Virus record (IMG/VR): IMGVR_UViG_3300047189_000049 | Coordinates: 1 to 62,185 of that record | Reading direction: 5' to 3' (one strand) | DNA: 62,185 bases | Origin: a virus | Part shown: positions 1 to 62,185 of the stretch, piece by piece | How positions within the stretch are numbered: the first letter of the stretch is position 1 | How the letters are laid out: every line of letters begins with the position of its first letter | Made by a program: the position numbers and the translations under genes | The notes under the pieces: generated by a model | What the model saw: the letters and a program-made list of their open reading frames with translations, nothing else | The model's database searches: none | What the model was told of the DNA's origin: nothing

Positions 1-2136
1 TCGCGTCAGGGATGACACCATGGCCGCGATCTTCGCGACATCCATGGCGTCATCCATGCCACTGCGCGGCTTGCCCTGCGGAGGCTGAGCAACGGCGAGC
101 GTGTTGTGAGGCGCGTCGTTCGGGATATCGAGACCCGGAGCGCCACCATCGGCGAATCCGCCACGCAGGCCGCCGGCCGAGCTCGGCACAGCGAGCGGCT
201 CGTCATTGGCGACGTCGTTGCCATTCGGGTCGAGGCCGCCGGTCTTGTCCTTGCCCCACCAGCCGTGATCCTTGCCGAGGTTGTACCCGGAGTTCACGTT
301 CTCGCCGAGCTTGGCCATCTGGTTCATCTGCTCGACGACGCCGGGGCCCTTCTCTGGAGTCTTGGCAACTGCGAGTTGTCCCACGGGCAGGTTTGCGGCT
401 GGGACGTGGCCCTGAACTCCGCCGTACATGCCGCCACCCGCAGGGGCGCCGTAAAGCCCACCACCGCTATACGGCGCGTACATCTGGCCGTGAGCCGAGG
501 CGAGACCGGTGAAGTCCGGGGATCCGCCGTCGGCGAAGCCCTCGCGCACGCCAGACGGCGACACGCTGCCGCCCATGGAGTCGCGCGTCGCCTTGTCGTA
601 GTCGACGGTCTTGTAGCCAGCGGCGAGACCGACGGCATCCGGATGCGAGTGCTCGACGTCCTGCGCCTTGAGGCCGATCTGCGTGCGGCCGTCGCCCTTG
701 TAGTTGTACCGGTAGATCGGCTGACCGTCGTGGGTCTTGCCGATCTCGTGCATGTTCTCCTTCAGGCGCTCGTCCGAGAAGAAGCCGCCGGGCTGCGTCG
801 ACGTCGTCGTCGAACCCGAGAGCGATCCAGTGCCTTCCGCGATGTTCGCGAGGAACTGCGACACCTGAAACGGATACGACTGCTGCTGCAGGAACTGGTT
901 GTACAGCGCCGTGTCCTGCGCCTGCTGCGTCTGCTGCTGCACCTGACCGGCGGCAAGTTGGGCCTGAGCGCCCTGAAGACCCGCCGTCTGCGCGCCGCTG
1001 CCGAGCTGCGCGAGGGTCTGTGCCGTCTGCTGGCCCTGACCGTAGAGCGCCTGACCGGCGCCGATCTGCGCCTGACCTCCGGAGAGACCGAGCTGCGAGA
1101 GCATCTGCGCGAGGCTCGCCTGCGTCTGCGCGGATTGCTGGCCCTGACCGAAGAGCTGACCAGCAAGCCCAGCCTGAGCCTGCCCACCGGCGAGCCCCTG
1201 ACCGAAGACCTGCTGGCCGAGGGCGGCCTGCTGCTCAGCGGTGCCCGTACCCTGACCGTAGACCTGCTGGCCGATGCCAGAGAGCTGCTGGCCGGCGCCG
1301 GCGAGCGCGGCGCGGTTGGCCTGCGCGGCGCCGAGGCCGACGCCCTGCTGCTGCTGGGCGGCGCCGAGCGCCTGCGTGTAGCCCTGATTCAGGATGTCCG
1401 AGTAGATCTTCGAGTTCGCGAGCTGCTGCTGCTGGCCGAGGTTGGCCGCGGCAATGCCGGCGCGGTCGCCGCCGAAGGCGCCGCTCTGAATCGCAGTGCC
1501 GAGCTGGCCGCTCTGCTGCTGTTGGTTCTGCTGGTTGAGCATGCCAGCGGTTCCCTGCAGGACCTGCTGGATGTAGGGGCTCATGAACTGCTGAGTGTTC
1601 AGCTGCCCCGGGTTCACGGCCTGCGCGCCGGCGAGGCCGAGCTGCGTCGCCATCGAGTTGTACGGCTGCGCGGCGCCGAGCGCCGACTGGTAGCCCTGCG
1701 CGGCCTGCGTGTTGAACGGCTGCGCGCTACCCTGAGCGCCGGAGATCGCCCCTTCTGCGCCCGCGTACAGCGGAGCGGATGCGCCCTGACCCTGCTGAAG
1801 ACTGCCGAGTGCCGCGGCGCCGAGACCGGCGCCAACGCCTATGCCCTGATTGATCGAGCCGATGCCGCTCTGGTAGAGAGGCATGGACTGGTCTTGTCCG
1901 GTACCAAGGGCGCCAGTGGCCGCCTGATAGTACGGCTGGGCCGCGCCGGCCGAGGTGTTCGTGTTCTGGACGCCAGCGTTCTGCGTATCCGTGAGCGGCG
2001 CGACGAACTGTCCGCTGTAGGTCTGGAACGGAGCGGAGGCCGCTGTCTGCGCCTGCGCATTGACGTTGTTGTATCGTGCGAGGACGTCCTGCGGGACAGT
2101 CACCGTCGATTGCGATTTTGAACTTTTACCGCCCAT
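1..2136 (-). CDS. Giant virion protein with internal S74-like chaperone motif, N-terminal part (runs off the window start)
   Basis: This leftward frame starts at an ATG (2134-2136) preceded by AAGGACGAGG and stays open for 712 codons to base 1. It begins MGGKSSKSQSTVTVPQDV and is very rich in Gln, Gly and Ala, with many GQQ/GQG repeats over residues about 190-420, as in extended virion proteins. Residues about 455-530 (SDERLKENMHEIGKT through GLKAQDVE to KTVDYDKAT) resemble the Peptidase_S74 intramolecular chaperone of tail fibres. The last residues match the 5' end of the gene at 60082-62185, so on the circular genome the two pieces form one gene of about 1387 residues. The role is structural by inference. 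The open frame on the opposite strand is a GC-rich shadow. Confidence 0.85.
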   Translation of the reverse strand, partial: MGGKSSKSQSTVTVPQDVLARYNNVNAQAQTAASAPFQTYSGQFVAPLTDTQNAGVQNTNTSAGAAQPYYQAATGALGTGQDQSMPLYQSGIGSINQGIGVGAGLGAAALGSLQQGQGASAPLYAGAEGAISGAQGSAQPFNTQAAQGYQSALGAAQPYNSMATQLGLAGAQAVNPGQLNTQQFMSPYIQQVLQGTAGMLNQQNQQQQSGQLGTAIQSGAFGGDRAGIAAANLGQQQQLANSKIYSDILNQGYTQALGAAQQQQGVGLGAAQANRAALAGAGQQLSGIGQQVYGQGTGTAEQQAALGQQVFGQGLAGGQAQAGLAGQLFGQGQQSAQTQASLAQMLSQLGLSGGQAQIGAGQALYGQGQQTAQTLAQLGSGAQTAGLQGAQAQLAAGQVQQQTQQAQDTALYNQFLQQQSYPFQVSQFLANIAEGTGSLSGSTTTSTQPGGFFSDERLKENMHEIGKTHDGQPIYRYNYKGDGRTQIGLKAQDVEHSHPDAVGLAAGYKTVDYDKATRDSMGGSVSPSGVREGFADGGSPDFTGLASAHGQMYAPYSGGGLYGAPAGGGMYGGVQGHVPAANLPVGQLAVAKTPEKGPGVVEQMNQMAKLGENVNSGYNLGKDHGWWGKDKTGGLDPNGNDVANDEPLAVPSSAGGLRGGFADGGAPGLDIPNDAPHNTLAVAQPPQGKPRSGMDDAMDVAKIAAMVSSLTR
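11..76. repeat. Terminal overlap: identical to 62120-62185
   Basis: Sixty-six bases at the left end are identical to the last 66 bases of the window. The match continues the reading frame of the giant gene in both directions, so it is best read as a circular assembly overlap inside the tandem repeat. Bases 1-10 do not match the corresponding 62110-62119, which suggests an assembly-edge error or a third variant repeat copy. Confidence 0.85.
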
Positions 2137-2285
2137 GCAGACCTCGTCCTTTCCCGAGAAAGGCACCGGACGTGCACGTCATCACATGGGCATCGAGAAA
2201 AGTAGGTAGGGTGCAACCCCTGATGCAAGCCGATGCCGATTATGGCATCGATCACTCCGTCTCTGTATACGAAAACGCGTTGCTG

Positions 2286-2873
2286 TCAACCGGAGACAGC
2301 ACCAACCTCACCCGTCTTGGCTCCGTAAAGGAAGAAAGCACCGCTTGCGAGTATCGGATCGCTCAATAGGCGCTGCTTCATTCGCGCCGACTGCTCTGCT
2401 CTTCGCTCGGGCGTCCATGATCTCTTGACAGATGCAGACGTCTTTGCCCGAGTCTCTGCGGGGATGGTCCTTCCGATCTGGGAGACAGATATTTTGTGCC
2501 GAGTCTCCGCCGATACGATCTTCCCCTTCATGAGTCTAGAGACGCCGATCTTCCATTCTTCTGATCGACGGAAGCCTGAACACCCGCCTCCGCCATTCGT
2601 CAAGTTGACCAGAGGGTGCCCTACGGATCTCCAGTGAAGGATTCTCTGCTGCTCTAAAAGATACGCGTCTTGCTCGCTCATCTCTCTGGCAACTATCGTA
2701 ACCAGAACTCTTGACCCAGACAGGCGCAACTCCTCCTGCACAGCTAGGTGGTGCTTGTGACGTAGATTCATGTAATAAGCGCGACCACGCCGCCCCTTTC
2801 CAACATAGAAACACTCATCGGTGTCTGATCTCCAGTGCTCATAGACGTAGAATTTGTTTTTTCCGACGCTCAT
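2286..2873 (-). CDS. GIY-YIG homing endonuclease with NUMOD3-type repeats
   Basis: The protein has 195 residues. The N-terminus carries the GIY-YIG signature in degenerate form (KFYVYEHW followed by FYVGKGRRGRAY), with the conserved E and N-T-x-G-G-G element near NLTNGGGGCSG. NUMOD3-like DNA-binding repeats follow (ETRHKISVSQIGRTIPAETR). The ATG overlaps the stop of the upstream acetyltransferase gene by ATGA. Its base composition is visibly more AT-rich than the neighbours, as expected of a mobile homing gene. The last residues, GAFFLYGAKTG, repeat the C-terminus of the upstream gene, pointing to insertion with duplication of the host gene's tail. No intron or intein is seen. It should nick or cut a phage allele lacking it. 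Confidence 0.85.
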   Translation of the reverse strand: MSVGKNKFYVYEHWRSDTDECFYVGKGRRGRAYYMNLRHKHHLAVQEELRLSGSRVLVTIVAREMSEQDAYLLEQQRILHWRSVGHPLVNLTNGGGGCSGFRRSEEWKIGVSRLMKGKIVSAETRHKISVSQIGRTIPAETRAKTSASVKRSWTPERRAEQSARMKQRLLSDPILASGAFFLYGAKTGEVGAVSG

Positions 2874-3358
2874 TCTTGCGCCGATCCGGTTTTCGCTCCG
2901 TACAGGAAAAACGCACCAGCGGGAGCCCCAAATATTCTCTGGTACATCTTCACCTTGCCTTCAGTGCGGTGATTCGACAGCACGCCGATGATCAGCGGCA
3001 TACCGAGCTTGTCAGCGGTCTGCTTCCCGAATTCGCACAGCTTTTTCGCGCGACCGCCCTTGGCGCTGCGGAACTCCGGGTAGATGAAGATCGCCTTCTC
3101 CTCCAGCACTGGGGCCTCGGAGTACCACATCGTGCCGATGCGCAGCAGGATCATGCCCTCGATGCCGCCGCCCGGCGGCCCGATGACTGCGCACAGGCCG
3201 TGATCGAGATGCGTCGCCGACCAGAAGTCCTGCGCGAGTCGCGGGATGCTGGGTTCGAGGAATCCGTTGTCCTTGCAGCCGGCCACTGCCAGCTTCATGA
3301 GCTCGTCCATGTCGTCAGGGGTTGCGATACGGATGACCAGCTCGGGTTCGTCAGTCAT
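2870..3358 (-). CDS. GNAT-family N-acetyltransferase-like protein
   Basis: The protein has 162 residues from the ATG at 3358, which has AAGGA 8 bases upstream and lies just after the upstream stop; a start 9 codons further up would overlap that gene. The sequence reads IRIATPDDMDELMKLA, then a beta-strand region ending EEKAIFIYPEFRSAKGGRAK, then LGMPLIIGVLSNHRTEGKVK, the typical GNAT order. The substrate is unknown. Similar GNAT-like genes sit among late virion genes in other podovirus-like phages. Its C-terminus GAFFLYGAKTG is copied at the end of the downstream GIY-YIG gene. Confidence 0.75.
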   Translation of the reverse strand: MTDEPELVIRIATPDDMDELMKLAVAGCKDNGFLEPSIPRLAQDFWSATHLDHGLCAVIGPPGGGIEGMILLRIGTMWYSEAPVLEEKAIFIYPEFRSAKGGRAKKLCEFGKQTADKLGMPLIIGVLSNHRTEGKVKMYQRIFGAPAGAFFLYGAKTGSAQE

Positions 3359-3362
3359 GGCG

Positions 3363-3974
3363 TCAGTCCTTACGTGGTGGGGCAAGATTCTTCAGCGTCT
3401 TGATGGTATCGCGCCGGTAGCGCTTCACGAACTCGTCGAGCACACGGTGGCCCATGTCGAGGTCGCCGTCGCCGGCCACGCGCACTTCGTCTGGGGATAG
3501 CACGTACTCACCGCCCGCGGCGACGATGGCAACGCCCGGGTCTTTCGCCGCGACCTGACCGCCAGCAGCACGCTGCACTGGCTCGCCGTACGGGCCGGCT
3601 CCCTGACCATAGGGCATGTCGCCGGCGCCACCGTACGGCAGGCCGCTGAACATGCGGCGCATGTGCTTGAAGCCCGCCATCGTGTTGCCTTCGCCCATCG
3701 CCGAGATGATGTCGGCGGGGATCACGTACGAGCCGCTCGGCACGTGCATCGGCAGATGGTCGGTGCGGCCCGCCACCGGGCTGTGTATCGGACCGGTGTG
3801 CAGGTGCGAGCCCATGGTCTGGGTGGTCGTCGTGAAGCTGCCGCCGCCGGCCTTGGCCTTGCGGGCGACGTCCAGCGCGATGGCGACGGCCTGCTTCTGC
3901 GGGCGGCCGGTGCCGACGAGCTCGGAGATGTTCGCCGAGATGGCTTTGCGGGAGTGACCTTTTGCGAGTGGCAT
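3363..3974 (-). CDS. Conserved phage virion-associated protein (unknown function)
   Basis: The protein has 203 residues. The N-terminus MPLAKGHSRKAISANISELV, followed by KQAVAIALDVARKAKAG, is the familiar basic motif of small phage proteins found near tail and head genes. A middle region contains VPSGSYVIPADIISAMGEGN, and the C-terminal part has AAGGEYVLSPDEVRVAGDGD. These short motifs recur in virion genes of podovirus-like phages, but the biochemical role is unknown to me. It is packed between a structural gene and the acetyltransferase gene in a leftward late operon. Confidence 0.7.
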   Translation of the reverse strand: MPLAKGHSRKAISANISELVGTGRPQKQAVAIALDVARKAKAGGGSFTTTTQTMGSHLHTGPIHSPVAGRTDHLPMHVPSGSYVIPADIISAMGEGNTMAGFKHMRRMFSGLPYGGAGDMPYGQGAGPYGEPVQRAAGGQVAAKDPGVAIVAAGGEYVLSPDEVRVAGDGDLDMGHRVLDEFVKRYRRDTIKTLKNLAPPRKD

Positions 3975-3981
3975 GGCGGCC

Positions 3982-4323
3982 TCAGGAGTAGCTGACAGTC
4001 ACGGTCTGGCCGGTCCCGGGGACCACGAGCAGGCCGATGCGCGTCGGCATGTTCACGACGTAGACGCCAGTGGTGTTTGGGATGACGAAGAGCTTCTTGG
4101 AGGTGCCGGTCGTCGTGTTCGAGTCGTACACCGAGCCCGGAGCCGAGCCCGCGACGGTCACGACCACGTTGCACACGCGACCCGCCGTGGTCTTGAGGAC
4201 CGTGGCGGCCGTTAGGTCGGGCAGATTGCTCGCGCCCTGCACGTTCAGGTAGTTCTGCGCGACGGTGTTGACCGCCGTCACGAGGTTCTTTGCAGCTGTA
4301 AGGATGTCGCCGAGATTGCTCAT
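3982..4323 (-). CDS. Small structural protein (unknown)
   Basis: This 113-residue protein starts MSNLGDILTAAKNLVTAVNT and continues as an all-beta region rich in Val and Thr. Its start codon overlaps the last base of the large tail gene's stop, so translation is probably coupled to it. The beta-rich composition and late-operon position suggest a virion component. I recognise no family. Confidence 0.65.
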   Translation of the reverse strand: MSNLGDILTAAKNLVTAVNTVAQNYLNVQGASNLPDLTAATVLKTTAGRVCNVVVTVAGSAPGSVYDSNTTTGTSKKLFVIPNTTGVYVVNMPTRIGLLVVPGTGQTVTVSYS

Positions 4324-6644
4324 TAGAATTTCCCGTCAGGTGCGTATCGGTAGCGCATGCCGCCGAGGCGCCACCACGACCCGATGTCTTGGCTGGAGAT
4401 CTTGATCGACAGCAGGCGGCCGCGGATGCGCGGCGTCACGAACTGCGTGCCCTGCACGAGCGTGTACGGACCGTCGACAATCGGCGTCTGGCCCGGGTAG
4501 TCGGCGAAGTAGAAGGTCAGCTGGACGCTCGCGTTCTGCGCGGCGCCGTAGTACCCCCACTTCATGTCCGGCCACACCTGATCGACGAACGTCTTGAGGT
4601 CGCCGTCGCCGATGGCGAAGTAACCGGTCTGGATGAATGGCAGCATCGCCTGCCCGTCGGCGTCCGTCGACGTCTCGTGCTGGTACAGGTACATCAGCGT
4701 CGGGTCGAATCCGATTGGCGGACCGAGCACGGACTGGTCGAGCCACGCTGTACGGGCGAGAGAGCCGAAGTCCCACGCGCCGAGCACGGCGTTGAACTTC
4801 ACGTAGGCCGCGACCTCGCCATTGCTCGTCGTGGTCGGGTAGTACCACGTGATTTCCGAGAAGCGCGAGTTCACGGCGACGCGGATCTTGTCGAGGTTGG
4901 TCTGGTCGAGGTTCTGGAAGATGACGTCCCACAGCGGGCACGGCAGCGGCTGCACGCCGCCGCTCGACAGCGAGAAGAACTGCGACGGCCCCATCCAGTA
5001 GACGGTGCCGTTCAGCGTGGCGGCCGCGCGGCGCGCGATCAGGCCGCAGCCGTTGCCGATCTCGTTGAAGCTGTAGATGTACGGCTGGCCGATGTACTGC
5101 ATGCTCCAGATGCCGAGGTCGGTCCAGATGTAGCCCTGCTGCGGGCCCTGCAGGGCGCCGACGATGCGCGATCCCTTCGGGATGCGGTAGCTGCCGGCCT
5201 GATTCGTGACAGAGCCGATCCACGTGTTGTAGTTGTTGACGTCGCACCAGCGCACGAGTAGCGGGTCGATGATGCCAGTGAAAGTCGTGCCCCACGCGAT
5301 GATCTGGCGCTGCGGCATGGCAACGAAGAAGCCGGAGACCACCGGCGGCCCATACGGCAGGACCGTGGCCGTCGGGCTGCCGCCCAGCGGGTTCCACTGG
5401 TACAGGGGCTGGTACGGCGACGTGTTCACGAGGACCTGCGCGGTGCCGCTCAGGTTGACGACGCCGCCATAGACGAAGGACACACTGTTGGCCGTGCTCG
5501 CCGTCACCGTCCAGTTTCCGTTCCACGTGTTGGGCGTGGCGCCGGACACCGTGATGATCTCGCCGGCGTCCACGGTGATCGTGGTGCCCGGGAAGTTCAG
5601 CGTGCCGACGCCGGCCGCGATGCCGGAGCTCGTCGCCGTCATGACCTCGGGAGGCACATTCGGCGCGGCGATCATGCTCTCGCCCCAGTTGTCGAGACCC
5701 CAGTTGCTGGCGCTTACCGGAGTACCGGTGGTCGGCGCGACCGCGGTGCCCGTGCCGTATCCGCCAGAGCCGTAGCCGCCAATGCCGTAGCCTGTGCCAG
5801 ACGGGATGGCACCCACTCCGAAGCCGTAGATGTACCGGGCATTGCCGCCGTTGACGCTGGCCGACGTGGTCGCCGACGCCAGCGTGTTTGCTGAGATCGT
5901 GAAGTTGTTGGCGTCGATCACCGTCTGCACGACGAAGTTGCCGTAGAGCGTGATGCCGCCGACTGTGAGCGGAACGAGCAGCGGGTAGGTGTTGCCGACC
6001 ACGTAGCCGTGGTTGTTCAGCGTCACCTGCACGACGGCGCTGCCGCTCGTCGTGGCAAGCAGGGGCACCGTGGTAACTGCGCTCGTGCCGGTTGCCAGCT
6101 GCGGGTTGCCGAAGATGTCCTGCGCGTAGACCGTGTAGGAGTTCGCGCTGATGTACCCGTCAGGGTCGCACGGGTAGAGGCCGAAAAGGACGAGGCCGCC
6201 GACGCTGATGTGCACCGGGATGTAGACGGTGTCGTACCCGGTGATGTTGGTAATGGTGTTGTCGGTGATCACGACCTTTGCGGTGTTGATCGTCGACGCC
6301 GCAGCGGCCGTGATGTTGTCCGTCAGGGACCGCGGGGTGACGTCCTCAAGGATGCCCTGCGTGATCACGGCGAGCTGCGACTGATAGGTGCCCGCAGCGT
6401 TCTGAGTGCCGTAGCCGAGATGCGGGAAACTGTTCGTGTCCTGCCATGCGAGCATGCTGCGCACGACGGACGAGATCTGGTTTGGGTAGAACTTGGTCCA
6501 GCCGCCAAGCTTCTGCGCGATGCCGCCGAGCTTTGGGTCCGGCAGGAAACGGATCAGGTTCGACGTCGAGAACCCGGCCTCGTTGAGCACCGGGGTCTCG
6601 TTCTGGTTGATCCCCGGCTGCAGCTTGAGCGTTGCGTGCGGCAC
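4323..6644 (-). CDS. Large tail nozzle / packaged-DNA stabilisation-type protein
   Basis: The protein has 773 residues and uses a GTG start at 6644, four bases after the upstream stop, with no strong ribosome-binding site visible. It opens with KLQPGINQNETPVLNEAGF and IRFLPDPKLGGIAQKLGGWTK. This is the entry motif of phage proteins that combine an N-terminal arm with a beta-propeller-like body of many GVGTLNFPG/GYGIGGYG-type beta repeats. Proteins of this size next to an adaptor gene correspond to the T7 gp12 / P22 gp10 functional class that closes the tail tube. That assignment is inferred from length, opening motif and position, not from a clear catalytic signature. Confidence 0.7.
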   Translation of the reverse strand: MPHATLKLQPGINQNETPVLNEAGFSTSNLIRFLPDPKLGGIAQKLGGWTKFYPNQISSVVRSMLAWQDTNSFPHLGYGTQNAAGTYQSQLAVITQGILEDVTPRSLTDNITAAAASTINTAKVVITDNTITNITGYDTVYIPVHISVGGLVLFGLYPCDPDGYISANSYTVYAQDIFGNPQLATGTSAVTTVPLLATTSGSAVVQVTLNNHGYVVGNTYPLLVPLTVGGITLYGNFVVQTVIDANNFTISANTLASATTSASVNGGNARYIYGFGVGAIPSGTGYGIGGYGSGGYGTGTAVAPTTGTPVSASNWGLDNWGESMIAAPNVPPEVMTATSSGIAAGVGTLNFPGTTITVDAGEIITVSGATPNTWNGNWTVTASTANSVSFVYGGVVNLSGTAQVLVNTSPYQPLYQWNPLGGSPTATVLPYGPPVVSGFFVAMPQRQIIAWGTTFTGIIDPLLVRWCDVNNYNTWIGSVTNQAGSYRIPKGSRIVGALQGPQQGYIWTDLGIWSMQYIGQPYIYSFNEIGNGCGLIARRAAATLNGTVYWMGPSQFFSLSSGGVQPLPCPLWDVIFQNLDQTNLDKIRVAVNSRFSEITWYYPTTTSNGEVAAYVKFNAVLGAWDFGSLARTAWLDQSVLGPPIGFDPTLMYLYQHETSTDADGQAMLPFIQTGYFAIGDGDLKTFVDQVWPDMKWGYYGAAQNASVQLTFYFADYPGQTPIVDGPYTLVQGTQFVTPRIRGRLLSIKISSQDIGSWWRLGGMRYRYAPDGKF

Positions 6645-6647
6645 GGC

Positions 6648-7409
6648 TTAACGGCTGGGCGTAGCAGCGGCCGGCACGGACATCGAGCTCCACGCGCTCG
6701 CCGTGAACTTCTTGCGGCCCTCTTCGGTGAGCGCGCCCTTGAGCAGGTTCTGGTACTGGTTCTCGTACGAGCCCGGCATCTCCGGGTCGTTGCCCTGCGC
6801 ACCGAAATTTCGCTGGTAGCCGCTGACGTAGATCATCGCGGCCATCAGCAGCATGTCCGGCAGGTTCGTGCTGATGAAGGTCGTAGTCGTGTTCGCGACC
6901 GGGTTCGTGTTGAACTGGTTGAGCGACTGCTGGCGGACCGTGCCGTACGCCGTGATCGAGTAGTTCGCGTCGGCGTAGGGCCCGAAGAGCACGTTCAGGC
7001 TCGTGTTGCCGGTGCTCGCGAGGTCTCCGCCGGCCATGGCGAAGTACAGGGGCGGACCTGTGACGGCGTTGCTGCCGTAGACGTTCTGGATGAACTCCTT
7101 ACTCACCGGTAGGATCGGGCCGCTCGGCGACGTCAGCGTCTGCAGCGTCACGAAGTCGTTGACAGAGATCGCCAGCAGGTTAGTGCCGAGGTTCAGCTGG
7201 TAGGTGTTCGACACCAGCAGGCTGAGCAGGTCGAGGTCGCGCTGGATGCGCAGCTCGGCGTAGTTCAGGGCCTGCGGGATCAGCGCGAGGAACGGCGCGC
7301 TGCCCGGCGTCACGACCCCGCTGATGGTCGACACGTTCTCCACGGCCAGCGTCGCGAGCTGAGTTACGAAGCCGTTGTACGTCAGCGGCGTGGGGTTGGG
7401 TGCCGACAT
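6648..7409 (-). CDS. Head-tail adaptor-like protein (SU10-type adaptor)
   Basis: The protein has 253 residues beginning MSAPNPTPLTYNGFVTQLAT. It is helix-rich and contains IPQALNYAELRIQRDLDLLS, then a beta region, then NLPDMLLMAAMIYVSGYQRN, the arrangement typical of podoviral adaptor proteins that ring the portal. It precedes the large nozzle-like gene by three bases, which supports that role. A terminator and a candidate promoter lie immediately upstream (7447-7502), so it may begin its own late transcript. Confidence 0.65.
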   Translation of the reverse strand: MSAPNPTPLTYNGFVTQLATLAVENVSTISGVVTPGSAPFLALIPQALNYAELRIQRDLDLLSLLVSNTYQLNLGTNLLAISVNDFVTLQTLTSPSGPILPVSKEFIQNVYGSNAVTGPPLYFAMAGGDLASTGNTSLNVLFGPYADANYSITAYGTVRQQSLNQFNTNPVANTTTTFISTNLPDMLLMAAMIYVSGYQRNFGAQGNDPEMPGSYENQYQNLLKGALTEEGRKKFTASAWSSMSVPAAATPSR

Positions 7410-7446
7410 GGGCGAAATCCGCCTTTACAAGACAGGGGCTTCTGTG

Positions 7447-7475
7447 ATAGTAGCACGGCGCCGTGGGGTGGCCAA
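7447..7475 (-). promoter_or_regulatory. Candidate sigma70 promoter for the adaptor/nozzle genes
   Basis: On the minus strand TTGGCC (7470-7475) is followed after 17 bases by TACTAT (7447-7452). The site lies directly downstream of a rho-independent terminator, and an AAAGGCGG ribosome site follows before the ATG at 7409. The -35 match is only partial. Confidence 0.45.
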
Positions 7476-7502
7476 GAAAAAGGCCCCGACGGACGGGGCC
7501 TT
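7472..7502 (-). terminator. Rho-independent terminator
   Basis: A 9-bp GC-rich stem (AAGGCCCCG pairing with CGGGGCCTT, loop of 5) is followed on the minus strand by TTTTTCTT. It sits between the NlpC-like gene (ends 7531) and the adaptor gene (starts 7409), so it ends the leftward transcript coming from the lysis region. Confidence 0.8.
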
Positions 7503-7530
7503 GCAGTGCCGGGATTCTGGCTCGGGCTAC

Positions 7531-8037
7531 TTACTGCCCGCTGTTTCGCGAGTCGTAGACTACGACGCCCCCGACGGCACTCGCCACGAGGGCGCATGCT
7601 ACCGGCGTGACCTTGTTCGCGGCAAGGTAGAGCTCCGGCACGATCTTGGCCTTCTCCATGGCCGCCGTGATCAGTTCCGAGCAGAACCAGCTGTCGTCAT
7701 CGCGCCAATTGCGGTTGACCGCGAAGGCGAAAATGGCGGTGTGATCATACGGCTTTCCGACCTGAGCACGCAGGAACGCGTAGAACTTCTTCTCCTGCGT
7801 CTTCGTGCACGGCACGTTGATCTGCACGACCAGCTTCCACGGCTCGTACGCCGCCGGCCGGGCATAGACGCCTTTCGGCGTCCCACCCGGACCGTCGGAC
7901 CGCGAGCCCAGCAGCGCACCGCTGGGCATGACGGCGTCGACATGCGAGAAGTGGCCCGCACTGAACCACGCGATGGCCGCACTGGCCAGCGCGTGACCCA
8001 GCACGAACTGCAGACGGATGTGGCCGTCAGCTGACAC
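7531..8037 (-). CDS. NlpC/P60-like (YebB/YiiX-type) cysteine hydrolase
   Basis: The protein has 168 residues if it starts at the GTG at 8037, which overlaps the upstream stop; the longer upstream frame is compositionally unlike protein. The catalytic elements are FSHVDAVMP (His near residue 31), GKPYDHTAIFAF and DSWFCSELITAA (Cys near residue 119). This order is that of circularly permuted NlpC/P60 amidases with the F-C-S-E motif. Such phage proteins may cleave peptidoglycan peptides or amide bonds in the virion or at lysis. Location among lysis and tail genes fits either. Confidence 0.75.
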   Translation of the reverse strand: MSADGHIRLQFVLGHALASAAIAWFSAGHFSHVDAVMPSGALLGSRSDGPGGTPKGVYARPAAYEPWKLVVQINVPCTKTQEKKFYAFLRAQVGKPYDHTAIFAFAVNRNWRDDDSWFCSELITAAMEKAKIVPELYLAANKVTPVACALVASAVGGVVVYDSRNSGQ

Positions 8038-8272
8038 TGGCGGCGCCGTTCTGCAGGGCGTTTTCGAGGTGCTCGCCGAGGATGGCGTGTGCCGCCTCCC
8101 CGGTGAGCGCAGCCTGCACCGGCGCGGCAGGCACGGGCGCCTGCTCTGCGAGGACGACGACGTCAACGACGTCGCCCTCCTTGATGCCGGTGAACAGCTC
8201 CGGGCTCATGGTACGAAGCATGATGTTCGTACCACGAGGGCCATGACGAACCCCTTCGACGAGGTGCTTCAT
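8027..8272 (-). CDS. Small hypothetical protein
   Basis: This 81-residue protein starts at an ATG (8272) and is followed with an 11-base overlap by the NlpC-like gene. It contains a basic N-terminus, TMSPELFTGIKEGDVVDVVV and an Ala/Pro-rich middle. I see no signal peptide or membrane segment. The family is not recognised; overlap suggests coupled expression with the hydrolase. Confidence 0.6.
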   Translation of the reverse strand: MKHLVEGVRHGPRGTNIMLRTMSPELFTGIKEGDVVDVVVLAEQAPVPAAPVQAALTGEAAHAILGEHLENALQNGAASVS

Positions 8273-8276
8273 GGCA

Positions 8277-8675
8277 TCAGGCCGCGGGGGCGGCGACCGG
8301 CGTGCCGTACTTCGTGATGTAGGCCTGCGCGGCCTTCGACACGTAGCCCAGCGCCGTGTTCAGCAGGTCGGTGACGGCGCCGCCGAGCAGCGTGTTGTTC
8401 GCCGCGCCGGCCAGCTTGGCCACGATGCCGGTGTTGATCTGCACGAGCAGTGCGGCCACGACCGGGTCGCCGTTCAGCAGGTCGTTGATGGCCGTGGTCA
8501 GGGAGCCGAGGTCGCCGGCATTGGCGTTCTGCACGGCAGCGACGCCTTCGACGATCTTCTGGGCGCGGGCAACTTCCTTGACGTGGTCGCCGCCATTGCC
8601 GAGACGGATCGCGACGTCGGTGACCAGTTCGATGGCGCCGCCGACGATGGGATCGTTCAGATTCAGGTTGGACAT
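8277..8675 (-). CDS. Helical hypothetical protein
   Basis: This 132-residue protein reads MSNLNLNDPIVGGAIELVTD, then mostly amphipathic helices, ending TKYGTPVAAPAA. A good AAGGAG site lies upstream of the ATG. No transmembrane stretch of sufficient hydrophobicity or catalytic motif is visible. It belongs to the leftward lysis/tail operon by position. Confidence 0.6.
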   Translation of the reverse strand: MSNLNLNDPIVGGAIELVTDVAIRLGNGGDHVKEVARAQKIVEGVAAVQNANAGDLGSLTTAINDLLNGDPVVAALLVQINTGIVAKLAGAANNTLLGGAVTDLLNTALGYVSKAAQAYITKYGTPVAAPAA

Positions 8676-8731
8676 GAAAACTCCTTGCGGATTGAGGTGG
8701 ATTGTGAGTGCCCTAGGGGCGCCGGCCGAGT

Positions 8732-9118
8732 CTAACCGAACTCGCTGGCGGGTGCACCATCTGCAGGGATGGCCGCCAGCGGATAGTCGTCGGCAACTGA
8801 CGACAGGGCGGCCGCAGCCCGGTCCCGCTCGATCTGCAGCTGCAGCTCGGCCTTCAGGCGCCAGATGGCCTTGGCGAGGTGGTAGGCGCCGTCCTTGTCC
8901 CTCACGACGCCGCTCTTGTGGTCAAGCATGTGCCGGAAGGCTGTATTGAGCTGGTCCGTGCTCTTCTCGCGCGCCCAGTGCAGTGGCTCGCCGGGGTTGT
9001 GCTGGTCGTTGCCGATGACGGCCACGCGACACTCCTCGATCAGGGAGTCTGGGAAGTACTCTGTGATGTACGTGAAAAGCGGCAGCGCCTTGCGTGCCTT
9101 GTCGTCCGTCGGCAGCAT
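8732..9118 (-). CDS. dATP/dGTP diphosphohydrolase-domain protein (DUF5664 type)
   Basis: The protein has 128 residues from the ATG at 9118, which overlaps the upstream TAA by one base; the upstream extension of this frame is not protein-like. The core is LPLFTYITEYFPDSLIEECR, then NDQHNPGEPLHWAREKSTDQ, then AFRHMLDHKSGVVRDKDG and YHLAKAIWRLKAELQLQIE. This matches the phage family named dATP/dGTP diphosphohydrolase N-terminal domain. The family name implies hydrolysis of purine dNTPs. I see no PurZ-type gene here, so a 2-aminoadenine genome is not indicated. Confidence 0.8.
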   Translation of the reverse strand: MLPTDDKARKALPLFTYITEYFPDSLIEECRVAVIGNDQHNPGEPLHWAREKSTDQLNTAFRHMLDHKSGVVRDKDGAYHLAKAIWRLKAELQLQIERDRAAAALSSVADDYPLAAIPADGAPASEFG

Positions 9119-9339
9119 TACTTGTTCCCCCATTTGATGGCGTTGAAGAACCGGCGCAGCACGAACTGCCGCACCAGCGAGATCACGGTGAAGACGAGGC
9201 CGATCTCGAAGGCCACACCGCCCGTCAGGTTGAATCCGAAGGCTGGCAGCACGACCATGTTGGCGCACCAGTTGATGGTGAACCCGATGGCGATGTTGAC
9301 GCATGCCTCGGCGAAGGAGCCCTTGTAGGTCTGACTCAT
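9118..9339 (-). CDS. Small inner-membrane protein (DUF7220-like)
   Basis: This 73-residue protein has two hydrophobic segments: VNIAIGFTINWCANMVVLPA and VAFEIGLVFTVISLVRQFVL. The opening KGSFAEACVNIAIGF and closing RQFVLRRFFN match a family of phage membrane proteins of unknown role (DUF7220). It shares TAATG overlap with the downstream diphosphohydrolase-domain gene. It probably sits in the cytoplasmic membrane. Confidence 0.75.
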   Translation of the reverse strand: MSQTYKGSFAEACVNIAIGFTINWCANMVVLPAFGFNLTGGVAFEIGLVFTVISLVRQFVLRRFFNAIKWGNK

Positions 9340-9704
9340 GTTGAATTTCTCCTCTGTGTGCGCCAGTGCCTTCCCTTAGCTACCATGTCGCGCATATTGT
9401 CGGTATGTGATCCAAGCTCCAGATGGATCGGATTGATGCACCGTGGGTTGTCGCACGAGTGCAGGACGTGCTTGTCGCCCGGACACTCTCCCCACGTCAT
9501 GGCATACGCCGCGCGGTGGGAAAGGCAGCGACGGTGAGACCGTGCTGTCCTGCCAACCATCTCAACTACGCCATATCCCTTGACTCGCTCTGAGCCCTGA
9601 AATTCCATGCAGCCATTTGGCGTGAGCCGCATGTTCGACCAGAACTGAGCGATGCGGTATGGACTGAAGTCGTCCACCGTTACCGTCTTGATTGGCGCCC
9701 TCAT
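9336..9704 (-). CDS. HNH homing endonuclease
   Basis: The protein has 122 residues from the ATG at 9704, preceded by GAAGGGCGG. It has the free-standing HNH_3 layout: LTPNGCMEFQG near the N-terminus, then SHRAAYAMTWGECPG, HVLHSCDNPRCINPIHLELG and SHTDNMRDMVAKGR. The catalytic His, the CxNPxCxNPxHL zinc/HNH core and the downstream N-D element are all present. It sits between the metallophosphoesterase gene and the DUF7220 gene and is more AT-rich than both. It is probably a selfish insertion. Confidence 0.85.
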   Translation of the reverse strand: MRAPIKTVTVDDFSPYRIAQFWSNMRLTPNGCMEFQGSERVKGYGVVEMVGRTARSHRRCLSHRAAYAMTWGECPGDKHVLHSCDNPRCINPIHLELGSHTDNMRDMVAKGRHWRTQRRNST

Positions 9705-9706
9705 GC

Positions 9707-10912
9707 CTATCCGCCCTTCGGCACAGAGATCCACTCGGTCTTGGGGAGGACTCCGCCGCGCTGGACAAAGACCGGCATACGGAAAGTGATGCCGTGATCC
9801 GGGTGTGTAATCCACAGGGCCTGCTGAGCCGGTTCGACGTCGAAGTTGTTGGCGTCGGCGTACTCGTCGTAGCCCTTCAGGGTTCCGTTCACGATGAAAC
9901 GATTCAGGTGGATGTACGAATGCCAGTGGCCGAGCAGCATGACGTCGAAGCTGCGGTCGGTCTGCACGTTGCGCGAGCGCTTCTTCTTGTCGCCACGCGA
10001 AATCGGACCCAGAGCGCCGATCATGCCGTCGCCACCCCGGAATTGGTCACCATGAGTGAGCAAATACCGCGTTCCGTAAACCTTGAAGTAGGCGTCCGGC
10101 CCCTCGGGGATCAGGAACTGCACTCGCTTGTCATTGGCATAGTGCTTCTGCAGCAGCTGGTAGACGAGCCAGTCGAAGTTCGTGTGGTTGCGACGCTTGG
10201 CCCGCGGCTTGCGCGTCGTGCGCCCGTGGTTGCCCGTGACGCACGGCACGAAGACGTGGCCGAACTCCTTGGCGAGCGTGTCGATGCACCAGATCAGCAC
10301 GCCGAGCAGGTCCAGCATCGCTGGGATGCTCTCCAGCTCGTTGGTCTGCGCCAGCTCCTCGTGGATCTCGCCGGAGATCATGTCGCCGCCGAGAATGAAC
10401 ACGATGCCCGGGTAGTTGCCGGACTTCAGGTGATTCTTCAGCAGGTCGATGGCCACCGTGACGAACGAGCGCGCACGCTCGTGGGCGATCTTCAGGTTGT
10501 ACTCGTTGACGCCGCCGATCTCGGCGGGGCGCACGACCTCACCCCAGTGCCAGTCACTGGCGAAGAGCACGGGGACGCCGGCCGTGTCGGTGACGCGCTT
10601 CGGCGGCGTCGCCAGCCACTTCGGCGGCTCCACCGCTTCGGTGGAAATCTTGAGCAGCTCCTTGCGGACGCGCTCGTCGGTGAGGACGTGGGCTTCGAGG
10701 GTCTTGACGTGGGACCGCAGGCTTGCGAGCTCGTGGTCCTTGCCCTTGAGGACGCCGCCGGACTGCTGGATCTTCTGGACGTGGGCGCGGACGGCACTTG
10801 GCGTGCACCCGAGCTTGCGGGCGGCGGCCGGGGCGTTGCGGCCGCATTCGATCCAGACCTTGAAGACATCATCGGAGTCGAGGCCCTTGCGGGCGAAAGA
10901 GTTATTGGACAC
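9707..10912 (-). CDS. Calcineurin-like metallophosphoesterase with N-terminal HTH
   Basis: The protein has 401 residues. Residues about 10-50 form a helix-turn-helix-like segment (NAPAAARKLGCTPSAVRAHV), followed by a coiled stretch. The metallophosphoesterase motifs follow in order: DWHWGE (about 121), GGDMISG (about 176), TGNHGRTT (about 227), THGDQFRGGDG (about 289) and LLGHWHS (about 325). All metal ligands appear present. The substrate is unknown; phage members are annotated as phosphodiesterases or DNA-repair-like nucleases. It lies three bases downstream of the HslV-like peptidase gene in the same operon. Confidence 0.85.
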   Translation of the reverse strand: MSNNSFARKGLDSDDVFKVWIECGRNAPAAARKLGCTPSAVRAHVQKIQQSGGVLKGKDHELASLRSHVKTLEAHVLTDERVRKELLKISTEAVEPPKWLATPPKRVTDTAGVPVLFASDWHWGEVVRPAEIGGVNEYNLKIAHERARSFVTVAIDLLKNHLKSGNYPGIVFILGGDMISGEIHEELAQTNELESIPAMLDLLGVLIWCIDTLAKEFGHVFVPCVTGNHGRTTRKPRAKRRNHTNFDWLVYQLLQKHYANDKRVQFLIPEGPDAYFKVYGTRYLLTHGDQFRGGDGMIGALGPISRGDKKKRSRNVQTDRSFDVMLLGHWHSYIHLNRFIVNGTLKGYDEYADANNFDVEPAQQALWITHPDHGITFRMPVFVQRGGVLPKTEWISVPKGG

Positions 10913-10915
10913 GAG

Positions 10916-11380
10916 TTATTCCTTCTGTGGCAGTGACATGGTGAGGATGGGAGGACAACAGTACGGGTCGATGCGGCAGGCGATCTCGACGGCCTGCTCT
11001 GCGGTGGCGCCCATGTGCATGGCGCCCAGTGCAGCTTTGGCTCCACACCCGATGGCGTGGAAGGGTTCTTCGATCTTCTCGCCGATGCAGTAGGCGTCGT
11101 ACTCCCACAGGCCATCGGCTTGCAGCACGAGGCACGTGAAGTCGTTCTGGCCTTCCTCGGCGAAGATCTTCGGCGGCTTCTTGCCGCTGCCGTACCAGCG
11201 GGCGAACGTGAGAGACGTGGATCCACCGCCGGCCGTGCCGATGATGAAGTCCGTGCCGTCCTTGGTCTTGCCCGGGAACAGCTTCTTGGTGCGGAATTTA
11301 CGGGAACCACCCTCGTTCGTCTGGATGGTGTACTGGGAGTCGGCGGCAATGATGCCGTCCCTCACGCAGATCACGGTCAC
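10916..11380 (-). CDS. HslV/proteasome-like Ntn-hydrolase
   Basis: The protein has 154 residues from a GTG at 11380, two bases after the holin stop. This start places Thr directly after the initiator Met (M-TVICVRDGIIAADSQYT), exactly as in HslV, where removal of Met exposes the catalytic Thr1. The conserved Asp (AADSQ) and a Lys-rich segment (RKFRTKKLF) corresponding to Lys33 follow, then IIGTAGGGSTSLTFARWYG. It is shorter than bacterial HslV (about 175), and no HslU ATPase is encoded here. It could process virion proteins, act on a host unfoldase complex, or have lost protease function. The upstream 110 codons of the open frame are antisense-like noise. Confidence 0.75.
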   Translation of the reverse strand: MTVICVRDGIIAADSQYTIQTNEGGSRKFRTKKLFPGKTKDGTDFIIGTAGGGSTSLTFARWYGSGKKPPKIFAEEGQNDFTCLVLQADGLWEYDAYCIGEKIEEPFHAIGCGAKAALGAMHMGATAEQAVEIACRIDPYCCPPILTMSLPQKE

Positions 11381-11382
11381 CG

Positions 11383-11613
11383 TCAGACTCCACTGGGGGC
11401 GTTGGCGTCTTCCTTGACCGTGTGCGCGGACTTTCCGCCGTTGCCGATGTAGGCGACGCCGGCCGTCACGAGCACCGTCACCGCGGAGGCGAACTCCGGC
11501 GTCACCGGGACCTTGAAGAGCCCGAGAATGTAGATGACGATGAAAGCTAGAGAGCCGGCGATGCCGCCGATGGCGGTGGACTGCGACGGCGTATACGAAT
11601 TCTGATCTGCCAT
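11383..11613 (-). CDS. Putative holin (two transmembrane segments)
   Basis: The protein has 76 residues from the ATG at 11613, which has AGGAG six bases upstream. Two hydrophobic segments are visible: IGGIAGSLAFIVIYILGLF and PEFASAVTVLVTAGVAYIG, with a charged C-terminal tail KSAHTVKEDANAPSGV. This size and topology, directly downstream of a muramidase-like gene, fit a class II holin that permeabilises the inner membrane at lysis. The functional call is inferred from topology and context. Confidence 0.65.
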   Translation of the reverse strand: MADQNSYTPSQSTAIGGIAGSLAFIVIYILGLFKVPVTPEFASAVTVLVTAGVAYIGNGGKSAHTVKEDANAPSGV

Positions 11614-11615
11614 GG

Positions 11616-12026
11616 TCACTCCTGCGCGAGTCTGAGGGCCTCTTGATACTGCGCGGCGGTGAACGGGTCCTGCCCTTGCTCATGGTGAACCATGGCGGGC
11701 GCCACAACCGGCAGGTCGGAGATCGACACTACAGCGGCCGGCGGGATATCGCAACGCGTACACACATCCTTCACATAGGCGTCGGTGTCGTTCTCGCTTG
11801 GCGGCGCCCAGCGATTCAGAATGGTTGGAATCGTATGGATGTCTTTTTTGAGGTAATTCAACAGGATACGGAATCCGGCGCGCAGACCGCCGGCAACGGC
11901 GTCGTCGAATTTGACGAAACTCGGATCGGGCTGGTCCGCGCTCTGCCCGCGCCACACCGTCTTGCCGTCGTGCTCGATGTTGAAGGGGTTGTTGAGGCGC
12001 AGCCCCAGCGGGAGTTCCTTGATCAT
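11616..12026 (-). CDS. Muramidase/lytic transglycosylase-like lysis or virion protein (P5-like)
   Basis: The protein has 136 residues. The opening GLRLNNPFNIEHDGKTVWRG, then SFVKFDDAVAGGLRAGFRIL and TILNRWAPPSENDTDAYVKD, matches phage proteins annotated as structural protein P5 or lytic transglycosylase-like. It lies beside the putative holin, so it is the best endolysin candidate. A related RNNNMGNIK segment occurs near the C-terminus of the 737-residue virion protein at 57866-60079. It starts with ATG at 12026. Confidence 0.75.
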   Translation of the reverse strand: MIKELPLGLRLNNPFNIEHDGKTVWRGQSADQPDPSFVKFDDAVAGGLRAGFRILLNYLKKDIHTIPTILNRWAPPSENDTDAYVKDVCTRCDIPPAAVVSISDLPVVAPAMVHHEQGQDPFTAAQYQEALRLAQE

Positions 12027-12029
12027 GGC

Positions 12030-14408
12030 CTACCTCGACGCCGTGCTTTGCAGGATGTACGTGGCGTCGTTCGCCGAGCGTCCGCGCGCGGCGTTGATGG
12101 CCTCCAGATTCTTCAGGCGCTGCGTCATGGCCTTGTTCTGCTTGCGCAGCTCCTGTACCTCGGCCATGAGGATCACCGTCATGCGGTCGTACTGGACGCC
12201 GTCAGGGACCTTGACGCCTGCCATCGTCGTGTACTGCACGAGCCGCGGCTCGACTTCGTCGACTTCCTCGGCGATGAATCCGAAGTGCACCTCCTTCGGG
12301 TCGTCCGCGGCCGCCTTCGAGCGGTACGTGATCGGCCGCAGCTTGTCGATGGCGCGTTCGGCCACGTCCAGCGGCATGGTGTGCACGTCCTGTTTGTAGC
12401 GGATGCTCGACGTCGAGCGCAGCAGGTTGTTGCCAGCCGCGTTATCGAGGAAGGCATTGGCGGCTGAAGCTGTCGTGCTGACGGACGGGAAGGTCACGGC
12501 ACCTGCCGTACTGATAGACATGCGCGAGGCACCCGCGGTGTTGTCATAAATGTCGAAAGTTGTGGCGGAAGTGACCGCGCCAATTCGATATTCCTTGGCA
12601 GAAGCGTTGCTTTGAAAGCCAAGAGTTGCGCCCTGTCCTGCTCCCGCTGAAATATACTGTCCTACTGCTGCACTGGCTGAGTTGACAGTCAGCGCAGTGC
12701 CGCTGCCCGGCGCATTGATCGTGACGTTGCCGGTTCCAGAGGCAGAAAGGCGCGTGGATCCACCGGTAACCAGATTGAGTGCGGTCGCCGTAGATGGTCC
12801 GAAGCTGGAAAACTTGGAAGCCGCCCCCGCTTGCGAGATAGAAAACACGAGATTTGCATCCGTGTTATTCGTCATGGCGAAAAACGCCTCGGAGCCAGAC
12901 CCTGACGTAGAGTTGATTACATTAACGGCTGTGCCCCCCGTCACACCCCCGATTTGCAGGGTGTTCCCGCTCGACGGGGCCAGCATCACCCAATTACCTG
13001 CGGAATTCAACGTGCCGCGCTGCGTGCTCGCGGTGCTCCAGCCGAGCGTGTTGGCAGCCGGCAGATAGTCGCCGTTCACTGGCACCGTCGAGCCCGATGG
13101 GATCAGTGCGGCGCCAGTTACGTTTCCGTTCGCCACAAGGTTCGCCGTGGCGTCGAGCGTCATGCGCGCGGCCGAGTTCGTGGCCCAACCCAGAGTATTG
13201 GCGGCAGACAGATACATGCCGTTGGTCGGCGCGGACGCGCTACTCGGGACGAATGCGGCAGCCGTCAGCGTGCCGGTGCCGAGGAACTGATAGGCCGGGT
13301 TGTCGGTGGCGTTGCCGAAGTTCAGCGTCGACCACGCAGCCCCTGTGCGCGTCGAGGAAAGCAGGTTCGTCGTCACGGCGCCGGCGTCGGTCACGCTCGA
13401 CACGGTGAGCGTACCGCCAGCGTTGTTGACGTTCGTGGTCTTGGCGTTCAGCGCGGCCGCGCTGTCCGTCAGCAGGATACCCTTCGTCGGCGTCGCGGCG
13501 GTCAGCGTGACCGGGTTGCCGGAGAAGGTGTGCGCGCCGGTCCACGTCGGCACGATGGCCTGACTGAGCGCGGGCGCCGCATCACTGCGCATTGCGGTCG
13601 TGGCAGAGCCATTCACAGCCGTCAGGCCGAGCGTCGCAGTCGGATTGGCGAACCCTGTGAACGACCCGGGAAGCGTCGCCCACGTGGCCGCGGCGCCGGC
13701 GCCGGCAGACTGTAGGAACTGTCCCGAGCTACCCGTGGCGCCGCCCACGATGAACGTGCCAGTGCTGTTGATCAGCAGGCGCGACACCGGCGTGTTGGAG
13801 GCCGCCGGCGTCGTCTGGAAGTCGATGGCGCCCGGCAGTACACCAGCGCTCGGCGTACCGTCAGCCTGAAAGTGGATGTGCGCGCCCCACGTGTAGCCCG
13901 TGCCGTCGTATCCGGCGGCTCCGATCTGCAGAAGGCTGTCTCCATTCACGACAGTGGTAGGCGCGCTGATCGTGCCGCGCGCCCGCACGCCATAGAACAG
14001 CGAGCCGGCGCTGGCCGGAGACGTGACGAACGAGTGCAGCTCGATATTGCCCTGAATATTCGAGTTGGACGCGAACGACGGCACGGCAAGCGCCACGCCG
14101 CTGATCGTCATGGCACCCAAAGATCCCACGCTGAACGTGCCCGGAGTAGTCGACGCCCCGAGATTCAGGATGTTCGACCCAGAATTCCACGTGAAGTTGC
14201 CAGACGCCCCCATCACGCCTGAGTTGTTGTACTGGACCTGCGTGTTCGCGCCAGCGGCGGGGATGTCCGTGCCCGTAGCCGTGGTCGTCTGGTACGTGCC
14301 AGTGCTGCCCTTGAGCACGCCGTTGGCGGGCCCGAAGAGGTTGTAGACCTGCGCTTGGGAAGTTGCGCAGAACAGTAGCGTGGCTACGATGCCGAGGATT
14401 TTCTTCAT
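12030..14408 (-). CDS. Tail fibre/spike with S74 chaperone and an N-terminal Sec-like signal peptide
   Basis: The protein has 792 residues from the ATG at 14408, which overlaps the upstream stop (ATGA). The N-terminus MKKILGIVATLLFCATSQA has a basic n-region, hydrophobic core and an S-Q-A cleavage-type end, unusual for a tail fibre. A long beta-rich repetitive body follows (NTQVQYNNSGVMGASGNFTW; SGSGSEAFFAMTNNTDANLV). The C-terminal part, from about residue 670, is a Peptidase_S74 chaperone: IRYKQDVHTMPLDVAE, HFGFIAEEVDEVEP, QYDRMTVILMAEVQELR. S74 domains trimerise fibres and then autocleave at a conserved serine near their start. Confidence 0.85.
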   Translation of the reverse strand: MKKILGIVATLLFCATSQAQVYNLFGPANGVLKGSTGTYQTTTATGTDIPAAGANTQVQYNNSGVMGASGNFTWNSGSNILNLGASTTPGTFSVGSLGAMTISGVALAVPSFASNSNIQGNIELHSFVTSPASAGSLFYGVRARGTISAPTTVVNGDSLLQIGAAGYDGTGYTWGAHIHFQADGTPSAGVLPGAIDFQTTPAASNTPVSRLLINSTGTFIVGGATGSSGQFLQSAGAGAAATWATLPGSFTGFANPTATLGLTAVNGSATTAMRSDAAPALSQAIVPTWTGAHTFSGNPVTLTAATPTKGILLTDSAAALNAKTTNVNNAGGTLTVSSVTDAGAVTTNLLSSTRTGAAWSTLNFGNATDNPAYQFLGTGTLTAAAFVPSSASAPTNGMYLSAANTLGWATNSAARMTLDATANLVANGNVTGAALIPSGSTVPVNGDYLPAANTLGWSTASTQRGTLNSAGNWVMLAPSSGNTLQIGGVTGGTAVNVINSTSGSGSEAFFAMTNNTDANLVFSISQAGAASKFSSFGPSTATALNLVTGGSTRLSASGTGNVTINAPGSGTALTVNSASAAVGQYISAGAGQGATLGFQSNASAKEYRIGAVTSATTFDIYDNTAGASRMSISTAGAVTFPSVSTTASAANAFLDNAAGNNLLRSTSSIRYKQDVHTMPLDVAERAIDKLRPITYRSKAAADDPKEVHFGFIAEEVDEVEPRLVQYTTMAGVKVPDGVQYDRMTVILMAEVQELRKQNKAMTQRLKNLEAINAARGRSANDATYILQSTASR

Positions 14409-14878
14409 CACAGGATCACCCACTTGTTGACGCCAGAGAGGCCGCCGTAGTAGCAGCAGAAGACGGTGTTGCCGGGAGGCACGCCGTAGTTCGCCGCGCC
14501 ATAGAACTGGTTGTTGGTCGAGGAGCCGCCTGCCAGCACGTTCAGCGTGAGCATGTTCGCGGCGTCGGCGTTCGTGATCGCCAGCAGCTGGGCGTCGTTG
14601 CCCAGCGTGAGGCCTGTCAGGGTCAGCGGGCCGGCGGGCAGCGTCACCCACAGGCGTCCGACGGTCGACGCGAAGCCCGGCGGGAACGCGTTGTTCAGCG
14701 TGCCGGTCGGCCCCACGTACGACAGGAATGACCCGATGGGGGTCACGCTGCCCTGAATCAGGGTGGCGAGCTGCGCGGCGGTGATGCGCTTGGAGACGTT
14801 CCCCTGCACCACCTCCATGAGCTCTTGGCCGGTCAGCGTAACCGCCGCCGGCATGTTGGGGATGGTGATGTTCGCCAT
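14408..14878 (-). CDS. Fibre-associated structural protein
   Basis: This 156-residue protein starts MANITIPNMPAAVTLTGQEL and continues ELMEVVQGNVSKRITAAQLA, a motif common at the N-termini of small phage fibre or baseplate proteins. The rest is beta-rich with a PAGPLTLTGLTLG segment and ends GVNKWVIL. It is coupled by ATGA to the S74 fibre gene downstream. I infer a tail-tip or fibre-connector role. Confidence 0.65.
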   Translation of the reverse strand: MANITIPNMPAAVTLTGQELMEVVQGNVSKRITAAQLATLIQGSVTPIGSFLSYVGPTGTLNNAFPPGFASTVGRLWVTLPAGPLTLTGLTLGNDAQLLAITNADAANMLTLNVLAGGSSTNNQFYGAANYGVPPGNTVFCCYYGGLSGVNKWVIL

Positions 14879-14881
14879 GGG

Positions 14882-15619
14882 CTAGCCCCCGATCTGCGGG
14901 ATCTGCGAGTAGTTGAGCGGGACGCCCACGTTGGCCGTCACGATGCGCGCCCCAGACTGTAGCAGGGACTGCGCCGGCAGCACAGGCTGGATGTCGTAGG
15001 TGAAGAGCGTGGCGGTCACCACGGTGACGTTGAAGCCGCCGTTGGCCTGCGGCTTGGTCATGCCGTCCACGACGACCTGCGCGCCCGTGGCGAGCCCGTG
15101 GGGCGTCGGCGTGGTCACGCGCACCGAGACGGTCGCCCCGTCGGTCGTGACCGACGTCAGGGGCAGGGAGACGCCGTAATGGACGCCCTGCTGCAGGGGC
15201 ATGACGCCGGCAGCGGCGATACCCGGCGGGCTCCCCGTGGGGCTCGTGGTGATGCTCTGGCCGGCTGGCGTCACGATCTGCACCGACGGCGGGACCGGGA
15301 TGCCCGTGACCGGATCATTGACCGGTATCGCTGCTGCAGTGCGGTAATCTGTCTCCGCCGCGGCGAAGTCCTGCACGCGCGCGTTGATGATCGGCATGGG
15401 GTCGGCCGGCACGACGATGCTGCGGATGTTCTCCTGCGGCCTGTCGAGGCACGTCCGGCACACGAGGATGCGGATGTTCTGCAGCGTGGCGCCGCGCCAC
15501 TCCATCTGCCATTGCAGGTCGACGAAGTTGTACCGGCAGCCGCAGCGGTCGCAGATCGCGTGCGCTTGCGGTGCCGAAGGATTGGTGCGGGCGCGCCCGG
15601 CTCGGGAGGCGTAGCTCAT
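14882..15619 (-). CDS. Structural protein with N-terminal zinc-ribbon
   Basis: The protein has 245 residues. Residues about 23-26 (CDRCG) and 54-57 (CRTCL) form a four-cysteine zinc-ribbon-like knuckle, followed by DRPQENIRSIVVPADPMPII, then a beta-rich region with VRVTTPTPHGLATGAQVVVD, a motif seen in phage virion proteins. It lies between the fibre and tail-adaptor genes. The family is known to me only as an uncharacterised virion-associated protein. Confidence 0.65.
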   Translation of the reverse strand: MSYASRAGRARTNPSAPQAHAICDRCGCRYNFVDLQWQMEWRGATLQNIRILVCRTCLDRPQENIRSIVVPADPMPIINARVQDFAAAETDYRTAAAIPVNDPVTGIPVPPSVQIVTPAGQSITTSPTGSPPGIAAAGVMPLQQGVHYGVSLPLTSVTTDGATVSVRVTTPTPHGLATGAQVVVDGMTKPQANGGFNVTVVTATLFTYDIQPVLPAQSLLQSGARIVTANVGVPLNYSQIPQIGG

Positions 15620-15621
15620 GG

Positions 15622-16311
15622 CTACGTCCTCCAGTAGCTGGCCAGCTGTGGGCTGATGTAAAACTGAGAATTCTCAATGTTCTGGCTCGCCGCGATCTGG
15701 TAGGCCTCGTCGGCGAGCGCCTTGATGCCAGTCGCGCGCTCCGGCGCCCAGATCAGCGACAGGCGCTGAGCGAGGCCGTAGGTGAACGCCTCAAGGAAGT
15801 AGTACGGGATCTCGACCTGCTGGCCGCCCGTGAAGTTCGCGTCCTGCACCTGCCGCACGCGGTAGTAGCTGAAGCTCGCCACGCTGCCGTCCGGCACCGG
15901 CCACAGCGTGACGGTGGGCGCCAGCAGGCGGTCCATCCAGTACGTCGTGGGGAAGCCCTGCTGCGCCGGGTTCGGGTACGCCGCGTACTCGCTGCGCGAG
16001 ATCGGCATGATCAGGCGGTTCACGTTCGAGCCGCCGCCCGTCGCCGTCACGTAGGCGTCGAGCATGACGATTGTCTCTGGCGGCACGCTGTACGACGCCT
16101 GCCCCTGCACGAGCGCGACCGTCTGCAGGTCGACGGCCCACAGGTTCACGCCCTGCGAGCTCCAGCGCCCGAGCAGCATGTTCGCGGCCATGCGCGCGCT
16201 CTCCATGTGCTCTTGGAGCAGCGCGGTGCCGCGGATGCCGCACATGTTGAAGGCGTACAGCGTCGCCTCGCCGAGCGAGGGGTTGAAGTTGTACGTGCCC
16301 GATGTGGCCAT
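15622..16311 (-). CDS. Tail accessory / head-completion adaptor (P22 gp4-like)
   Basis: The protein has 229 residues. It begins with a beta extension (TSGTYNFNPSLGEATLYAFN), then MCGIRG and a helical core EHMESARMAANMLLGRWSSQ, then WPVPDGSVASFSYYRVRQVQ and YFLEAFTYGLAQRLSLIWAP. This pattern matches phage adaptor proteins that join the portal to the tail (P22 gp4 / T7 gp11 class). Together with the 253-residue gene at 6648-7409, the genome carries two adaptor-like proteins. Confidence 0.7.
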   Translation of the reverse strand: MATSGTYNFNPSLGEATLYAFNMCGIRGTALLQEHMESARMAANMLLGRWSSQGVNLWAVDLQTVALVQGQASYSVPPETIVMLDAYVTATGGGSNVNRLIMPISRSEYAAYPNPAQQGFPTTYWMDRLLAPTVTLWPVPDGSVASFSYYRVRQVQDANFTGGQQVEIPYYFLEAFTYGLAQRLSLIWAPERATGIKALADEAYQIAASQNIENSQFYISPQLASYWRT

Positions 16312-16314
16312 GTC

Positions 16315-16968
16315 TTACTTCGGGACCGAGCTGGCCTGCTGCAGGGTGGCCGTCACGGTGCCCGTGCCGCTGTTCAGCAGCACGCGGATGAAGACCGGAA
16401 CGTACGTGTAGCTCGACTGGATGTTGCCCGTCGCGGCAACCGCGGCGGCGTCTCCACTGTTGATCCACGTCATGTTGGCGGGCAGTACCGGGTTCGTCGG
16501 CGAGTTCGGGTCGTCGAGGGTCTGCTGCAGCGTGTAGTTCACCGTGCCGGACGCGGCCAGCATGGCGGCGATGGACGGCGCTGCCCAGCCATCCATGCGC
16601 GCCCACGGAGAGCCTGCGACACCGTTCGTGCCGACCTGAATCGCGCCCGTGGCGGCCGCGGAGATCGTCACTGACGTCACGGTCTTGTAGTCGAGCACCG
16701 AGGCCACGGTGCCGATGCCCGTGCCCGCGATGGTCTCGGAGATGACGTTGCCGGCCCAGTCGGTGCCGGTGACGACGAAGTTGTGGCCTACTTCGCTCGC
16801 CGCGAAGGTCAGCAGGACGCGACGCGGCTTGTCGAGCACCGCGACTCCGGCGACCACCGAGGCGCCGTTCAGTGTGAAAGCGCCGGCGCCGCCCGGCGTC
16901 TGCGAGAGCGCGATGGCGTTTGCGGACGCTGCAGCCAGAGGGCCGACGGAAATGACGATTGGGTTCAC
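16315..16968 (-). CDS. Beta-rich structural protein
   Basis: This 217-residue protein uses a GTG start at 16968 with AGGAGAGTCTC upstream. It is dominated by Val/Thr/Ala beta strands (VLLTFAASEVGHNFVVTGTD; ETIAGTGIGTVASVLDYKTV). It lies between the P22 gp4-like adaptor gene and a terminator. The sequence suggests a head or tail decoration protein, but I recognise no family. Confidence 0.6.
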   Translation of the reverse strand: MNPIVISVGPLAAASANAIALSQTPGGAGAFTLNGASVVAGVAVLDKPRRVLLTFAASEVGHNFVVTGTDWAGNVISETIAGTGIGTVASVLDYKTVTSVTISAAATGAIQVGTNGVAGSPWARMDGWAAPSIAAMLAASGTVNYTLQQTLDDPNSPTNPVLPANMTWINSGDAAAVAATGNIQSSYTYVPVFIRVLLNSGTGTVTATLQQASSVPK

Positions 16969-17000
16969 GAGACTCTCCTGCTACCTATGCGTTCACAAGC

Positions 17001-17030
17001 AAAAACGGGGGCGCGACGGCCCCCGTTTTT
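17001..17030. terminator. Bidirectional rho-independent terminator
   Basis: A perfect 12-bp stem AAAAACGGGGGC / GCCCCCGTTTTT with a 6-base loop lies between genes ending at 17058 and starting at 16968. The leftward RNA ends its stem in a U-run (TTTTT), so it can terminate the transcript from the capsid genes; the rightward direction also has Ts. Confidence 0.85.
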
Positions 17031-17057
17031 CAAGCGCGGGCCCTTTCGGGATCGCGA

Positions 17058-17393
17058 CTAGCGAATCTCTTCGCTTTCCAGCTTCCGGCCCGGCGCATGC
17101 GTGCCGTGCCGTGCGCTGGTGAACGGAGCCTTGTCCGAGCCCGTGCGGCCGCCGCTCTTGCGCGGCTTGTGGCCGGCATGATGCGCGCCGTGCTTGCCGT
17201 GCGGCTTGCCGACGTGCTTCTTCATGCGACCGCCGTGCTTGCGCTCACCGCGGGTCTCCTCGGCTTCCGAGTCGACCTTCTTCGCGTTCGTGCGCGGCTC
17301 CGGCTTCGTCGCCAGATCCATCGCCGACTCGTCGACGCCGTGCATGTTGCTCTTGTGCGCGATGCCGCCGCCCGTTGCCTTCTTGCCCTTCAT
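17058..17393 (-). CDS. Basic His/Lys/Gly-rich protein, probably virion-associated
   Basis: The 111-residue protein has almost no hydrophobic content: MKGKKATGGGIAHKSNMHGV, then KKVDSEAEETRGERKHGGRM, then KPHGKHGAHHAGHKPRKSGG. The very high Lys/Arg/His content suggests nucleic acid binding or disorder. It follows the capsid genes and precedes a strong terminator. The function is unknown. Confidence 0.6.
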   Translation of the reverse strand: MKGKKATGGGIAHKSNMHGVDESAMDLATKPEPRTNAKKVDSEAEETRGERKHGGRMKKHVGKPHGKHGAHHAGHKPRKSGGRTGSDKAPFTSARHGTHAPGRKLESEEIR

Positions 17394-17451
17394 CTCCGTC
17401 TCCCGTTGCAGGGCTTCGCCCCGCAGTGAATGTTACGCGCTACGCGCCGAA

Positions 17452-17964
17452 TCAGGTGTACTGACCGGCGGCGTACAGGTTGAAGCCCTGAATGTACTCG
17501 ACCAGCAGCTGCGCCGTGCCCGTGCCGGTGCCGCTCGAGGTGACAACCAGCTGCACATCAATCGTACTGCCGACGTTGTTCCAGTTGCCGACCTGCGTCG
17601 CGCCGCCCGAGCCCACGCCCGGGTTCACGATGTACTGGCCGACCACGAGACTGGCATTCGGGATCACATTCGCGTAGGCAGTAGCCGACACTGTGTTTCC
17701 GATGTTCAGCGTGGCAGCCGCGCTCCATGCCGCGCCGATGTTCAGGCTGATGCTCAGGATCTGGCTTCCCGCCGGCAGCACGATGGGGGTCGTCAGACCG
17801 CCAGTCGTATTCGCCTGCGTGATTGGCGTGCTCTGGATCAGCTGCGTGAAACCGACGTTCTGCGTGCCGCCCGTTGCCGAGCCCGCGCCGGCCAGCGTGC
17901 CGCTGCCGTCGCTCTGCAGTACGTTGCCCGCGAGCAGCGGACCCGTAAAGACTGATGCACCCAT
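17452..17964 (-). CDS. Head-associated beta-rich structural protein
   Basis: This 170-residue protein begins MGASVFTGPLLAGNVLQSDG and consists of beta strands with many Gly, Ser and Thr (PAGSQILSISLNIGAAWSAA). It follows the major capsid gene by 47 bases. Small proteins in this position are often capsid decoration proteins; that role is inferred from position and composition only. Confidence 0.6.
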   Translation of the reverse strand: MGASVFTGPLLAGNVLQSDGSGTLAGAGSATGGTQNVGFTQLIQSTPITQANTTGGLTTPIVLPAGSQILSISLNIGAAWSAAATLNIGNTVSATAYANVIPNASLVVGQYIVNPGVGSGGATQVGNWNNVGSTIDVQLVVTSSGTGTGTAQLLVEYIQGFNLYAAGQYT

Positions 17965-18011
17965 GTGTTTCTCCTGTTCAGAGAGGGCCGGCTCTCACCG
18001 GCCCCCAGTCC

Positions 18012-18926
18012 TTACGACGTCGGGAAGGTCGCCCAGATCGCGCGCCAGTTGAAGTAGTTGAACGAGAACCGCTCGTACCCCTTCACCAGCAGGTTGTCCG
18101 TGACGAAGTCCACCTGCATGTCCGTCTCGAAGGCGACGCGCTTCATGAACGCGAGGCCGTTGATGTTGGTCAGCAGGAACCACGCGAACTGCGAGGTCAG
18201 GAAGTCGTTGACCATGTAGCCTTCCGGCAGACCGCCAGCGGTCGTCAGGATGGCGTTCACGTCGTTGTCGGCCGTACCCGGGCGCAGGTCCGTCTTCGTC
18301 AGACGGATCGCCACCGGCTCCAGCTGCGGGGGCACGATCAGCTTCCGGGCGCGGGCGAAGACCTTCAGGCCCGCCTGATCCTTGAAGTTCGTGCGGACCG
18401 CGATCATGCCGTTCAGCAGGGTCGCCTCGTTCAGGTCGACCTCGGTGGAGGGCTTGTTCGCGACCGTGCCGCCGTCGATGGGGTGCGAGGTGCTGCACAG
18501 GGCAACGCCGTCACCACCGATGGCCGAGCTGTACGTGGTGGCCGTGTTGAGCACGTTCGCCGCGTAGATCTCCTTCGTCTGCTGGAAGCTCTCGATGAGG
18601 CCCAGATTCGACGGGTGAAACTGCGTTTTGTACAGGTTGTCGTCGATGGCCTTGCGCGTGATGGCATAGCCCAGCGCGAGCTCGATGTGCTCCTGATTGT
18701 AGACGTAGCGCTCGCCGGCGTTATTGTCGAACGACGTCTGCGCACCTTCCGTCTTCAGCTGCGCGAGCCCGAGGTACCGCATTTCGGCGGTACGTTCGAG
18801 AGCGAGCTTGCTGTCGTACTTCGTGAAGATCTTGTCGTACTGAGACGGGATCATCTCGTACTTGCCTTCGATGCCACGAAGCCCGGGCAGCAGAAGGTCC
18901 TTGATGGCTGAAAGATTGACGGCCAT
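18012..18926 (-). CDS. Major capsid protein (HK97-fold)
   Basis: The protein has 304 residues, a usual length for podovirus-like HK97-fold capsid proteins. It begins MAVNLSAIKDLLLPGLRGIE and contains GAQTSFDNNAGERYVYNQEH, LALGYAITRKAIDDNLYKTQ, a long spine-like helix and a C-terminal KGYERFSFNYFNWRAIWATF. The gene order scaffold, decoration-like protein, this gene and further head proteins supports the call. It has an ATG start at 18926. Confidence 0.8.
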   Translation of the reverse strand: MAVNLSAIKDLLLPGLRGIEGKYEMIPSQYDKIFTKYDSKLALERTAEMRYLGLAQLKTEGAQTSFDNNAGERYVYNQEHIELALGYAITRKAIDDNLYKTQFHPSNLGLIESFQQTKEIYAANVLNTATTYSSAIGGDGVALCSTSHPIDGGTVANKPSTEVDLNEATLLNGMIAVRTNFKDQAGLKVFARARKLIVPPQLEPVAIRLTKTDLRPGTADNDVNAILTTAGGLPEGYMVNDFLTSQFAWFLLTNINGLAFMKRVAFETDMQVDFVTDNLLVKGYERFSFNYFNWRAIWATFPTS

Positions 18927-18939
18927 GGCTAGTTACCCC

Positions 18940-19554
18940 TTATGCGCCGGTGAAGTTGCGGGTCGCGACGTCGTTGAAGGCGACGACAGCCCAGTCATAG
19001 GCCTGACCGTTGCCGACCGAGCCCTGCGAGCCCGGCGGATCCGTGACGATGCTCACGACGCGGAACGGGGCGTTGACGTTGTACGTCGCCGTGTTCAGGG
19101 TCGTGCTGTCCAGATACGCGCCCGACAGGCCGCTGGCGGCCGTGCCCGTGCCGATCACGAACCCGATGGTCGCGTTGACGTCGGCGGGGTTCGCGAGGCC
19201 GGTGGCGTCCGACTGCGCGACGAACTTCGCCTGCGGGTCGTTGACGATGTAGCCCGTCACGTAGTTGGACGAGGCAACGTCGCTGCCCGGCCAGTAGTTC
19301 GACCAGACCTTGCGCTTCTGGGCGACCGAGACGTACTCGCAGCCGACGAAGATGCCGGCGATGCCGAGGATGCCCGGGGTGGCGCCGGTGCTCGCGCTCT
19401 GCGCGACGGAACCGTCGGCCTGCAGCGTGACCGGGTCACCGTAGTAGATGGCGCTCGCGTTGTAGTTGACGCGGACGGCGACCTGTTCGAAGGTCGGCGA
19501 AGAGCCGGTGCCAGAGATCTGGCGGAATCCGAAAGGCGTATTAGTATTCGCCAT
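18940..19554 (-). CDS. Head protein upstream of the capsid gene (decoration-type)
   Basis: This 204-residue protein starts at the ATG at 19554 with AGGAG upstream; the upstream extension of the frame is not protein-like. It reads MANTNTPFGFRQISGTGSSP and is beta-rich, with a GILGIAGIFVGCEYVSVAQK segment and an IGFVIGTGTAASGLSGAYLD segment. Proteins beginning ANTNTPFGFR are commonly found next to capsid genes in related phages and are annotated as hypothetical or decoration proteins. It precedes the capsid gene by 13 bases. Confidence 0.7.
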   Translation of the reverse strand: MANTNTPFGFRQISGTGSSPTFEQVAVRVNYNASAIYYGDPVTLQADGSVAQSASTGATPGILGIAGIFVGCEYVSVAQKRKVWSNYWPGSDVASSNYVTGYIVNDPQAKFVAQSDATGLANPADVNATIGFVIGTGTAASGLSGAYLDSTTLNTATYNVNAPFRVVSIVTDPPGSQGSVGNGQAYDWAVVAFNDVATRNFTGA

Positions 19555-19695
19555 GACGAGAACTCCTGATGGAGGTCGTCGTCTGGCGCCGGGCCGACTA
19601 GACCGAATTTTGGTTGCGACCACTCACCGGGAGCGGTATGGGGCGAACTTACTGCCCGCGAACACCCGGCGTCAACACTTCGTGCAAATTATTTC

Positions 19696-19724
19696 TTGAC
19701 AAGCGGGTGAAACTGCCTTATACT
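19696..19724 (+). promoter_or_regulatory. Sigma70-type promoter of the rightward moron gene
   Basis: TTGACA (19696-19701), a 17-base spacer and TATACT (19719-19724) form a near-consensus promoter. It points right, against all neighbouring head genes, and is followed 32 bases later by the ATG at 19756 with GAGGTGG upstream. Confidence 0.85.
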
Positions 19725-19755
19725 ACCTGTGATCGATCAAATAACGAGGTGGCGT

Positions 19756-19950
19756 ATGGCGATTTCCGACGTGGACCTGCTGAAGGTGCAGGAGCTCAAG
19801 ACGGACCTCTACTGCATCTGGGAGCAACTCGACGAGCTTGCCAGAAAGTACGAGAAGTCCAATCCGCGAGACCCGGATACACAGGGGCTTGTCGTATGCG
19901 CGAATGTGCTTGACTCGCTGGACAGCAGGATGGGACAGCTGTTCACCTGA
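19756..19950 (+). CDS. Moron-type small helical protein
   Basis: The 64-residue protein begins MAISDVDLLKVQELKTDLYC and is a single helical, charged chain ending DSLDSRMGQLFT. It is the only rightward gene in the first 44 kb and has its own sigma70 promoter upstream and a hairpin downstream. This is the layout of a moron inserted between virion genes. The ATG at 19756 has GAGGTGG upstream; a start nine codons earlier would lie too close to the promoter. The function is unknown; morons often alter host behaviour or block other phages. Confidence 0.7.
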   Translation: MAISDVDLLKVQELKTDLYCIWEQLDELARKYEKSNPRDPDTQGLVVCANVLDSLDSRMGQLFT

Positions 19951-19963
19951 CATCCAGAAAAGG

Positions 19964-19990
19964 TGCGGGATAGCTGGATACTATCCCGCA
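19964..19990. terminator. Hairpin between convergent genes
   Basis: A perfect 10-bp inverted repeat TGCGGGATAG / CTATCCCGCA with a 7-base loop follows the moron gene. On the minus strand it is followed by CCTTTTCTGG, so it may act as a terminator more for leftward RNA than for the moron; the rightward side lacks a T-run. Confidence 0.6.
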
Positions 19991-19997
19991 TGAGGCA

Positions 19998-20246
19998 TCA
20001 CGCAGCGGGGGGATCCGCGGGCGTGAAGTCAACGTAGAACTCGCGGCCGGGGACGAACTCCTTGGCCGCGACTTCGTTGATGGTGCCGAGCTTGATGGTG
20101 CCGCCCGGCGTCCACCGGTAGAACTGCTCGTTCTCCGGGGACCCGCTCATGACCGGCTGAAGCTCGACCTGCGCGACACGCTGCATGCGCTCGCTGTCGT
20201 ACGAGTCTGTCACCGTGATGACCTTGAACTTGGCGCGAACCGTCAT
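19998..20246 (-). CDS. Hypothetical protein of the head operon
   Basis: This 82-residue protein reads MTVRAKFKVITVTDSYDSER, then VAQVELQPVMSGSPENEQFY and ends DFTPADPPAA. Short proteins with this beta-strand opening and a P-x-x-x-G-S-P-E-N-x-x-F segment occur in head gene clusters of other phages, where they are uncharacterised. It follows the 205-residue gene by three bases. Confidence 0.65.
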   Translation of the reverse strand: MTVRAKFKVITVTDSYDSERMQRVAQVELQPVMSGSPENEQFYRWTPGGTIKLGTINEVAAKEFVPGREFYVDFTPADPPAA

Positions 20247-20249
20247 GGC

Positions 20250-20867
20250 CTACTCCTTCGGGATCGGGATGGATTCGATGGACTTCGAGACGCTGGCCAG
20301 CGACGCACCCTTGTTGTCGCGCCCGAATTGGCCCTGCGGGGCCTCGGCCAGCGACGACTCCTTGGCGCGCACCTGCAGCTGGGCCTTGCGCTTGTCGCGC
20401 GCCTTGGACTCCATGGTGAGCTCCATCGGGCGCTCCATCAGGATCATGCCGTCGCGCGTGATCGTGCCCGCGGTGCTGCCGCTCGGCATCATCTCGGGGT
20501 GGCGACGCGCCGGCACCGGCTCCCAGCCGTTCATGCGCAGGTTCACGTCGTACGACGGGTCGTCCTTGCCCAGCACCGTGTGGCGCTTCCACTGGTAGTC
20601 CCAACCCTCGGGGATGATCGACTGGTCGATGGCGAACTTGTCGCCCTCGTCGATCTCGTCGCCGCGGTGGTCGCGGATCTGCTTGGCACGCAGGGCCGCG
20701 CGCTCGCGCGATGTCATGCCGCGGCTGTCGACGACCGGCTCGGGAGAACCAGCCGCCGGTGCATTGGCCTCGGCCTCGACCGCATCGGCGGCGGTCTTCA
20801 GCTGGTTGTTCTTCGGCCGCACGCGCCGGATCGGGCGCGACGGGGTAGCGGTGGCTTCGGCGGTCAT
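20250..20867 (-). CDS. Head-region protein of unknown function
   Basis: The 205-residue protein has a basic, disordered N-terminus (SRPIRRVRPKNNQLK) and a middle GDKFAIDQSIIPEGWDYQWK, then YDVNLRMNGWEPVPARRHPE and GMILMERPMELTMESKARDK. The PEGWDYQWKR...GWEPVPA pattern is shared by a conserved family of phage head-region proteins of unknown role. It overlaps the scaffold gene's stop by ATGA, suggesting coupled translation. Confidence 0.7.
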   Translation of the reverse strand: MTAEATATPSRPIRRVRPKNNQLKTAADAVEAEANAPAAGSPEPVVDSRGMTSRERAALRAKQIRDHRGDEIDEGDKFAIDQSIIPEGWDYQWKRHTVLGKDDPSYDVNLRMNGWEPVPARRHPEMMPSGSTAGTITRDGMILMERPMELTMESKARDKRKAQLQVRAKESSLAEAPQGQFGRDNKGASLASVSKSIESIPIPKE

Positions 20868-21748
20868 GACAGCTTCCCTTCGCGCTGGAGCGCGAGCTTG
20901 TTGGCGGCGTATTCCTGAGGCGTCTGGCCCATGTTGGCGGCCATCTCGCGCTCTTCCTTGGTCAGGCGCACGACCTGCGGCCGGCTACCCGTGCCGCCAC
21001 CTCCACGGCTCACCGGGGCAGCTGCAGGGGCGGCGCTGCGACCACCGCTGGCCTGCGCCGCGGTGTCGCCCGTCGGGGCTTCAGCGGACGCCGTGCTCGC
21101 CGTGTCGTTCGAGTACCCCATGGTCTTCTCGACGGCGGCGAAGTACTCGCTGGTCTCGGCGGTCAGACCGTCGGCCAGCGCAGCGTGGTGGGCGGCGAGC
21201 ATCTTGTTGTACTTGCGCGGGTCCTTGGCGACCTCCGGGTGCGCACGCACCCACGCCGCCGACCGCGGGGCGAGCTTCGCTGCCAGCGCCTCGACCTCGT
21301 CGCTCGGCTCGGTCCTGCGCTGCACCGGCTGCTGCTGTTCGAGGGCGGACTTGCCCTGATTCAGCTGCACCAGCTTCGAGGCGTTCTCGGCGACGCGCGC
21401 GTTGATGTCGAACTCGGCATCGATGTCGCCCGCGGCGCGAGCCTCGGACAGCTGACGCTTCAGCAGGTTGTTGTCCTGCTTCACCGTCTCGATGGCGTTG
21501 GTGATCAGCGCGAGGTTCGAGGTGTGCACCTCGCCGCCGGCGGCAGCCAGATGCGACTCGGCATTGCTCGCGCGCGACTCGGCAGCGATGCGACCGTTGC
21601 GCTCGCTTTCCAGATCGCGCGTGAGCTTCGCGATGGCGTCGTCAGCGCTCGGCGCCGCAGCGGCGGCGGGCTTGCCATCGGCAGCGGTGTCGTCGCCGTC
21701 GACAATCACTTCGAGGTCGTCTTCGGGGATCTTTGATTCGGTGGCCAT
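20864..21748 (-). CDS. Scaffolding-type protein
   Basis: The protein has 294 residues from the ATG at 21748 (MATESKIPEDDLEVIVDGDD), with GGAG upstream. It has an acidic N-terminus, a long predicted coiled coil (KLTRDLESERNGRIAAESRA; KQDNNLLKRQLSEARAAGDI), a charged middle and a disordered Ala/Gly-rich region before a basic helical C-terminus. This architecture and its place just before the head genes fit a capsid scaffold that leaves during maturation. No protease motif is seen in it. Confidence 0.65.
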   Translation of the reverse strand: MATESKIPEDDLEVIVDGDDTAADGKPAAAAAPSADDAIAKLTRDLESERNGRIAAESRASNAESHLAAAGGEVHTSNLALITNAIETVKQDNNLLKRQLSEARAAGDIDAEFDINARVAENASKLVQLNQGKSALEQQQPVQRRTEPSDEVEALAAKLAPRSAAWVRAHPEVAKDPRKYNKMLAAHHAALADGLTAETSEYFAAVEKTMGYSNDTASTASAEAPTGDTAAQASGGRSAAPAAAPVSRGGGGTGSRPQVVRLTKEEREMAANMGQTPQEYAANKLALQREGKLS

Positions 21749-21759
21749 GGGGACTCCAG

Positions 21760-22167
21760 TTACCAGACTCGTTCGGGGTGGGAGATGCGCATGCGGATGC
21801 TGTCGTCCGAAAGCATGCGGCAGATGACGCCAGACGAGCCCGAGGGCGCGGCATCGTTCTTGATGCCGAGACTCCAGCCATCGCTGACACGGAACACGAT
21901 CCAGTCGCCGACGCTGAACTTCGCGTCGTCGCGCCATTCGAGGCACGCGTCGGGGCCCATCTTCACGATCAGGCCGACCTTGGACTGGTACTTGTCTTCG
22001 TCGCGCGTCGCATCGGGGAGGATGAGACCGCCAGCCGTCTTCTCGGGACGGATGTAAACGGCGACGAGGATCTGGTTCGAGCACACTTCGACGTCGCTGA
22101 TGTTGCCGAGCGACCGATAAATCTCGGCGGCTGGGTCGACGTTGCGTAGTGCTACTGCTTTGGACAT
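21760..22167 (-). CDS. GroES/Cpn10-like co-chaperonin
   Basis: The 135-residue protein contains the Cpn10 core: NQILVAVYIRPEKTAGGLIL, then PDATRDEDKYQSKVGLIVKM and FSVGDWIVFRVSDGWSLGIK. The KTAGGLILP region corresponds to the GroES mobile-loop flank and the VGDWIVF strand to the conserved VGD element. It is longer than host GroES (about 97) by extensions at both ends. It lies immediately upstream of the scaffold and capsid genes, so it could steer host GroEL to fold capsid protein, as T4 gp31 does. The start has GGAGATCAC upstream. Confidence 0.75.
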   Translation of the reverse strand: MSKAVALRNVDPAAEIYRSLGNISDVEVCSNQILVAVYIRPEKTAGGLILPDATRDEDKYQSKVGLIVKMGPDACLEWRDDAKFSVGDWIVFRVSDGWSLGIKNDAAPSGSSGVICRMLSDDSIRMRISHPERVW

Positions 22168-22175
22168 GTGATCTC

Positions 22176-22379
22176 CTAGGTGCGCTTGTTGATGGTGGAC
22201 TCGGCTTCAGAAATTATTTCCAGCGACGCGCGCAGCCCCGCGATCCTTCCGCAGAGGCCGCAGTAGGCTGGGTAGTCGGTGGCGACGGAGGGGTTTTCGA
22301 GTTGGGTGCGCAGCTCCTCGATCTGGAGTGAGATCTGCTTCTCGAATTCGCGTGCGATCAGCGTGTTGACAGTTGACAT
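22176..22379 (-). CDS. Small helical hypothetical protein
   Basis: This 67-residue protein reads STVNTLIAREFEKQISLQIE, then YPAYCGLCGRIAGLRASLEI and ends STINKRT. It is almost entirely helical and contains a CGLCG pair. It lies between a terminator and the co-chaperonin gene and would be the first gene of the capsid transcript. The family is not recognised. Confidence 0.6.
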   Translation of the reverse strand: MSTVNTLIAREFEKQISLQIEELRTQLENPSVATDYPAYCGLCGRIAGLRASLEIISEAESTINKRT

Positions 22380-22402
22380 GCGCGGACTATATGCGGCGCG
22401 CG

Positions 22403-22439
22403 GGCAAAAAGAAAGGCGGCTAAGTCCTTTTAGCCGCCT
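22403..22439 (-). terminator. Rho-independent terminator
   Basis: On the minus strand a 10-bp stem AGGCGGCTAA / TTAGCCGCCT with a 6-base loop is followed by TTCTTTTTGCCC. It separates the proline-rich virion gene (ends 22497) from the small gene and co-chaperonin, so it ends the portal-polyvalent transcript. Confidence 0.85.
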
Positions 22440-22496
22440 CGCGCCCGCGGTGTCTGCCGCGGGGGCCCTCTCCCCTCAGAAAGCGTGAACTGGTTC

Positions 22497-23540
22497 TTAC
22501 TTCATGCGGCTCTTGGCGAATGCCGCACCGTACTTGCGGTCCTTCTCCAGCCGACCAGCACCACCACCGGAGCCATTCTCCATGTGGATCGTGCGGCCGC
22601 CGTTCTTGCGCGGCATGGGGCCCGGAGGCGGCATCGGCGGCGGACCACCAGCGCCCGGCGGCGGCATGCCCGGCGGACCCATCGGCGGCTTCATCATGCC
22701 CGGCGGCGGCATGGGCGGCGCGCCCGGCGGCGGCATCGGCGGCATCGGAGGCTTGTCGTCCTTCTTGCCGGCACCGATGATGATGTTGATATTGGTCTTG
22801 CCGCCACCCTTGCGAGCGATGCGGTCGCCGACCGGGCGAGTGCCACCAGTCAGCGCAGCAGACAGTGCGCCGCCGACCTTCTTCGCGGCGCGCAGCGCCT
22901 TCGGCTTGACCATCTTGCGCACGAGCTTCTTGTCCTCGGCGACGTCGCTGTGCGCGCGGCCACCGCTCTTGCGCTGCGCGGCGTCCACCGCGTCATCGAT
23001 CTGCTTCTGGCGACCACTGACCTTGTCGGCAGCGGCGCCCGCGGCACCGGAGCCCAGCGCATCACGGCCCGAGCCCGGCATGAGCTTGCCGGCGAGCTCC
23101 TTCACGCGATCCTTCACGGCGCCCATGTAGGTGGGCTTCTCGTACTCGTCGACCGGGCCGCCATCGGCGCGCTTGATCTTGCCGCCGCGCTTGAATCCGC
23201 CGACCTGCTTCTCGCCGGCGCGCTTCTCGTTCGCCGACTTCACGTCGCGGTTGACGTAGTCGCTGGCCGTCATGCCGCCACTGGCGTAGCCGCAGTCCTT
23301 GAGCCGGCGCTGCACGCGGTCGGCGCGCTTGGCCTCGCTGTGACCGTGCATCTCCACGACCTTGCCGCCCTTCTTGAACTGGCGGCGCGAGACGGGGCGC
23401 TCGCCGGACTGCACGGAAGCACGCAGAGGCCCCGGAGTCGCGTAGTCGCTGGCGTCGACATGGGTGGCATCGCTGCCGCCAGACATGGTCTTGGCCTTCG
23501 CCATGCGGGCTTCGCGGATGGACTTGGCGGAATGGGACAT
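22497..23540 (-). CDS. Basic, Pro/Gly/Met-rich virion-type protein
   Basis: The 347-residue protein has a basic half (SHSAKSIREARMAKAKTMSG; QFKKGGKVVEMHGHSEAKR) with several KKGGK/RGGKIKR elements. A low-complexity stretch of PPMPPPG repeats follows (about residues 265-310), then GGRTIHMENGSGGGAGRLEK and KSRMK. It lies between the polyvalent/pyrophosphatase genes and the capsid block. Repeated GGK patches also appear in this phage's other large virion proteins, suggesting a DNA-contacting or ejected component. The function is inferred. Confidence 0.6.
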   Translation of the reverse strand: MSHSAKSIREARMAKAKTMSGGSDATHVDASDYATPGPLRASVQSGERPVSRRQFKKGGKVVEMHGHSEAKRADRVQRRLKDCGYASGGMTASDYVNRDVKSANEKRAGEKQVGGFKRGGKIKRADGGPVDEYEKPTYMGAVKDRVKELAGKLMPGSGRDALGSGAAGAAADKVSGRQKQIDDAVDAAQRKSGGRAHSDVAEDKKLVRKMVKPKALRAAKKVGGALSAALTGGTRPVGDRIARKGGGKTNINIIIGAGKKDDKPPMPPMPPPGAPPMPPPGMMKPPMGPPGMPPPGAGGPPPMPPPGPMPRKNGGRTIHMENGSGGGAGRLEKDRKYGAAFAKSRMK

Positions 23541-23557
23541 GAACGTCTCCGGCTGAA

Positions 23558-24226
23558 CTACCGCTTTGCAGCGGACGAAGTGATTGACAGTGCCCGGTCG
23601 ATGATAGATCGACTCCGGGCCGGGCGCAAAGTCTTACCTGACGCCAGCCACGCCTTGAAGGCGTCCATGGACATCGTCTCGATGCTGGAGCAGCGGTCCC
23701 TGCCTTTCCCGTCGCTGAAGGCGGCCTCGTAGCAGCGCAGGGCGTCGCGCTCGCTGTCGAAGCCGATCATGACCTTGTGCTCGTCGAAGTCGCCGGTGCG
23801 GTGATCGCACTGGTTGACCACGAAGACCATGGGGCTTTCGAGGTCCGGGCCCAGATAGACGTCGACGTGGTCGCCGTCGGCGCCCGTCGTGCGCTTGATG
23901 TAGCCGTAGTCTGCCGGCATCACGCAGCGCCACGCGTGGCCACGGCCGTCCGTGCCGCTGCGCTCGCTGCCCTTCTTGTTCTCGATGCTGATGTCGAGGC
24001 CCTGCACGAGCTTGTGCTCTTTGCGGTAGTTGCCCGCGGCGATCTGCGCCTTGCTGGGCGAATGATCGACCTTGCCGCCGCTGGCGAAGCGCTTGCGCTG
24101 CCAGTTCATCGCGGGGCCAGTCGTGCACTCCATGCCGCCATGGGCGTGCACGGGCTCCTCGTTGTCGACCTGCGTGTGCAGGTTGTGGAACTGCTGGTAG
24201 AAGTCCTCCATCCCGAGCTTGCTCAT
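23558..24226 (-). CDS. Inorganic pyrophosphatase-like domain protein of the polyvalent-protein group (InPase)
   Basis: The 222-residue protein contains the InPase-like core of phage polyvalent systems: HKLVQGLDISIENKKGSERS, then MPADYGYIKRTTGADGDHVD and VYLGPDLESPMVFVVNQCDH, then FDEHKVMIGFDSERDALRCY. Asp-rich GDHVDVYLGPD matches the metal-binding pattern of inorganic pyrophosphatases. The gene overlaps the giant polyvalent gene by ATGA, so the two are co-translated. Polyvalent-type proteins are believed to enter the host with phage DNA and disarm defences. Confidence 0.75.
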   Translation of the reverse strand: MSKLGMEDFYQQFHNLHTQVDNEEPVHAHGGMECTTGPAMNWQRKRFASGGKVDHSPSKAQIAAGNYRKEHKLVQGLDISIENKKGSERSGTDGRGHAWRCVMPADYGYIKRTTGADGDHVDVYLGPDLESPMVFVVNQCDHRTGDFDEHKVMIGFDSERDALRCYEAAFSDGKGRDRCSSIETMSMDAFKAWLASGKTLRPARSRSIIDRALSITSSAAKR

Positions 24227-27200
24227 GACTGACCCACCTTGATGCGGCCGCGCGTCTGCGGCGCGATGTGCACGGTGTCGTTCGTCGGGATCTCGTTGCC
24301 GTGCTCGTCCTTGGCCAGCGTCCCGCGCTCGGTGCGCTTGGCCTTCGGATCGTAGTGCACGAAGAACCCGTGGCTGTCCTTCGCGGCGTTCTCCATGGCT
24401 CCCGTCGCCTTCAGGTTCTTGAGGCCTACGACCATGCCGGGCTCGTTGTCGCCGGTGCGCTGCAGGCTGTCGAGAGGCCGGAAGTCGTGGCTCAGGCCAT
24501 CGATGACCTTGTAGCGCTTGCCGGTCTCCTGATCATGCACCCACGCCGGCAGCACGCGCTTGTGCGAGAACACCATCGACACGTTGTCGCCGCCGTCCAG
24601 CCGGCGCCGCACCTGCTGCCAGTTGGTGTGCGGGTTCTCGACCTCGTGCGGGTTGTCGTTGAGCCCCTTCGGCTGCGACACGCCAGTCGACGAGTACGTG
24701 TAGTGGTGGTTCGGCGCGATGGGGTCGAAGTTCATTTTCGTGTAGTCGTAGAACGACACGTCCGGGTGCGCCTCGATCAGCGCCTTGTAGGCCTTCGGCG
24801 CGATGTCCGAGAGCACGTTCAGGCGTACGCCGAGGTGCGAGCCGCGGTAGTGCGCGTCCGTCTTCGCCTTGGTGATCTCGTCGTGCAGGCGCGTGATGAA
24901 CTCGGCCGGGTGACGCAGGAAGGCCTGCGTGCGGCGCAGGCTCGACAGGCGCGGGCCCTTGAACTCGCTCAGGTCCTGACCGCCGCCCAGCTTGAAGTAG
25001 TTGCCCGCGGTCTTGCCGAGGCACTCCTTCTCGCAGCTCGCCGAGTTCGGGCACGTGCTGAACTTGCCCTCCCGGTAGCTCGGCGCCAGCGACAGGCCCG
25101 TGGTCTCGACCGTGCGTCCGTCGGGCAGCGTGATCGGCTTGCCGCCGTCGTAGCCGGCCTCGGCCTTCATGAGCTTGGCGTTCTTGTTGAGCAGCGGCTT
25201 CGGCGTGCCGTCCTTCAGGATGCCCATGTGGCGGGAAACGGTGTCGGACGCGTGCTTGCTGTTCGCCACGCGCTGCGCGTAGGGCAGAGATAGGTGGTGG
25301 GCGAGCGCCGCGTTCATGATCGTGGACAGGTGGTTGATGTTCGGCTCGCCGCCCTCCTGATGCTCAGGCGGCGCAATCGGATCCGGCCCGCGCGACTCCG
25401 CGGCAGGCATGATCGAGAACTTCGTCTTGCCGCCGGCGGCGCGCGCCACGCGCAGTGCTTCGTCTACGTTCACTTCTCCACCTCGTGCGTATGCCTTGAA
25501 GCCGCTCTTCAGGATGCTCTCACGCATCTTAGGCGTGATCGCGAGACCCGGGAATCCGTTGGTGTGCTTGTCGGAGCTCTTCACGTGCCCGACCTGCGCC
25601 TGCGGGTCGTGCTCGCGAGCGAGCGCCAGCAGCCGCTTCGGGATGATGTTGTCGTAGTAGCCCTTCATGCCCTCGCCGCCGAGCTGCAGGCTCTGGCCGG
25701 CGAGCTCATGAACCACGGACGGATCTCCGTTGTGGTATCTCGGCATCGAGTTCTCAGGCTTCAGCAGCTTCTCTGCGATTTCTTGGCCCACTAGGTCGTG
25801 CAGGTCGTGTGGCTCGACATCGTGACGCGTCATGGCGTGCGAGCCATTCGGCTTGTACGCGAAGAACTGCTTCTGGTTCGGCCAGTACTGGATGCGCCCG
25901 ATGTGGTGGCTCAGGTTGTAGCGGTCAGCGTGCTTCTGCCCCGGCGTCCAGATCAGCTTGTCGTAGTTGCCCTTCGCGGCCTCGTACAGAGCTCGCTTCA
26001 GTCCAAGGTCGGTCCAGTGCTGGGTGTTCGTGACGTAGGGGCCCTGCGGGACTCCGCTCGTCTTCGCGAGGTCCTTGGCGAACGCGAGCGCTTCCTCGCG
26101 CGTCACATGCTGGGTGCCACCGTACTCGTGGTAGCCGGTCTCCGGGTCGACCTTGATGCGGCTCTCGATCTCCTCAGGGGTCGGCATGAAGCCTTTCTTG
26201 CGCCCAGCCTGCCCCCAGTCGCTCTGCAGCTCGTCGAGCAGCAGGTGACGCTCCGGCGGCCGAATGCCCTTCTTGGCGGCATCCTTGGCGGCCTTTGCGC
26301 GCTTTGCCGCCATGAGCTCTTCTGGAGGGTCGTTGAGCGCGCTGGACGACGTTGCTCCACGGAACGCTGTCTGGCGCTCGGTGTTGGCGCTCGCGTTCGC
26401 GGGGTCCTTGTAGAACTCCTGAATGGCCTCGCCGGGCTTGGTCCAGTCCAGATGCGGGCCGACGATGGACGCGAGCTTCTGCGCGCCCCAGTAAGACTTG
26501 ATGTTGCGCTGGACCGCCATGCCTGACGGGGCATGCGTGAGCGTGTAGTACTTGCTTTCCTGCTTGCCCAGACCCTTGTGCACGATCAGCCCGGGCGTCT
26601 TCGTCGACCACGCCGGAATCTCGTCAGGCTGGTCAGGCGTGCGGCTCGAATTGTAGGCAGGACGGTTCGTGATGTCCGGCTTCGGCGGCAGCGGCGGACG
26701 AATAGCCTTTCCTGCGTCGCCGAGGTCCTGACGGTCGCTCATGCGCAGGTGCGCGACGATATTCGGCTCGTCGTAGTGGCTTGACGAGTAGTCGCGAGGA
26801 GGCCTGAAGTCATCGCCCTCGGATCCACCACTGGCGCCAATCGTATGCGCGTGCATCAGGGCGTCGGCATGCGTCTGGAACTTGCGAGGCTGACCGGTCT
26901 CGTCGAGCACCGGGCCATTCGGTCCGCGCAGGCGGTAGTCGTTGCTGCCGAAATTGGAGATTCCCCACGGAGCCTTACCCTGAGGCAGGTGCATCCGCAC
27001 CTCTCGGTAGTCGCTACCATCCTTCGTCGACCAGTTCCTGAACTTCGCGCCACCGACTGCCTCCTGCAGATCCGGCAGGCTCTTCTCGAAGTGGTCAGCG
27101 AGATCGTCCTTGGTCACCGACTTCTGGCCGGCGAACTTGGCATGCACGCCGGAGCGCGCGATCTCCTCTGGCTTCACGCCCTTGAGGCTCGCGATCATCT

Positions 27201-29778
27201 GCTGCGGGCTGCCGCGCTGCTGCGGCAGGTTGCGCGCAGCCTCCGCGGCGGCGCTGTACAGGCCCTGCTGCGTGAGGTTGCGCTGCGTGAAGTCCATATC
27301 GCCGCCACCGACATCACCGCCGGAGGCATAAGCCTTGATGGCGCCGTCCGGGGTCTTGTTGTGACGGTCCCACGTTGACTGGAACTCGTCCTCAGTCATG
27401 TACTTCGGGATCTTCTCGCCTGCCGCTCTCATGCGGTCAGTGAGGCCAGTGTACTTGCTCGTATCACGAAGCCCGGTGTTATGCAGGTCGCCCACGCTGT
27501 TCCAGTTCTTCGATTTCACGAAGTCCTGTACGTGCGGCAGGTAGCGATCAGCAGGCTTCGCATTCCCCTTGCCCTTGATCTGCACGATGGACTCGCCATT
27601 CATCAGCTTGTCGTAGATCTCGGGGCGCTGCCGCTGCAGCCACTTGTGCATGTTTTCCTCGTGATACCCCTCGGGGTGATCACGGTTTTCACGGAACTTC
27701 TGGAAGAGCCCGGGCTCCTCCTCGTTGAGCTTGTCACCGCTCAGCGCGCCGATGCCGTTGCGCTCGGTCTCCACGGTGACGTGCGGCTGCCCCGTCTTCT
27801 TGTTGCGCAGGCTATAGATCCCGGTGTCGCCCTGAAGCACGTTGTCGGAATAGCCGCCAACGCAGTGACCCATCTGCTCTCCCTCGTACTTCAGGGCTTC
27901 CTCGACGGCCTTCTTGCCGGCGTGGTCCTCGTTGTCGAGCGTGCCGATGTCTGAGACGCCCTTCGTGCCCTCTGGCTTCTTAATCTCGTACCACGCGAGG
28001 TCCGAATCCGGGTAGTCCTTGTGCAGGTGGACAGCGGCGTTCGTCGCGCGCTTCTGGTCTGCGACCGCCTTCTGCTCCTTGCGCCACTCGTTGATCTTGT
28101 GGACGTGCGCCACGGCCTGCGGGACGCTCATGCGCTGGAGCGATTCGGGGCGCAGCTGCAGGCGCTCAGGAAGACCAGCGGACGGCGTCAGCGCGGAATG
28201 GAGCTCGTCGCGCAGGTGCGGGAAGCCTAGAGAGTTGACGTCTGGCTCGTTGTATCCATACACGGGCTCGCTCGGGTCGAGCTTGTGGAGCCACGCGTTC
28301 TCCTTGCCGAGCTTCGTCTCGTCCATCGTCTGGAACTCGCGCGCCGGGCGTCCGGTTAGCTCTGTGTCCGCGGCGTCTTCCCACTGCTGGGCAAGCCTTG
28401 ACTGCCCAAGCTGCTTATGGGGAACCTTGTCTCCGAAATTGATGGACGCGCGCTCTCGCTCTCTGCCGCCGGCTGCGTGCAGCGTGTCAGGCTGGTAATG
28501 CAGGATGCCGTGCTCGGCCTGCAGGCGCACCGGGTCATGCTCGGTGCCCATGTCGCGCTGGATGTACTTCTTCAGCGTCGAGCCCATCCAGTCGTTCACC
28601 GCCTTATGGCGGCGCGGTATCTCGAAGTGGTGCTGGAATTGCTCGACGAGCTCCTTTCGCTTCTGGTCCGAGGCGTACCGGTTCGTGCTCAGGGACTCGA
28701 CGGCCTTGTTGTGCTCGGCGATGGCCGTGTCGGGGTCAACGTGCTTATTCAGCTGGTACGACCAGACCTGCTGCTTGAGCGGGTCAATCGTGCTCTCGCC
28801 GCTCCCGGCGAGCCACTGGCCACCCGGGTGCTTGATGATGCTTGTGCCGCGAAGCTTGGGCGGCACGAACTGCGGGACGCCGTCTTCGAGGCGGCCGCCA
28901 CGGGCGCGGCCCTCGCGCTTCTCGATCTTGACGTGGTGCTCGGAGCCCGGGAACACGACGTAGTTGCGCGTGCCCTCGCCGGCGCCGCGGCTACCCATGT
29001 CCAGATACTTGTTGCCGTGTATGCCGAGCTTGGCGAGGTGCAGGCTTGCGAGCCGCTGCAGCTGCTTGCCGTTCATCGGGTCCTGCGGCAGGCCGTGGTG
29101 CTGGGCCACCTGATCGCCGATGTCGTTGTACAGGAAGTGGCCGGTGTCGCCGTACTTGCCCTTGACGGCACGCGCGGCAGCCAGCGACTTCGACGCGATG
29201 GGGTCGGCAGCGATGCGCTTGAGCACCTCGGGGTGCTGCTTGTCGATGGGCGCGTCCAGATCGATCATGTGATCGGTGACGTGCCGCGGGATCTTCACGG
29301 TGTACAGGCTGCCTGTCGCCGGACGGTTCTTATCCATCCACGCGGCGACACGTTGTGCAGCGGCCTTCTGTGCCGGCTCGTACTCAGGGTCGGCGAAGTG
29401 CTGACGGATCTCGTCGGGCGTGTGGTGCAGGAGCGCGTGCTCCCAGACCTCCATCTCCGGGTAGTTGCGGCGCGACTCGGCAGCGCTGTACTGCTTCATC
29501 ATGCGCTGCTCGTGCTCTGAATCGCGCGGCGTATACGACTTCGCCACGTCCTTGTTCTCGGCGAAGTACAGGCCGTGTCCCATCATCTGGGCGCCCTCGC
29601 CCGTACCGATGTGCGCTGGATCGAACTGGTCGAAAGCGTGCGGACCGCCATGGTAGGCCGTGACGTCGTCGTCACCGGCCTGACCGCCCGTAGCGCGCTT
29701 CAGCGGCACAGCCTTGGAAACTGACGACGCCACGCCCTTGGCGACGTCGATGGCGTGGCGGATCAGGTCGTTGGCCAT
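24223..29778 (-). CDS. Giant polyvalent protein (ART-like, PcfJ-like and gp88-like domains)
   Basis: The protein has 1851 residues. Near residue 40 it has an ADP-ribosyltransferase-like segment (TAYHGGPHAFDQFDPAHIG, then GHGLYFAENKDVAKSYTPR). Around 590-700 is a PcfJ-like domain with GEQMGHCVGGYSDN. Around 1180 is a segment LLLDELQSDWGQ followed by TDLGLKRALYEAAKGNYDKL, seen in phage polyvalent proteins. From about 1500 on is a gp88-like domain with CPNSASCEKECLGK, LNVLSDIAP and YDYTKMNF. Polyvalent proteins of this kind are thought to be packaged and injected to counter host defence. It lies between the portal and pyrophosphatase-like genes. Confidence 0.8.
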   Translation of the reverse strand: MANDLIRHAIDVAKGVASSVSKAVPLKRATGGQAGDDDVTAYHGGPHAFDQFDPAHIGTGEGAQMMGHGLYFAENKDVAKSYTPRDSEHEQRMMKQYSAAESRRNYPEMEVWEHALLHHTPDEIRQHFADPEYEPAQKAAAQRVAAWMDKNRPATGSLYTVKIPRHVTDHMIDLDAPIDKQHPEVLKRIAADPIASKSLAAARAVKGKYGDTGHFLYNDIGDQVAQHHGLPQDPMNGKQLQRLASLHLAKLGIHGNKYLDMGSRGAGEGTRNYVVFPGSEHHVKIEKREGRARGGRLEDGVPQFVPPKLRGTSIIKHPGGQWLAGSGESTIDPLKQQVWSYQLNKHVDPDTAIAEHNKAVESLSTNRYASDQKRKELVEQFQHHFEIPRRHKAVNDWMGSTLKKYIQRDMGTEHDPVRLQAEHGILHYQPDTLHAAGGRERERASINFGDKVPHKQLGQSRLAQQWEDAADTELTGRPAREFQTMDETKLGKENAWLHKLDPSEPVYGYNEPDVNSLGFPHLRDELHSALTPSAGLPERLQLRPESLQRMSVPQAVAHVHKINEWRKEQKAVADQKRATNAAVHLHKDYPDSDLAWYEIKKPEGTKGVSDIGTLDNEDHAGKKAVEEALKYEGEQMGHCVGGYSDNVLQGDTGIYSLRNKKTGQPHVTVETERNGIGALSGDKLNEEEPGLFQKFRENRDHPEGYHEENMHKWLQRQRPEIYDKLMNGESIVQIKGKGNAKPADRYLPHVQDFVKSKNWNSVGDLHNTGLRDTSKYTGLTDRMRAAGEKIPKYMTEDEFQSTWDRHNKTPDGAIKAYASGGDVGGGDMDFTQRNLTQQGLYSAAAEAARNLPQQRGSPQQMIASLKGVKPEEIARSGVHAKFAGQKSVTKDDLADHFEKSLPDLQEAVGGAKFRNWSTKDGSDYREVRMHLPQGKAPWGISNFGSNDYRLRGPNGPVLDETGQPRKFQTHADALMHAHTIGASGGSEGDDFRPPRDYSSSHYDEPNIVAHLRMSDRQDLGDAGKAIRPPLPPKPDITNRPAYNSSRTPDQPDEIPAWSTKTPGLIVHKGLGKQESKYYTLTHAPSGMAVQRNIKSYWGAQKLASIVGPHLDWTKPGEAIQEFYKDPANASANTERQTAFRGATSSSALNDPPEELMAAKRAKAAKDAAKKGIRPPERHLLLDELQSDWGQAGRKKGFMPTPEEIESRIKVDPETGYHEYGGTQHVTREEALAFAKDLAKTSGVPQGPYVTNTQHWTDLGLKRALYEAAKGNYDKLIWTPGQKHADRYNLSHHIGRIQYWPNQKQFFAYKPNGSHAMTRHDVEPHDLHDLVGQEIAEKLLKPENSMPRYHNGDPSVVHELAGQSLQLGGEGMKGYYDNIIPKRLLALAREHDPQAQVGHVKSSDKHTNGFPGLAITPKMRESILKSGFKAYARGGEVNVDEALRVARAAGGKTKFSIMPAAESRGPDPIAPPEHQEGGEPNINHLSTIMNAALAHHLSLPYAQRVANSKHASDTVSRHMGILKDGTPKPLLNKNAKLMKAEAGYDGGKPITLPDGRTVETTGLSLAPSYREGKFSTCPNSASCEKECLGKTAGNYFKLGGGQDLSEFKGPRLSSLRRTQAFLRHPAEFITRLHDEITKAKTDAHYRGSHLGVRLNVLSDIAPKAYKALIEAHPDVSFYDYTKMNFDPIAPNHHYTYSSTGVSQPKGLNDNPHEVENPHTNWQQVRRRLDGGDNVSMVFSHKRVLPAWVHDQETGKRYKVIDGLSHDFRPLDSLQRTGDNEPGMVVGLKNLKATGAMENAAKDSHGFFVHYDPKAKRTERGTLAKDEHGNEIPTNDTVHIAPQTRGRIKVGQS

Positions 29779-29781
29779 GGT

Positions 29782-32181
29782 CTACTTCTTCGCAGCCGGC
29801 TTCTTGGCTGCCTTGGCGCGCTGGGCGGCGGCGTGCTTGGCCACGCGCTCACGGGACGAGATCTCCTTGTCGGCGATCTCGTGGTTGTGGGCGTGCTCCT
29901 CGCTCTGCTGTCCGCGCTCGTGACCGTGCGCGATGACCTCGCGGGCGATCTCCAGAACGTGGTTCTGCGTGGCGGACTGCCGGTCGAGGTCGCGGTTCTG
30001 GTCTTCGACCTCGGAATCCTTGTGCTTGAGGCCGACTTCCTGCGCCTTGAACTGCAGGCCGAGGCGCGAGGTCTCCGCCTCCATGCGCTTGGTCTGGGCG
30101 TCCATCAGCTTCGCCGGGTCCGGCTGCTCTGCGCCTGCCAGCCCCTGCGGGGCGTCGGGCTTCTGCGCCTTCATCATGGAAGCCTGCGCGCTGAGCATCG
30201 CGGCGTCGGCCCGCTTGCCGTCGTTCTGGATCTTGGCCTGCGCCTCCAGCAGCTCCGGCGGCGGCTGGGCCTGCGCCTGCGGCGACGCGAGGAACTCGTC
30301 CGGGTTGCCCCAGCCAACGGCACGCAGGGCAACGCGCTCGACCTTCAGCGGGTCGTAGAGCTGCGGCGATTCCTTCTGCATCGTCTTGAGGGCGACGACC
30401 TTCATCACGCGCTGGCTGTGGCTGGCGGTGTTCGGGTCGGCCTGCGGGGTGAGCTCGTAGTCGTCGAGCGCCTTCAGGAAGGTCTGCTCGTCCCACGGGT
30501 AGCCGCTCTTGCCCTTGCGCTGCCAGAAAGCCTCGGGGTTCTCGCGGAAGCGCTCGATCAGCAGCTCGAATTCCTTCGACTGCGCGGTGTGCATGCGCTT
30601 GTGCACGCTGTTGAGGATCTTCTGGGCGACCTCGACCATGGCGAGCATCGTGCCCACCGGGACGTCGCCGCGGCCTTCGGCGACCTGCGTCTCCGACGTG
30701 CCGCCGACGCGCTGGCCGGTGTTGGCCATGTCCGTGACGAGCTGCATGAGAGCCATCGAGGGCTCTTTGTACGGCAGCGGCGTCACGAAGTCGCTGATCT
30801 TCATGCCGCCGGTCTTCACGAGCGCGGCGCCGCCGGGCGGCACGCGCAGGATGTTGGAGTTCTGGCGGCCGCCCACGTCGGACATGAGCACGCCGGGGAA
30901 GTTGGCGTACATGCCGGCGTCCAGCAGCTCGCGCCACGCCGCCGTGATGGCATTGGTGGTGTTGCCGAGGATGTGCAGCAGGCCGATGCCGTAGAAGCCG
31001 AGGCCCGGCACGAACAGGTAGACGACGAACGTCTCGCGGCGCTCCGGCAGGCGCTTGGCCTCCGGCTCGTTGTAGTCGCGCACGATGGACAGCACGGTGC
31101 GCGAGCTCACGTCGATGGTCACGCGGTACGGCACTTCGAGGCCCGTGGCCTTGCCGCGGATCTTGTGTTCGAAGCCCGGGATGTCCAGCTCGCAGTAGCA
31201 CTCGAAGATCTCGCGGTCGCGGTCCTCGGGCAGCGCGTTGGTGGGGTCGATGCCCTGCTGGGCGTTCTCGGCGCGCGCGGCGGCCGTGGGCTCGGCCTGC
31301 TTCGGGTCGGCCAGCTCGATGTCGCGGTAGACCTTGAGGATCTGCATGCGCTTGACGGTCGACGGCTTCATGAAGATGCGATGCGTCACGCGCTTGGCGT
31401 TCTGCGTGTCCGTGGCGTCCATCGACACGATCAGGTCGTCTGCGTCGACGCTCTCGCTGACCGGGCGGTTGCGCAGCGGGCAGTTGTAGACCTTCTTGAA
31501 GCCGATGCCGCCGAAGCCCACCAGCAGGTACATGCGGTCGCTGTCGGGGTAGTACTCGGTCGCCACCGCCGTCAGGTAGTGGTTCATGTCCTTTTCGAGG
31601 GCGTTGGCCAGTTCGTCCTCGGCGAGCGTCGGGTTGTTGTCGTCGTTGCGCAGCTTCACCGGGCCGTCAGTGGGCAGCATCTCGGCGCGCGCGTTGGCCT
31701 GAAAGCGCAGCACGGCCTCCAGCAGCAGCGGGTGGCGCACCTTCGACATGCCCTCGACTGGCGCGCCGTCGGCGGTGCCCTGCGTGCCGGGGAGCTCGAC
31801 CTTCAGGCCCAGCAGGGCGATGCCCTGCGCCCGGGTCTCGATCCACTCGGCGCGGCTCTGCTCGTCGCTGGCGATGCCGCGCAGCAGGTCCTCGCTGATG
31901 CGGGACAGCTCGGCGTCGGGGATCTTGTGGACGAGGTTGTCGAACCAGCCCGGCGGCGTGTCGTCCTCCGCAGACTCCACGGGCTTGCCGTCCAGCGAGA
32001 TCGTGATCGAGCCGTCGTCGTGCTCGATCTGGATGACGTTGCCGTCGGCGTCGACGGTCCTGTTGTCGCCGCCGTCAGCGTCCTCGACCACGATGTCCTC
32101 GTCGCCGCCCGCGACGGCAGGTTCAATCTCGTCGCCGTTGAGGCGCAGGCTACCGCCTGCAAGTCCGCTGTTCTCGGGCAT
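29782..32181 (-). CDS. Portal protein (P22 gp1-like)
   Basis: The protein has 799 residues, within the usual range for P22-type portals. An acidic N-terminal arm is followed by VHKIPDAELSRISEDLLRGI, then GMSKVRHPLLLEAVLRFQAN, VGFGGIGFKKVYNCPLRNRP and FYGIGLLHILGNTTNAITAA, a run of conserved portal-core segments. The C-terminus is a long helical barrel-like region rich in Glu/Lys/Arg/Gln (KDSEVEDQNRDLDRQSATQN). It lies between the polyvalent gene and the large terminase, the standard order of late genes. Confidence 0.85.
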   Translation of the reverse strand: MPENSGLAGGSLRLNGDEIEPAVAGGDEDIVVEDADGGDNRTVDADGNVIQIEHDDGSITISLDGKPVESAEDDTPPGWFDNLVHKIPDAELSRISEDLLRGIASDEQSRAEWIETRAQGIALLGLKVELPGTQGTADGAPVEGMSKVRHPLLLEAVLRFQANARAEMLPTDGPVKLRNDDNNPTLAEDELANALEKDMNHYLTAVATEYYPDSDRMYLLVGFGGIGFKKVYNCPLRNRPVSESVDADDLIVSMDATDTQNAKRVTHRIFMKPSTVKRMQILKVYRDIELADPKQAEPTAAARAENAQQGIDPTNALPEDRDREIFECYCELDIPGFEHKIRGKATGLEVPYRVTIDVSSRTVLSIVRDYNEPEAKRLPERRETFVVYLFVPGLGFYGIGLLHILGNTTNAITAAWRELLDAGMYANFPGVLMSDVGGRQNSNILRVPPGGAALVKTGGMKISDFVTPLPYKEPSMALMQLVTDMANTGQRVGGTSETQVAEGRGDVPVGTMLAMVEVAQKILNSVHKRMHTAQSKEFELLIERFRENPEAFWQRKGKSGYPWDEQTFLKALDDYELTPQADPNTASHSQRVMKVVALKTMQKESPQLYDPLKVERVALRAVGWGNPDEFLASPQAQAQPPPELLEAQAKIQNDGKRADAAMLSAQASMMKAQKPDAPQGLAGAEQPDPAKLMDAQTKRMEAETSRLGLQFKAQEVGLKHKDSEVEDQNRDLDRQSATQNHVLEIAREVIAHGHERGQQSEEHAHNHEIADKEISSRERVAKHAAAQRAKAAKKPAAKK

Positions 32182-32184
32182 GGC

Positions 32185-32400
32185 CTAGTGTCCTCGGTGC
32201 ATGAACGGGAGCGCCTCCATCTCGTCGGTGAAACGGCGCAGGCCCTCAAGAGCTGCGACGGTATCATTTTTCCCCGTGATCTGGTAGACGCGTCGACTCT
32301 CGTGGGGCGGCAGGCCCGTAACGGTGACCTCCCAGATCGGAACGGGGGCGTCCGGGTCGATGCAGTCGACCTCGGCATTGCAGCGGCAGGCTTCAGTCAT
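32185..32400 (-). CDS. Small protein between portal and terminase
   Basis: This 71-residue protein reads MTEACRCNAEVDCIDPDAPV, then WEVTVTGLPPHESRRVYQIT and ends EALPFMHRGH. It has three cysteines near the N-terminus and no membrane segment. It is spaced three bases from the portal start and ten from the terminase stop, so it is in the packaging operon. The function is unknown. Confidence 0.65.
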   Translation of the reverse strand: MTEACRCNAEVDCIDPDAPVPIWEVTVTGLPPHESRRVYQITGKNDTVAALEGLRRFTDEMEALPFMHRGH

Positions 32401-32409
32401 GGCGGTCTC

Positions 32410-34032
32410 CTAGGACGGGTATAGGGCGGAAGGCCCCTTGCCAATCTTGGTCTTCTCCTTGGCAATCTCTTCGGCGCGCTCTTCCCTGCGGGTGAGCATA
32501 CCGATATCCCGCAGATGGCGCAGCGCCCCCGAGACGGTGTCGACGAGGTCGTCGTGCTTGGCCTTCGGGAACAGGGCGCACTGCGTGATGACCTTGTCGG
32601 CCCACGTGCGGTCCGGGGCATACACGATGCCCTCGGCGAAGATGTGCTGGATCGAGTACAGGCGCGCGTACTTGTCGAGGGACTTCGGGTCCGACAGCTG
32701 CACCATGAACGGCGCGTCCTGATACAGGCGGCGCAGCTCCTGCGACACGCTGATGCCCGACGCCTTGTTCTCGATCATGAGCTTGTCGACTTTCAGCGCG
32801 CGGCACGTCTTCTCGATCTTCACGACGAGGTCGTTGAGCTCCATGCGCTCGGTCCACGCGTGCATCAGCATGAGCTTGGGCGCACCCTCGATGTACGTGC
32901 GCTCGGCGATCTCAGGGTTTCCGAGCCGGTCGATGACGCGCGACGTCACCGACTTGGTTTCCTGCGAGAACACGCCCCACACCGTCATCGCGCTCGGGTC
33001 GTTCTGCTCTTTCTCGGTGTACGCGGTGTCGACGAACGCCAGCACGTAGTCGAAGAGCGGGAAGGCGTCTTCGTCCCACAGCGTCCACCACTCGCGCTTG
33101 ATGATGCCGCCGCCCTTGGGCTCCGGCCGCTGCTGCAGCTGCCCCGCGGCCTTGTACGGCCCGAGCTCCTTTTCGAGGTCGTGCAGCGTCTTCTCGTCGA
33201 AACGGTCGGGCGCCAGCAGCTCTCCGGGCTCGGTGCGCGGGTCTTCCCAGCCGATGCTCGTGACGAACGCGCGGTCCGGCTCGTAGCGCATCGGCAGGCA
33301 AAGGTGCGTCCAGCGGCCGTCGTTCTTCTCGAGTATGTGGCCGGTGAGGTCGTTCTCGGCGAGGCGCTGCTGGATGATGATGTAGGCGCCGCGCTTGGCG
33401 TCGTTGAGACGCGTGGGCATCGTGCCTTCCCACCACTCGATGGTGTCCTCGGTGGTGGCCTCACTCTCGACGTCGTTGGCAGCGTTCGGGTCGTCGACCA
33501 CGATGATGTTGCCGCCCTCACCGGTGACGCCCGCGCCGATGGACGTGATCAGGCGCTCGCCGCCCGCGGTGTTGGCGAAGCGGTGCTTGGTGTCCTGATC
33601 GGCCATGAGCTGGTAGCGATTGCCCCAGCGCGCCTGATACCACGGCGACTTGATCAGCCGGCGGCACTTGACGGAGTCGCGCATCGACAACGCGTCCTTG
33701 TACGAGGCGAACAGGAACGGCACACCGGGCCCGGATGTCGGCCCCTTGCGGTGCTGCGCCCACGTCCACGCGGGCAGCGCCACCGACGTGATCGATGACT
33801 TGCCCATGCGTGGCGGGATGTTGATGATCAGCCGGCGGATCTCGCCGTCGACGACGGCCTGCAGGTGCTCGGCCACGGCCTCGACGGCCCAGCTGTCGAC
33901 CCACGGCGCGGGGTCGATGTACTTCCAGCCGCGGCACATGAACTCGTAGAGGCTGTCCTCGCACTCGACGCGGTCGATGTCGAGGAGCTGGGCGTCTACG
34001 TCTACCTCAACGCCGTCAACCTTCAGTTTCAT
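32410..34032 (-). CDS. terL: Terminase large subunit
   Basis: The protein has 540 residues. The ATPase part shows Walker A as INIPPRMGKSSITSVALP (residues about 71-88) and Walker B as NIIVVDDPNAAN (about 178), followed by the SATxN-type coupling region. The C-terminal nuclease shows DYVLAFVDTAYTEKEQNDPS, with the acidic catalytic residue in FVDTAY, and HDDLVDTVSGALR near the end. It drives packaging of phage DNA into the procapsid through the portal. It overlaps the 56-codon gene upstream. Confidence 0.93.
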   Translation of the reverse strand: MKLKVDGVEVDVDAQLLDIDRVECEDSLYEFMCRGWKYIDPAPWVDSWAVEAVAEHLQAVVDGEIRRLIINIPPRMGKSSITSVALPAWTWAQHRKGPTSGPGVPFLFASYKDALSMRDSVKCRRLIKSPWYQARWGNRYQLMADQDTKHRFANTAGGERLITSIGAGVTGEGGNIIVVDDPNAANDVESEATTEDTIEWWEGTMPTRLNDAKRGAYIIIQQRLAENDLTGHILEKNDGRWTHLCLPMRYEPDRAFVTSIGWEDPRTEPGELLAPDRFDEKTLHDLEKELGPYKAAGQLQQRPEPKGGGIIKREWWTLWDEDAFPLFDYVLAFVDTAYTEKEQNDPSAMTVWGVFSQETKSVTSRVIDRLGNPEIAERTYIEGAPKLMLMHAWTERMELNDLVVKIEKTCRALKVDKLMIENKASGISVSQELRRLYQDAPFMVQLSDPKSLDKYARLYSIQHIFAEGIVYAPDRTWADKVITQCALFPKAKHDDLVDTVSGALRHLRDIGMLTRREERAEEIAKEKTKIGKGPSALYPS

Positions 34033-34186
34033 TGCGCGGGCCGCCCTTCGGGTGGCTGCGGTGCGCGACGATGAAGCGGGCGAGCGCGAGGTTCTGCTGG
34101 CCCGGGGAGCGCCAGCGATCCTTCACGTTGGCCTCGCGGATCTCCAGCGTCTTGCGGTTGGTGTGGCGGTCAGGCTTCGTCGTCAT
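34016..34186 (-). CDS. Small overlapping gene between the terminase subunits
   Basis: This 56-residue protein reads MTTKPDRHTNRKTLEIREAN, then VKDRWRSPGQQNLALARFIV and ends HPKGGPRNETEG. Its ATG (34186) overlaps the end of the small terminase gene by 17 bases, and its stop overlaps the large terminase start by 17 bases. The frame, basic composition and position between the terminase subunits support a real coupled gene. The role is unknown. Confidence 0.6.
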   Translation of the reverse strand: MTTKPDRHTNRKTLEIREANVKDRWRSPGQQNLALARFIVAHRSHPKGGPRNETEG

Positions 34187-34703
34187 CCGACCCTTCCTCG
34201 GCTGGCGCCTCCTGCGGCACGCCCTTCGCGGCCATCAGGATCGCCTTGAGCTGGGAGCGCTGCTCGACGCTGAGCTTGCGCGCGTCGATGGCTGGCAGCG
34301 CCACGGTCTCGATGGGCTTGCCGTCCTTTCCCGTGACCTCGGTCTTCGTGGTCTCCGCCCACTTGCCGCGGGCTTTGAGCACGAGCGTCGCGGCCTTGAT
34401 GAAGTCCTTGTGGTTCGGGTCGACGGCAACGCCAGCGACGTTCGAGCCCACGCGGAACAGCAGGTCGACCTTGCCGAGCTCCATGTCGTCCATGTAGTAC
34501 TTGCACAGCGTCGTTTTCTTGATGCCGGTGACCAGCGACACCTCGGCCTGCGACAGACCGAGCGCGATGGCCATGCGCACCTGCCGGCGCGTGTAGTCGG
34601 TGGGGACGTGCGGGGGCACGCCGCGGTGCTTGACCGGCTGCTCGCGCAGCGGCCACACGGTGCCCTTTTTCGTCGCCTTGAGCTTGACTTTCTTGGCTGC
34701 CAT
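34170..34703 (-). CDS. terS: Terminase small subunit-like HTH protein
   Basis: The protein has 177 residues. A basic N-terminal tail is followed by a helix-turn-helix: DYTRRQVRMAIALGLSQAEV, then SLVTGIKKTTLCKYY. The rest is helical and acidic at the end (APAEEGSDDDEA), matching small terminases that bind the packaging site and stimulate TerL. It is two genes upstream of the large subunit. No Shine-Dalgarno is visible before the ATG at 34703; the upstream promoter would place the transcript start close to it. Confidence 0.75.
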   Translation of the reverse strand: MAAKKVKLKATKKGTVWPLREQPVKHRGVPPHVPTDYTRRQVRMAIALGLSQAEVSLVTGIKKTTLCKYYMDDMELGKVDLLFRVGSNVAGVAVDPNHKDFIKAATLVLKARGKWAETTKTEVTGKDGKPIETVALPAIDARKLSVEQRSQLKAILMAAKGVPQEAPAEEGSDDDEA

Positions 34704-34709
34704 GGGGTG

Positions 34710-34738
34710 AGTCTAGGGCTGCGCCCCGGGTTTGTCGA
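34710..34738 (-). promoter_or_regulatory. Candidate sigma70 promoter of the packaging operon
   Basis: On the minus strand TCGACA (34733-34738) is separated by 17 bases from TAGACT (34710-34715). The -10 box resembles those of the rightward early promoters. The expected start lies about at the ATG (34703), which would make a leaderless transcript. Confidence 0.5.
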
Positions 34739-34743
34739 ATCCC

Positions 34744-34878
34744 TCAGTGCACAGCCACGAGGCGCCGGTGGATCCACTGGTTGACGTGCCAGAACTCCAC
34801 GACGGACACCTCGCGCAGCCACACGGACACGTAGTACCGCCGGGGGTTCACTCGTGCTGCAGAATCGGGTGGGCACAT
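34744..34878 (-). CDS. Short hypothetical protein
   Basis: This 44-residue protein reads MCPPDSAARVNPRRYYVSVW, then LREVSVVEFWHVNQWIHRRL and ends VAVH. Its ATG (34878) overlaps the upstream zinc-ribbon gene's stop by ATGA. The aromatic, mixed composition is protein-like, but no family is recognised. Confidence 0.55.
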   Translation of the reverse strand: MCPPDSAARVNPRRYYVSVWLREVSVVEFWHVNQWIHRRLVAVH

Positions 34879-35066
34879 CAGGCTGTCTCCAGTGGGTTGA
34901 TTCGTGGCAGTGGCTTGACTTCGTCGACGTTGGCGCTGAAGCACTTGCCGCAGCGCTGCGCGATATCTCGCACGCGAGCTTGCCTGCCATTCTTCACGAC
35001 CACAACCCAGACGAGCTGGGCAACGGACGTGCCAACGTGCTGGCAGGAGCGGCAGTAGACGTTCAT
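34878..35066 (-). CDS. Small zinc-ribbon protein
   Basis: The 62-residue protein has a CRSC pair near residue 5 and a CGKC pair near residue 43, giving a four-cysteine zinc-ribbon arrangement. The rest includes LVWVVVVKNGRQARVRDIAQ. Its ATG (35066) overlaps the upstream stop by ATGA, so it is translated with the surrounding small genes. It might bind nucleic acid or a host protein. Confidence 0.6.
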   Translation of the reverse strand: MNVYCRSCQHVGTSVAQLVWVVVVKNGRQARVRDIAQRCGKCFSANVDEVKPLPRINPLETA

Positions 35067-35284
35067 GCAGGCGGAACGGGCGGCTGGCTTGCGATCTCGA
35101 GCGCCCGGCGCAGCCTCACGATCTCGTCGCCGTACGCGTTCACCGTGGCGGCCAGCCTCTGGATGGCGAGCGCGGCCTCCGGCCCGTTCGGGTTCACGTA
35201 GTGCTCGCCGGCGTACACGACCAGATCCTTCGTGCGCGACATGAGCTGGCCGCACAGCGGGCCGAGGTTGATGACCTCAGTCAC
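35063..35284 (-). CDS. Small helical protein
   Basis: This 73-residue protein begins at a GTG (35284): TEVINLGPLCGQLMSRTKDL, then AALAIQRLAATVNAYGDEIV and ends SQPPVPPA. It is helical and charged. Its start overlaps the end of the 40-codon membrane-protein gene by eight bases. The function is unknown. Confidence 0.6.
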   Translation of the reverse strand: MTEVINLGPLCGQLMSRTKDLVVYAGEHYVNPNGPEAALAIQRLAATVNAYGDEIVRLRRALEIASQPPVPPA

Positions 35285-35399
35285 GGGATTCTGCCCACGC
35301 CACGAGTCCTACGAGGACAATCAGCACGCTCCCGGCGATGACGTGCCCGGTGGCGAACATCACGATGGATGCGATGGTCAGTGCGGTGTCGTCGGTCAT
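35277..35399 (-). CDS. Small membrane protein
   Basis: The 40-residue protein reads MTDDTALTIASIVMFATGHV, then IAGSVLIVLVGLVAWAESRD. Almost all of it is one or two hydrophobic helices. It overlaps the next gene by eight bases. It is too short to classify; inner-membrane location is likely. Confidence 0.5.
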   Translation of the reverse strand: MTDDTALTIASIVMFATGHVIAGSVLIVLVGLVAWAESRD

Positions 35400-35429
35400 G
35401 TCGGTTCTCCGTTGTCAGACCAGAAGTAT

Positions 35430-36056
35430 TCATACTGCAAGCTCCTTCAGATAAATATGCTTCCCCGGCACCTCGATGCGCGTGGCCTCGCCGTTAGCTA
35501 CCGCCGCACGCAGTTCCAGATGAAACGGGAACTTTGTTTGGTGCAGGTTGCGATCTGGGTATTTCTTGCCCTTCCACATCAGGTGCCTCCGCTTGGCGGT
35601 GGTGCCAAGGTACTTAAAGCCCGTGGCACGATAGATCACCCCCGCATGACCGGCAGCGGGATCAGCGTAGCTCAGTATCCGCTTGATGCCTGTGCGCCGA
35701 AGGATGCGAAACATTACAGCCAAAACACGGGATTCGGAGTTTCGCGGCAGATCGTCAGACAGGCAGAACCGGCGCAACTCAACCAGCCCGTCAGCCCCGT
35801 ATTTAGCAGCCACGTTGTATGCAGCAGGAGCGCCGAAGATAGCGCCGCCGTGCAGTTCTCCGCCAACATGGACAGAAAAGAAATGAGAGCCAGTGATACC
35901 GAATACGCTGTGCGAATAGTGTTGACGTTCAATGAACGCCTTTATGTCGGACAGCTTGCACGCTCGAACATGGAGCGGGTAGGTCGGAATCGAACCGCCG
36001 TTAGCAAGCGGGAAAGCCTGCTGTTCTGCCACTGAACTACACCCGCGTAAAGTCAT
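35430..36056 (-). CDS. Mom-like DNA-modification acyltransferase
   Basis: The region homologous to Mom/GNAT-type DNA-modification proteins starts about 35962 and reads LSDIKAFIERQHYSHSVFGI, then HGGAIFGAPAAYNVAAKYG, then VELRRFCLSDDLPRNSESRV and SYADPAAGHAGVIYRATGFK. In Mu, Mom alters adenines to protect DNA from restriction. The frame stays open upstream through a tRNA-like gene to an ATG at 36056 that overlaps the upstream stop by ATGA. No ATG, GTG or TTG in frame exists between the tRNA and the conserved part, so the true start is uncertain. The gene is visibly more AT-rich than its neighbours, suggesting transfer. Confidence 0.75.
   Translation of the reverse strand: MTLRGCSSVAEQQAFPLANGGSIPTYPLHVRACKLSDIKAFIERQHYSHSVFGITGSHFFSVHVGGELHGGAIFGAPAAYNVAAKYGADGLVELRRFCLSDDLPRNSESRVLAVMFRILRRTGIKRILSYADPAAGHAGVIYRATGFKYLGTTAKRRHLMWKGKKYPDRNLHQTKFPFHLELRAAVANGEATRIEVPGKHIYLKELAV
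35971..36046 (-). tRNA. tRNA-Gly-like gene with an 8-base anticodon loop
   Basis: Seventy-six bases fold as a tRNA: acceptor GCGGGTG / TACCCGC, D-arm GTTC-AGTGGCA-GAAC, T-loop TTCGATT, discriminator T and encoded CCA. The anticodon stem GCAGG / CTTGC encloses CTTTCCCG (36009-36016), eight bases rather than seven (or six if the C-G pair closes). The T-stem GGCGG / CCG-CC has one bulged A. The loop's CCC, U73 and the D-arm resemble E. coli tRNA-Gly(CCC). It could be degenerate or a frameshift-type tRNA. Confidence 0.7.
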
Positions 36057-36301
36057 GGCCCGCAACCGCGCAGCCTGTTGGATCGGTCAAGCCAAAACTG
36101 GCCCTTGGCCTCCAGCTTTTCGGCCTTGGCGACATTTCCGACCTCACGCGCCTCGTTGGCAGAAGAAAGGTAACTGTTGCCCCTCGCGTCAGCATCCGCT
36201 ATGCGTTCACGCAGTTTCTCCGCCCTGCGCTCGGCCTTGCGGCGCAGCTCTAGCCCATATCCAAGGGCGCGAACCCGATGCTGTCCGTCTGTCAAAACCA
36301 C
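36053..36301 (-). CDS. Small coiled, charged protein
   Basis: This 82-residue protein starts at a GTG (36301) with AAAGGAGGGAGT upstream, a strong ribosome site. It reads VLTDGQHRVRALGYGLELRR, then KAERRAEKLRERIADADARG and ends SNRLRGCGP. It is a charged helix of Lys/Arg/Glu. Its stop overlaps the Mom-like frame. The function is unknown. Confidence 0.65.
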   Translation of the reverse strand: MVLTDGQHRVRALGYGLELRRKAERRAEKLRERIADADARGNSYLSSANEAREVGNVAKAEKLEAKGQFWLDRSNRLRGCGP

Positions 36302-36329
36302 GAGACTCCCTCCTTTGTCAGGAGGCGGC

Positions 36330-37319
36330 TCAAGCAGCCTCCATGGGATCCGTGAACAGCCGGCCGTTCAGGTGGTCGACCTCGTGCTGGATGATGGCGG
36401 CCATGAGCCCGCTGAACTTCATGAGCACGGGCACGCCGTCCACGTTCCGCCACCGCACGCGGATGCGCTTGGCGCGCTTCGTGGCGAGGTGAAACGTGCC
36501 GCGCTTCACGCTCAGGCAGCCGTCAGGCACGCGCTGCATGTCCTTGCTGCGCTCGATGATCTCCGGGTTCACCATGACGTACTCGTCGACGCCCCGGTTG
36601 CTGCGGTCGACGATGACGACGCGCGCGCGCACGCCGATCTGGTTCGCGGCGAGACCCACGCCGTTGCCGCTCGCGCGCAGCGTGGCGCGCATGTCGGCGA
36701 CGAGGAAGGGTAGCGCGGCCATGTGCTGCTCGCTGTCGAAGTCGATGGGTGTGCAGACGTCGCGCAGCCGCGGGTCGGGGTTCTGCAGGATGGCGCGCAC
36801 ACGCGGGACGTACGTGCCGTTGCCGGCGAGCGACGAGAGGATGTCATCTGGCGTCTTGATTAGTCTCAGAGGCTGCTCTGACCGCAAAACCATCTCCTCG
36901 TGCGAGATCTGTGTCCTCGTAATGTTGCCCAGATCGTCAGCTACAACCATGATTGCAGCCGGATTGCTGAGCGCCACGCAGGCGTCTCCAGACGTACAGT
37001 CGCCATCGTCGTCGCAGGACTGGCACAGGTTCTCGTCGCGAACCGGCGCCTCGACCTCCACGGTCTCCAGCGACTCTGGCGACGGCTCGCGGTACGCGAC
37101 GCTCAGGTCGTCGGGCACCGGCGGCTCGGGGTGCGCCACGCTCTGCAGCGCGACGCCGTCTTCTACCACGCCAGACAGCGCAGCACTCACCAGCCCCGAC
37201 ATGGCTGTGCGTGGGCTGATGTGAACGACCCTGCGATTTTCTGTGGTCTGCATGATCAAGCTGGCGACGGCGAGCTCGCTGCCGATGGGCAGGGCGCCGC
37301 GCTCAATGCGATTGGACAT
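36330..37319 (-). CDS. def: Peptide deformylase with a long N-terminal extension
   Basis: The protein has 329 residues from the ATG at 37319, which has GGAG upstream; the ATG four codons earlier is less well placed. The catalytic part occupies about 180-329 and has all three signatures: GVGLAANQIG (about 223), DGCLSVKRG (about 268, variant of EGCLS) and QHEVDHLNGRLF (about 314). It removes formyl groups from nascent peptides. The first about 170 residues are a separate, acidic, unrecognised region with a CQSCDDDGDCTSGDAC cluster. Phage deformylases are known in some tailed phages, but they usually lack such an extension. Confidence 0.85.
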   Translation of the reverse strand: MSNRIERGALPIGSELAVASLIMQTTENRRVVHISPRTAMSGLVSAALSGVVEDGVALQSVAHPEPPVPDDLSVAYREPSPESLETVEVEAPVRDENLCQSCDDDGDCTSGDACVALSNPAAIMVVADDLGNITRTQISHEEMVLRSEQPLRLIKTPDDILSSLAGNGTYVPRVRAILQNPDPRLRDVCTPIDFDSEQHMAALPFLVADMRATLRASGNGVGLAANQIGVRARVVIVDRSNRGVDEYVMVNPEIIERSKDMQRVPDGCLSVKRGTFHLATKRAKRIRVRWRNVDGVPVLMKFSGLMAAIIQHEVDHLNGRLFTDPMEAA

Positions 37320-37366
37320 CGGGATCTCCATTGGTGTGGATCAGTTCACAGTCGAGCGTAACTCCG

Positions 37367-37519
37367 TCAGGTCGACAGGTCAAGCTCGGCCGGCGTGAAG
37401 GCGCGCGGCTTCGGCTTGACGTACGTCGCGGGCGTACCCAGCTCGCGCAGGGCGTCGGCCCGCCCGCGCCAGTAGGCGAGGCGCAGCATCTGCAGCTTCA
37501 GGCTGATGGCGTGGCTCAT
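37367..37519 (-). CDS. Small basic protein
   Basis: This 50-residue protein reads MSHAISLKLQMLRLAYWRGR, then ADALRELGTPATYVKPKPRA and ends TPAELDLST. Its ATG (37519) overlaps the upstream stop by ATGA. It has a single amphipathic helix. The function is unknown. Confidence 0.55.
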   Translation of the reverse strand: MSHAISLKLQMLRLAYWRGRADALRELGTPATYVKPKPRAFTPAELDLST

Positions 37520-37776
37520 ACGTGCTTGCCCACGGCCGCCAGCGCCTGCGTGGCGCGCTGCTCGCGCTTGCGCTTGACCACGGCCTTGATGGTCTCCATG
37601 ACCTCGGCCCAGTCGGGATTCTCGTGGCGGCGCTGGTCGCAGACGATCTCGCCTTCGACCTTGAACACGCGGCCGTGGACGGTGCCGGTGCAGGACAGCC
37701 ACACGCCGAGGCGCGCGCACAGCTGCTCGGCGTCGACGCGGCACGGTGCGGGGCCGATGGTTGCGCGGGTGCTCAT
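37516..37776 (-). CDS. Hypothetical protein
   Basis: The 86-residue protein starts at the ATG at 37776, overlapping the upstream 21-codon gene by ATGA; the longer upstream frame has no protein-like content. It reads STRATIGPAPCRVDAEQLCA, then GTVHGRVFKVEGEIVCDQRR and ends AVGKHV. It has three cysteines and no clear motif. Part of a nested small-gene operon. Confidence 0.55.
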   Translation of the reverse strand: MSTRATIGPAPCRVDAEQLCARLGVWLSCTGTVHGRVFKVEGEIVCDQRRHENPDWAEVMETIKAVVKRKREQRATQALAAVGKHV

Positions 37777-37838
37777 CGGTCGCGCTCCACGAACCAGATG
37801 ACGACGTGGGCGAAGACCCACAGTGCGATCAGGTGCAT
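37773..37838 (-). CDS. 21-residue membrane micropeptide
   Basis: The frame encodes MHLIALWVFAHVVIWFVERDR, a single hydrophobic helix with a charged end. Its ATG overlaps the upstream gene's stop (TGATG) and its own stop overlaps the next gene (ATGA), the same spacing as neighbouring genes. Such tight nesting is unlikely by chance, but without homology it remains provisional. Confidence 0.4.
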   Translation of the reverse strand: MHLIALWVFAHVVIWFVERDR

Positions 37839-38029
37839 CACATCCCCCGGTCGCGGATGCGTAGGTGGATGGGACGCCGAGGCGGCAGCGGCTGGCGCGC
37901 GGCCCACTCGAAGTAGGACGGCGCGTTGCGCACGAACTTCGACCATACGGCGACGCCATCACGGTTGATGCCGACGATCAGTTGGCGACTGCCGAACTGC
38001 GCCATGCGAACGTATTCGATTGAGCTCAT
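37838..38029 (-). CDS. Small basic hypothetical protein
   Basis: This 63-residue protein starts at an ATG (38029) with GGAGGAAGC upstream, a strong ribosome site. It reads MSSIEYVRMAQFGSRQLIVG, then INRDGVAVWSKFVRNAPSYF and ends RIRDRGM. It is basic, with no recognised family. It leads the micropeptide gene. Confidence 0.6.
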   Translation of the reverse strand: MSSIEYVRMAQFGSRQLIVGINRDGVAVWSKFVRNAPSYFEWAARQPLPPRRPIHLRIRDRGM

Positions 38030-38081
38030 GCTTCCTCCATCAGTGTGTAGCCTCTGACGATACGGGTGTTGCAGCCTGTTG

Positions 38082-38276
38082 TCAAGCCCCGATTGGCACG
38101 CGCTCGACGAGCGCCACGGCAGAGACGTGGGCGTACGAGCCGTCCGCGTTGAAGCAGACGGAGTACATGCCGTCGACGTGGTCGAACGTCATCACGACGG
38201 ACCGTGTGCCGTCGGGGAAGACGACCTGAAAGTGGTCGCCGCGCTTGAGCTCGTAGAGCTTTAGGGTGTCATTCAT
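38082..38276 (-). CDS. Small beta-rich hypothetical protein
   Basis: This 64-residue protein from the ATG at 38276 reads MNDTLKLYELKRGDHFQVVF, then PDGTRSVVMTFDHVDGMYSV and ends ERVPIGA. It looks like a small beta-barrel. GGAG precedes the start. It overlaps no other gene, and its function is unknown. Confidence 0.6.
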   Translation of the reverse strand: MNDTLKLYELKRGDHFQVVFPDGTRSVVMTFDHVDGMYSVCFNADGSYAHVSAVALVERVPIGA

Positions 38277-38298
38277 CGTGGTGCTCCCATAGGACCGC

Positions 38299-38886
38299 TC
38301 AGAACGGGATTCCGTCGTCCTCCACGAACTCACTGGCACGCTTCTTGACCGCGGCGACCGGGTCGACCTTCTCGGCCGCGATGACGGTCGCGCCGGCGAA
38401 CTGCGCCTTGATCGCCTTCACGACGTCGTCCTGCGCCGCGACGAGGTGCGCCAGCTCTTCGAGCGACCACACGGTTTCGTCCTCGCTTCGCTTGACATAA
38501 CGGTGTGTGGCCTCACTGTCACCGACCAGCACGAGCGTCTGGCCGTTGGGCATCGCTGCGCGCCAGCGCTTGTCGCCGAAGAAGTGGCCCGCAGCCAGCG
38601 CCGCCTTTTCGACAGCACGCCACGCGTTGCACATGCGCGCGCACTGAAGCCGCAGGTCGTCGATGCCGCCGTTCCACTCTGCGTTGTTGAGCAGCGCCCG
38701 CTGTCGGTCGAACTTGATCCTGAGCTCGTCAGGCGCCAGCAGTCGCAGCCGGCCACGACCCCAGCGGTCCTCAAGGCTGTTCGCCAGCGCGTCGACCGCG
38801 TTGAGTTCGGCGTACCCCAGCTCGTACGTGTGCTGGTTGATCTGCCACGCCGCCACCGGCCCACCCGCTGATATCTTTCTTGCCAT
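38299..38886 (-). CDS. Hypothetical protein ending in an SSB-like tail
   Basis: The 195-residue protein reads ARKISAGGPVAAWQINQHTY, then DRWGRGRLRLLAPDELRIKF and LQCARMCNAWRAVEKAALAA, and ends SEFVEDDGIPF. The terminal DDGIPF mimics the acidic tip (DDDIPF) of bacterial SSB that recruits DNA-repair proteins. It precedes the primase-helicase region, so a role in replication or recruitment of host repair enzymes is plausible but inferred. No ssDNA-binding fold is obvious. Confidence 0.6.
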   Translation of the reverse strand: MARKISAGGPVAAWQINQHTYELGYAELNAVDALANSLEDRWGRGRLRLLAPDELRIKFDRQRALLNNAEWNGGIDDLRLQCARMCNAWRAVEKAALAAGHFFGDKRWRAAMPNGQTLVLVGDSEATHRYVKRSEDETVWSLEELAHLVAAQDDVVKAIKAQFAGATVIAAEKVDPVAAVKKRASEFVEDDGIPF

Positions 38887-38899
38887 GACCGTGACCTCC

Positions 38900-38927
38900 G
38901 TTATATCGAAATAGGATCGTGTAACAA
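38900..38927 (-). promoter_or_regulatory. Weak promoter candidate upstream of the SSB-tail gene
   Basis: On the minus strand TTGTTA (38922-38927) and TATAAC (38900-38905) are spaced by 16 bases. The -10 directly abuts the GGAGG ribosome site, leaving an unusually short leader, so this is tentative. Confidence 0.3.
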
Positions 38928-38947
38928 TTACCTAGACGCACCGACAG

Positions 38948-39352
38948 CTAAGGTGCGCCGCCTCCGCGGGTCTTCGTGACGAACCCGGGTTCGTTCTCGT
39001 TGCGCCACCAGCCGGCACGAGGGCTCACCTCGACGTACTCACGCATCCGCGCAAGCACGGCATCAGCCACCTGCGGCCACTGCTGCAGGAGCTTGGTCGG
39101 CTCCGGGCCGGGCAGGAATCCGATGCCCTTGGTGTCACGGGCCGCGAGGGTGAGCGACCACGTGCGCTTGCGCTGCGTCGTGTCGTCGAGGAACAGCCTG
39201 AAGCCCACGCTGCCGTTCCACGAGCGCGTCGGACAGTACACGAGCGTCCACCGCCGGTGCGTCCACACGACCTCCTCGCCGGGGAGCCTGACGAACCGCC
39301 GTCCGCCGACCTCCCACGCGTCCTCACCGGGCGCTGGTACCCGCGTGCTCAC
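38948..39352 (-). CDS. Hypothetical protein, paralogue of the next gene
   Basis: The 134-residue protein contains WEVGGRRFVRLPGEEVVWTH, then RRWTLVYCPTRSWNGSVGFR, LFLDDTTQRKRTWSLTLAAR and ends GFVTKTRGGGAP. The elements GG+RF, GxEVV, WTLVxCP and RKRxW recur in the same order in the adjacent gene (39349-39726), so the two are tandem paralogues. The fold and role are unknown. Confidence 0.65.
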   Translation of the reverse strand: MSTRVPAPGEDAWEVGGRRFVRLPGEEVVWTHRRWTLVYCPTRSWNGSVGFRLFLDDTTQRKRTWSLTLAARDTKGIGFLPGPEPTKLLQQWPQVADAVLARMREYVEVSPRAGWWRNENEPGFVTKTRGGGAP

Positions 39353-39726
39353 AGGTCACCCGGCCACGTGAAGCTGCCATCGGCGTTCCACCGGCCGATC
39401 AGCTTGCGGTCGCGGGCGAACCTGCGGGCCGTACTCAGCGCCCACGCGTACGCCTCGTCGTGGTTCTCGTACAGGTGCTTGGCGTCAGCGCCGCGGCCGA
39501 AGCCGCTATGCGGCTTGTCATACACGCTGGACCTGACCACCCACGAACGCTTGCGCAGGTCAGCATCCGCGAACACCCGGAACACCACATCCAGCTCTCC
39601 GGCTCCCGCAGGGCACCACACGAGCGTCCACTCCATGCCCTCACGATCCGCGACCTCGACGACCTCATCGCCGTCCCGCCTGTCGAACCGCTTGCCCCCA
39701 AAACGCCAGTACTCACGCCCGCTCAC
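39349..39726 (-). CDS. Hypothetical protein, paralogue of the preceding gene
   Basis: The 125-residue protein shares YWRFGGKRFDRRDGDEVVEV, then EWTLVWCPAGAGELDVVFRV and FADADLRKRSWVVRSSVYDK with the gene at 38948-39352. Its stop overlaps the other's start by ATGA. Duplication of a phage-specific gene is inferred. The function is unknown. Confidence 0.65.
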   Translation of the reverse strand: MSGREYWRFGGKRFDRRDGDEVVEVADREGMEWTLVWCPAGAGELDVVFRVFADADLRKRSWVVRSSVYDKPHSGFGRGADAKHLYENHDEAYAWALSTARRFARDRKLIGRWNADGSFTWPGDL

Positions 39727-40040
39727 GCTTCACCCCCGCGCAGGAAGCGAGCGGGATATCCGCGCAGCGCAAGCGCAGCGGATTCCCGCGTGGCTTCCCC
39801 GCGCGCTCCGTATGCTGCACCGCAAGCCGGAGACGCGGGGTCGTATATATACCTCTGGTATATATACGCCCCATTTCCGCAAAAAATGGAATTTATGTCT
39901 CCGGCGTCTACCGCTTTGATTCCGTTGATCTTTTCGACCCTGTCTCCGGCGTCTCCGGCGGTGTCTCCGGCGTATGTTGCGATAGCAACTCCGGCTGGCA
40001 GTGCACCATGATACGAATCAATGACTTGGTTCATTTTCAT
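39723..40040 (-). CDS. Hypothetical protein with Gly/Asp/Ala repeats
   Basis: This 105-residue protein reads KMNQVIDSYHGALPAGVAIA, then TYAGDTAGDAGDRVEKINGI and YIYQRYIYDPASPACGAAYG. The GDTAGDAGD repeat and the YIYQRYIY stretch reflect short DNA repeats, including an AT-rich palindrome at 39843-39867. The coding frame here is less certain than for neighbours, since repeats could inflate it. It overlaps the primase-helicase stop by ATGA. Confidence 0.5.
   Translation of the reverse strand: MKMNQVIDSYHGALPAGVAIATYAGDTAGDAGDRVEKINGIKAVDAGDINSIFCGNGAYIYQRYIYDPASPACGAAYGARGEATRESAALALRGYPARFLRGGEA
39843..39867. repeat. AT-rich palindrome GTATATATAC-CTCTG-GTATATATAC
   Basis: Two identical 10-base self-complementary arms flank a 5-base spacer. 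In this GC-rich genome a 20-base TA-alternating element stands out. It lies inside the coding frame of the gene at 39723-40040, near the replication genes, and could be an unwinding element, an operator or a slippage product. Confidence 0.6.
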
Positions 40041-42214
40041 GGCTGTGCTCCGTCAAATTCCGACGGTGCGGCAGCGCTGATGGCTTCCCCGGGCTTGGCT
40101 TTGCGCAGGCCCTGTTTCTTGGCCTTCGGGTCGTAGATGTCGAGCACGATGACGCCCTGCATCAGCCAGCTTTCGATCAGCCGCTCGGCGATCTCGGGCT
40201 TCACGTCGAAGCGCACGATGTGGGCTACGGCGTAGCGCCCTTCAGTCTTCGCGCGCGCGTTGGGCGACCACGGCCTCTTGTGGTCCCACGCGTCCTGCAT
40301 GGAGTCGAGGATGGCCGTGCAGGTGACGCGGTCGGGCCAGTCACTCTGGGGCGCCGTGGGCATGGCCTCGGCCTTCTCGGCGTACAGGCTGGTGGTGCCC
40401 TTCAGGTCGCCTAGGATGACCTTTCGAAGGCGATAGGGGTCAGCCCAGCCGTCGGCCGCGGCCTTGATCTTCGTGGCCGTGAGGACCCCTGTCTCGGCGC
40501 CCTGCTCGCGCTCGACTTGGAACAGGAAGTCGCCGGCGCCGTCGAAGACCGTGGAGCCGCGCAGGTTGCCCGCACGGCTGGTGTGGTGCACGCCCATCAC
40601 CGTGGCGCCGAAACCCTGCCTGAGGCGGTCACAGGCGCCCACGAAGAGCGTCATGTCCTTCTGCAGGTTCTCGTCGGCGCCCGGCAGCACGCGCGACACC
40701 GTGTCGACGACGATCATGACCGGGGGCGCACCCGCCCGCTCGACCACGCCCTGCACGGTCTTGTACAGGCGCTCGACGTCGCCGGGCTCCATGAAATTCA
40801 TGGACTGCCGGATCAGGTAGAACGGTGATTCGTAAAGCATTTCCGGCTGCCCGCCGAGCTCGCACATGCCCCACGCCATGAGCCTGAACTTGACGTCGCC
40901 GGTGCCCTCGCTGGAGATGTACAGGACGGGGCCATGCTTCAGGATCTTGCGACCCCACCACGACTCGCGCTTGTTCGCGATGGCAAGGGCTAGGCTCAGC
41001 GCGACGAAGGACTTGCCCGTGCCCGGCGCCCCATAGATGAAGCCGAGGCCGTTGTCGATGACCGCGCCCTCGACCAGCCACTCGGGATCCGGCAGATTCA
41101 TCACCTCGCCGACGCTCAGGACCTCGTAGGTGTCGACCAGCGGTGGCCCGAAATCGTCCTCTGAGGCTGTTACAGCACTTTTGGAGCCCTCCGTGGGGGT
41201 GTCACCCCCTGTTGCGTGATCGTGGCGTGCAGGGGCTGTGCCTGCCCATTGCGGGACCTTGGTGTCCCACTGCTGGATGGCGGCGTGCCAGCGCTGGGTG
41301 AATGCGGTGACGCCGCGGCCCTCGCGCTCCAGCAGCATGTGGTTGGGGACGCCGGGCTCGCTGATGCGGGACTTCACGCGGCGCTCGTAGAAGGCGAAGG
41401 CGTCGCGCAGCGCGGACTGCAGCTGGTCGGGGGAGGGGAGGACCGGGGATGCCCGGTAGAGGTCGAGGATGCGCGCCCAGACCACGCGCGCCATGTAGTC
41501 CTCGCGGCCGTCCACGATGGCGCCGAAAGCGTCGGTCGCGGCGGCTGGCGTCGCTGTGCGCTCCGCCGGTCCGGCCGCTCCCGGCGCGCTGTGCTTGCGC
41601 CCGTGGGTGTTGATGACGTCGTCGATGGCCATGGCCAGCCAGTGCGGGACGTCGGCCACCGGGCAGTCCCATGGCGGCAGGAGCCACTCGTAGCGGTCTC
41701 CGGACTCGTGCAGGCTGGGCGGCAGCATGGCGAAGCCGCCCTCGCCGCGGATGTCCACGCCGATGGCCGTCTTGTTCGTGGGCGGGGTCCACACCTCGTA
41801 CTGGGGCGCGCGGAAGAAGTACTGCAGGCCGCCGCCGCCCGTGCGCTGCACCGGGGTCTGGATGGCCTTGCCGTCGTTGTGCTCTTCGAGCAGGGCCTGC
41901 CACCAGCCTTCGGCCTCGGGGTGCTTCTGCGTGTCGAGGTCGAGCACGAAGACGTTGTGGCTGCAGCGGCCGGTGAGCAGCCCCATCTGCATGTTCTGCA
42001 GGCAGTGGCCTTGCGGGCCGTAGAGCGAGTCGAAGTCCTCGTCGCTCATGATCTCGGCCTGCAGGTCGCGCCAGCTGTCGACCGCGGGGCGCTTCCACTG
42101 CTTGCCCGGCTCGGGCCGGTGCGCCGGCACCACCTGCCAGCCCCAGTCCCTGTAGAGGCGCGCGTAGTCCGCGGCGCCCGCGAATTCAGGATCGAATGCG
42201 TCTGCCATTGACAT
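40037..42214 (-). CDS. Primase/helicase (prim-pol plus RepA-like helicase)
   Basis: The 725-residue protein has an N-terminal prim-pol-like region with WGWQVVPAHRPEPGKQW, HNVFVLDLDTQKHPE and TAIGVDIRGEGGFAMLPPS, then a RecA-fold helicase with FIYGAPGTGKSFVALSLALA (about 393) and a Walker B-like PVMIVVDTVSRVLPG, then VMGVHHTSRAGNLRGSTVFD. This is the two-part replication initiator of many podoviruses: primer synthesis followed by unwinding. The start is the ATG at 42214; an ATG two codons later is also possible. No DNA polymerase is present, so host polymerase is probably used. Confidence 0.85.
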   Translation of the reverse strand: MSMADAFDPEFAGAADYARLYRDWGWQVVPAHRPEPGKQWKRPAVDSWRDLQAEIMSDEDFDSLYGPQGHCLQNMQMGLLTGRCSHNVFVLDLDTQKHPEAEGWWQALLEEHNDGKAIQTPVQRTGGGGLQYFFRAPQYEVWTPPTNKTAIGVDIRGEGGFAMLPPSLHESGDRYEWLLPPWDCPVADVPHWLAMAIDDVINTHGRKHSAPGAAGPAERTATPAAATDAFGAIVDGREDYMARVVWARILDLYRASPVLPSPDQLQSALRDAFAFYERRVKSRISEPGVPNHMLLEREGRGVTAFTQRWHAAIQQWDTKVPQWAGTAPARHDHATGGDTPTEGSKSAVTASEDDFGPPLVDTYEVLSVGEVMNLPDPEWLVEGAVIDNGLGFIYGAPGTGKSFVALSLALAIANKRESWWGRKILKHGPVLYISSEGTGDVKFRLMAWGMCELGGQPEMLYESPFYLIRQSMNFMEPGDVERLYKTVQGVVERAGAPPVMIVVDTVSRVLPGADENLQKDMTLFVGACDRLRQGFGATVMGVHHTSRAGNLRGSTVFDGAGDFLFQVEREQGAETGVLTATKIKAAADGWADPYRLRKVILGDLKGTTSLYAEKAEAMPTAPQSDWPDRVTCTAILDSMQDAWDHKRPWSPNARAKTEGRYAVAHIVRFDVKPEIAERLIESWLMQGVIVLDIYDPKAKKQGLRKAKPGEAISAAAPSEFDGAQP

Positions 42215-42221
42215 TGTCCGT

Positions 42222-42241
42222 TGTCGACTCTAATGTCGACT
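42222..42241. promoter_or_regulatory. Direct repeat TGTCGACT x2 (candidate operator)
   Basis: TGTCGACT occurs at 42222-42229 and 42234-42241 with a 12-base period, directly upstream of the primase-helicase start. The core GTCGAC is itself a palindrome. Placement suggests a regulatory site, but no protein is assigned. Confidence 0.3.
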
Positions 42242-42261
42242 GCTCGTGTTTGGTCTGTCTT

Positions 42262-42299
42262 AAAGGGCTCAGCGTTCTCAGCGCTGGGCCCTTTTTATT
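42262..42299. terminator. Rho-independent-type hairpin upstream of the primase-helicase gene
   Basis: Arms 42262-42274 (AAAGGGCTCAGCG) and 42282-42294 pair over 13 bp with one G-U and a 7-base loop. The rightward RNA is followed by TTTTTATTA, the leftward RNA only by TTTAAG. Since local transcription is leftward, it may be a weak attenuator there or a block for rightward RNA. Confidence 0.5.
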
Positions 42300-42302
42300 A
42301 TA

Positions 42303-42593
42303 CTAAGCTTCGCCCGTCAAGCCCGCGAGCTGCCAGTGCCTCGTGAGGAAGTCGTCGAGCTCCTCGACGGGCAGCATGCAGCCCGGCGCGGTGCGCCAGC
42401 ACACGCGGCCGCGGACGTGCAGGTAGACGTAGCGCTTTTCGGCCGGCGCCGGCATGTACCAGACACCGTGAACCTCATTAGGCTCAGGCAGGACCCTGAC
42501 GATCTCCACGTCCAGCGGCAGCATGCCGAGGTCGCGCAGCTTCGCCAGCGGCACGCGGATCGCCTGATCCCTTACTCCATCAGGGAGGCTCAC
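42303..42593 (-). CDS. Hypothetical protein
   Basis: The 96-residue protein starts at the GTG at 42593, overlapping the resolvase stop by GTGA; the upstream part of the frame lies inside the resolvase gene and is not used. It reads SLPDGVRDQAIRVPLAKLRD, then PLDVEIVRVLPEPNEVHGVW and ends WQLAGLTGEA. It is alpha/beta, with no recognised family. Confidence 0.6.
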   Translation of the reverse strand: MSLPDGVRDQAIRVPLAKLRDLGMLPLDVEIVRVLPEPNEVHGVWYMPAPAEKRYVYLHVRGRVCWRTAPGCMLPVEELDDFLTRHWQLAGLTGEA

Positions 42594-43117
42594 ATAGCCG
42601 CCAGCGCGCCCTCGCGCTTCACCGTGTTCAGCGACGGACCTATAACACCTAGGCCATATACACATAGCAAAGATGCATCAGCGCGTCCGTCGTGCTTCTT
42701 GAGGCCGAAGTACTCGGTGAAGGCGGGGAAGAGCTGCTGGGCACGCAGGCGCGCGCCGTCCTTGCCGTCGCGGCTGCCCGTGGCCTTCTGCCATGCCTGC
42801 GGCGTCACGATGTCGGTGGAGATGCGCATCGCCGCGAGCACGCCTTCCACGATGCCAGCGCTGCGGCCGAACGCGAACATCGATGTGACGCCCTGCCCGG
42901 GCATGGCGCCGACGCGCTCGAAGAACGCGCGCGCCTCCAGTTGGTCGGTGCGGTTGCGCACGATGTCGGCGATGCCCGCCGCGCTGACCTCGCGCTTCTT
43001 CTTGCCGTTGCGCACGATCTCATTGACGGGCATGTCGTAGACCCACAGGTACTGGGCCTCGGTGTCGTAGAACGCGAGCGCCCCGGACGCGCCGGGGTCG
43101 ATTCCTAGAATAATCAA
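42590..43117 (-). CDS. RuvC-like Holliday-junction resolvase
   Basis: The 175-residue protein opens MIILGIDPGASGALAFYDTE, the first RuvC/RNase H-fold strand with catalytic Asp (IDPGASGALA). Further elements are ARAFFERVGAMPGQGVTSMF (Glu of the second motif), GRSAGIVEGVLAAM and a final HDGRADASLLCVYGLG holding the last acidic residues. Such phage enzymes resolve branched replication intermediates before packaging. It is co-translated with the HNH gene upstream by ATGA. Confidence 0.8.
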   Translation of the reverse strand: MIILGIDPGASGALAFYDTEAQYLWVYDMPVNEIVRNGKKKREVSAAGIADIVRNRTDQLEARAFFERVGAMPGQGVTSMFAFGRSAGIVEGVLAAMRISTDIVTPQAWQKATGSRDGKDGARLRAQQLFPAFTEYFGLKKHDGRADASLLCVYGLGVIGPSLNTVKREGALAAM

Positions 43118-43638
43118 GATGTTACTCCTGTAGCTATATGTGATCGTGAGAGAATGCTGGCGGTTCTTTCGTGGATATTAAAAATCTCGGCTAGATCCCG
43201 TACCTTGATACCACCTCTCCTGAGCAAAACTATTTCGATACGGTCATGTGCGGACAGCTTCGAGTTTGGGTGCGCTGAACCACGCATTACTCTTGCGCCA
43301 TCGGCCCCTAATCCACCTTTCCTTCCTTTCGCAACGCGATCATTGATGTTGTCTTGGTTAGTCCCAAGAAAAAGATGCTCTGGATTTACGCATGGCGGAT
43401 TGTCACACCTGTGCAGGACGTGCATTCCGCAAGGAACTTCGCCACGATGAATGGACCAAGACACCCTATGCGCTAGGACTCCGCGAGACTTTCGACCGCC
43501 AATTTTTGTGCACCCATATCCTTGTTTATTTCTATAACCCTCCCAAATCCAGCACCCTTCTGAGCGAACAACGTGACGCTCGAATATTTCTCTTGCGGAA
43601 CTGATTCTCCTGCCGTTGGATGACTTAGTTGGTCTCAT
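43114..43638 (-). CDS. HNH endonuclease with C-terminal helix-turn-helix
   Basis: The 174-residue protein from the ATG at 43638 begins MRPTKSSNGRRISSAREIFE. The HNH core is GCWIWEGYRNKQGYGCTKIG, then AHRVSWSIHRGEVPCGMHVL, HRCDNPPCVNPEHLFLGTNQ and DNINDRVAKGRKGG. The C-terminal part (KLSAHDRIEIVLLRRGGIKV, then LAEIFNIHERTASILSRSHI) is a DNA-binding helix-turn-helix. It is more AT-rich than neighbours and sits between the resolvase and small genes, typical of a homing endonuclease. It does not interrupt any gene. Confidence 0.85.
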   Translation of the reverse strand: MRPTKSSNGRRISSAREIFERHVVRSEGCWIWEGYRNKQGYGCTKIGGRKSRGVLAHRVSWSIHRGEVPCGMHVLHRCDNPPCVNPEHLFLGTNQDNINDRVAKGRKGGLGADGARVMRGSAHPNSKLSAHDRIEIVLLRRGGIKVRDLAEIFNIHERTASILSRSHIATGVTS

Positions 43639-43640
43639 AG

Positions 43641-43850
43641 CTAGTTTTCGTAGGTGAAGTGTCGGAACAGGTTGTTGCGCTGGATGAACGTCTCGACGTG
43701 GTGCGCATCGACCGTGCCACCCATGACCCATATCATGAGCTGGCAAAGCTGAACGCTCTCTGTGGGCGTAAGGTCCTCGCGCGGCAGCAAACGCCTGCCA
43801 TTCGTGTCCTTGAACGCGAAAGGCATTTCGATACGCCCGTCGATACTCAT
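43641..43850 (-). CDS. Small hypothetical protein, paralogue of the gene at 44064-44399
   Basis: This 69-residue protein reads MSIDGRIEMPFAFKDTNGRR, then LLPREDLTPTESVQLCQLMI and ends NNLFRHFTYEN. The order PR-D-TP-E...L...M...RHF matches the C-terminal half of the gene at 44064-44399, so these are duplicates. It overlaps the 74-residue gene by ATGA. Confidence 0.6.
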   Translation of the reverse strand: MSIDGRIEMPFAFKDTNGRRLLPREDLTPTESVQLCQLMIWVMGGTVDAHHVETFIQRNNLFRHFTYEN

Positions 43851-44071
43851 GGCAGGTCGATGCTCGCTACAGGGATGTGGGCGATGTCCATGTGAAGCGT
43901 GGCGTCGCGGTCGTTGCCACTGAGCTTCATCATGTGGTTGAAGGCGTCGACAGCGAACTGCGCGGGGTCGCTGCCGCCAAAGCTCACGTGGAAGCTCACT
44001 ACGTTAACGCTTGCCTCCTTCAGGTTCTTCTCCGCCAGATCGCGGATGGCCTGCTCCTGTGCGCTAGTCAC
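43847..44071 (-). CDS. Hypothetical helical protein
   Basis: The 74-residue protein uses a GTG start at 44071 and reads TSAQEQAIRDLAEKNLKEAS, then VNVVSFHVSFGGSDPAQFAV and ends HIPVASIDLP. It overlaps its neighbours at both ends. The function is unknown. Confidence 0.6.
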   Translation of the reverse strand: MTSAQEQAIRDLAEKNLKEASVNVVSFHVSFGGSDPAQFAVDAFNHMMKLSGNDRDATLHMDIAHIPVASIDLP

Positions 44072-44399
44072 GCGACAGGCTCCCGAAGTGCCGCTGCAGG
44101 CCGTGCAGGCGCACGTAGCCCTGATAGTCGTGCGGAGTGTGCAGGACGCCGTGCGCGAGCATCACGGCGAGGTGCGCGGCTTCCACCGGCGTCATGTCGT
44201 CGCGCGGGTTGAACCTGCCGAAGGGCTCGATGACGAGGGAGGGGAGGGGCGGCTTGGCGTCGCAGAAGCCGAACGCCATCTCGACGGGCAGAGAGACCAG
44301 CTCCATCTCGCGCGGCATGTGGCCGGGGATGCCGAAGAGGTCCTCGCCGGACAGCTCGCTGCCCAGCATGGACAGGAAGTCTTTGAGATCACTTGCCAT
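44064..44399 (-). CDS. Hypothetical protein, first gene of the leftward replication operon
   Basis: The 111-residue protein reads ASDLKDFLSMLGSELSGEDL, then FGIPGHMPREMELVSLPVEM and FNPRDDMTPVEAAHLAVMLA. Its C-terminal half resembles the gene at 43641-43850. It starts 30 bases downstream of a well-formed leftward promoter (44429-44457), with ATG at 44399. The function is unknown. Confidence 0.65.
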   Translation of the reverse strand: MASDLKDFLSMLGSELSGEDLFGIPGHMPREMELVSLPVEMAFGFCDAKPPLPSLVIEPFGRFNPRDDMTPVEAAHLAVMLAHGVLHTPHDYQGYVRLHGLQRHFGSLSRD

Positions 44400-44428
44400 A
44401 ATCAGTCTCCGAGAGTTGTGGAGCCTCC

Positions 44429-44457
44429 GTTCTACAAGCCGGCGCCCGGGGAGTCAA
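44429..44457 (-). promoter_or_regulatory. Leftward sigma70 promoter of the replication operon
   Basis: On the minus strand TTGACT (44452-44457), 17-base spacer and TAGAAC (44429-44434). It drives the leftward cluster starting with the gene at 44399 and is divergent, at eight bases, from the rightward promoter beginning at 44465. Confidence 0.7.
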
Positions 44458-44464
44458 GGTGGTG

Positions 44465-44493
44465 TTGACAGGAGGGTGTTTCTGCCATAGACT
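44465..44493 (+). promoter_or_regulatory. Rightward early promoter 1
   Basis: TTGACA (44465-44470), 17-base spacer and TAGACT (44488-44493). A leader with CAACCGATGGAGACCGATATG-like sequence follows, repeated before two other genes. It heads the rightward early region. Confidence 0.8.
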
Positions 44494-44529
44494 ATCCCCA
44501 CTGACCGATCACAACCGATGGAGACCGAT

Positions 44530-44901
44530 ATGACCACCACCCCCAAGTTGACCCCCGCGCAGATCGCCGAGCTCGTTGCGCGCGCCCACGTCGAGGGCCA
44601 TGCGGCCGCCACTGCTGCGGTGCCGACCCCGATGATCGTCTCGGACAGCAAGACCGAGTACTTCGTCTCCGAGGGCCCCTGCGGCTTCGCGTGGGTCAGC
44701 ATCAAGCCGGCCAACAGCGCGGTTGCCAAGTATCTCGTCGCCGCCGGCCGCGCCCGCAAGAACTCGTACGAGGGCGGCGTGCAGATCCGGGTCAGCGACT
44801 ACGGCCAGAGCATCGCGCGCAAGGAAGCCTACGCCCGCGCGTACGCCGAGGTCCTGAGCGGCGCCGGCATCCGGGCGTACTCCGCTTCACGGATGGATTG
44901 A
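44530..44901 (+). CDS. Early hypothetical protein
   Basis: The 123-residue protein starts at the ATG at 44530, preceded by GGAG in GGAGACCGAT; the ATG four codons upstream lies in the shared leader. It reads TTTPKLTPAQIAELVARAHV, then FVSEGPCGFAWVSIKPANSA and SYEGGVQIRVSDYGQSIARK. The C-terminal part alternates Ala/Tyr in helices. It is the first gene of the rightward early region, and its function is unknown. Confidence 0.65.
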   Translation: MTTTPKLTPAQIAELVARAHVEGHAAATAAVPTPMIVSDSKTEYFVSEGPCGFAWVSIKPANSAVAKYLVAAGRARKNSYEGGVQIRVSDYGQSIARKEAYARAYAEVLSGAGIRAYSASRMD

Positions 44902-44926
44902 CACCCGGATGTTTCTGCCTTAACCT
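44898..44926 (+). promoter_or_regulatory. Rightward early promoter 2
   Basis: TTGACA (44898-44903), 17-base spacer and TAACCT (44921-44926). The first bases of the spacer, CCCGG, are shared with promoter 3 at 47898. It overlaps the stop of the preceding gene. Confidence 0.75.
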
Positions 44927-44962
44927 GTCTGCACTGACCGCAAACAACCGATGGAGACCGAC

Positions 44963-45169
44963 ATGAGCCAGCCCTACTACATCGCCGTCCGCAAGTCCGA
45001 CGGGAAGTTCATCAGCAGCCCATACGGGGATATCTGCTCTGAATACCCGGACGCGTGCCAGTTCTCCTCAGGGCGCCGCGCCATGTACGCCATACGCGAT
45101 GGCGAGCACGAGGCCTCCGACTTCAACATCATCACGACCGACGCATACCAGAACGGAGATTTCTCATGA
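44963..45169 (+). CDS. Small early protein
   Basis: This 68-residue protein reads MSQPYYIAVRKSDGKFISSP, then YGDICSEYPDACQFSSGRRA and ends DAYQNGDFS. It starts at the ATG at 44963 with GGAGACCGAC upstream. It overlaps the next gene by ATGA. The function is unknown. Confidence 0.6.
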   Translation: MSQPYYIAVRKSDGKFISSPYGDICSEYPDACQFSSGRRAMYAIRDGEHEASDFNIITTDAYQNGDFS

Positions 45170-45888
45170 AAAAGTCCGACATCATCTCCGCCCCCGCCCT
45201 CGACCACGACGCCATGATGTTGCGCGAGTACAAGTGCGGCGTCGGCGACATCGGTCGCAAGGACCGCCTCGTCGTCGCCAACCTGATCGCGCACATGGAG
45301 CGTCGCGGCTGGCACCTGCACAGCGTGTACGACGGCGAGGAGACCACGCGCGTCGCGACCGCCAAGGAAGCGATGGAGCTCGTCTTCAACCTCGACGAAG
45401 CCAGCCTGCGCTTTGACAAGGGGTCGCGAGAAACCCGGCATGGCGCCGCCCTCGTCATGGGAAACAGCGGCTACGACGTCGTCAGTGACTGGAGCTACGC
45501 AGTCGGAGACACCGACGGCTTCAGCGCTGACATGGACGCCTTCGACGCCGAGGCCGTGCTCGAGGCCTACGATGTCATGGCGCGCGACACCGTGGCTCTC
45601 GTATCGCGCATGGCCACCGTGCTGGCCTCGCTGGCCGATGCCGTGGAGGCGCTGGACGGCACGAGCGTGGAGAACGAGAGGATCGTCGACGCCTACCGCA
45701 AGCTCATGGCGGACCTACGCGACGCCCTGAGATCTAGTGGATATTGCGTCAACGACGCCAGCGCCCAGATCATGAGAGAGCGGCTGCTGGAGCGCACGTG
45801 GGACGCGGGGTCCATCGAGGAGATTCGCTCGGTGTGCGCGGAGATCATCGAGCGCATGTCGCTTGCTAGCTTTGGAACGCACTCGTGA
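45166..45888 (+). CDS. Early hypothetical protein (240 residues)
   Basis: The protein begins MKKSDIISAPALDHDAMMLR and reads VVANLIAHMERRGWHLHSVY, then FNLDEASLRFDKGSRETRHG and helical stretches (ARDTVALVSRMATVLASLAD). The ATG at 45166 overlaps the upstream stop by ATGA; longer frames upstream are not protein-like. It is acidic and mainly helical. No family is recognised. Confidence 0.65.
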   Translation: MKKSDIISAPALDHDAMMLREYKCGVGDIGRKDRLVVANLIAHMERRGWHLHSVYDGEETTRVATAKEAMELVFNLDEASLRFDKGSRETRHGAALVMGNSGYDVVSDWSYAVGDTDGFSADMDAFDAEAVLEAYDVMARDTVALVSRMATVLASLADAVEALDGTSVENERIVDAYRKLMADLRDALRSSGYCVNDASAQIMRERLLERTWDAGSIEEIRSVCAEIIERMSLASFGTHS

Positions 45889-46175
45889 TCGTCTACATTG
45901 TCAGCCTGAAATGCGGCACCGTCATGGGGTGCGAGTCGAGCTGCAACAGCGCCATGAGTTTTGGGCGCAGTCTCGAAGAGCCGTTCGCCGTCGACCGCTT
46001 GAGCGTGAATCTTAGTAAGGAACACGTTGACGTCGTCACGGCTCGTCTCGCTGACGCCCTTGACGGATTCGTGCGCGAGATTGCGCGCGTCTACGAAACT
46101 CCTGTTGACAGTCTGCAGAAACAGCCTCAAGATGTACTCGTCGACAAACCCACACCTACGGAAAACCAGACATGA
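45885..46175 (+). CDS. Small early protein
   Basis: The 96-residue protein uses a GTG at 45885 overlapping the upstream stop (GTGA). It reads IVYIVSLKCGTVMGCESSCN, then RLADALDGFVREIARVYETP and ends PTPTENQT. It has three cysteines near the N-terminus. The function is unknown; the start is uncertain because the frame has several alternative Met codons. Confidence 0.5.
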   Translation: MIVYIVSLKCGTVMGCESSCNSAMSFGRSLEEPFAVDRLSVNLSKEHVDVVTARLADALDGFVREIARVYETPVDSLQKQPQDVLVDKPTPTENQT

Positions 46176-46402
46176 AACTCGACGTCAAATCCGCAGCAGC
46201 AATCGTTGCTCTGGGAATCATCCTCTCAATCTGCATCCTTGCCTCTGGATGCGCTACGCCGCCGGCGAAGCCACAGCTGGCGCCATTCGAGCGCTGCATG
46301 GAGTCGGTGGGCAAGACCTTCTACTACACCTCGGATCGTGTGAGCGCCGCCAACTGGTGCGCGGGCCACGACAACGGCGGTATCAAGGAGCAGGTCAAGT
46401 GA
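46172..46402 (+). CDS. Small lipoprotein
   Basis: The 76-residue protein begins MKLDVKSAAAIVALGIILSI and then CILASGCATPPAKPQ, a lipobox L-A-S-G-C: a Lys-containing n-region, hydrophobic core and acylated Cys near residue 27. The mature part has FYYTSDRVSAANWCAGHDNG. It is expected to be anchored in the inner or outer membrane. Early-expressed phage lipoproteins often block receptor use or superinfection, which is the leading but unproved role here. Confidence 0.75.
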   Translation: MKLDVKSAAAIVALGIILSICILASGCATPPAKPQLAPFERCMESVGKTFYYTSDRVSAANWCAGHDNGGIKEQVK

Positions 46403-47607
46403 GCGCCATCAACGAGTTAGGCGCGCCGGAGGCGTTGCCGGTAGCTGTGCGCGCCCAGCAGGCGCTTCAGCAGGTCACCACCAAGGAACTGCTGGTTGAT
46501 CTGGTCGCCAAGACCACCGACATCATCGCCATCAGCGACAAGGCGGGACGCGAGATGGTCCACCGCGCGATGATGGTCCTCAAGGGCACGCGCGTCTCCA
46601 TCGAGAAGGCCGGCAAGGCCGCGCGCGACGACGCCACGAAGTTCAGCAAGGCCGTCATCGCCGAGGAGGCCGCGCTGGTGGCCATCCTCGACCCCGAGGA
46701 GACGCGCCTGCAGAAGCTGCGCGACGACTTCGACGCCGCCGAGGAGCTGGAGCGCCAGCGCCGGCTTGAAGCCGAGCGGGCCCGCCAGCGCCAGATTCAG
46801 GAGCGCATCGACGTCATCGTGAACACGCCGGCAAGTGTGATGCTGCAGGACGTCCCCGCGATGGAGCGGGCACTGGCACTTCTGTCGGCGCTGGACCTCG
46901 GGGAGTCCGCCGGCACCGCCTCGTTCGGCGAGCGCCTCGGCGACGCCCGGCTCGCGCACAGCAGCGCCGTACATCGGCTCACCGGCATGATCGCAGCGAA
47001 GCGCGATGCCATTGCCGAGGAGGCCCGGCGCCGCGAGGAGATGGCCGCCGAGGAAGCCCGGCTCGCCGCCGAGCGCGCCCGGCTGAAGGCCGAGGAAGAG
47101 GCCATCCGGCAGGCCGCTGACGCCGAGCGGGAGCGCCTGAACCGCCGGCGCGAGATCGAGGCGCAGCACGCCGCCCGGGAGCGCGCCGCCGCGGCCGCCG
47201 AGGCCGAGCGCCTGCGGCTGGAGGCCGCGCGCATCGAGACCGAGCGCGCCGTGCAGCAGGCTGAGTTCGACCGCCAGCGCCGCGAGTTCGAGGCCGCCAA
47301 GGAAGCCTTCAGGAAGGCGCAGGAGGCGCTCAACTCGCCTCCAGTGGCGGTTTATCGGCAACCAGACCCGGAAGTCGCCACTACTGGCGAGTGCCGCGCC
47401 ACGGGGCTGCTGGAGACGCTCAGCGAGGCGGTAGAAGACGGTCCCGTGGCCGAGGTGCGGGACTGCGTGACTCCGACTCAGGCTGAGCCCGAGATGGTCT
47501 CGCCGCCGCGCTACGAGATGTTCCGCGCCGACGTGGCGGGGCTCTACGGTGTCGACGAGTCCATCGTGGACCTGTGGGTCAGCTGCTTCGCGAAAGACCT
47601 GCCATGA
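46399..47607 (+). CDS. Coiled-coil protein of the early region
   Basis: The 402-residue protein starts at a GTG (46399) overlapping the lipoprotein stop (GTGA). It reads SAINELGAPEALPVAVRAQQ, then AISDKAGREMVHRAMMVLKG, and from about residue 110 to 310 it is a strongly charged coiled coil (EEARLAAERARLKAEEEAIR; RERAAAAAEAERLRLEAARI). Similar coiled-coil genes often accompany phage nucleases in recombination modules. Its C-terminal part is more globular (YEMFRADVAGLYGVDESIVD). Confidence 0.65.
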   Translation: MSAINELGAPEALPVAVRAQQALQQVTTKELLVDLVAKTTDIIAISDKAGREMVHRAMMVLKGTRVSIEKAGKAARDDATKFSKAVIAEEAALVAILDPEETRLQKLRDDFDAAEELERQRRLEAERARQRQIQERIDVIVNTPASVMLQDVPAMERALALLSALDLGESAGTASFGERLGDARLAHSSAVHRLTGMIAAKRDAIAEEARRREEMAAEEARLAAERARLKAEEEAIRQAADAERERLNRRREIEAQHAARERAAAAAEAERLRLEAARIETERAVQQAEFDRQRREFEAAKEAFRKAQEALNSPPVAVYRQPDPEVATTGECRATGLLETLSEAVEDGPVAEVRDCVTPTQAEPEMVSPPRYEMFRADVAGLYGVDESIVDLWVSCFAKDLP

Positions 47608-47891
47608 GCCTCTTCCGCCAGTTCCCGCAGCCCCAGCTCACGGACGCCGACGTCCAGCTGTGCGAGCGCTGGAAGGCTGACCCGGGCATGCCGGGCAGCA
47701 TCGCCAAGGCATGCCTGCGGCTCGGTGTTATGACAGCGCGGCAGCGCGCCGTGCTCTGGGACGCCGATGGCGGTGGGTTCAGGGCCCGCCGCGGGCGCCG
47801 CGGGCATGACCCGTACGCCGATCTCGACTTCGACGAAGAGCATGATGCCGACCTGCGCGAATGCTTCGGCCGCGACTGGGGCGACCTGTAG
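47604..47891 (+). CDS. Small early protein
   Basis: This 95-residue protein starts at the ATG at 47604 (ATGA overlap). It reads SLFRQFPQPQLTDADVQLCE, then GSIAKACLRLGVMTARQRAV and ends CFGRDWGDL. It is acidic and helical at the end. The function is unknown. Confidence 0.6.
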   Translation: MSLFRQFPQPQLTDADVQLCERWKADPGMPGSIAKACLRLGVMTARQRAVLWDADGGGFRARRGRRGHDPYADLDFDEEHDADLRECFGRDWGDL

Positions 47892-47897
47892 GGGGTA

Positions 47898-47926
47898 TTG
47901 ACACCCGGTTGAAACGCCCCTAAGAT
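47898..47926 (+). promoter_or_regulatory. Rightward early promoter 3
   Basis: TTGACA (47898-47903), 17-base spacer starting CCCGG and TAAGAT (47921-47926), same spacing as promoters 1 and 2. The following gene starts at 47968 with CAGGAG upstream. Confidence 0.75.
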
Positions 47927-47967
47927 GCCACCTGTCCGCTACACAAACCGATGATCAGGAGACAGCC

Positions 47968-48183
47968 ATGGACAAGCGCACCGCTCTGCTGAACCAGAAT
48001 ATCGCCGACCTCGAAGACGCCAACTGCAGACTCTCGCACGAGAACGACATGCTGCGCCGGGAGATCGCGAGCCTGCGCGGCCAGTTCGACATGGCCCACG
48101 TGCCGGTCGACGCCGCGACCTTCGCCGCGTGGGACGAAGAGTACCGCCACACCATGCCGGTCCCCGTGCCGGCCTTCGCCTAA
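47968..48183 (+). CDS. Small coiled-coil protein
   Basis: The 71-residue protein reads MDKRTALLNQNIADLEDANC, then RLSHENDMLRREIASLRGQF and ends MPVPVPAFA. It is a short coiled coil with leucine periodicity. CAGGAG lies seven bases before the ATG. The function is unknown. Confidence 0.65.
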   Translation: MDKRTALLNQNIADLEDANCRLSHENDMLRREIASLRGQFDMAHVPVDAATFAAWDEEYRHTMPVPVPAFA

Positions 48184-48196
48184 AAGGATCGCCATC

Positions 48197-48805
48197 ATGG
48201 AACTCAAGGTCTACACCGTCGACGAGCACGGCAATCACCACCTGCTCAACCTCGTCGATCTCGAGAGCGTGAGCGCCGAGCGCGACATCGCCCTGCGTCG
48301 CGTCGCCCAGCTGGAAAAGCAGCTGCCGGAGGAAATGCAGGACTGCACCATCCGATTCATCTCGTGCGACAGCGGCCATGGCCGCCTGACGGCGGCGAAC
48401 TGGGCCGCCCACGGCTGCCCGCAGTGCGAGATCAACAGGCTGCGCCTGCGCATAGGGATTGCGGACCGTAAGGAGCAGGCCGCCCAGCTTGCGCTTCATG
48501 AAGCAAGGACAGAGCTAGAGAGCCTCCGCGCCCCCAAGGTCGTCGACGGCCGAGGCATGTGGAAGCGCCGCAACGGCGACATCATCGCCATCAAGGACAT
48601 GAACGACCAGCACCTGTGCAACGCGTACCGCATGCTCAAGCGCGAAGGCTTCATAAGTGCCACAGATTTTGCCGCACTGTACTCGTCTTCTCCCGGCGGA
48701 GATGGCGCATACGCGGCGTGGGAGGCCGAGGTGGCGACCGCCAAGATCAGCCCGCGTTTCGCCTACCTTGAGGCCGAGATCAACCGCAGGGGGCTGCAGG
48801 CATGA
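48197..48805 (+). CDS. Early hypothetical protein (202 residues)
   Basis: The protein begins MELKVYTVDEHGNHHLLNLV, has a central coiled-coil (SAERDIALRRVAQLEKQLPE; KEQAAQLALHEARTELESLR), a CPQC pair and a C-terminal part WKRRNGDIIAIKDMNDQHLC, then NAYRMLKREGFISATDFAAL. It ends RRGLQA. It overlaps the next gene by ATGA. No known domain. Confidence 0.65.
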   Translation: MELKVYTVDEHGNHHLLNLVDLESVSAERDIALRRVAQLEKQLPEEMQDCTIRFISCDSGHGRLTAANWAAHGCPQCEINRLRLRIGIADRKEQAAQLALHEARTELESLRAPKVVDGRGMWKRRNGDIIAIKDMNDQHLCNAYRMLKREGFISATDFAALYSSSPGGDGAYAAWEAEVATAKISPRFAYLEAEINRRGLQA

Positions 48806-49017
48806 GCATCCCCCGCCAGCAGCTCGTGGCCTGCGCGCAGCAGACCAACCGGATCTCCTACGAGATCAAGGGTGCCCTGCTGCACGTCGAGAACGCGAGC
48901 CCGTCCATCCTCGGCGCGCAGTACCTCGCGGACGTGCGTCGCCACCTCGAAGCCGCGCTCAAGATGGCGCGGCACGTCGAGTCCCTGAACCCCATGCCGG
49001 AGCCAGCCGATGAATAG
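48802..49017 (+). CDS. Small helical protein
   Basis: This 71-residue protein reads MSIPRQQLVACAQQTNRISY, then EIKGALLHVENASPSILGAQ and ends MPEPADE. It is helical and mildly charged. It overlaps the following gene by eight bases. The function is unknown. Confidence 0.6.
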   Translation: MSIPRQQLVACAQQTNRISYEIKGALLHVENASPSILGAQYLADVRRHLEAALKMARHVESLNPMPEPADE

Positions 49018-49318
49018 CTTCATCTCTCGCTGGTGGCTCCGTCACGTCGTGCAGCCGCACGTCCAGCGCAAGTTCATGGGCTGGAAGACGGAGTGGGAGC
49101 GCATCGAGGCGCTGCGCCGCATGCCAGAGCAGACGCTGCCGCCGTGGCCCAAGAACCCGCGCTCGGCGACGTTCCTGCACGAGCTGGTGCACGCCCAGAG
49201 CGCCCGGCTGCGGCTCGCCGCGCACACGCTGCGAGGTTTCCAGCCGCACCTGCCGGAGTCCGAGTACATCGCCGTGGGGCATGTGATCGAGTCACTGGAA
49301 GAGGGGAGGTACCCGTGA
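49010..49318 (+). CDS. Small early protein
   Basis: This 102-residue protein begins MNSFISRWWLRHVVQPHVQR and reads PEQTLPPWPKNPRSATFLHE, then YIAVGHVIESLEEGRYP. It is basic and Trp-rich near the start. It overlaps neighbours at both ends. The function is unknown. Confidence 0.6.
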   Translation: MNSFISRWWLRHVVQPHVQRKFMGWKTEWERIEALRRMPEQTLPPWPKNPRSATFLHELVHAQSARLRLAAHTLRGFQPHLPESEYIAVGHVIESLEEGRYP

Positions 49319-49749
49319 GCCGCTCAGGATATAGCGACGACATCGACAACTGGGCCATGATCAAGTGGCGCGGGCAGGTGGCAAGCTCTATCCGCGGCAA
49401 GCGCGGGCAGGCCTTCCTGCGCGAGCTGCTGACGGCGCTCGACGCCATGCCGGAGAAGCGGCTCGTCGCCCACGAGTTCGAGGCCGAGGGTCAATTCTGC
49501 ACGCTCGGCGTCGTCGCGCACGCCCGTGGCCTTGAGCTCAAGAGCCTCGACCCGGAGGACTCGGAGATCGGCGACGAGATCGGCAAGATGCTCGGCATCA
49601 CCGGCCAGCTCGCGCGCGAGATCATGTTCGAGAACGACGACTACTACTCGTGGAGCGACATCACGGGGCGTCTGCCGGATTCACCGGAGAAGCGCTGGCG
49701 GTACATGCGTGAGTGGGTCGTCAATCACATACGGGCGGACTCGAAATGA
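49315..49749 (+). CDS. Early hypothetical protein (144 residues)
   Basis: The protein starts at a GTG (49315, GTGA overlap) and reads SRSGYSDDIDNWAMIKWRGQ, then SSIRGKRGQAFLRELLTALD, CTLGVVAHARGLELKSLDPE and ENDDYYSWSDITGRLPDSPE. The pattern W-A-x-I-K-W-R-G-Q-V-A-S-S-I-R-G-K-R-G-Q is shared with a common but uncharacterised phage protein family. It is acidic, and the role is unknown. Confidence 0.7.
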   Translation: MSRSGYSDDIDNWAMIKWRGQVASSIRGKRGQAFLRELLTALDAMPEKRLVAHEFEAEGQFCTLGVVAHARGLELKSLDPEDSEIGDEIGKMLGITGQLAREIMFENDDYYSWSDITGRLPDSPEKRWRYMREWVVNHIRADSK

Positions 49750-49791
49750 CCGCCCCCGACACCGTGAAGCAGCCCTCGCAGGAGAGAAGCC

Positions 49792-50451
49792 GTGATGTAC
49801 ACAACACTTGAAGCAATACGCGCGTGCGATCCGTGCGTCGAAGGCTGGCGCAAGTTGCTGGCGCATCTCGGCAAGACTGAAGCGGACAGCGAGCCGCTAC
49901 CGTTTCACGTCATCTTGGAAAGCAACGGCTTTGATGACGCGCTGTGGGTCTGCCGCGCGGCCCCGCAGTATGACCGTGAATGGCGATTGTTCGCTGTATG
50001 GTGCGCACGTCGGGTGCAGCATCTAATGGCGGACCCGAGAAGCGTTGCGGCGCTTGACGTTGCCGAACGGTTCGCAAATGGTGAGGCGACAAGGCATGAA
50101 CTAGACGCCGCACGGGCCGTCGCACGGGACGCCGCACGGGCCGCCGCATGGGCCGCCGCATGGGCCGCCGTAGGGGCCGTCGCACGGGACGCCGCACGGG
50201 ACGCCGCACGGGACGCCGCAGGGGCCGCCGCAGGGGCCGCCGCAGGGGCCGCCGCACGGGACGCCGCAGGGGCCGCCGCACGGGACGCCGCAGGGGACGC
50301 CGCAGGGGCCGCCGCAGGGGACGCCGCAGGGGCCGCCGCACGGGACGCCGCACGGGACGCCGCAGGGGCCGCCGCATGGGCCGCCGCATGGGACGCTCAA
50401 AAGGCCCGCTTCCTTGAGGTTGTGGGCGTCACGGGAGATGGCAATGGTTGA
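49792..50451 (+). CDS. Protein with 4-residue Ala-rich tandem repeats
   Basis: The 219-residue protein begins MMYTTLEAIRACDPCVEGWR with an ordered N-terminal part (HVILESNGFDDALWVCRAAP; EWRLFAVWCARRVQHLMADP). From about residue 105 to 200 it is a run of 4-residue units [D/A]-A-A-[R/G/W] encoded by 12-base repeats (50104-50397). The helix would present a repeating charged/aromatic face. Related Ala-rich repeat proteins occur in phages and prophages with unknown function. AGGAG precedes the GTG-ATG start; the choice between the two is open. Confidence 0.7.
   Translation: MMYTTLEAIRACDPCVEGWRKLLAHLGKTEADSEPLPFHVILESNGFDDALWVCRAAPQYDREWRLFAVWCARRVQHLMADPRSVAALDVAERFANGEATRHELDAARAVARDAARAAAWAAAWAAVGAVARDAARDAARDAAGAAAGAAAGAAARDAAGAAARDAAGDAAGAAAGDAAGAAARDAARDAAGAAAWAAAWDAQKARFLEVVGVTGDGNG
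50104..50397 (+). repeat. 12-base tandem repeats inside the Ala-rich gene
   Basis: About 24 imperfect copies of GACGCCGCACGG / GCCGCCGCAGGG, all multiples of three, keep the frame. On the opposite strand they read as Pro/Cys/Gly repeats. Length should be prone to slippage, and the array is unlike CRISPR since there are no spacers. Confidence 0.9.
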
Positions 50452-50773
50452 CGTGAACGACTCCAGCCCCACCAATACGAATGCCGAACCGCCTGCACTG
50501 CAAGGCTACCCGGAAGATCAACTCGACGCCATTGACGCAAGTGTGTTCGGTGGCGACTGTTATGCAAGCGACGAAGGCCGGGCACGCATCGCGTGGTACA
50601 TCGCCCGCTGGTCGCGCGAGTTGCTGCTCTCGGATGGGCCATCCGCGAAGCTCGACACCGCCGTCGCCGCGCTGGTGAGAATCGCCAACGCCAAGCCCTT
50701 TCAAGAGGCCGCGATGATTTACGACGCACGGCATACGCTCAAGTCGCTGGGCGTGGAGTGGGAGGGGAAATGA
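50444..50773 (+). CDS. Early hypothetical protein (109 residues)
   Basis: The start is the ATG at 50444, with GGGAG upstream and an eight-base overlap with the repeat gene. It reads MVDVNDSSPTNTNAEPPALQ, then YASDEGRARIAWYIARWSRE and DARHTLKSLGVEWEGK. The C-terminal part is helical with a Trp-rich face. The function is unknown. Confidence 0.6.
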   Translation: MVDVNDSSPTNTNAEPPALQGYPEDQLDAIDASVFGGDCYASDEGRARIAWYIARWSRELLLSDGPSAKLDTAVAALVRIANAKPFQEAAMIYDARHTLKSLGVEWEGK

Positions 50774-50928
50774 AACGCTACGAAGTCCAATACATAAATC
50801 AGCGCAATTACTGGCCTGCACCGTGGTTCCTGTACGGCATTTACATCGGAGACGGGAACCGCGTGCTGTATTGCTACCTGTTCGGCAGGGGATTCAATGT
50901 GACGATCTATAAGGAGCCCACGCTATGA
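50770..50928 (+). CDS. Small aromatic-rich protein
   Basis: This 52-residue protein reads MKRYEVQYINQRNYWPAPWF, then LYGIYIGDGNRVLYCYLFGR and ends TIYKEPTL. It is rich in Tyr, Phe and Trp. It overlaps both neighbours by ATGA. The function is unknown. Confidence 0.6.
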   Translation: MKRYEVQYINQRNYWPAPWFLYGIYIGDGNRVLYCYLFGRGFNVTIYKEPTL

Positions 50929-51326
50929 CCGCCGCCCCTACGCCGAGCGCCGAGGAGTTGGATCTGCTGGAGAAGCGGCTGCGTGATGTTCTGCCTGAGG
51001 TCATAAATCCGTGGACTTACGCGCGTCAGCAGTTACTTAAACGCTGTGTCACAGAAGCCGCCGACGCCATCCGCGCGCTGCGGCAGCAGATGGCGGAACT
51101 GATTACGTTTAGCGGGGGCTGCATGGACGCGCGTAACAGGGTCTTTGACGAACTCACCGCCAGCCGGGAGAGGGTGGCGAGGCTTTCAATGCTGTTACGT
51201 AAATCCGTGCCGTTTGTGGGTCACGAAAATATCATGTCGTTTCACGGAGAGCGGTCTATATTGTTGCGGGACATAGCGGCTGAGTTTGACGAAGCCCTAG
51301 CCCCGTCAAGCGAGCCCCGGTCGTGA
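50925..51326 (+). CDS. Early hypothetical protein (133 residues)
   Basis: The protein reads TAAPTPSAEELDLLEKRLRD, then WTYARQQLLKRCVTEAADAI, and MSFHGERSILLRDIAAEFDE near the end. It is helical and charged. Stops overlap neighbours by ATGA/GTGA. The function is unknown. Confidence 0.6.
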   Translation: MTAAPTPSAEELDLLEKRLRDVLPEVINPWTYARQQLLKRCVTEAADAIRALRQQMAELITFSGGCMDARNRVFDELTASRERVARLSMLLRKSVPFVGHENIMSFHGERSILLRDIAAEFDEALAPSSEPRS

Positions 51327-51583
51327 CCACGGGACCCACTGAAAAGCAACTCAAGGCCGCCTACAAGGCGCTATCTTCTGCCGAGGAGCTCGCCAACTGG
51401 TACAAGAAATTCAAGCCAGATTTCGAGACGCTGACGTTCGCCGCAACGCCTTACAAGGCAATCGCGGACGTCGCCGACGCGAGTGTGCACAGGGCGCACT
51501 CCCACATCTGGCGTGACGCCGAGGGGCGGCTCAAAGCGCTTCTGGCCGGCAACGTCTGGAAAATCAACCGTCAAGGAGAATGA
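51323..51583 (+). CDS. Early hypothetical protein (86 residues)
   Basis: The protein starts at a GTG (51323) and reads TTGPTEKQLKAAYKALSSAE, then LTFAATPYKAIADVADASVH and ends WKINRQGE. It is helical and basic. The function is unknown. Confidence 0.55.
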   Translation: MTTGPTEKQLKAAYKALSSAEELANWYKKFKPDFETLTFAATPYKAIADVADASVHRAHSHIWRDAEGRLKALLAGNVWKINRQGE

Positions 51584-51584
51584 A

Positions 51585-51803
51585 GTGACCAAGGAACAGT
51601 TTCGCGACCTGCTACTGAAGAACGAGCTGCGTCAGGTCGACGCCGCGTGGATCTTCGGCGTGGGTCTTCGTCAGGTGCGTGCGTGGGTGCTCGGCGAGTA
51701 CCCCGTGCCGCAGTACGCCGAGCTCCTGCTCAAGGCCTACGACGCCGGGCTGATCACGCCGAAGTGGCTTGCCCAGCGAATCATGAAGAAGCCGCCGGCA
51801 TGA
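51585..51803 (+). CDS. Small HTH-like protein (possible transcription regulator)
   Basis: The 72-residue protein starts at the GTG at 51585 with AAGGAGAATGAA upstream; the longer upstream frame is not protein-like. It reads TKEQFRDLLLKNELRQVDAA, then WIFGVGLRQVRAWVLGEYPV, a Cro-like helix-turn-helix (QVDAAWIFGVGLRQVRAWV). It could regulate the early genes. The DNA-binding role is inferred. Confidence 0.55.
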   Translation: MTKEQFRDLLLKNELRQVDAAWIFGVGLRQVRAWVLGEYPVPQYAELLLKAYDAGLITPKWLAQRIMKKPPA

Positions 51804-51991
51804 GGCACCCCACACCGGAGTTCTGGGGCAAGATCATCCTCGCGGCGCTCGTCGTCGCGCTGGCGTTCTTCATCGGTGAATTCGTGCATTTCGGAAAAGA
51901 GCTTCAAGGGGTCTGCGAGACCACGCACTTCTTCGAGCTGCACGGCAAGACCTACTACTGCGAGCGCGTGCCGCAGGAGCTGGACTCATGA
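51800..51991 (+). CDS. Small single-pass membrane protein
   Basis: This 63-residue protein from the ATG at 51800 has one hydrophobic segment (IILAALVVALAFFIGEFVHF) and a C-terminal part with HFFELHGKTYYCERVPQELD. Cytoplasmic membrane location is likely. It overlaps its neighbours by ATGA. Confidence 0.6.
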   Translation: MRHPTPEFWGKIILAALVVALAFFIGEFVHFGKELQGVCETTHFFELHGKTYYCERVPQELDS

Positions 51992-52548
51992 GCGAAGCGA
52001 ACATCGTCGAAGCCAGCGTCGACATCGAGACGCTGGCCACGAGCAACGACGCCGCCGTGATCGCCATCGGCGTAGCCTTCTTCAATGCCGACGGAGTCAT
52101 CGAGAAGTTCGACTTCCCGATCATGCCGGACGACTGGATCGGTAAGATCGACAACGACACCGTCTCGTGGTGGATGCAGCAGTCCGATGCCGCGCGACGC
52201 GCGACGTTTGGCGGCTCCTATACCGCAGGCGGGGCCGCTGCGCTGATCACGAATCTGTTCGGCATTCACTCGCCGAAGACCGTGTGGGCGAACGACCCTG
52301 ACTTCGACCTCACGATCCTGCGGACGTGGTGGGCCGCCCTGAAGCCGCATGCCGGCGCCCAGCCCCCGTTCCACTTCCGTCAGCACCGCAGCTACCGGAC
52401 GATAAAAGACCTTGCGTCTCGTGCCGGGTTCGTCTACAGTCCGGTCTCGGAGGGTGAATCCACCCGGCACAGAGCCGGGGACGACGCAGCCCGGCAGGCC
52501 CTTTACATAATCGAAGCGACGAAATTTCTTACACGGAGCCGAAACTAA
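51988..52548 (+). CDS. DEDD-family 3'-5' exonuclease (Rv2179c-like)
   Basis: The 186-residue protein has the exonuclease motifs VDIETLATSNDAAVIAIG (D-x-E), DDWIGKIDNDTVSWWMQQSD, then VWANDPDFDLTILRTWW and AGDDAARQALYI (late acidic residues). This corresponds to DUF5051/Rv2179c-type phage exonucleases. It probably trims nucleic acids in the recombination module, directly before the PD-(D/E)XK nuclease gene. Confidence 0.8.
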   Translation: MSEANIVEASVDIETLATSNDAAVIAIGVAFFNADGVIEKFDFPIMPDDWIGKIDNDTVSWWMQQSDAARRATFGGSYTAGGAAALITNLFGIHSPKTVWANDPDFDLTILRTWWAALKPHAGAQPPFHFRQHRSYRTIKDLASRAGFVYSPVSEGESTRHRAGDDAARQALYIIEATKFLTRSRN

Positions 52549-53312
52549 TGACCACCAATGTCTTCGAGCGCTACGGTCTGGAGCACCTATCGCCCAGCAC
52601 CTGCAACAAGTTCGTGACCTCCCCGGCAGCTTTCGTGCTGGAGAAGGTTCTGAAGCGCAAGGCCCCGGTGGGCTGCGCCGCGCACCGCGGCACGGCGGTC
52701 GAGGCGGGTCTCACGCACGGCCTGCTGAACCCGGGCGCCAGCGTCGACGAGTGCTCGCAGATCAGCCTGCAGCGCTTCGACCAGCTGACCGCGCTCAGCG
52801 GTGACCCGGTCGACAAGATCGCCAAGGAGCGCGCCGGGCTTGCCGGCATGACGGCGCAGGCGCTCGAAAAGCTGCGCGTGTACGGCGCGCCGACGTCGAC
52901 GCAGGGCAAGGTCGAGCTGCACCTGCCGGGCCTCTCCGTGCCGATGGTGGGCTACTTCGACTTCCACTGGGAGAACTACGGCATCACGGTGGACCTGAAG
53001 ACCACGCACGCGCTGCCGTCGAAGATCTCGGTCCCCCATGCCCGGCAGGGCGCCTTCTACGCCAAGGCCAAGGGCGACCGCGAGGCTCCCCGCATCGCGT
53101 ACGCCACGCCGAAGAAGAGCGAGGTCTACGCCGTCGAGAACGTCGAGGACCACATCGCCGCGCTGACGCGTACCGGTCTCGCCATCCAGAAGTTCCTGTC
53201 GATCTCCGCGGACCCGGCCGAGCTCGTCGCCATCACGATGCCCGACGTGGACCACTACTTCTTCAACGAACCGACGACGCGTCAGATGGTGTACGACGTG
53301 TGGGGAGTGTGA
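52548..53312 (+). CDS. PD-(D/E)XK-superfamily nuclease (exonuclease-type)
   Basis: The 254-residue protein starts at the ATG at 52548, overlapping the previous TAA. It has the RecB/Cas4-like nuclease elements LSPSTCNKFVTSPAAFVLEK, HRGTAVEAGLTHGL (core His/Glu) and VPMVGYFDFHWENYGITVDL, then KTTHALPSK (the D-x-K motif, D and K separated by LKT). This type of nuclease is expected to resect DNA ends for recombination, together with the ssDNA-binding candidate two genes downstream. Confidence 0.8.
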   Translation: MTTNVFERYGLEHLSPSTCNKFVTSPAAFVLEKVLKRKAPVGCAAHRGTAVEAGLTHGLLNPGASVDECSQISLQRFDQLTALSGDPVDKIAKERAGLAGMTAQALEKLRVYGAPTSTQGKVELHLPGLSVPMVGYFDFHWENYGITVDLKTTHALPSKISVPHARQGAFYAKAKGDREAPRIAYATPKKSEVYAVENVEDHIAALTRTGLAIQKFLSISADPAELVAITMPDVDHYFFNEPTTRQMVYDVWGV

Positions 53313-53314
53313 GC

Positions 53315-53650
53315 ATGAACGCACCTGAACTGATTCTGCCGCCCGGCGAGGCGGCCGCCATGGCCGAGGACCAGACGCGCCGCGTGAAGGCGTCGCTGAC
53401 CCGGCTGGGCTACGCGCTGGACACGCAGGACGACTTCGCCCTGCGACGCATGCTGATCATCCAAGTCGCGCAGGCGCCCAACGAGGTGGCCTTCAAGCAG
53501 GCTGTCTGCATGTTCATGGACTCCGTGCCGCTGCTCGGCACCGACGAGAGCGCGTCCTCCGTCCTCAACAAGGTCTTCGCGGACCTGCGCGAGAACGACC
53601 CTCTGTATCCCAATTTGCCGCGCGATGCGGCAAAGCCCGTCGTGGGCTAG
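53315..53650 (+). CDS. Recombination-module hypothetical protein
   Basis: This 111-residue protein begins MNAPELILPPGEAAAMAEDQ and continues TRRVKASLTRLGYALDTQDD, helical and charged. The ATG at 53315 is a better start than the GTG five codons upstream. It lies between the nuclease gene and the candidate ssDNA-binding gene, so may belong to the same complex. The function is unknown. Confidence 0.6.
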   Translation: MNAPELILPPGEAAAMAEDQTRRVKASLTRLGYALDTQDDFALRRMLIIQVAQAPNEVAFKQAVCMFMDSVPLLGTDESASSVLNKVFADLRENDPLYPNLPRDAAKPVVG

Positions 53651-53686
53651 ACCACGGCATCCTGTAAACAGCAAGAGGTAAACATC

Positions 53687-54385
53687 ATGGCACTTGGACT
53701 TCAGACTGAAAGCACTGGCGGCGGCGATTTCCTGCCAGTGTGCAAATACGATTCGCGCGCCGGCCGGTTCTTCCGGCAGGACAAGGGTGACAACGGCACC
53801 GCGTCCATCGACATCACGCGCGCCTTCAAGGCGGTCTTCGACTTCGAGAACATCGAGGTCGGCTGGATCATGTTCGCGGCCGGGCAGGCCCCGAGCTTCG
53901 CGATGGTCAAGTTCGGTCAGGTCCTGCCGGCCCGCCCCAACGACAACCACAATCAGGGCTTCCGCATCGCGATCAAGCTGTCGAAGGACTGCGGCGGCGA
54001 CGTCCGCGAGTTCGCGTCGACGGCGCGCGCCTGCCTGCGTGGCCTCGATGCGATCCACACGCAGTACGAGGCCGAGAAGGCCGCGCACCCGGGCCAGCTG
54101 CCCGTCGTGATCCTGAAGGACACCGTGCCGGTGACCTCTGGCAACGGCGACAAGAAGTCGACGAACTACGACCCGATCTTCGAGATCGTCTCGTGGGTGA
54201 ACCGCCCGGCGGATCTCGTCTACACGCCGCGCGCGCCGGCGAAGCCGTCCGCTGCCGCCCAGACGGCCGCCACGGGCAGCGTCGGGACGCAGTCCACCCA
54301 CCGCGGGCCGCCGGCGACGGGTAGCACGGCGGCGCCCCCGCCGGCCACCCAGACGGCCGCTCCGGCCGGTGATGACTTCGGCTAG
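53687..54385 (+). CDS. Candidate ssDNA-binding / recombination-associated protein
   Basis: The 232-residue protein reads ALGLQTESTGGGDFLPVCKY, then GNGTASIDITRAFKAVFDFE, GNGDKKSTNYDPIFEIVSWV, a Pro/Ala-rich disordered linker and the acidic tail AGDDFG. The disordered linker and acidic tip mimic SSB. It follows the nuclease genes by one gene and may coat or anneal ssDNA in recombination. No ssDNA-binding fold is evident from sequence alone. Confidence 0.6.
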   Translation: MALGLQTESTGGGDFLPVCKYDSRAGRFFRQDKGDNGTASIDITRAFKAVFDFENIEVGWIMFAAGQAPSFAMVKFGQVLPARPNDNHNQGFRIAIKLSKDCGGDVREFASTARACLRGLDAIHTQYEAEKAAHPGQLPVVILKDTVPVTSGNGDKKSTNYDPIFEIVSWVNRPADLVYTPRAPAKPSAAAQTAATGSVGTQSTHRGPPATGSTAAPPPATQTAAPAGDDFG

Positions 54386-54401
54386 CCACTTCGGCTAGAC
54401 T
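54372..54401 (+). promoter_or_regulatory. Possible rightward promoter 4
   Basis: ATGACT (54372-54377) and TAGACT (54396-54401) are spaced by 18 bases, overlapping the preceding stop and a 13-base direct repeat ACTTCGGCTAG x2. The -35 match is weak. Confidence 0.35.
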
Positions 54402-54412
54402 CGGCCCACACA

Positions 54413-54434
54413 CCGCCCCCTTGACCGGGGGCGG
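54413..54434 (+). terminator. GC-rich hairpin
   Basis: CCGCCCCC / GGGGGCGG with a 6-base loop, followed by CATTCCTC. It lacks a real T-run, so termination is doubtful; it lies in the leader of the next gene. Confidence 0.35.
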
Positions 54435-54456
54435 CATTCCTCAAGTGGAGACCGAT

Positions 54457-54711
54457 ATGAGATTCCAGATCACTCTGAACATGCCCAGCCATCAGGGCAA
54501 GTCCGTCCACCAGATCACCGCTGACTTCGCCTGCGACAGCCTTCAGCAGTTCTGCGACGCGCTGCGCGAGAACGACTTCATCGTGGTCCGCGAGTTCTAC
54601 CGCCTGCGCGACGAGCGCACGGGGCTCGACACCCTGCACGACAAGGGCGAGATCATCATAAATTGCATGCACGTCGGAAAGGTCAAGGCCTCCGCGGAGC
54701 AGCAGTCGTGA
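54457..54711 (+). CDS. Small early protein
   Basis: The 84-residue protein starts at the ATG at 54457, whose leader GTGGAGACCGATATG repeats that of the genes at 44530 and 44963. It reads RFQITLNMPSHQGKSVHQIT, then FCDALRENDFIVVREFYRLR and ends ASAEQQS. It overlaps the lipoprotein gene by GTGA. The function is unknown. Confidence 0.6.
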   Translation: MRFQITLNMPSHQGKSVHQITADFACDSLQQFCDALRENDFIVVREFYRLRDERTGLDTLHDKGEIIINCMHVGKVKASAEQQS

Positions 54712-54839
54712 CGCCGGGCGCGCTGCGCGTCGTCAAGTACGGCGCAAACGCCATTCTCTGGCTGGGCGGCATCACGCTCGTCCTGCTCGCGCTCAGCCTC
54801 GCAGGCTGTGCCGACACCGTCTACAGCCTGATCCGGTAG
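54708..54839 (+). CDS. Mini-lipoprotein
   Basis: This 43-residue protein (GTG start at 54708) reads TPGALRVVKYGANAILWLGG, then ITLVLLALSLAGCADTVYSL. The L-A-G-C lipobox after a hydrophobic core predicts a lipidated Cys and a very short mature peptide. It resembles Rz1-like or superinfection-exclusion-type small lipoproteins, but it is not next to the lysis genes. Confidence 0.55.
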   Translation: MTPGALRVVKYGANAILWLGGITLVLLALSLAGCADTVYSLIR

Positions 54840-54845
54840 CGCGCC

Positions 54846-55100
54846 ATGGAATTCCACGTGAGACTTCCAATTGCCGTGTTCGGGATCTGCGTGGTACTCG
54901 CGGTAGTCCTGATCCTCACCACCGCCCTCGCACTGGTCTTTGGCGTGCCGCTGGGAATTCTCTTCCTGCTGTGGCATGGCTGGCTGTTTCTCGCGCCGTC
55001 GGCCGCGCCTCACCCCGGGTACTGGGCCTTCTCCGGGGGGTTCGTGCTCTGCTGCGTGGCCTTCGACATGTTCTTCGGGATCCTCCACCTTAAGGAGTGA
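54846..55100 (+). CDS. Small membrane protein (two to three TM segments)
   Basis: The 84-residue protein reads MEFHVRLPIAVFGICVVLAV, then VLILTTALALVFGVPLGILF, then WHGWLFLAPSAAPHPGYWAF and GFVLCCVAFDMFFGILHLKE. It is almost wholly hydrophobic and forms two or three membrane segments. It converges with the leftward gene at 55104. Confidence 0.65.
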   Translation: MEFHVRLPIAVFGICVVLAVVLILTTALALVFGVPLGILFLLWHGWLFLAPSAAPHPGYWAFSGGFVLCCVAFDMFFGILHLKE

Positions 55101-55104
55101 TCCC
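55077..55104. terminator. Convergent-gene hairpin
   Basis: A 10-bp stem with one bulge (GGGATCCTCC / GGAG-GATCCC) spans the stops of the rightward (55100) and leftward (55104) genes. Neither side has a T-run, so it is a weak candidate. Confidence 0.4.
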
Positions 55105-55310
55105 TACATCGGGCGCTCATGGAAGAGTAGCGCCATCAGCGTGGCGCCCATGCCGGCCATGACCATGAGGCCGACCGTGATGATCCATTTGTTGACGCTG
55201 GTAATGCTCTTCGAGAGGCTCGCCTGTGCCGTAAGAATCCCCGTGTAGCGCTCCGCGCACACGGCCTCGTGCGTGTTGATCTGTGCCTGCACGGCGTTGA
55301 TCAGCTCCAT
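55104..55310 (-). CDS. Small membrane protein (XhlA-like)
   Basis: The protein reads ELINAVQAQINTHEAVCAER, a coiled segment, then SVNKWIITVGLMVMAGMGAT and LMALLFHERPM, a single hydrophobic anchor. It resembles XhlA-type coil-plus-anchor proteins found near lysis or tail genes. Starts are ambiguous: ATG at 55310 (68 residues), GTG at 55328 (74) or GTG at 55349 (81). The function is inferred. Confidence 0.55.
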   Translation of the reverse strand: MELINAVQAQINTHEAVCAERYTGILTAQASLSKSITSVNKWIITVGLMVMAGMGATLMALLFHERPM

Positions 55311-55351
55311 TGCCCTTACCTCGCTCACGGTGAATCCCCTCTGCTCCACGG

Positions 55352-55906
55352 TTACTGATCGCTTCCCGCGGCAGCGGTCAGCGGCTGTTGCTTGGTGGCG
55401 GCTGCAGACACCTGCAGGGCCTTGTCGACGACGTCATCCTGAGGACGCGGCACAACCTCGCCCGGGGACGCGGGGCGCTGTGGGCCGCGCGTACCATCGA
55501 ACACGGACGGCACGAGCTTCGACGTCTTCGGCGAGAACTTGCGGATCTGCCCGTCCTTCTCGGTCTTGATGTAGCTGTCAGCGCCGAGCTGCTGCGACAT
55601 CGATACGTCGGCGGGCGAGAAGAGCTCGGTGTGGCTGGGCATACCGTCGTCGTTGGCGCGGTCTTCCGGGTGCGTGTGGTAGATCGAATCGAAGTGCGCG
55701 CCCTTCGGGGTCTGCGTGCGCAGCTCGAAGTGGTCGGAGTGCCCCTGGACCGGCACCGAATAGCAGTAGTTGCCGTCGGCGTCCTTGTAGATGACACCGC
55801 CGTACTCGTGCTCGGTGATCGGTCGCGCGAACGCCTGATACGCGGCGCGGTCGCGGTCGGGCTGCCAGACGCAGGATGGGTCGACAGGTGCTGGTAGGGC
55901 GGCCAT
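55352..55906 (-). CDS. JAMM-like peptidase (DUF4329-type), tail region
   Basis: The 184-residue protein starts at the ATG at 55906 (overlap with the next gene). It reads AALPAPVDPSCVWQPDRDRA, then EHEYGGVIYKDADGNYCYSV and SIYHTHPEDRANDDGMPSHT, LFSPADVSMSQQLG. The set of Glu before G-G-V, H-T-H-P and S-P-A-D corresponds to the JAMM/MPN+ zinc-peptidase pattern of the DUF4329-type family. Its C-terminal part is disordered. It lies beside the tail fibre gene and may trim a virion protein. Confidence 0.65.
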   Translation of the reverse strand: MAALPAPVDPSCVWQPDRDRAAYQAFARPITEHEYGGVIYKDADGNYCYSVPVQGHSDHFELRTQTPKGAHFDSIYHTHPEDRANDDGMPSHTELFSPADVSMSQQLGADSYIKTEKDGQIRKFSPKTSKLVPSVFDGTRGPQRPASPGEVVPRPQDDVVDKALQVSAAATKQQPLTAAAGSDQ

Positions 55907-56454
55907 CAGATCACCGTAACCTGTAGGGTGACGGTCTCCGTGGCGAGCACGGTGAGCGTCGTGGAGTCGCGCACTTCCAGAGTGAATACGCATGTGAACG
56001 TGCCGGGCGTGGCCTTCGTGAGGCTCCAGCTCTGCGTCGCGCTGATCCAGCTGCCGGTCGTTCCGCTCGTGAGGCTGCCTGATGTGACGGTTGCGCGCAT
56101 CTGCACCGTGCTGACCTGTCCGGCCGGGGCACACCATGCGCCGTCGTTGACCGTTCCGCCTGAAAGCGTGTTCTCGTAGCGGTTGCCGTCGAAGTTGAGC
56201 TGCAGCGAGGCGCTCGCGCCGCCGGGACCGGAGTCGCTGACAGTCTGGTTGGCGGGCAGCGTGATGGTGCGGTTCGCCTTGCCGTAGAAGTCCGTCGGCA
56301 TGGTGATGACGCCACTGGGCTTTCCGGCCAGCGTGCGTACCGCGGCATCGTTCAGGCTGATCTGTGCCGTTGCGCCGAGCCCGAGCTCCAGCGCAATGGA
56401 CTGTCCGGCGGTGCTACCGCCGAGACTGATCGGACCTGAGGAGTTCAGTGTCAC
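55906..56454 (-). CDS. Tail/fibre-associated structural protein
   Basis: The 182-residue protein begins TLNSSGPISLGGSTAGQSIA and has LNDAAVRTLAGKPSGVITMP, then DFYGKANRTITLPANQTVSD, the motif set of phage fibre-associated proteins beginning LNSSGPISLGG. The rest is beta-rich. It overlaps the JAMM gene and the fibre gene. Confidence 0.7.
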   Translation of the reverse strand: MTLNSSGPISLGGSTAGQSIALELGLGATAQISLNDAAVRTLAGKPSGVITMPTDFYGKANRTITLPANQTVSDSGPGGASASLQLNFDGNRYENTLSGGTVNDGAWCAPAGQVSTVQMRATVTSGSLTSGTTGSWISATQSWSLTKATPGTFTCVFTLEVRDSTTLTVLATETVTLQVTVI

Positions 56455-57857
56455 GGAAGCTCCGCCCTGATCAGGTCGAGCTCGTGGCTCAGGCGATCAA
56501 TCTGGTCCTGCTGGGTCTTGACGACCTCGATCAGGAGCGCCGTGAGGCGGTCATACTTCACGCCGAGCGACCCATCTGCGCGCTGCCCGACGATCTCGGG
56601 TAGCACGGCCTGAATCTCCTGCGCGATGACGCCAACGTCAGCCTTGCGGTTGAAGTACCCGTCGACGCCGCCGTGCTCCTTCAGGTACTGGTCGGTCCAG
56701 TCGTAGCGCACGCCCCGGATCTGCCGCACCATCTCGATTGGGTCTTCGATGGCGCGGATGTTCTCCTTGAGCCGGCGATCCGACGTGTAGTACGCCGTGA
56801 CGTTGCCGGTCGCGCGCACCTCTCCGATCACGCCAGACGCGGCCGTGCCGACACCGATGCTGTGGACCTGATAGTCGTTGGCGGTGTTCAGCGCGTTGGC
56901 GGTAGTAGCCGTCGTAGCCGTGGCGGCGTTGCCCGTGCACGACGCCGCCGATCCGTTCGTGTTCTGGTTGAGCACGGGGACGTCAGACGCCTGAATGGCC
57001 CCCATGACGACGTGCGTACCATTGCCGCGCAGGAAGTTCGCCACGGTCACGGCGCCAGCGAGTGCGTCGATGGCGGCCTGCTGTGTTCCGGCGCCAGTGC
57101 CGCCGTTGGCGATGGCGAGTGTGCCACCAAGCACGACAGCGCCGGCTGACGGCGTGTTCGGGGTGAGACCCGTCGTTCCGCCACTGAACGACGTGACACC
57201 GGTGGAGATCGCCTGCCACGACAGGTTGCCGGCGCCATCGTTCGTCAGGTACGTCGTGCCGCTGCCGTTGCTGTTCGGCCAGATCACGGTGTATGTGCCG
57301 GCCGCAGCAGGCACGGTGAACGTGACGATGCCTGACACCGACCCCTTGAGCCTCATGCCGAGGATGTTCGGGTACGTGCCGTCGAAGGTGAAGTTCGCGG
57401 AGGCCGAGAAGCCGCCCGCGCTGTTGTACTGGACCTGCGTGTTCGCGCCGGCCGCCGTGGTCGGCAGCGACGTGTTGAAGATCAGGATGTTCGTGCCATC
57501 GCTGATGATAGCCGTGCGGTATCCCTGCGGCAGCACGACACTGGAGCCTGCGCCGCCGCTTGAGATGGTCAGACTGAAGGCGCCGCTGGTTCCGTTGTTC
57601 ACGCTCCAGATGCCGCCGACGCCGGTGGGCAGCTGGTAATTGACGTTGGCGGTGAGCACGCCAGTTACGTTCAGATTCGGGGGCGTGTACTGCGTCGACG
57701 TCAGCACGGTGACGCCCGAGAGACCCGTCACGGACAGGTTCGTGGTGCCACCGAGCGCGCTGTCTAGCGCGTTCCAGTTCGCATTGACCGGCACGTCCCA
57801 GACGTTGACATTGCTGCCATTCGCCGGGGTGTTCAGTGCCTTGTTCGTTGTGGCCAT
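56451..57857 (-). CDS. Tail fibre with C-terminal S74 chaperone
   Basis: The 468-residue protein begins ATTNKALNTPANGSNVNVWD, then WNALDSALGGTTNLSVTGLS, then a beta-rich body (TVIWPNSNGSGTTYLTNDGA). The C-terminal part (from about 360) is an S74 chaperone: RLKENIRAIEDPIEMVRQIR, GVIAQEIQAVLPEIVG, KYDRLTALLIEVVK. The S74 chaperone folds the fibre trimer and is cut off. It is the third S74-type protein here. Confidence 0.85.
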   Translation of the reverse strand: MATTNKALNTPANGSNVNVWDVPVNANWNALDSALGGTTNLSVTGLSGVTVLTSTQYTPPNLNVTGVLTANVNYQLPTGVGGIWSVNNGTSGAFSLTISSGGAGSSVVLPQGYRTAIISDGTNILIFNTSLPTTAAGANTQVQYNSAGGFSASANFTFDGTYPNILGMRLKGSVSGIVTFTVPAAAGTYTVIWPNSNGSGTTYLTNDGAGNLSWQAISTGVTSFSGGTTGLTPNTPSAGAVVLGGTLAIANGGTGAGTQQAAIDALAGAVTVANFLRGNGTHVVMGAIQASDVPVLNQNTNGSAASCTGNAATATTATTANALNTANDYQVHSIGVGTAASGVIGEVRATGNVTAYYTSDRRLKENIRAIEDPIEMVRQIRGVRYDWTDQYLKEHGGVDGYFNRKADVGVIAQEIQAVLPEIVGQRADGSLGVKYDRLTALLIEVVKTQQDQIDRLSHELDLIRAELP

Positions 57858-57865
57858 CTCGTCTC

Positions 57866-60079
57866 CTAGATCGCGCGCTTCGCGACGTCGAGCGCCTTGA
57901 CGATGGCTTCGTCAGGTGCCTGCAGAAGTGGTTCGGTGCGGCTGTCCTCGACCTTCTTGGCGCGCTTCGCAGCGAGCATTAGACGGCCGACCAGCTGCTC
58001 GTGACTGCGCCCGGCGCGACCACCGCTGGCGCGCTCGATGCGACCGCCAGATGCCGACGCGTTCGGGCCACCCTCGAAGCGCTTGATTGCTTCCAGCAGG
58101 CGCGCCTTCACGCCGGGGCGGTTGATGTCGATGGGGTCGTTCACGCCGATGCCGAGGAAGTGCGCGACGTGCTGTGCGTAAGACGCCGGGGCAGCCGCAT
58201 CCCAGCCTTTGCCGGGGGTGTTGATCAGCGCGGCCGGCGTGTCCAGCCCGGAGCGAAGCTTGTGCTCAAGCAGGGCGGCGGCGGCGGCCTCGCCGTGGGC
58301 GGGAGTCGCGAACTTCGCAAACGTGCCGTCTGAGCCCACATACCCGGGCTGCGACTTCGCGAAGTCGCCGTCCTTGATGTTGCCCATGTTGTTGTTGCGC
58401 ACGCTGGGCGGAGCGCTCGGATCCGTCTGCGGGCTGTCCGTGGACGCGCCCTCGTTGGCGAGATCGCCGTAGTAGCCGAGCTGCCGCATGTGCTGGCCCA
58501 TGGGCGAGCGGATCGCGCCCTCGGCACGACCTGCGCCGTACTGTATGGCACCGGCGAGCCTCGGTGAGCTCGCGGCGAACTGGCCGACGGCAAGCCCCGG
58601 GTGGCCCATGAAGGCGAGAGGCGTGGCAAGCACGCTTTCCAGCGCGGTGCGCGCGCCGCCAGCGGACCACGGGTGCAGCGCCATGCCGGCGAGCATGGGG
58701 GCAAGGTGCGGATCCTTCGCGGCCAGCTGGTCGAGCAGGCTCTGGGCGCCCGGGCTCTTCAGACTGCGCAGCGACTTCGCCGTGGCGGCGGCCGCGGCCG
58801 TGTTGTTGCCGAGGCCGAGTGTCTTCTGCAGGTTCTGCAGGTTGTTGCGACCCGTCTGGTAGCTCTCCATGAGATTCGCGTATTCGGGGTCGGCATCGAC
58901 GATGGCCTTCTTCGTGGCGTCGTAGATGCTGCCCATGTGGCGACGCGCGACGTCGTTCGACGTGCTGTCGCGCAGGTCCCAGACGGCCTGCTTCAGATTG
59001 TCCATGCCCATGAGAGACTGGTACGCCCGATCCGGCGCGTGCTTCCAGCCGTCGACCATCTGCTCGACTTCATCGAGCATGTCGTTGGCGTGCTTGAACT
59101 GGCCGACGTTCACGCCGCCGGCACGCGTCTGCGATCGGGCATCCTGAATGGCCTGCTCGATGCGATTGAAGTCAGGGTTCACCTGATTCAGTGTGCCCTT
59201 CTTGGCAAGGTACGCGTCGCTCGCGTCCTGTCGCACGCCGCGCAGCGCGTCCTGCGCCGCCTGCTGGAACTCGGAGGCATCCCCCTGTCCGCTGTAGAAC
59301 CGCTTGAACGTGTCGCGCAGTGCCGGGTCCGAAGACGAACCGGCGGCGTGCGCAACCTTGAGCAGCGACGCGGGCACGCCTGTCGCCGCGCTCTGCGCGC
59401 CGCGGACGGCGATGGTTGCCGGCTTCGCTACGGTCTTGGCGACGCTCATCGCGGCGTTCACCGGATCCGCCATGGAGGCGACCTTGCCTACCTTTCCGGC
59501 GATGCCAGTGGCGCCAGCGCCGAAGCTCAGCGGCGTCGTGACGTCCATGAGCACGGACGCCGGGTCTTCGCCCAGCGCCTTCTTGAAGCCAGCCACGCTG
59601 CCGTAGGACTGCTTGTAGTGCTCGCCGAGCGCATCCAGCAGCTTCTCGTTCTCGGCCTTCGAGGCCGGGTCTTGAGGCATGCCGATGGCGCCAGCGGCCT
59701 TTGAGGCCACACCCTTGCCGAGCGCGCCAAGCGACTCCATGGTCTGCACGGGGTGCGCGAACGCCGACACCGTGGATCCGATGACGTCGCCGGCGCTGGG
59801 GATAAGGTTCTTGCCGGCCTGCTCGAACGTGTCGCCCCATGACGGCTCAGGACCACCGGCGGGGGCGCGAGCCACGCCGCGATGGACGGCCGGGGTCGGC
59901 GCGTGCGCGGCATGCGGAGCTGCGGGCCGCGTGGCAGCGTCAGGCTCCGGCTTCGGCTTCACCGAGGCAGCGAACTGCTGATAGGCTGCGTCGTCTCCGC
60001 CGTCGCCGGCAGCAGCCGCAGGCCTCACCGAGGCGGCGAACTGCTGATAGGCTGCGTCGTTGTCGAGTGCTTCTGGCAT
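57866..60079 (-). CDS. Large virion protein with C-terminal lytic-transglycosylase-like segment
   Basis: The 737-residue protein begins PEALDNDAAYQQFAASVRPA and repeats DDAAYQQFAASV after 22 residues, encoded by a duplicated 34-base core (59961-59994 and 60027-60060). A helix-rich middle follows (NLIPSAGDVIGSTVSAFAHP; GGVNVGQFKHANDMLDEVEQ). Around residue 560 SVRNNNMGNIKDGDFAKSQP and GSDGTFAKFATPAHGEAAAA resemble the muramidase-like gene at 11616-12026. It could be an ejected internal protein that opens peptidoglycan. The last part carries ASGGRIERASGGRAGRSHEQ. Confidence 0.65.
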   Translation of the reverse strand: MPEALDNDAAYQQFAASVRPAAAAGDGGDDAAYQQFAASVKPKPEPDAATRPAAPHAAHAPTPAVHRGVARAPAGGPEPSWGDTFEQAGKNLIPSAGDVIGSTVSAFAHPVQTMESLGALGKGVASKAAGAIGMPQDPASKAENEKLLDALGEHYKQSYGSVAGFKKALGEDPASVLMDVTTPLSFGAGATGIAGKVGKVASMADPVNAAMSVAKTVAKPATIAVRGAQSAATGVPASLLKVAHAAGSSSDPALRDTFKRFYSGQGDASEFQQAAQDALRGVRQDASDAYLAKKGTLNQVNPDFNRIEQAIQDARSQTRAGGVNVGQFKHANDMLDEVEQMVDGWKHAPDRAYQSLMGMDNLKQAVWDLRDSTSNDVARRHMGSIYDATKKAIVDADPEYANLMESYQTGRNNLQNLQKTLGLGNNTAAAAATAKSLRSLKSPGAQSLLDQLAAKDPHLAPMLAGMALHPWSAGGARTALESVLATPLAFMGHPGLAVGQFAASSPRLAGAIQYGAGRAEGAIRSPMGQHMRQLGYYGDLANEGASTDSPQTDPSAPPSVRNNNMGNIKDGDFAKSQPGYVGSDGTFAKFATPAHGEAAAAALLEHKLRSGLDTPAALINTPGKGWDAAAPASYAQHVAHFLGIGVNDPIDINRPGVKARLLEAIKRFEGGPNASASGGRIERASGGRAGRSHEQLVGRLMLAAKRAKKVEDSRTEPLLQAPDEAIVKALDVAKRAI
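59961..60060. repeat. 66-bp-period duplicate in the 737-residue gene
   Basis: A 34-base core at 59961-59994 is repeated at 60027-60060 with two or so mismatches. Both encode AAYQQFAASV at the N-terminus of the protein. The period is 22 codons, so the frame is kept. Confidence 0.8.
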
Positions 60080-60081
60080 GA

Positions 60082-62185
60082 CTACTGGTTCTTCAGGAAT
60101 CGCGACAGGTTCTCGACGCCGTAGTTCTCTTTTCCGTAGCGATCAATGAATGCTGGCGGAACCTTGCCGGAGAAAATGTCTGGCGCGCGCTTCATGATGT
60201 CCAGCAGCGCCTGCTTGGCCTTTCCGTATTCGATCTCGGAGTGCTCGTTGCGGAACGAGGACTGCGCGTTCTGCGCAAGGTAAAGGTCTCCCTGCCCCGG
60301 ATGGCGGGCGGCGGCGTTGCCCTTGTACTCGTTCATGTACTCGGCCATGTCGAGCGCGTGCTGCTTGTCGACGTACAGGCTGGCGAGCACGGACGTTGCC
60401 TGCTGCTTCGAGAGCTGCGTCGTCGGGACGGCCGTGGCCGCCGCCTCGAGCGCGCCCAGCGAGTTCTGGTCTGCGCCGTGGGCGCGCGCAAACGTCAGCA
60501 TGGCGCCGAGCTTGTCGGCGGCGGCCTTGAGGCCCATGGCATCATGGGGTGTGGCGTCAGCGATCAGGTATGGCGTGGGATCCACACCTGCGGCACCAGC
60601 GATGGTGCGCATGATGTCGTTGGCGCGTCCCGCGAGCCCGGCCTTGATGCCGTTGAACGCGCCGCCGGCGAGCACGCCGTTGTCCGGCATCGCCATCAGC
60701 GTCGAAGACAGCTGCGAAATCGTTCCGCCCTGCGTGTGCGCGCTCGCCGCGTTCTGCACGATGCCGTCTTCGGTCTTCGCGGAAATCGCGCGCTCGTTTT
60801 CCCACTGCGTGGGGTCGAGCTGCGTCAGGCGAGAGTAGTCCTGATCGATGCGCGACGTGCCGTAGTCCTTCACGTAGTTGTGAGACTCCTGCGAGCGCGG
60901 CAGGCCAGAGATCGCCTGATCGGCGGTCTGCTGGCCGCCGCCTGCAGGCGCCCCGGAAAGCTTGGCTGCCTGCTGGGCGCCAGCGAGCGGCGGCGCCTTG
61001 CCCTGCGCAACCAGCGCGCGGTACTGGCCAAGGAGCATGCGCTGGCCGTTGGCGAGCGTGACCATGCCGTTGTTGACCGCGATGCCCTGCGCGACGTTTG
61101 CGGTGTCGGCTTGCGTCTTCTCGATCCTTGCCTGCTGCTGTGCGGTATTCATGTAGGACTGCGCGCCGGCGCCAACGCCGGAGGCCAGCGCCACGCCGAG
61201 GCTGCGGGTCGGCGCCGTGCCCATGGCGGCGACACCGGTCAGCAGCGGGATCAGGTTCTCGCGCTTGTCGAGGTTCAGGCCCTTCAGGAAGTTCAGGACC
61301 GACGTACCGGCGTGCGTGAGCTTGTCGCCGACGTTGTAGGACGGCTTCTGGGCGGAGTTCGGCTGACCCGCGGCACTGGGCTGCGGCAGGCCGGAGGAGC
61401 TCTGGGAGAGCGCCAGCGCCTGCGCAGGGTCCAGTCCCGGCTGGGGCGCAGCAGGAGCGGCCGCAGGGGGCGCGGAGTAGTCGCCTGCACCCTGAGTCTG
61501 GCCGGCGACGGACGCCGCCAGCTGGTCGTCTGGCGAGCCCACAGGGGCAAGCCCGGGCGACGGCGCGCGGCGCGCGGCTGGAACCGGGGCCGCCGCGGGC
61601 GCGGCAGGCTGCTGCGTGGCAGCAGGGGCACGGAGCCCCGGCATGACCGGGTCCGCGCCCCGGTTGAGACTCGCGCCCAGCGGATCCATGGGCGGCTGGC
61701 CGCCGAGCATGCCGCGGGTCGTTTCGTCCATCTTGGCGCGACGCGCCAGAAATTCTGGGTCGTGACTCTGGTCGGAGAACAGACCCTTGACGTGATCCCA
61801 CGCGCTGCTGCCGAGGTCGCGCAGGCTGTGCGAAAGCTGGTGCTGCTCGGGAGACCACTGGTCGTCGCCGGCGAGCCCATCATCGGGACTTCCGCCACCG
61901 GCATACCCTGCGCGGCCGCCGCGGCGCATGGATGACACCATGGCCGCGATCTTCGCGACATCCATGGCGTCATCCATGCCACTGCGCGGCTTGCCCTGCG
62001 GAGGCTGAGCAACGGCGAGCGTGTTGTGAGGCGCGTCGTTCGGGATATCAAGACCAGACCCTTCTGTCTGGTACGGCATGCCGCCACCGGCATACCCTGC
62101 GCGGCCGCCGCGGCGCATGGATGACACCATGGCCGCGATCTTCGCGACATCCATGGCGTCATCCATGCCACTGCGCGGCTTGCCC
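60082..62185 (-). CDS. Giant virion protein, C-terminal part (continues from the window start)
   Basis: This frame is open at the right edge and ends at 60082. It begins inside the repeat (GKPRSGMDDAMDVAKIAAMV) that also ends the gene at 1-2136, in the same frame. The ATG at 62166 is therefore internal and not the start. The protein contains glycine-rich tandem repeats, a long Ala/Pro/Gln-rich linker, then a segment with TGVAAMGTAPTRSLGVALAS and a helical C-terminal half. It lies 2 bases before the 737-residue virion protein in the same operon. It is probably a tail or ejected internal protein, but I recognise no named domain in this half. Confidence 0.8.
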   Translation of the reverse strand, partial: GKPRSGMDDAMDVAKIAAMVSSMRRGGRAGYAGGGMPYQTEGSGLDIPNDAPHNTLAVAQPPQGKPRSGMDDAMDVAKIAAMVSSMRRGGRAGYAGGGSPDDGLAGDDQWSPEQHQLSHSLRDLGSSAWDHVKGLFSDQSHDPEFLARRAKMDETTRGMLGGQPPMDPLGASLNRGADPVMPGLRAPAATQQPAAPAAAPVPAARRAPSPGLAPVGSPDDQLAASVAGQTQGAGDYSAPPAAAPAAPQPGLDPAQALALSQSSSGLPQPSAAGQPNSAQKPSYNVGDKLTHAGTSVLNFLKGLNLDKRENLIPLLTGVAAMGTAPTRSLGVALASGVGAGAQSYMNTAQQQARIEKTQADTANVAQGIAVNNGMVTLANGQRMLLGQYRALVAQGKAPPLAGAQQAAKLSGAPAGGGQQTADQAISGLPRSQESHNYVKDYGTSRIDQDYSRLTQLDPTQWENERAISAKTEDGIVQNAASAHTQGGTISQLSSTLMAMPDNGVLAGGAFNGIKAGLAGRANDIMRTIAGAAGVDPTPYLIADATPHDAMGLKAAADKLGAMLTFARAHGADQNSLGALEAAATAVPTTQLSKQQATSVLASLYVDKQHALDMAEYMNEYKGNAAARHPGQGDLYLAQNAQSSFRNEHSEIEYGKAKQALLDIMKRAPDIFSGKVPPAFIDRYGKENYGVENLSRFLKNQ
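61892..62185. repeat. 189-bp in-frame tandem repeat spanning the genome junction
   Basis: Copy 1 runs 61892-62049. Copy 2 starts at 62081 and continues past the window end into bases 77-129, giving a 158-bp repeated core with a 189-bp (63-codon) period. Each copy encodes GLDIPNDAPHNTLAVAQPPQ followed by a MDDAMDVAKIAAMVSSM-type segment and GGRAGYAGGG. The period keeps the reading frame, so copy number could vary without breaking the protein. Confidence 0.9.

Follow-up and report, generated by a model that had tools for sequence, protein, structure and literature searches.

The 62-kb virus record analysed here (the whole stretch of DNA, called the window below) carries, next to its portal gene, two overlapping genes coding for polyvalent proteins, one of them giant, and an amphipathic helix of the form VxxALxLTR recurs at the ends and junctions of such proteins, beside GG joints. 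The reading that we favour, and consider rather probable, is that both are late proteins that would be packaged in the virion and enter the host with the DNA, the helix being a candidate signal for their recruitment. Both are polyvalent proteins as Iyer et al. 2017 (PMC5512222) use the term, a class already known, and the initial annotation had proposed as much. The proteins of this class, known from phages and from conjugative elements, likewise combine unrelated enzymatic modules in one chain, are encoded in a late virion-gene neighbourhood and include ART and InPase modules, as in the pair described here. The giant protein holds at least two domains of unrelated activity in a single polypeptide (ART-like, PcfJ and GP88 modules plus an unnamed middle module) and its gene is located among the late head genes, in a conserved slot by the portal; the InPase protein has one named domain and is polyvalent by context only.

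All the genes described here are on the minus strand. The terminase gene (32410-34032) is upstream of the portal gene (29782..32181; SU10_portal, 48.9 bits, cut-off 30), and 3 bp past the latter begins the gene of the giant protein (24223..29778, 1851 aa, ATG start), which overlaps by 4 nt (ATGA) with the InPase gene (23558..24226, 222 aa, ATG start). Both ORFs, their overlap and their location right after the portal were thus as first described. Further along are a Pro/Gly-rich protein with the two GG motifs FKKGGKV and FKRGGKI (22497..23540), a neighbour conserved in the relatives, a protein that we infer to be the scaffold (20864-22084) and the capsid protein (18012-18926, phrog_371). The portal-adjacent slot is widely used, since 92 of the 131 related loci containing both genes had a polyvalent ORF downstream on the portal's strand, mostly as its immediate neighbour, and the same slot was found in MW202675 and phiGT1. 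No relative of the window was detected at the DNA level among the public phages. The nearest annotated phage, MW202675.1 (Caudoviricetes sp., Manatee Spring), has a portal 59% identical and the same slot, and shares with the window the middle module, the InPase, the GG-rich neighbour and the tag helices. It differs in having the modules spread over three genes, with the InPase at the C-terminal end of a protein of 898 aa.

The borders of the modules in the giant protein were drawn by comparison with the relatives. The three domain types named in the initial annotation were all found, at different levels of significance. The first (28903..29664, residues 39-292, ending in GG at 294-295) matched ART-PolyVal (PF18760) at residues 41-141 with 26.7 bits, under the curated cut-off of 31.2, and so we call it ART-like and not a member of the Pfam family; the module itself extends beyond the match, to about residue 292. 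Its triad is well conserved among the 29 ARTs aligned (H43 in 26, Y71 in 27 and D260 in 28) and corresponds to the H-Y-D active site of the ART-PolyVal/Tox-ART-HYD2 clade, as the triad of Tox-ART-HYD2 is defined in PMC5512222. The catalytic residues had been guessed to be Glu and His; the His was right, but the third residue is an Asp, and a Glu mutant would therefore be the wrong test of the ART. The PcfJ-type module (27367..28824) contains a PcfJ match (PF14284) at 551-674 with 30.2 bits, above the curated cut-off of 25, and was set at residues about 319-804 because phage DSL-LC04 encodes the entire segment in a gene of its own. At the C-terminal end, the GP88 module (24226..25335, residues 1482-1851) matched PF17338 at 1529-1753 with 70.1 bits (curated cut-off 24.4), as did all 41 aligned members, and has three invariant cysteines, C1576-x5-C1582-x3-C1586. 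PcfJ and gp88 do not appear by name in the part of PMC5512222 that was accessible.

The structure model of the GP88 module (pLDDT 87.6) consists of alternating strands and helices and gave no significant match in a fold search of the PDB. Its weak top matches include the radical SAM enzymes LIAS (the best, E 0.23), QueE and BtrN. An assignment to radical SAM enzymes was rejected, given these non-significant matches and the C-x5-C-x3-C spacing versus the C-x3-C-x2-C signature. A profile comparison with radical SAM gave a probability of ~1%, although this is a weak test that DUF5131 versus radical SAM also failed. Radical-SAM chemistry for GP88 is a lead only. Searches with the whole giant sequence found no cellular relatives, and sequence searches of the PDB found no relatives either. 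The relatives combine the same modules in varied order and copy number (ART-GP88-middle and InPase-ART-middle are two examples), and the modules are therefore shuffled units.

The second protein had been described as of pyrophosphatase type, and its InPase match (PF18823) at residues 60-194 is strong (173 bits, cut-off 26.8). The domain (23627..24061, residues 56-200) has the acidic active-site residues D117-x-D119-x-x-D122, conserved in 11/11, 10/11 and 11/11 sequences, respectively. It is preceded by a GG junction, FASGGKVD (24065..24088, residues 47-54), and followed by a C-terminal tag helix in the region IIDRALSITS (23576..23602, residues 209-217).

Between the PcfJ-type and GP88 modules, the giant protein was said to lack a recognised fold at about 750-1100 and perhaps to hold domains without a name. 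Unnamed sequence is indeed there, with other limits, about 835-1428 (25495..27276), and the relatives reveal one conserved module of ~600 residues and not loose sequence. Among 80 members, at 26-48% identity to the window sequence, E1183, Q1185, S1186, D1187, W1188, Y924 and Y1375 were invariant (80/80) and E926, H1001, R1012, K1261 and R1286 nearly so; the conserved positions form the motifs Y924-R-E, H1001, R1012, E1183-x-QSDW1188, K1261, R1286-Y and GGxGM at 1367-1371. Relatives of this middle module are encoded on at least 487 viral contigs and, in searches with its alignment, on 125 bacterial or archaeal genome contigs, mostly MAGs. A Pfam scan of the 80 members gave scattered chance matches only, and there was no match in NCBIfam or among PDB sequences. 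Fold prediction, as had been suggested for this region, produced an AlphaFold model with 292 residues above 90 pLDDT, low-confidence inserts and a mean of 76.5, for which the PDB contained nothing at E<=0.001; a distant fold could have been missed because the inserts are disordered. The order of strands and helices had suggested a GNAT acetyltransferase, a candidate rejected since there was no GNAT in the top 50 PDB fold matches. In BFVD there were 22 matches, those with a name being uncharacterised or polyvalent-type proteins of uncultured Caudovirales. The model and the conserved residues point to a probably enzymatic module for which no solved relative was detected. Against the open literature, including the accessible part of PMC5512222, where neither this module (matched by no Pfam model) nor the tag shared by ends and junctions was found, both appear provisionally to be new.

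The modules are joined in a characteristic manner. Polyvalent modules end in [YF][AK]xGGx[V], and the motif [YFA][AKEDVRS]xGGx[VI] had 204 occurrences in 159 polyvalent ORFs, compared with ~10 expected from shuffles, while GG-type motifs were at about chance level in the homologues of terminase, portal and presumed scaffold. After the end of the ART (NYVVF) the GG is present in 26/26 cases, at +13 in 25 and at +14 in one, and after the middle module in 47/49, at +9 or +10 in 40 of the 49. In the giant protein we found YASGGDVG at residues 817-824 (27307..27330) and, at residues 1430-1446 (25441..25491), YARGGEV followed by the tag helix VDEALRVAR. This fixed distance past the module ends, together with the disorder of the joint in the middle-module model (last residues with pLDDT about 37), would fit GG joints and helices acting as maturation sites, where proteolysis would release the single modules from the polyprotein, either while the head assembles or once the protein has been injected; PMC5512222 proposes processing of polyvalent proteins by metallopeptidases. 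We consider this unlikely, since no MPTase-PolyVal was found in the window (in a search with a caveat as to its control), the window proteins scanned contained no peptidase besides the S74 chaperone domain, and the position of the helix at the very N- and C-termini is left unexplained. As flexible joints separating the modules, the GG motifs agree with the reading that we favour.

The helix was counted with the pattern [IV]xxA[LM]x[LVIT][TA][RSGKQH] in 809 dereplicated ORFs from related viral loci. There were 41 terminal cases against 0.6 expected, of which 20 fell within the first 45 residues (0.4 expected) and 21 within the last 35 (0.2 expected). The tag was present on 34/145 polyvalent ORFs and on 5/664 others (Fisher p = 3e-22), although such p-values are optimistic, as the data in which the pattern was noticed also served for the count and the sequences are related to one another. 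A firmer argument is the difference from the remaining ORFs on those contigs. Homologues of portal and terminase contained 1 and 0 (4.1 and 1.2 expected). With these patterns, and with uncertain ORF ends, only between roughly a quarter and a third of the polyvalent ORFs have a terminal tag. Its usual start is at residue 5-9 or some 12-30 residues before the C-terminus. In phages further removed that have ART or GP88 genes (CRP-902, phiGT1, Lo5R7ANS, HTVC023P) even a relaxed pattern was near chance, which indicates that the tag is limited to a lineage. This limit and the modest share of tagged ORFs both count against the cargo-tag explanation.

In the window, the giant protein has the tag at the junction mentioned above and in a relaxed form, IRHAIDVAK, at its N-terminus (29737..29763, residues 6-14). 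A tag-like helix, VAIALDVARKAKAGGG (3861..3887), is found in ORF 3363-3974 (phrog_2423 mini-domain), and there is no tag in the portal or the presumed scaffold. Two further tagged ORFs, 57866-60079 and 60082-62166, are presumed to code for ejection proteins because they are beside an S74 tail protein, in the position of the internal virion protein genes of MW202675 and phiGT1. The first has a C-terminal tag in the region IVKALDVAKR (57878..57904), and its C-terminus, tag included, clearly matches a 620-aa protein of MW202675. In the second, the N-terminal tag MDDAMDVAK plus a GG motif appears twice (61951..62166); one long repeat lies within this ORF. For the two presumed ejection proteins, single-sequence searches of viral contigs retrieved no relatives, which likewise counts against the cargo tag.

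The tags might also be no more than flexible linkers and terminal remnants, carried along by common descent or by a DNA recombination cassette that favours shuffling, in line with the shuffling of the modules among relatives and with the long repeat inside ORF 60082-62166. This too seems improbable. Tags compared between different phages had a codon identity of 0.283, close to the 0.256 expected from codon usage, so that the tag is conserved at the level of the protein, under selection on the protein, and a recombination cassette at the junctions was rejected. Furthermore, the tags flank all four module types counted (ART, middle, GP88 and InPase), and their hydrophobic spacing is conserved, with a mean amphipathic moment of 0.44 versus 0.29 in shuffled sequences.

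We therefore return to loading into the head, which is the most economical reading of the tag because a helix near the termini resembles the position of the signal in DarB of phage P1. DarB, a packaged protein of 250 kDa, requires an N-terminal signal; its first 30 residues are enough to bring a reporter into the capsid, and residues 6-10 have been implicated in this (PMC9024508). The likeness is that of a very large packaged anti-defence protein with a short N-terminal signal, and is one of position. No consensus signal was found among the Dar proteins (PMC9024508), whereas in the lineage of the window many proteins share a consensus helix, which is found at C-termini and internal joints as well. 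The internal proteins of T4 similarly have a short N-terminal capsid-targeting sequence that brings effectors into the head, to the extent that PMC9024508 cites this work. Unlike in T4, the window proteins that were scanned included no identified prohead protease, and the tag of the window is also C-terminal and internal.

Packaging itself we infer from the position of the pair among the late genes, beside the portal, and from the InPase homologue of Cellulophaga phage phi13:1, which carries an MS/MS-based annotation as a virion component; further InPase homologues bear the annotation of internal or minor head protein. The late-gene position fits non-packaged proteins equally well, and such proteins might work in the producing cell at a late stage, perhaps as assembly factors or to counter superinfecting phages, the second being a role that PMC5512222 also allows for these domains. 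The annotations of the InPase homologues argue against this, and we regard it as quite improbable. In the favoured reading, the short helix at the ends and joints is the best candidate for a signal that would recruit polyvalent and ejection proteins into the procapsid, and each module would be active inside the cell, the ART by ADP-ribosyl transfer, the InPase by hydrolysis of phosphoesters or PPi, and the middle and GP88 modules likewise acting there.

We propose that the helix may be a cargo-loading tag. More tentatively, this phage lineage might use the repeated helix, usually by a GG joint, as a general tag that recruits many unrelated injected proteins, the tagged giants carrying in addition a widespread, probably enzymatic module with a modelled fold unmatched to solved structures. 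The middle module is widespread, has an invariant polar core and matches nothing in Pfam or the PDB, which makes it a concrete subject for structure determination and enzymology. If the proposal is true, the tag would let the set of effectors injected by a phage be predicted from sequence, including those of uncultured phages. As it recurs and is easily scored, it would make the head loading of very large effectors directly testable and may give a handle for loading reporters into phage heads.

The phrog_2423 mini-domain (MPLxxGxS...QAVAxALxxAR...GG), found at 3363-3974 of the window and at 8103-8684 of the related viral locus L260, looks like the tag, i.e. the amphipathic helix VxxALxLTR of protein ends and junctions, followed by a GG joint, and it may be the source of the tag. 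A stretch similar to this mini-domain is also located close to the start of a polyvalent ORF in another related locus, L116. At the start of the ORF coding for one of the two presumed ejection proteins (60082-62166, minus strand) MDDAMDVAKIAAMVSSMRRGGRAGYAGGG is duplicated (61890-62166), with the copies 63 residues apart.

At its N-terminus the InPase protein carries a mini-module, DFYQQFHN...GG (24065-24226), that appears in relatives both as stand-alone ORFs of 80-100 aa and within their giant proteins; examples of its recurrence are found in the related loci L092 (5224-5538), L004 and L008. A 3305-aa polyvalent ORF of locus L013 (2215-12129) has another recurring junction motif, [KR][FY]S[LV]R, in place of the GG type.

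Adjoining the polyvalent genes, a Pro/Gly-rich protein (22497-23540) with FKKGGKV near residue 55 is kept across relatives and is possibly an assembly factor or a tag partner. Phage DSL-LC04 (OR003939.1; L255:5302-7779) encodes the PcfJ-type module in a gene of its own, located between terminase and portal, indicating that the polyvalent slot can flank the portal on either side.
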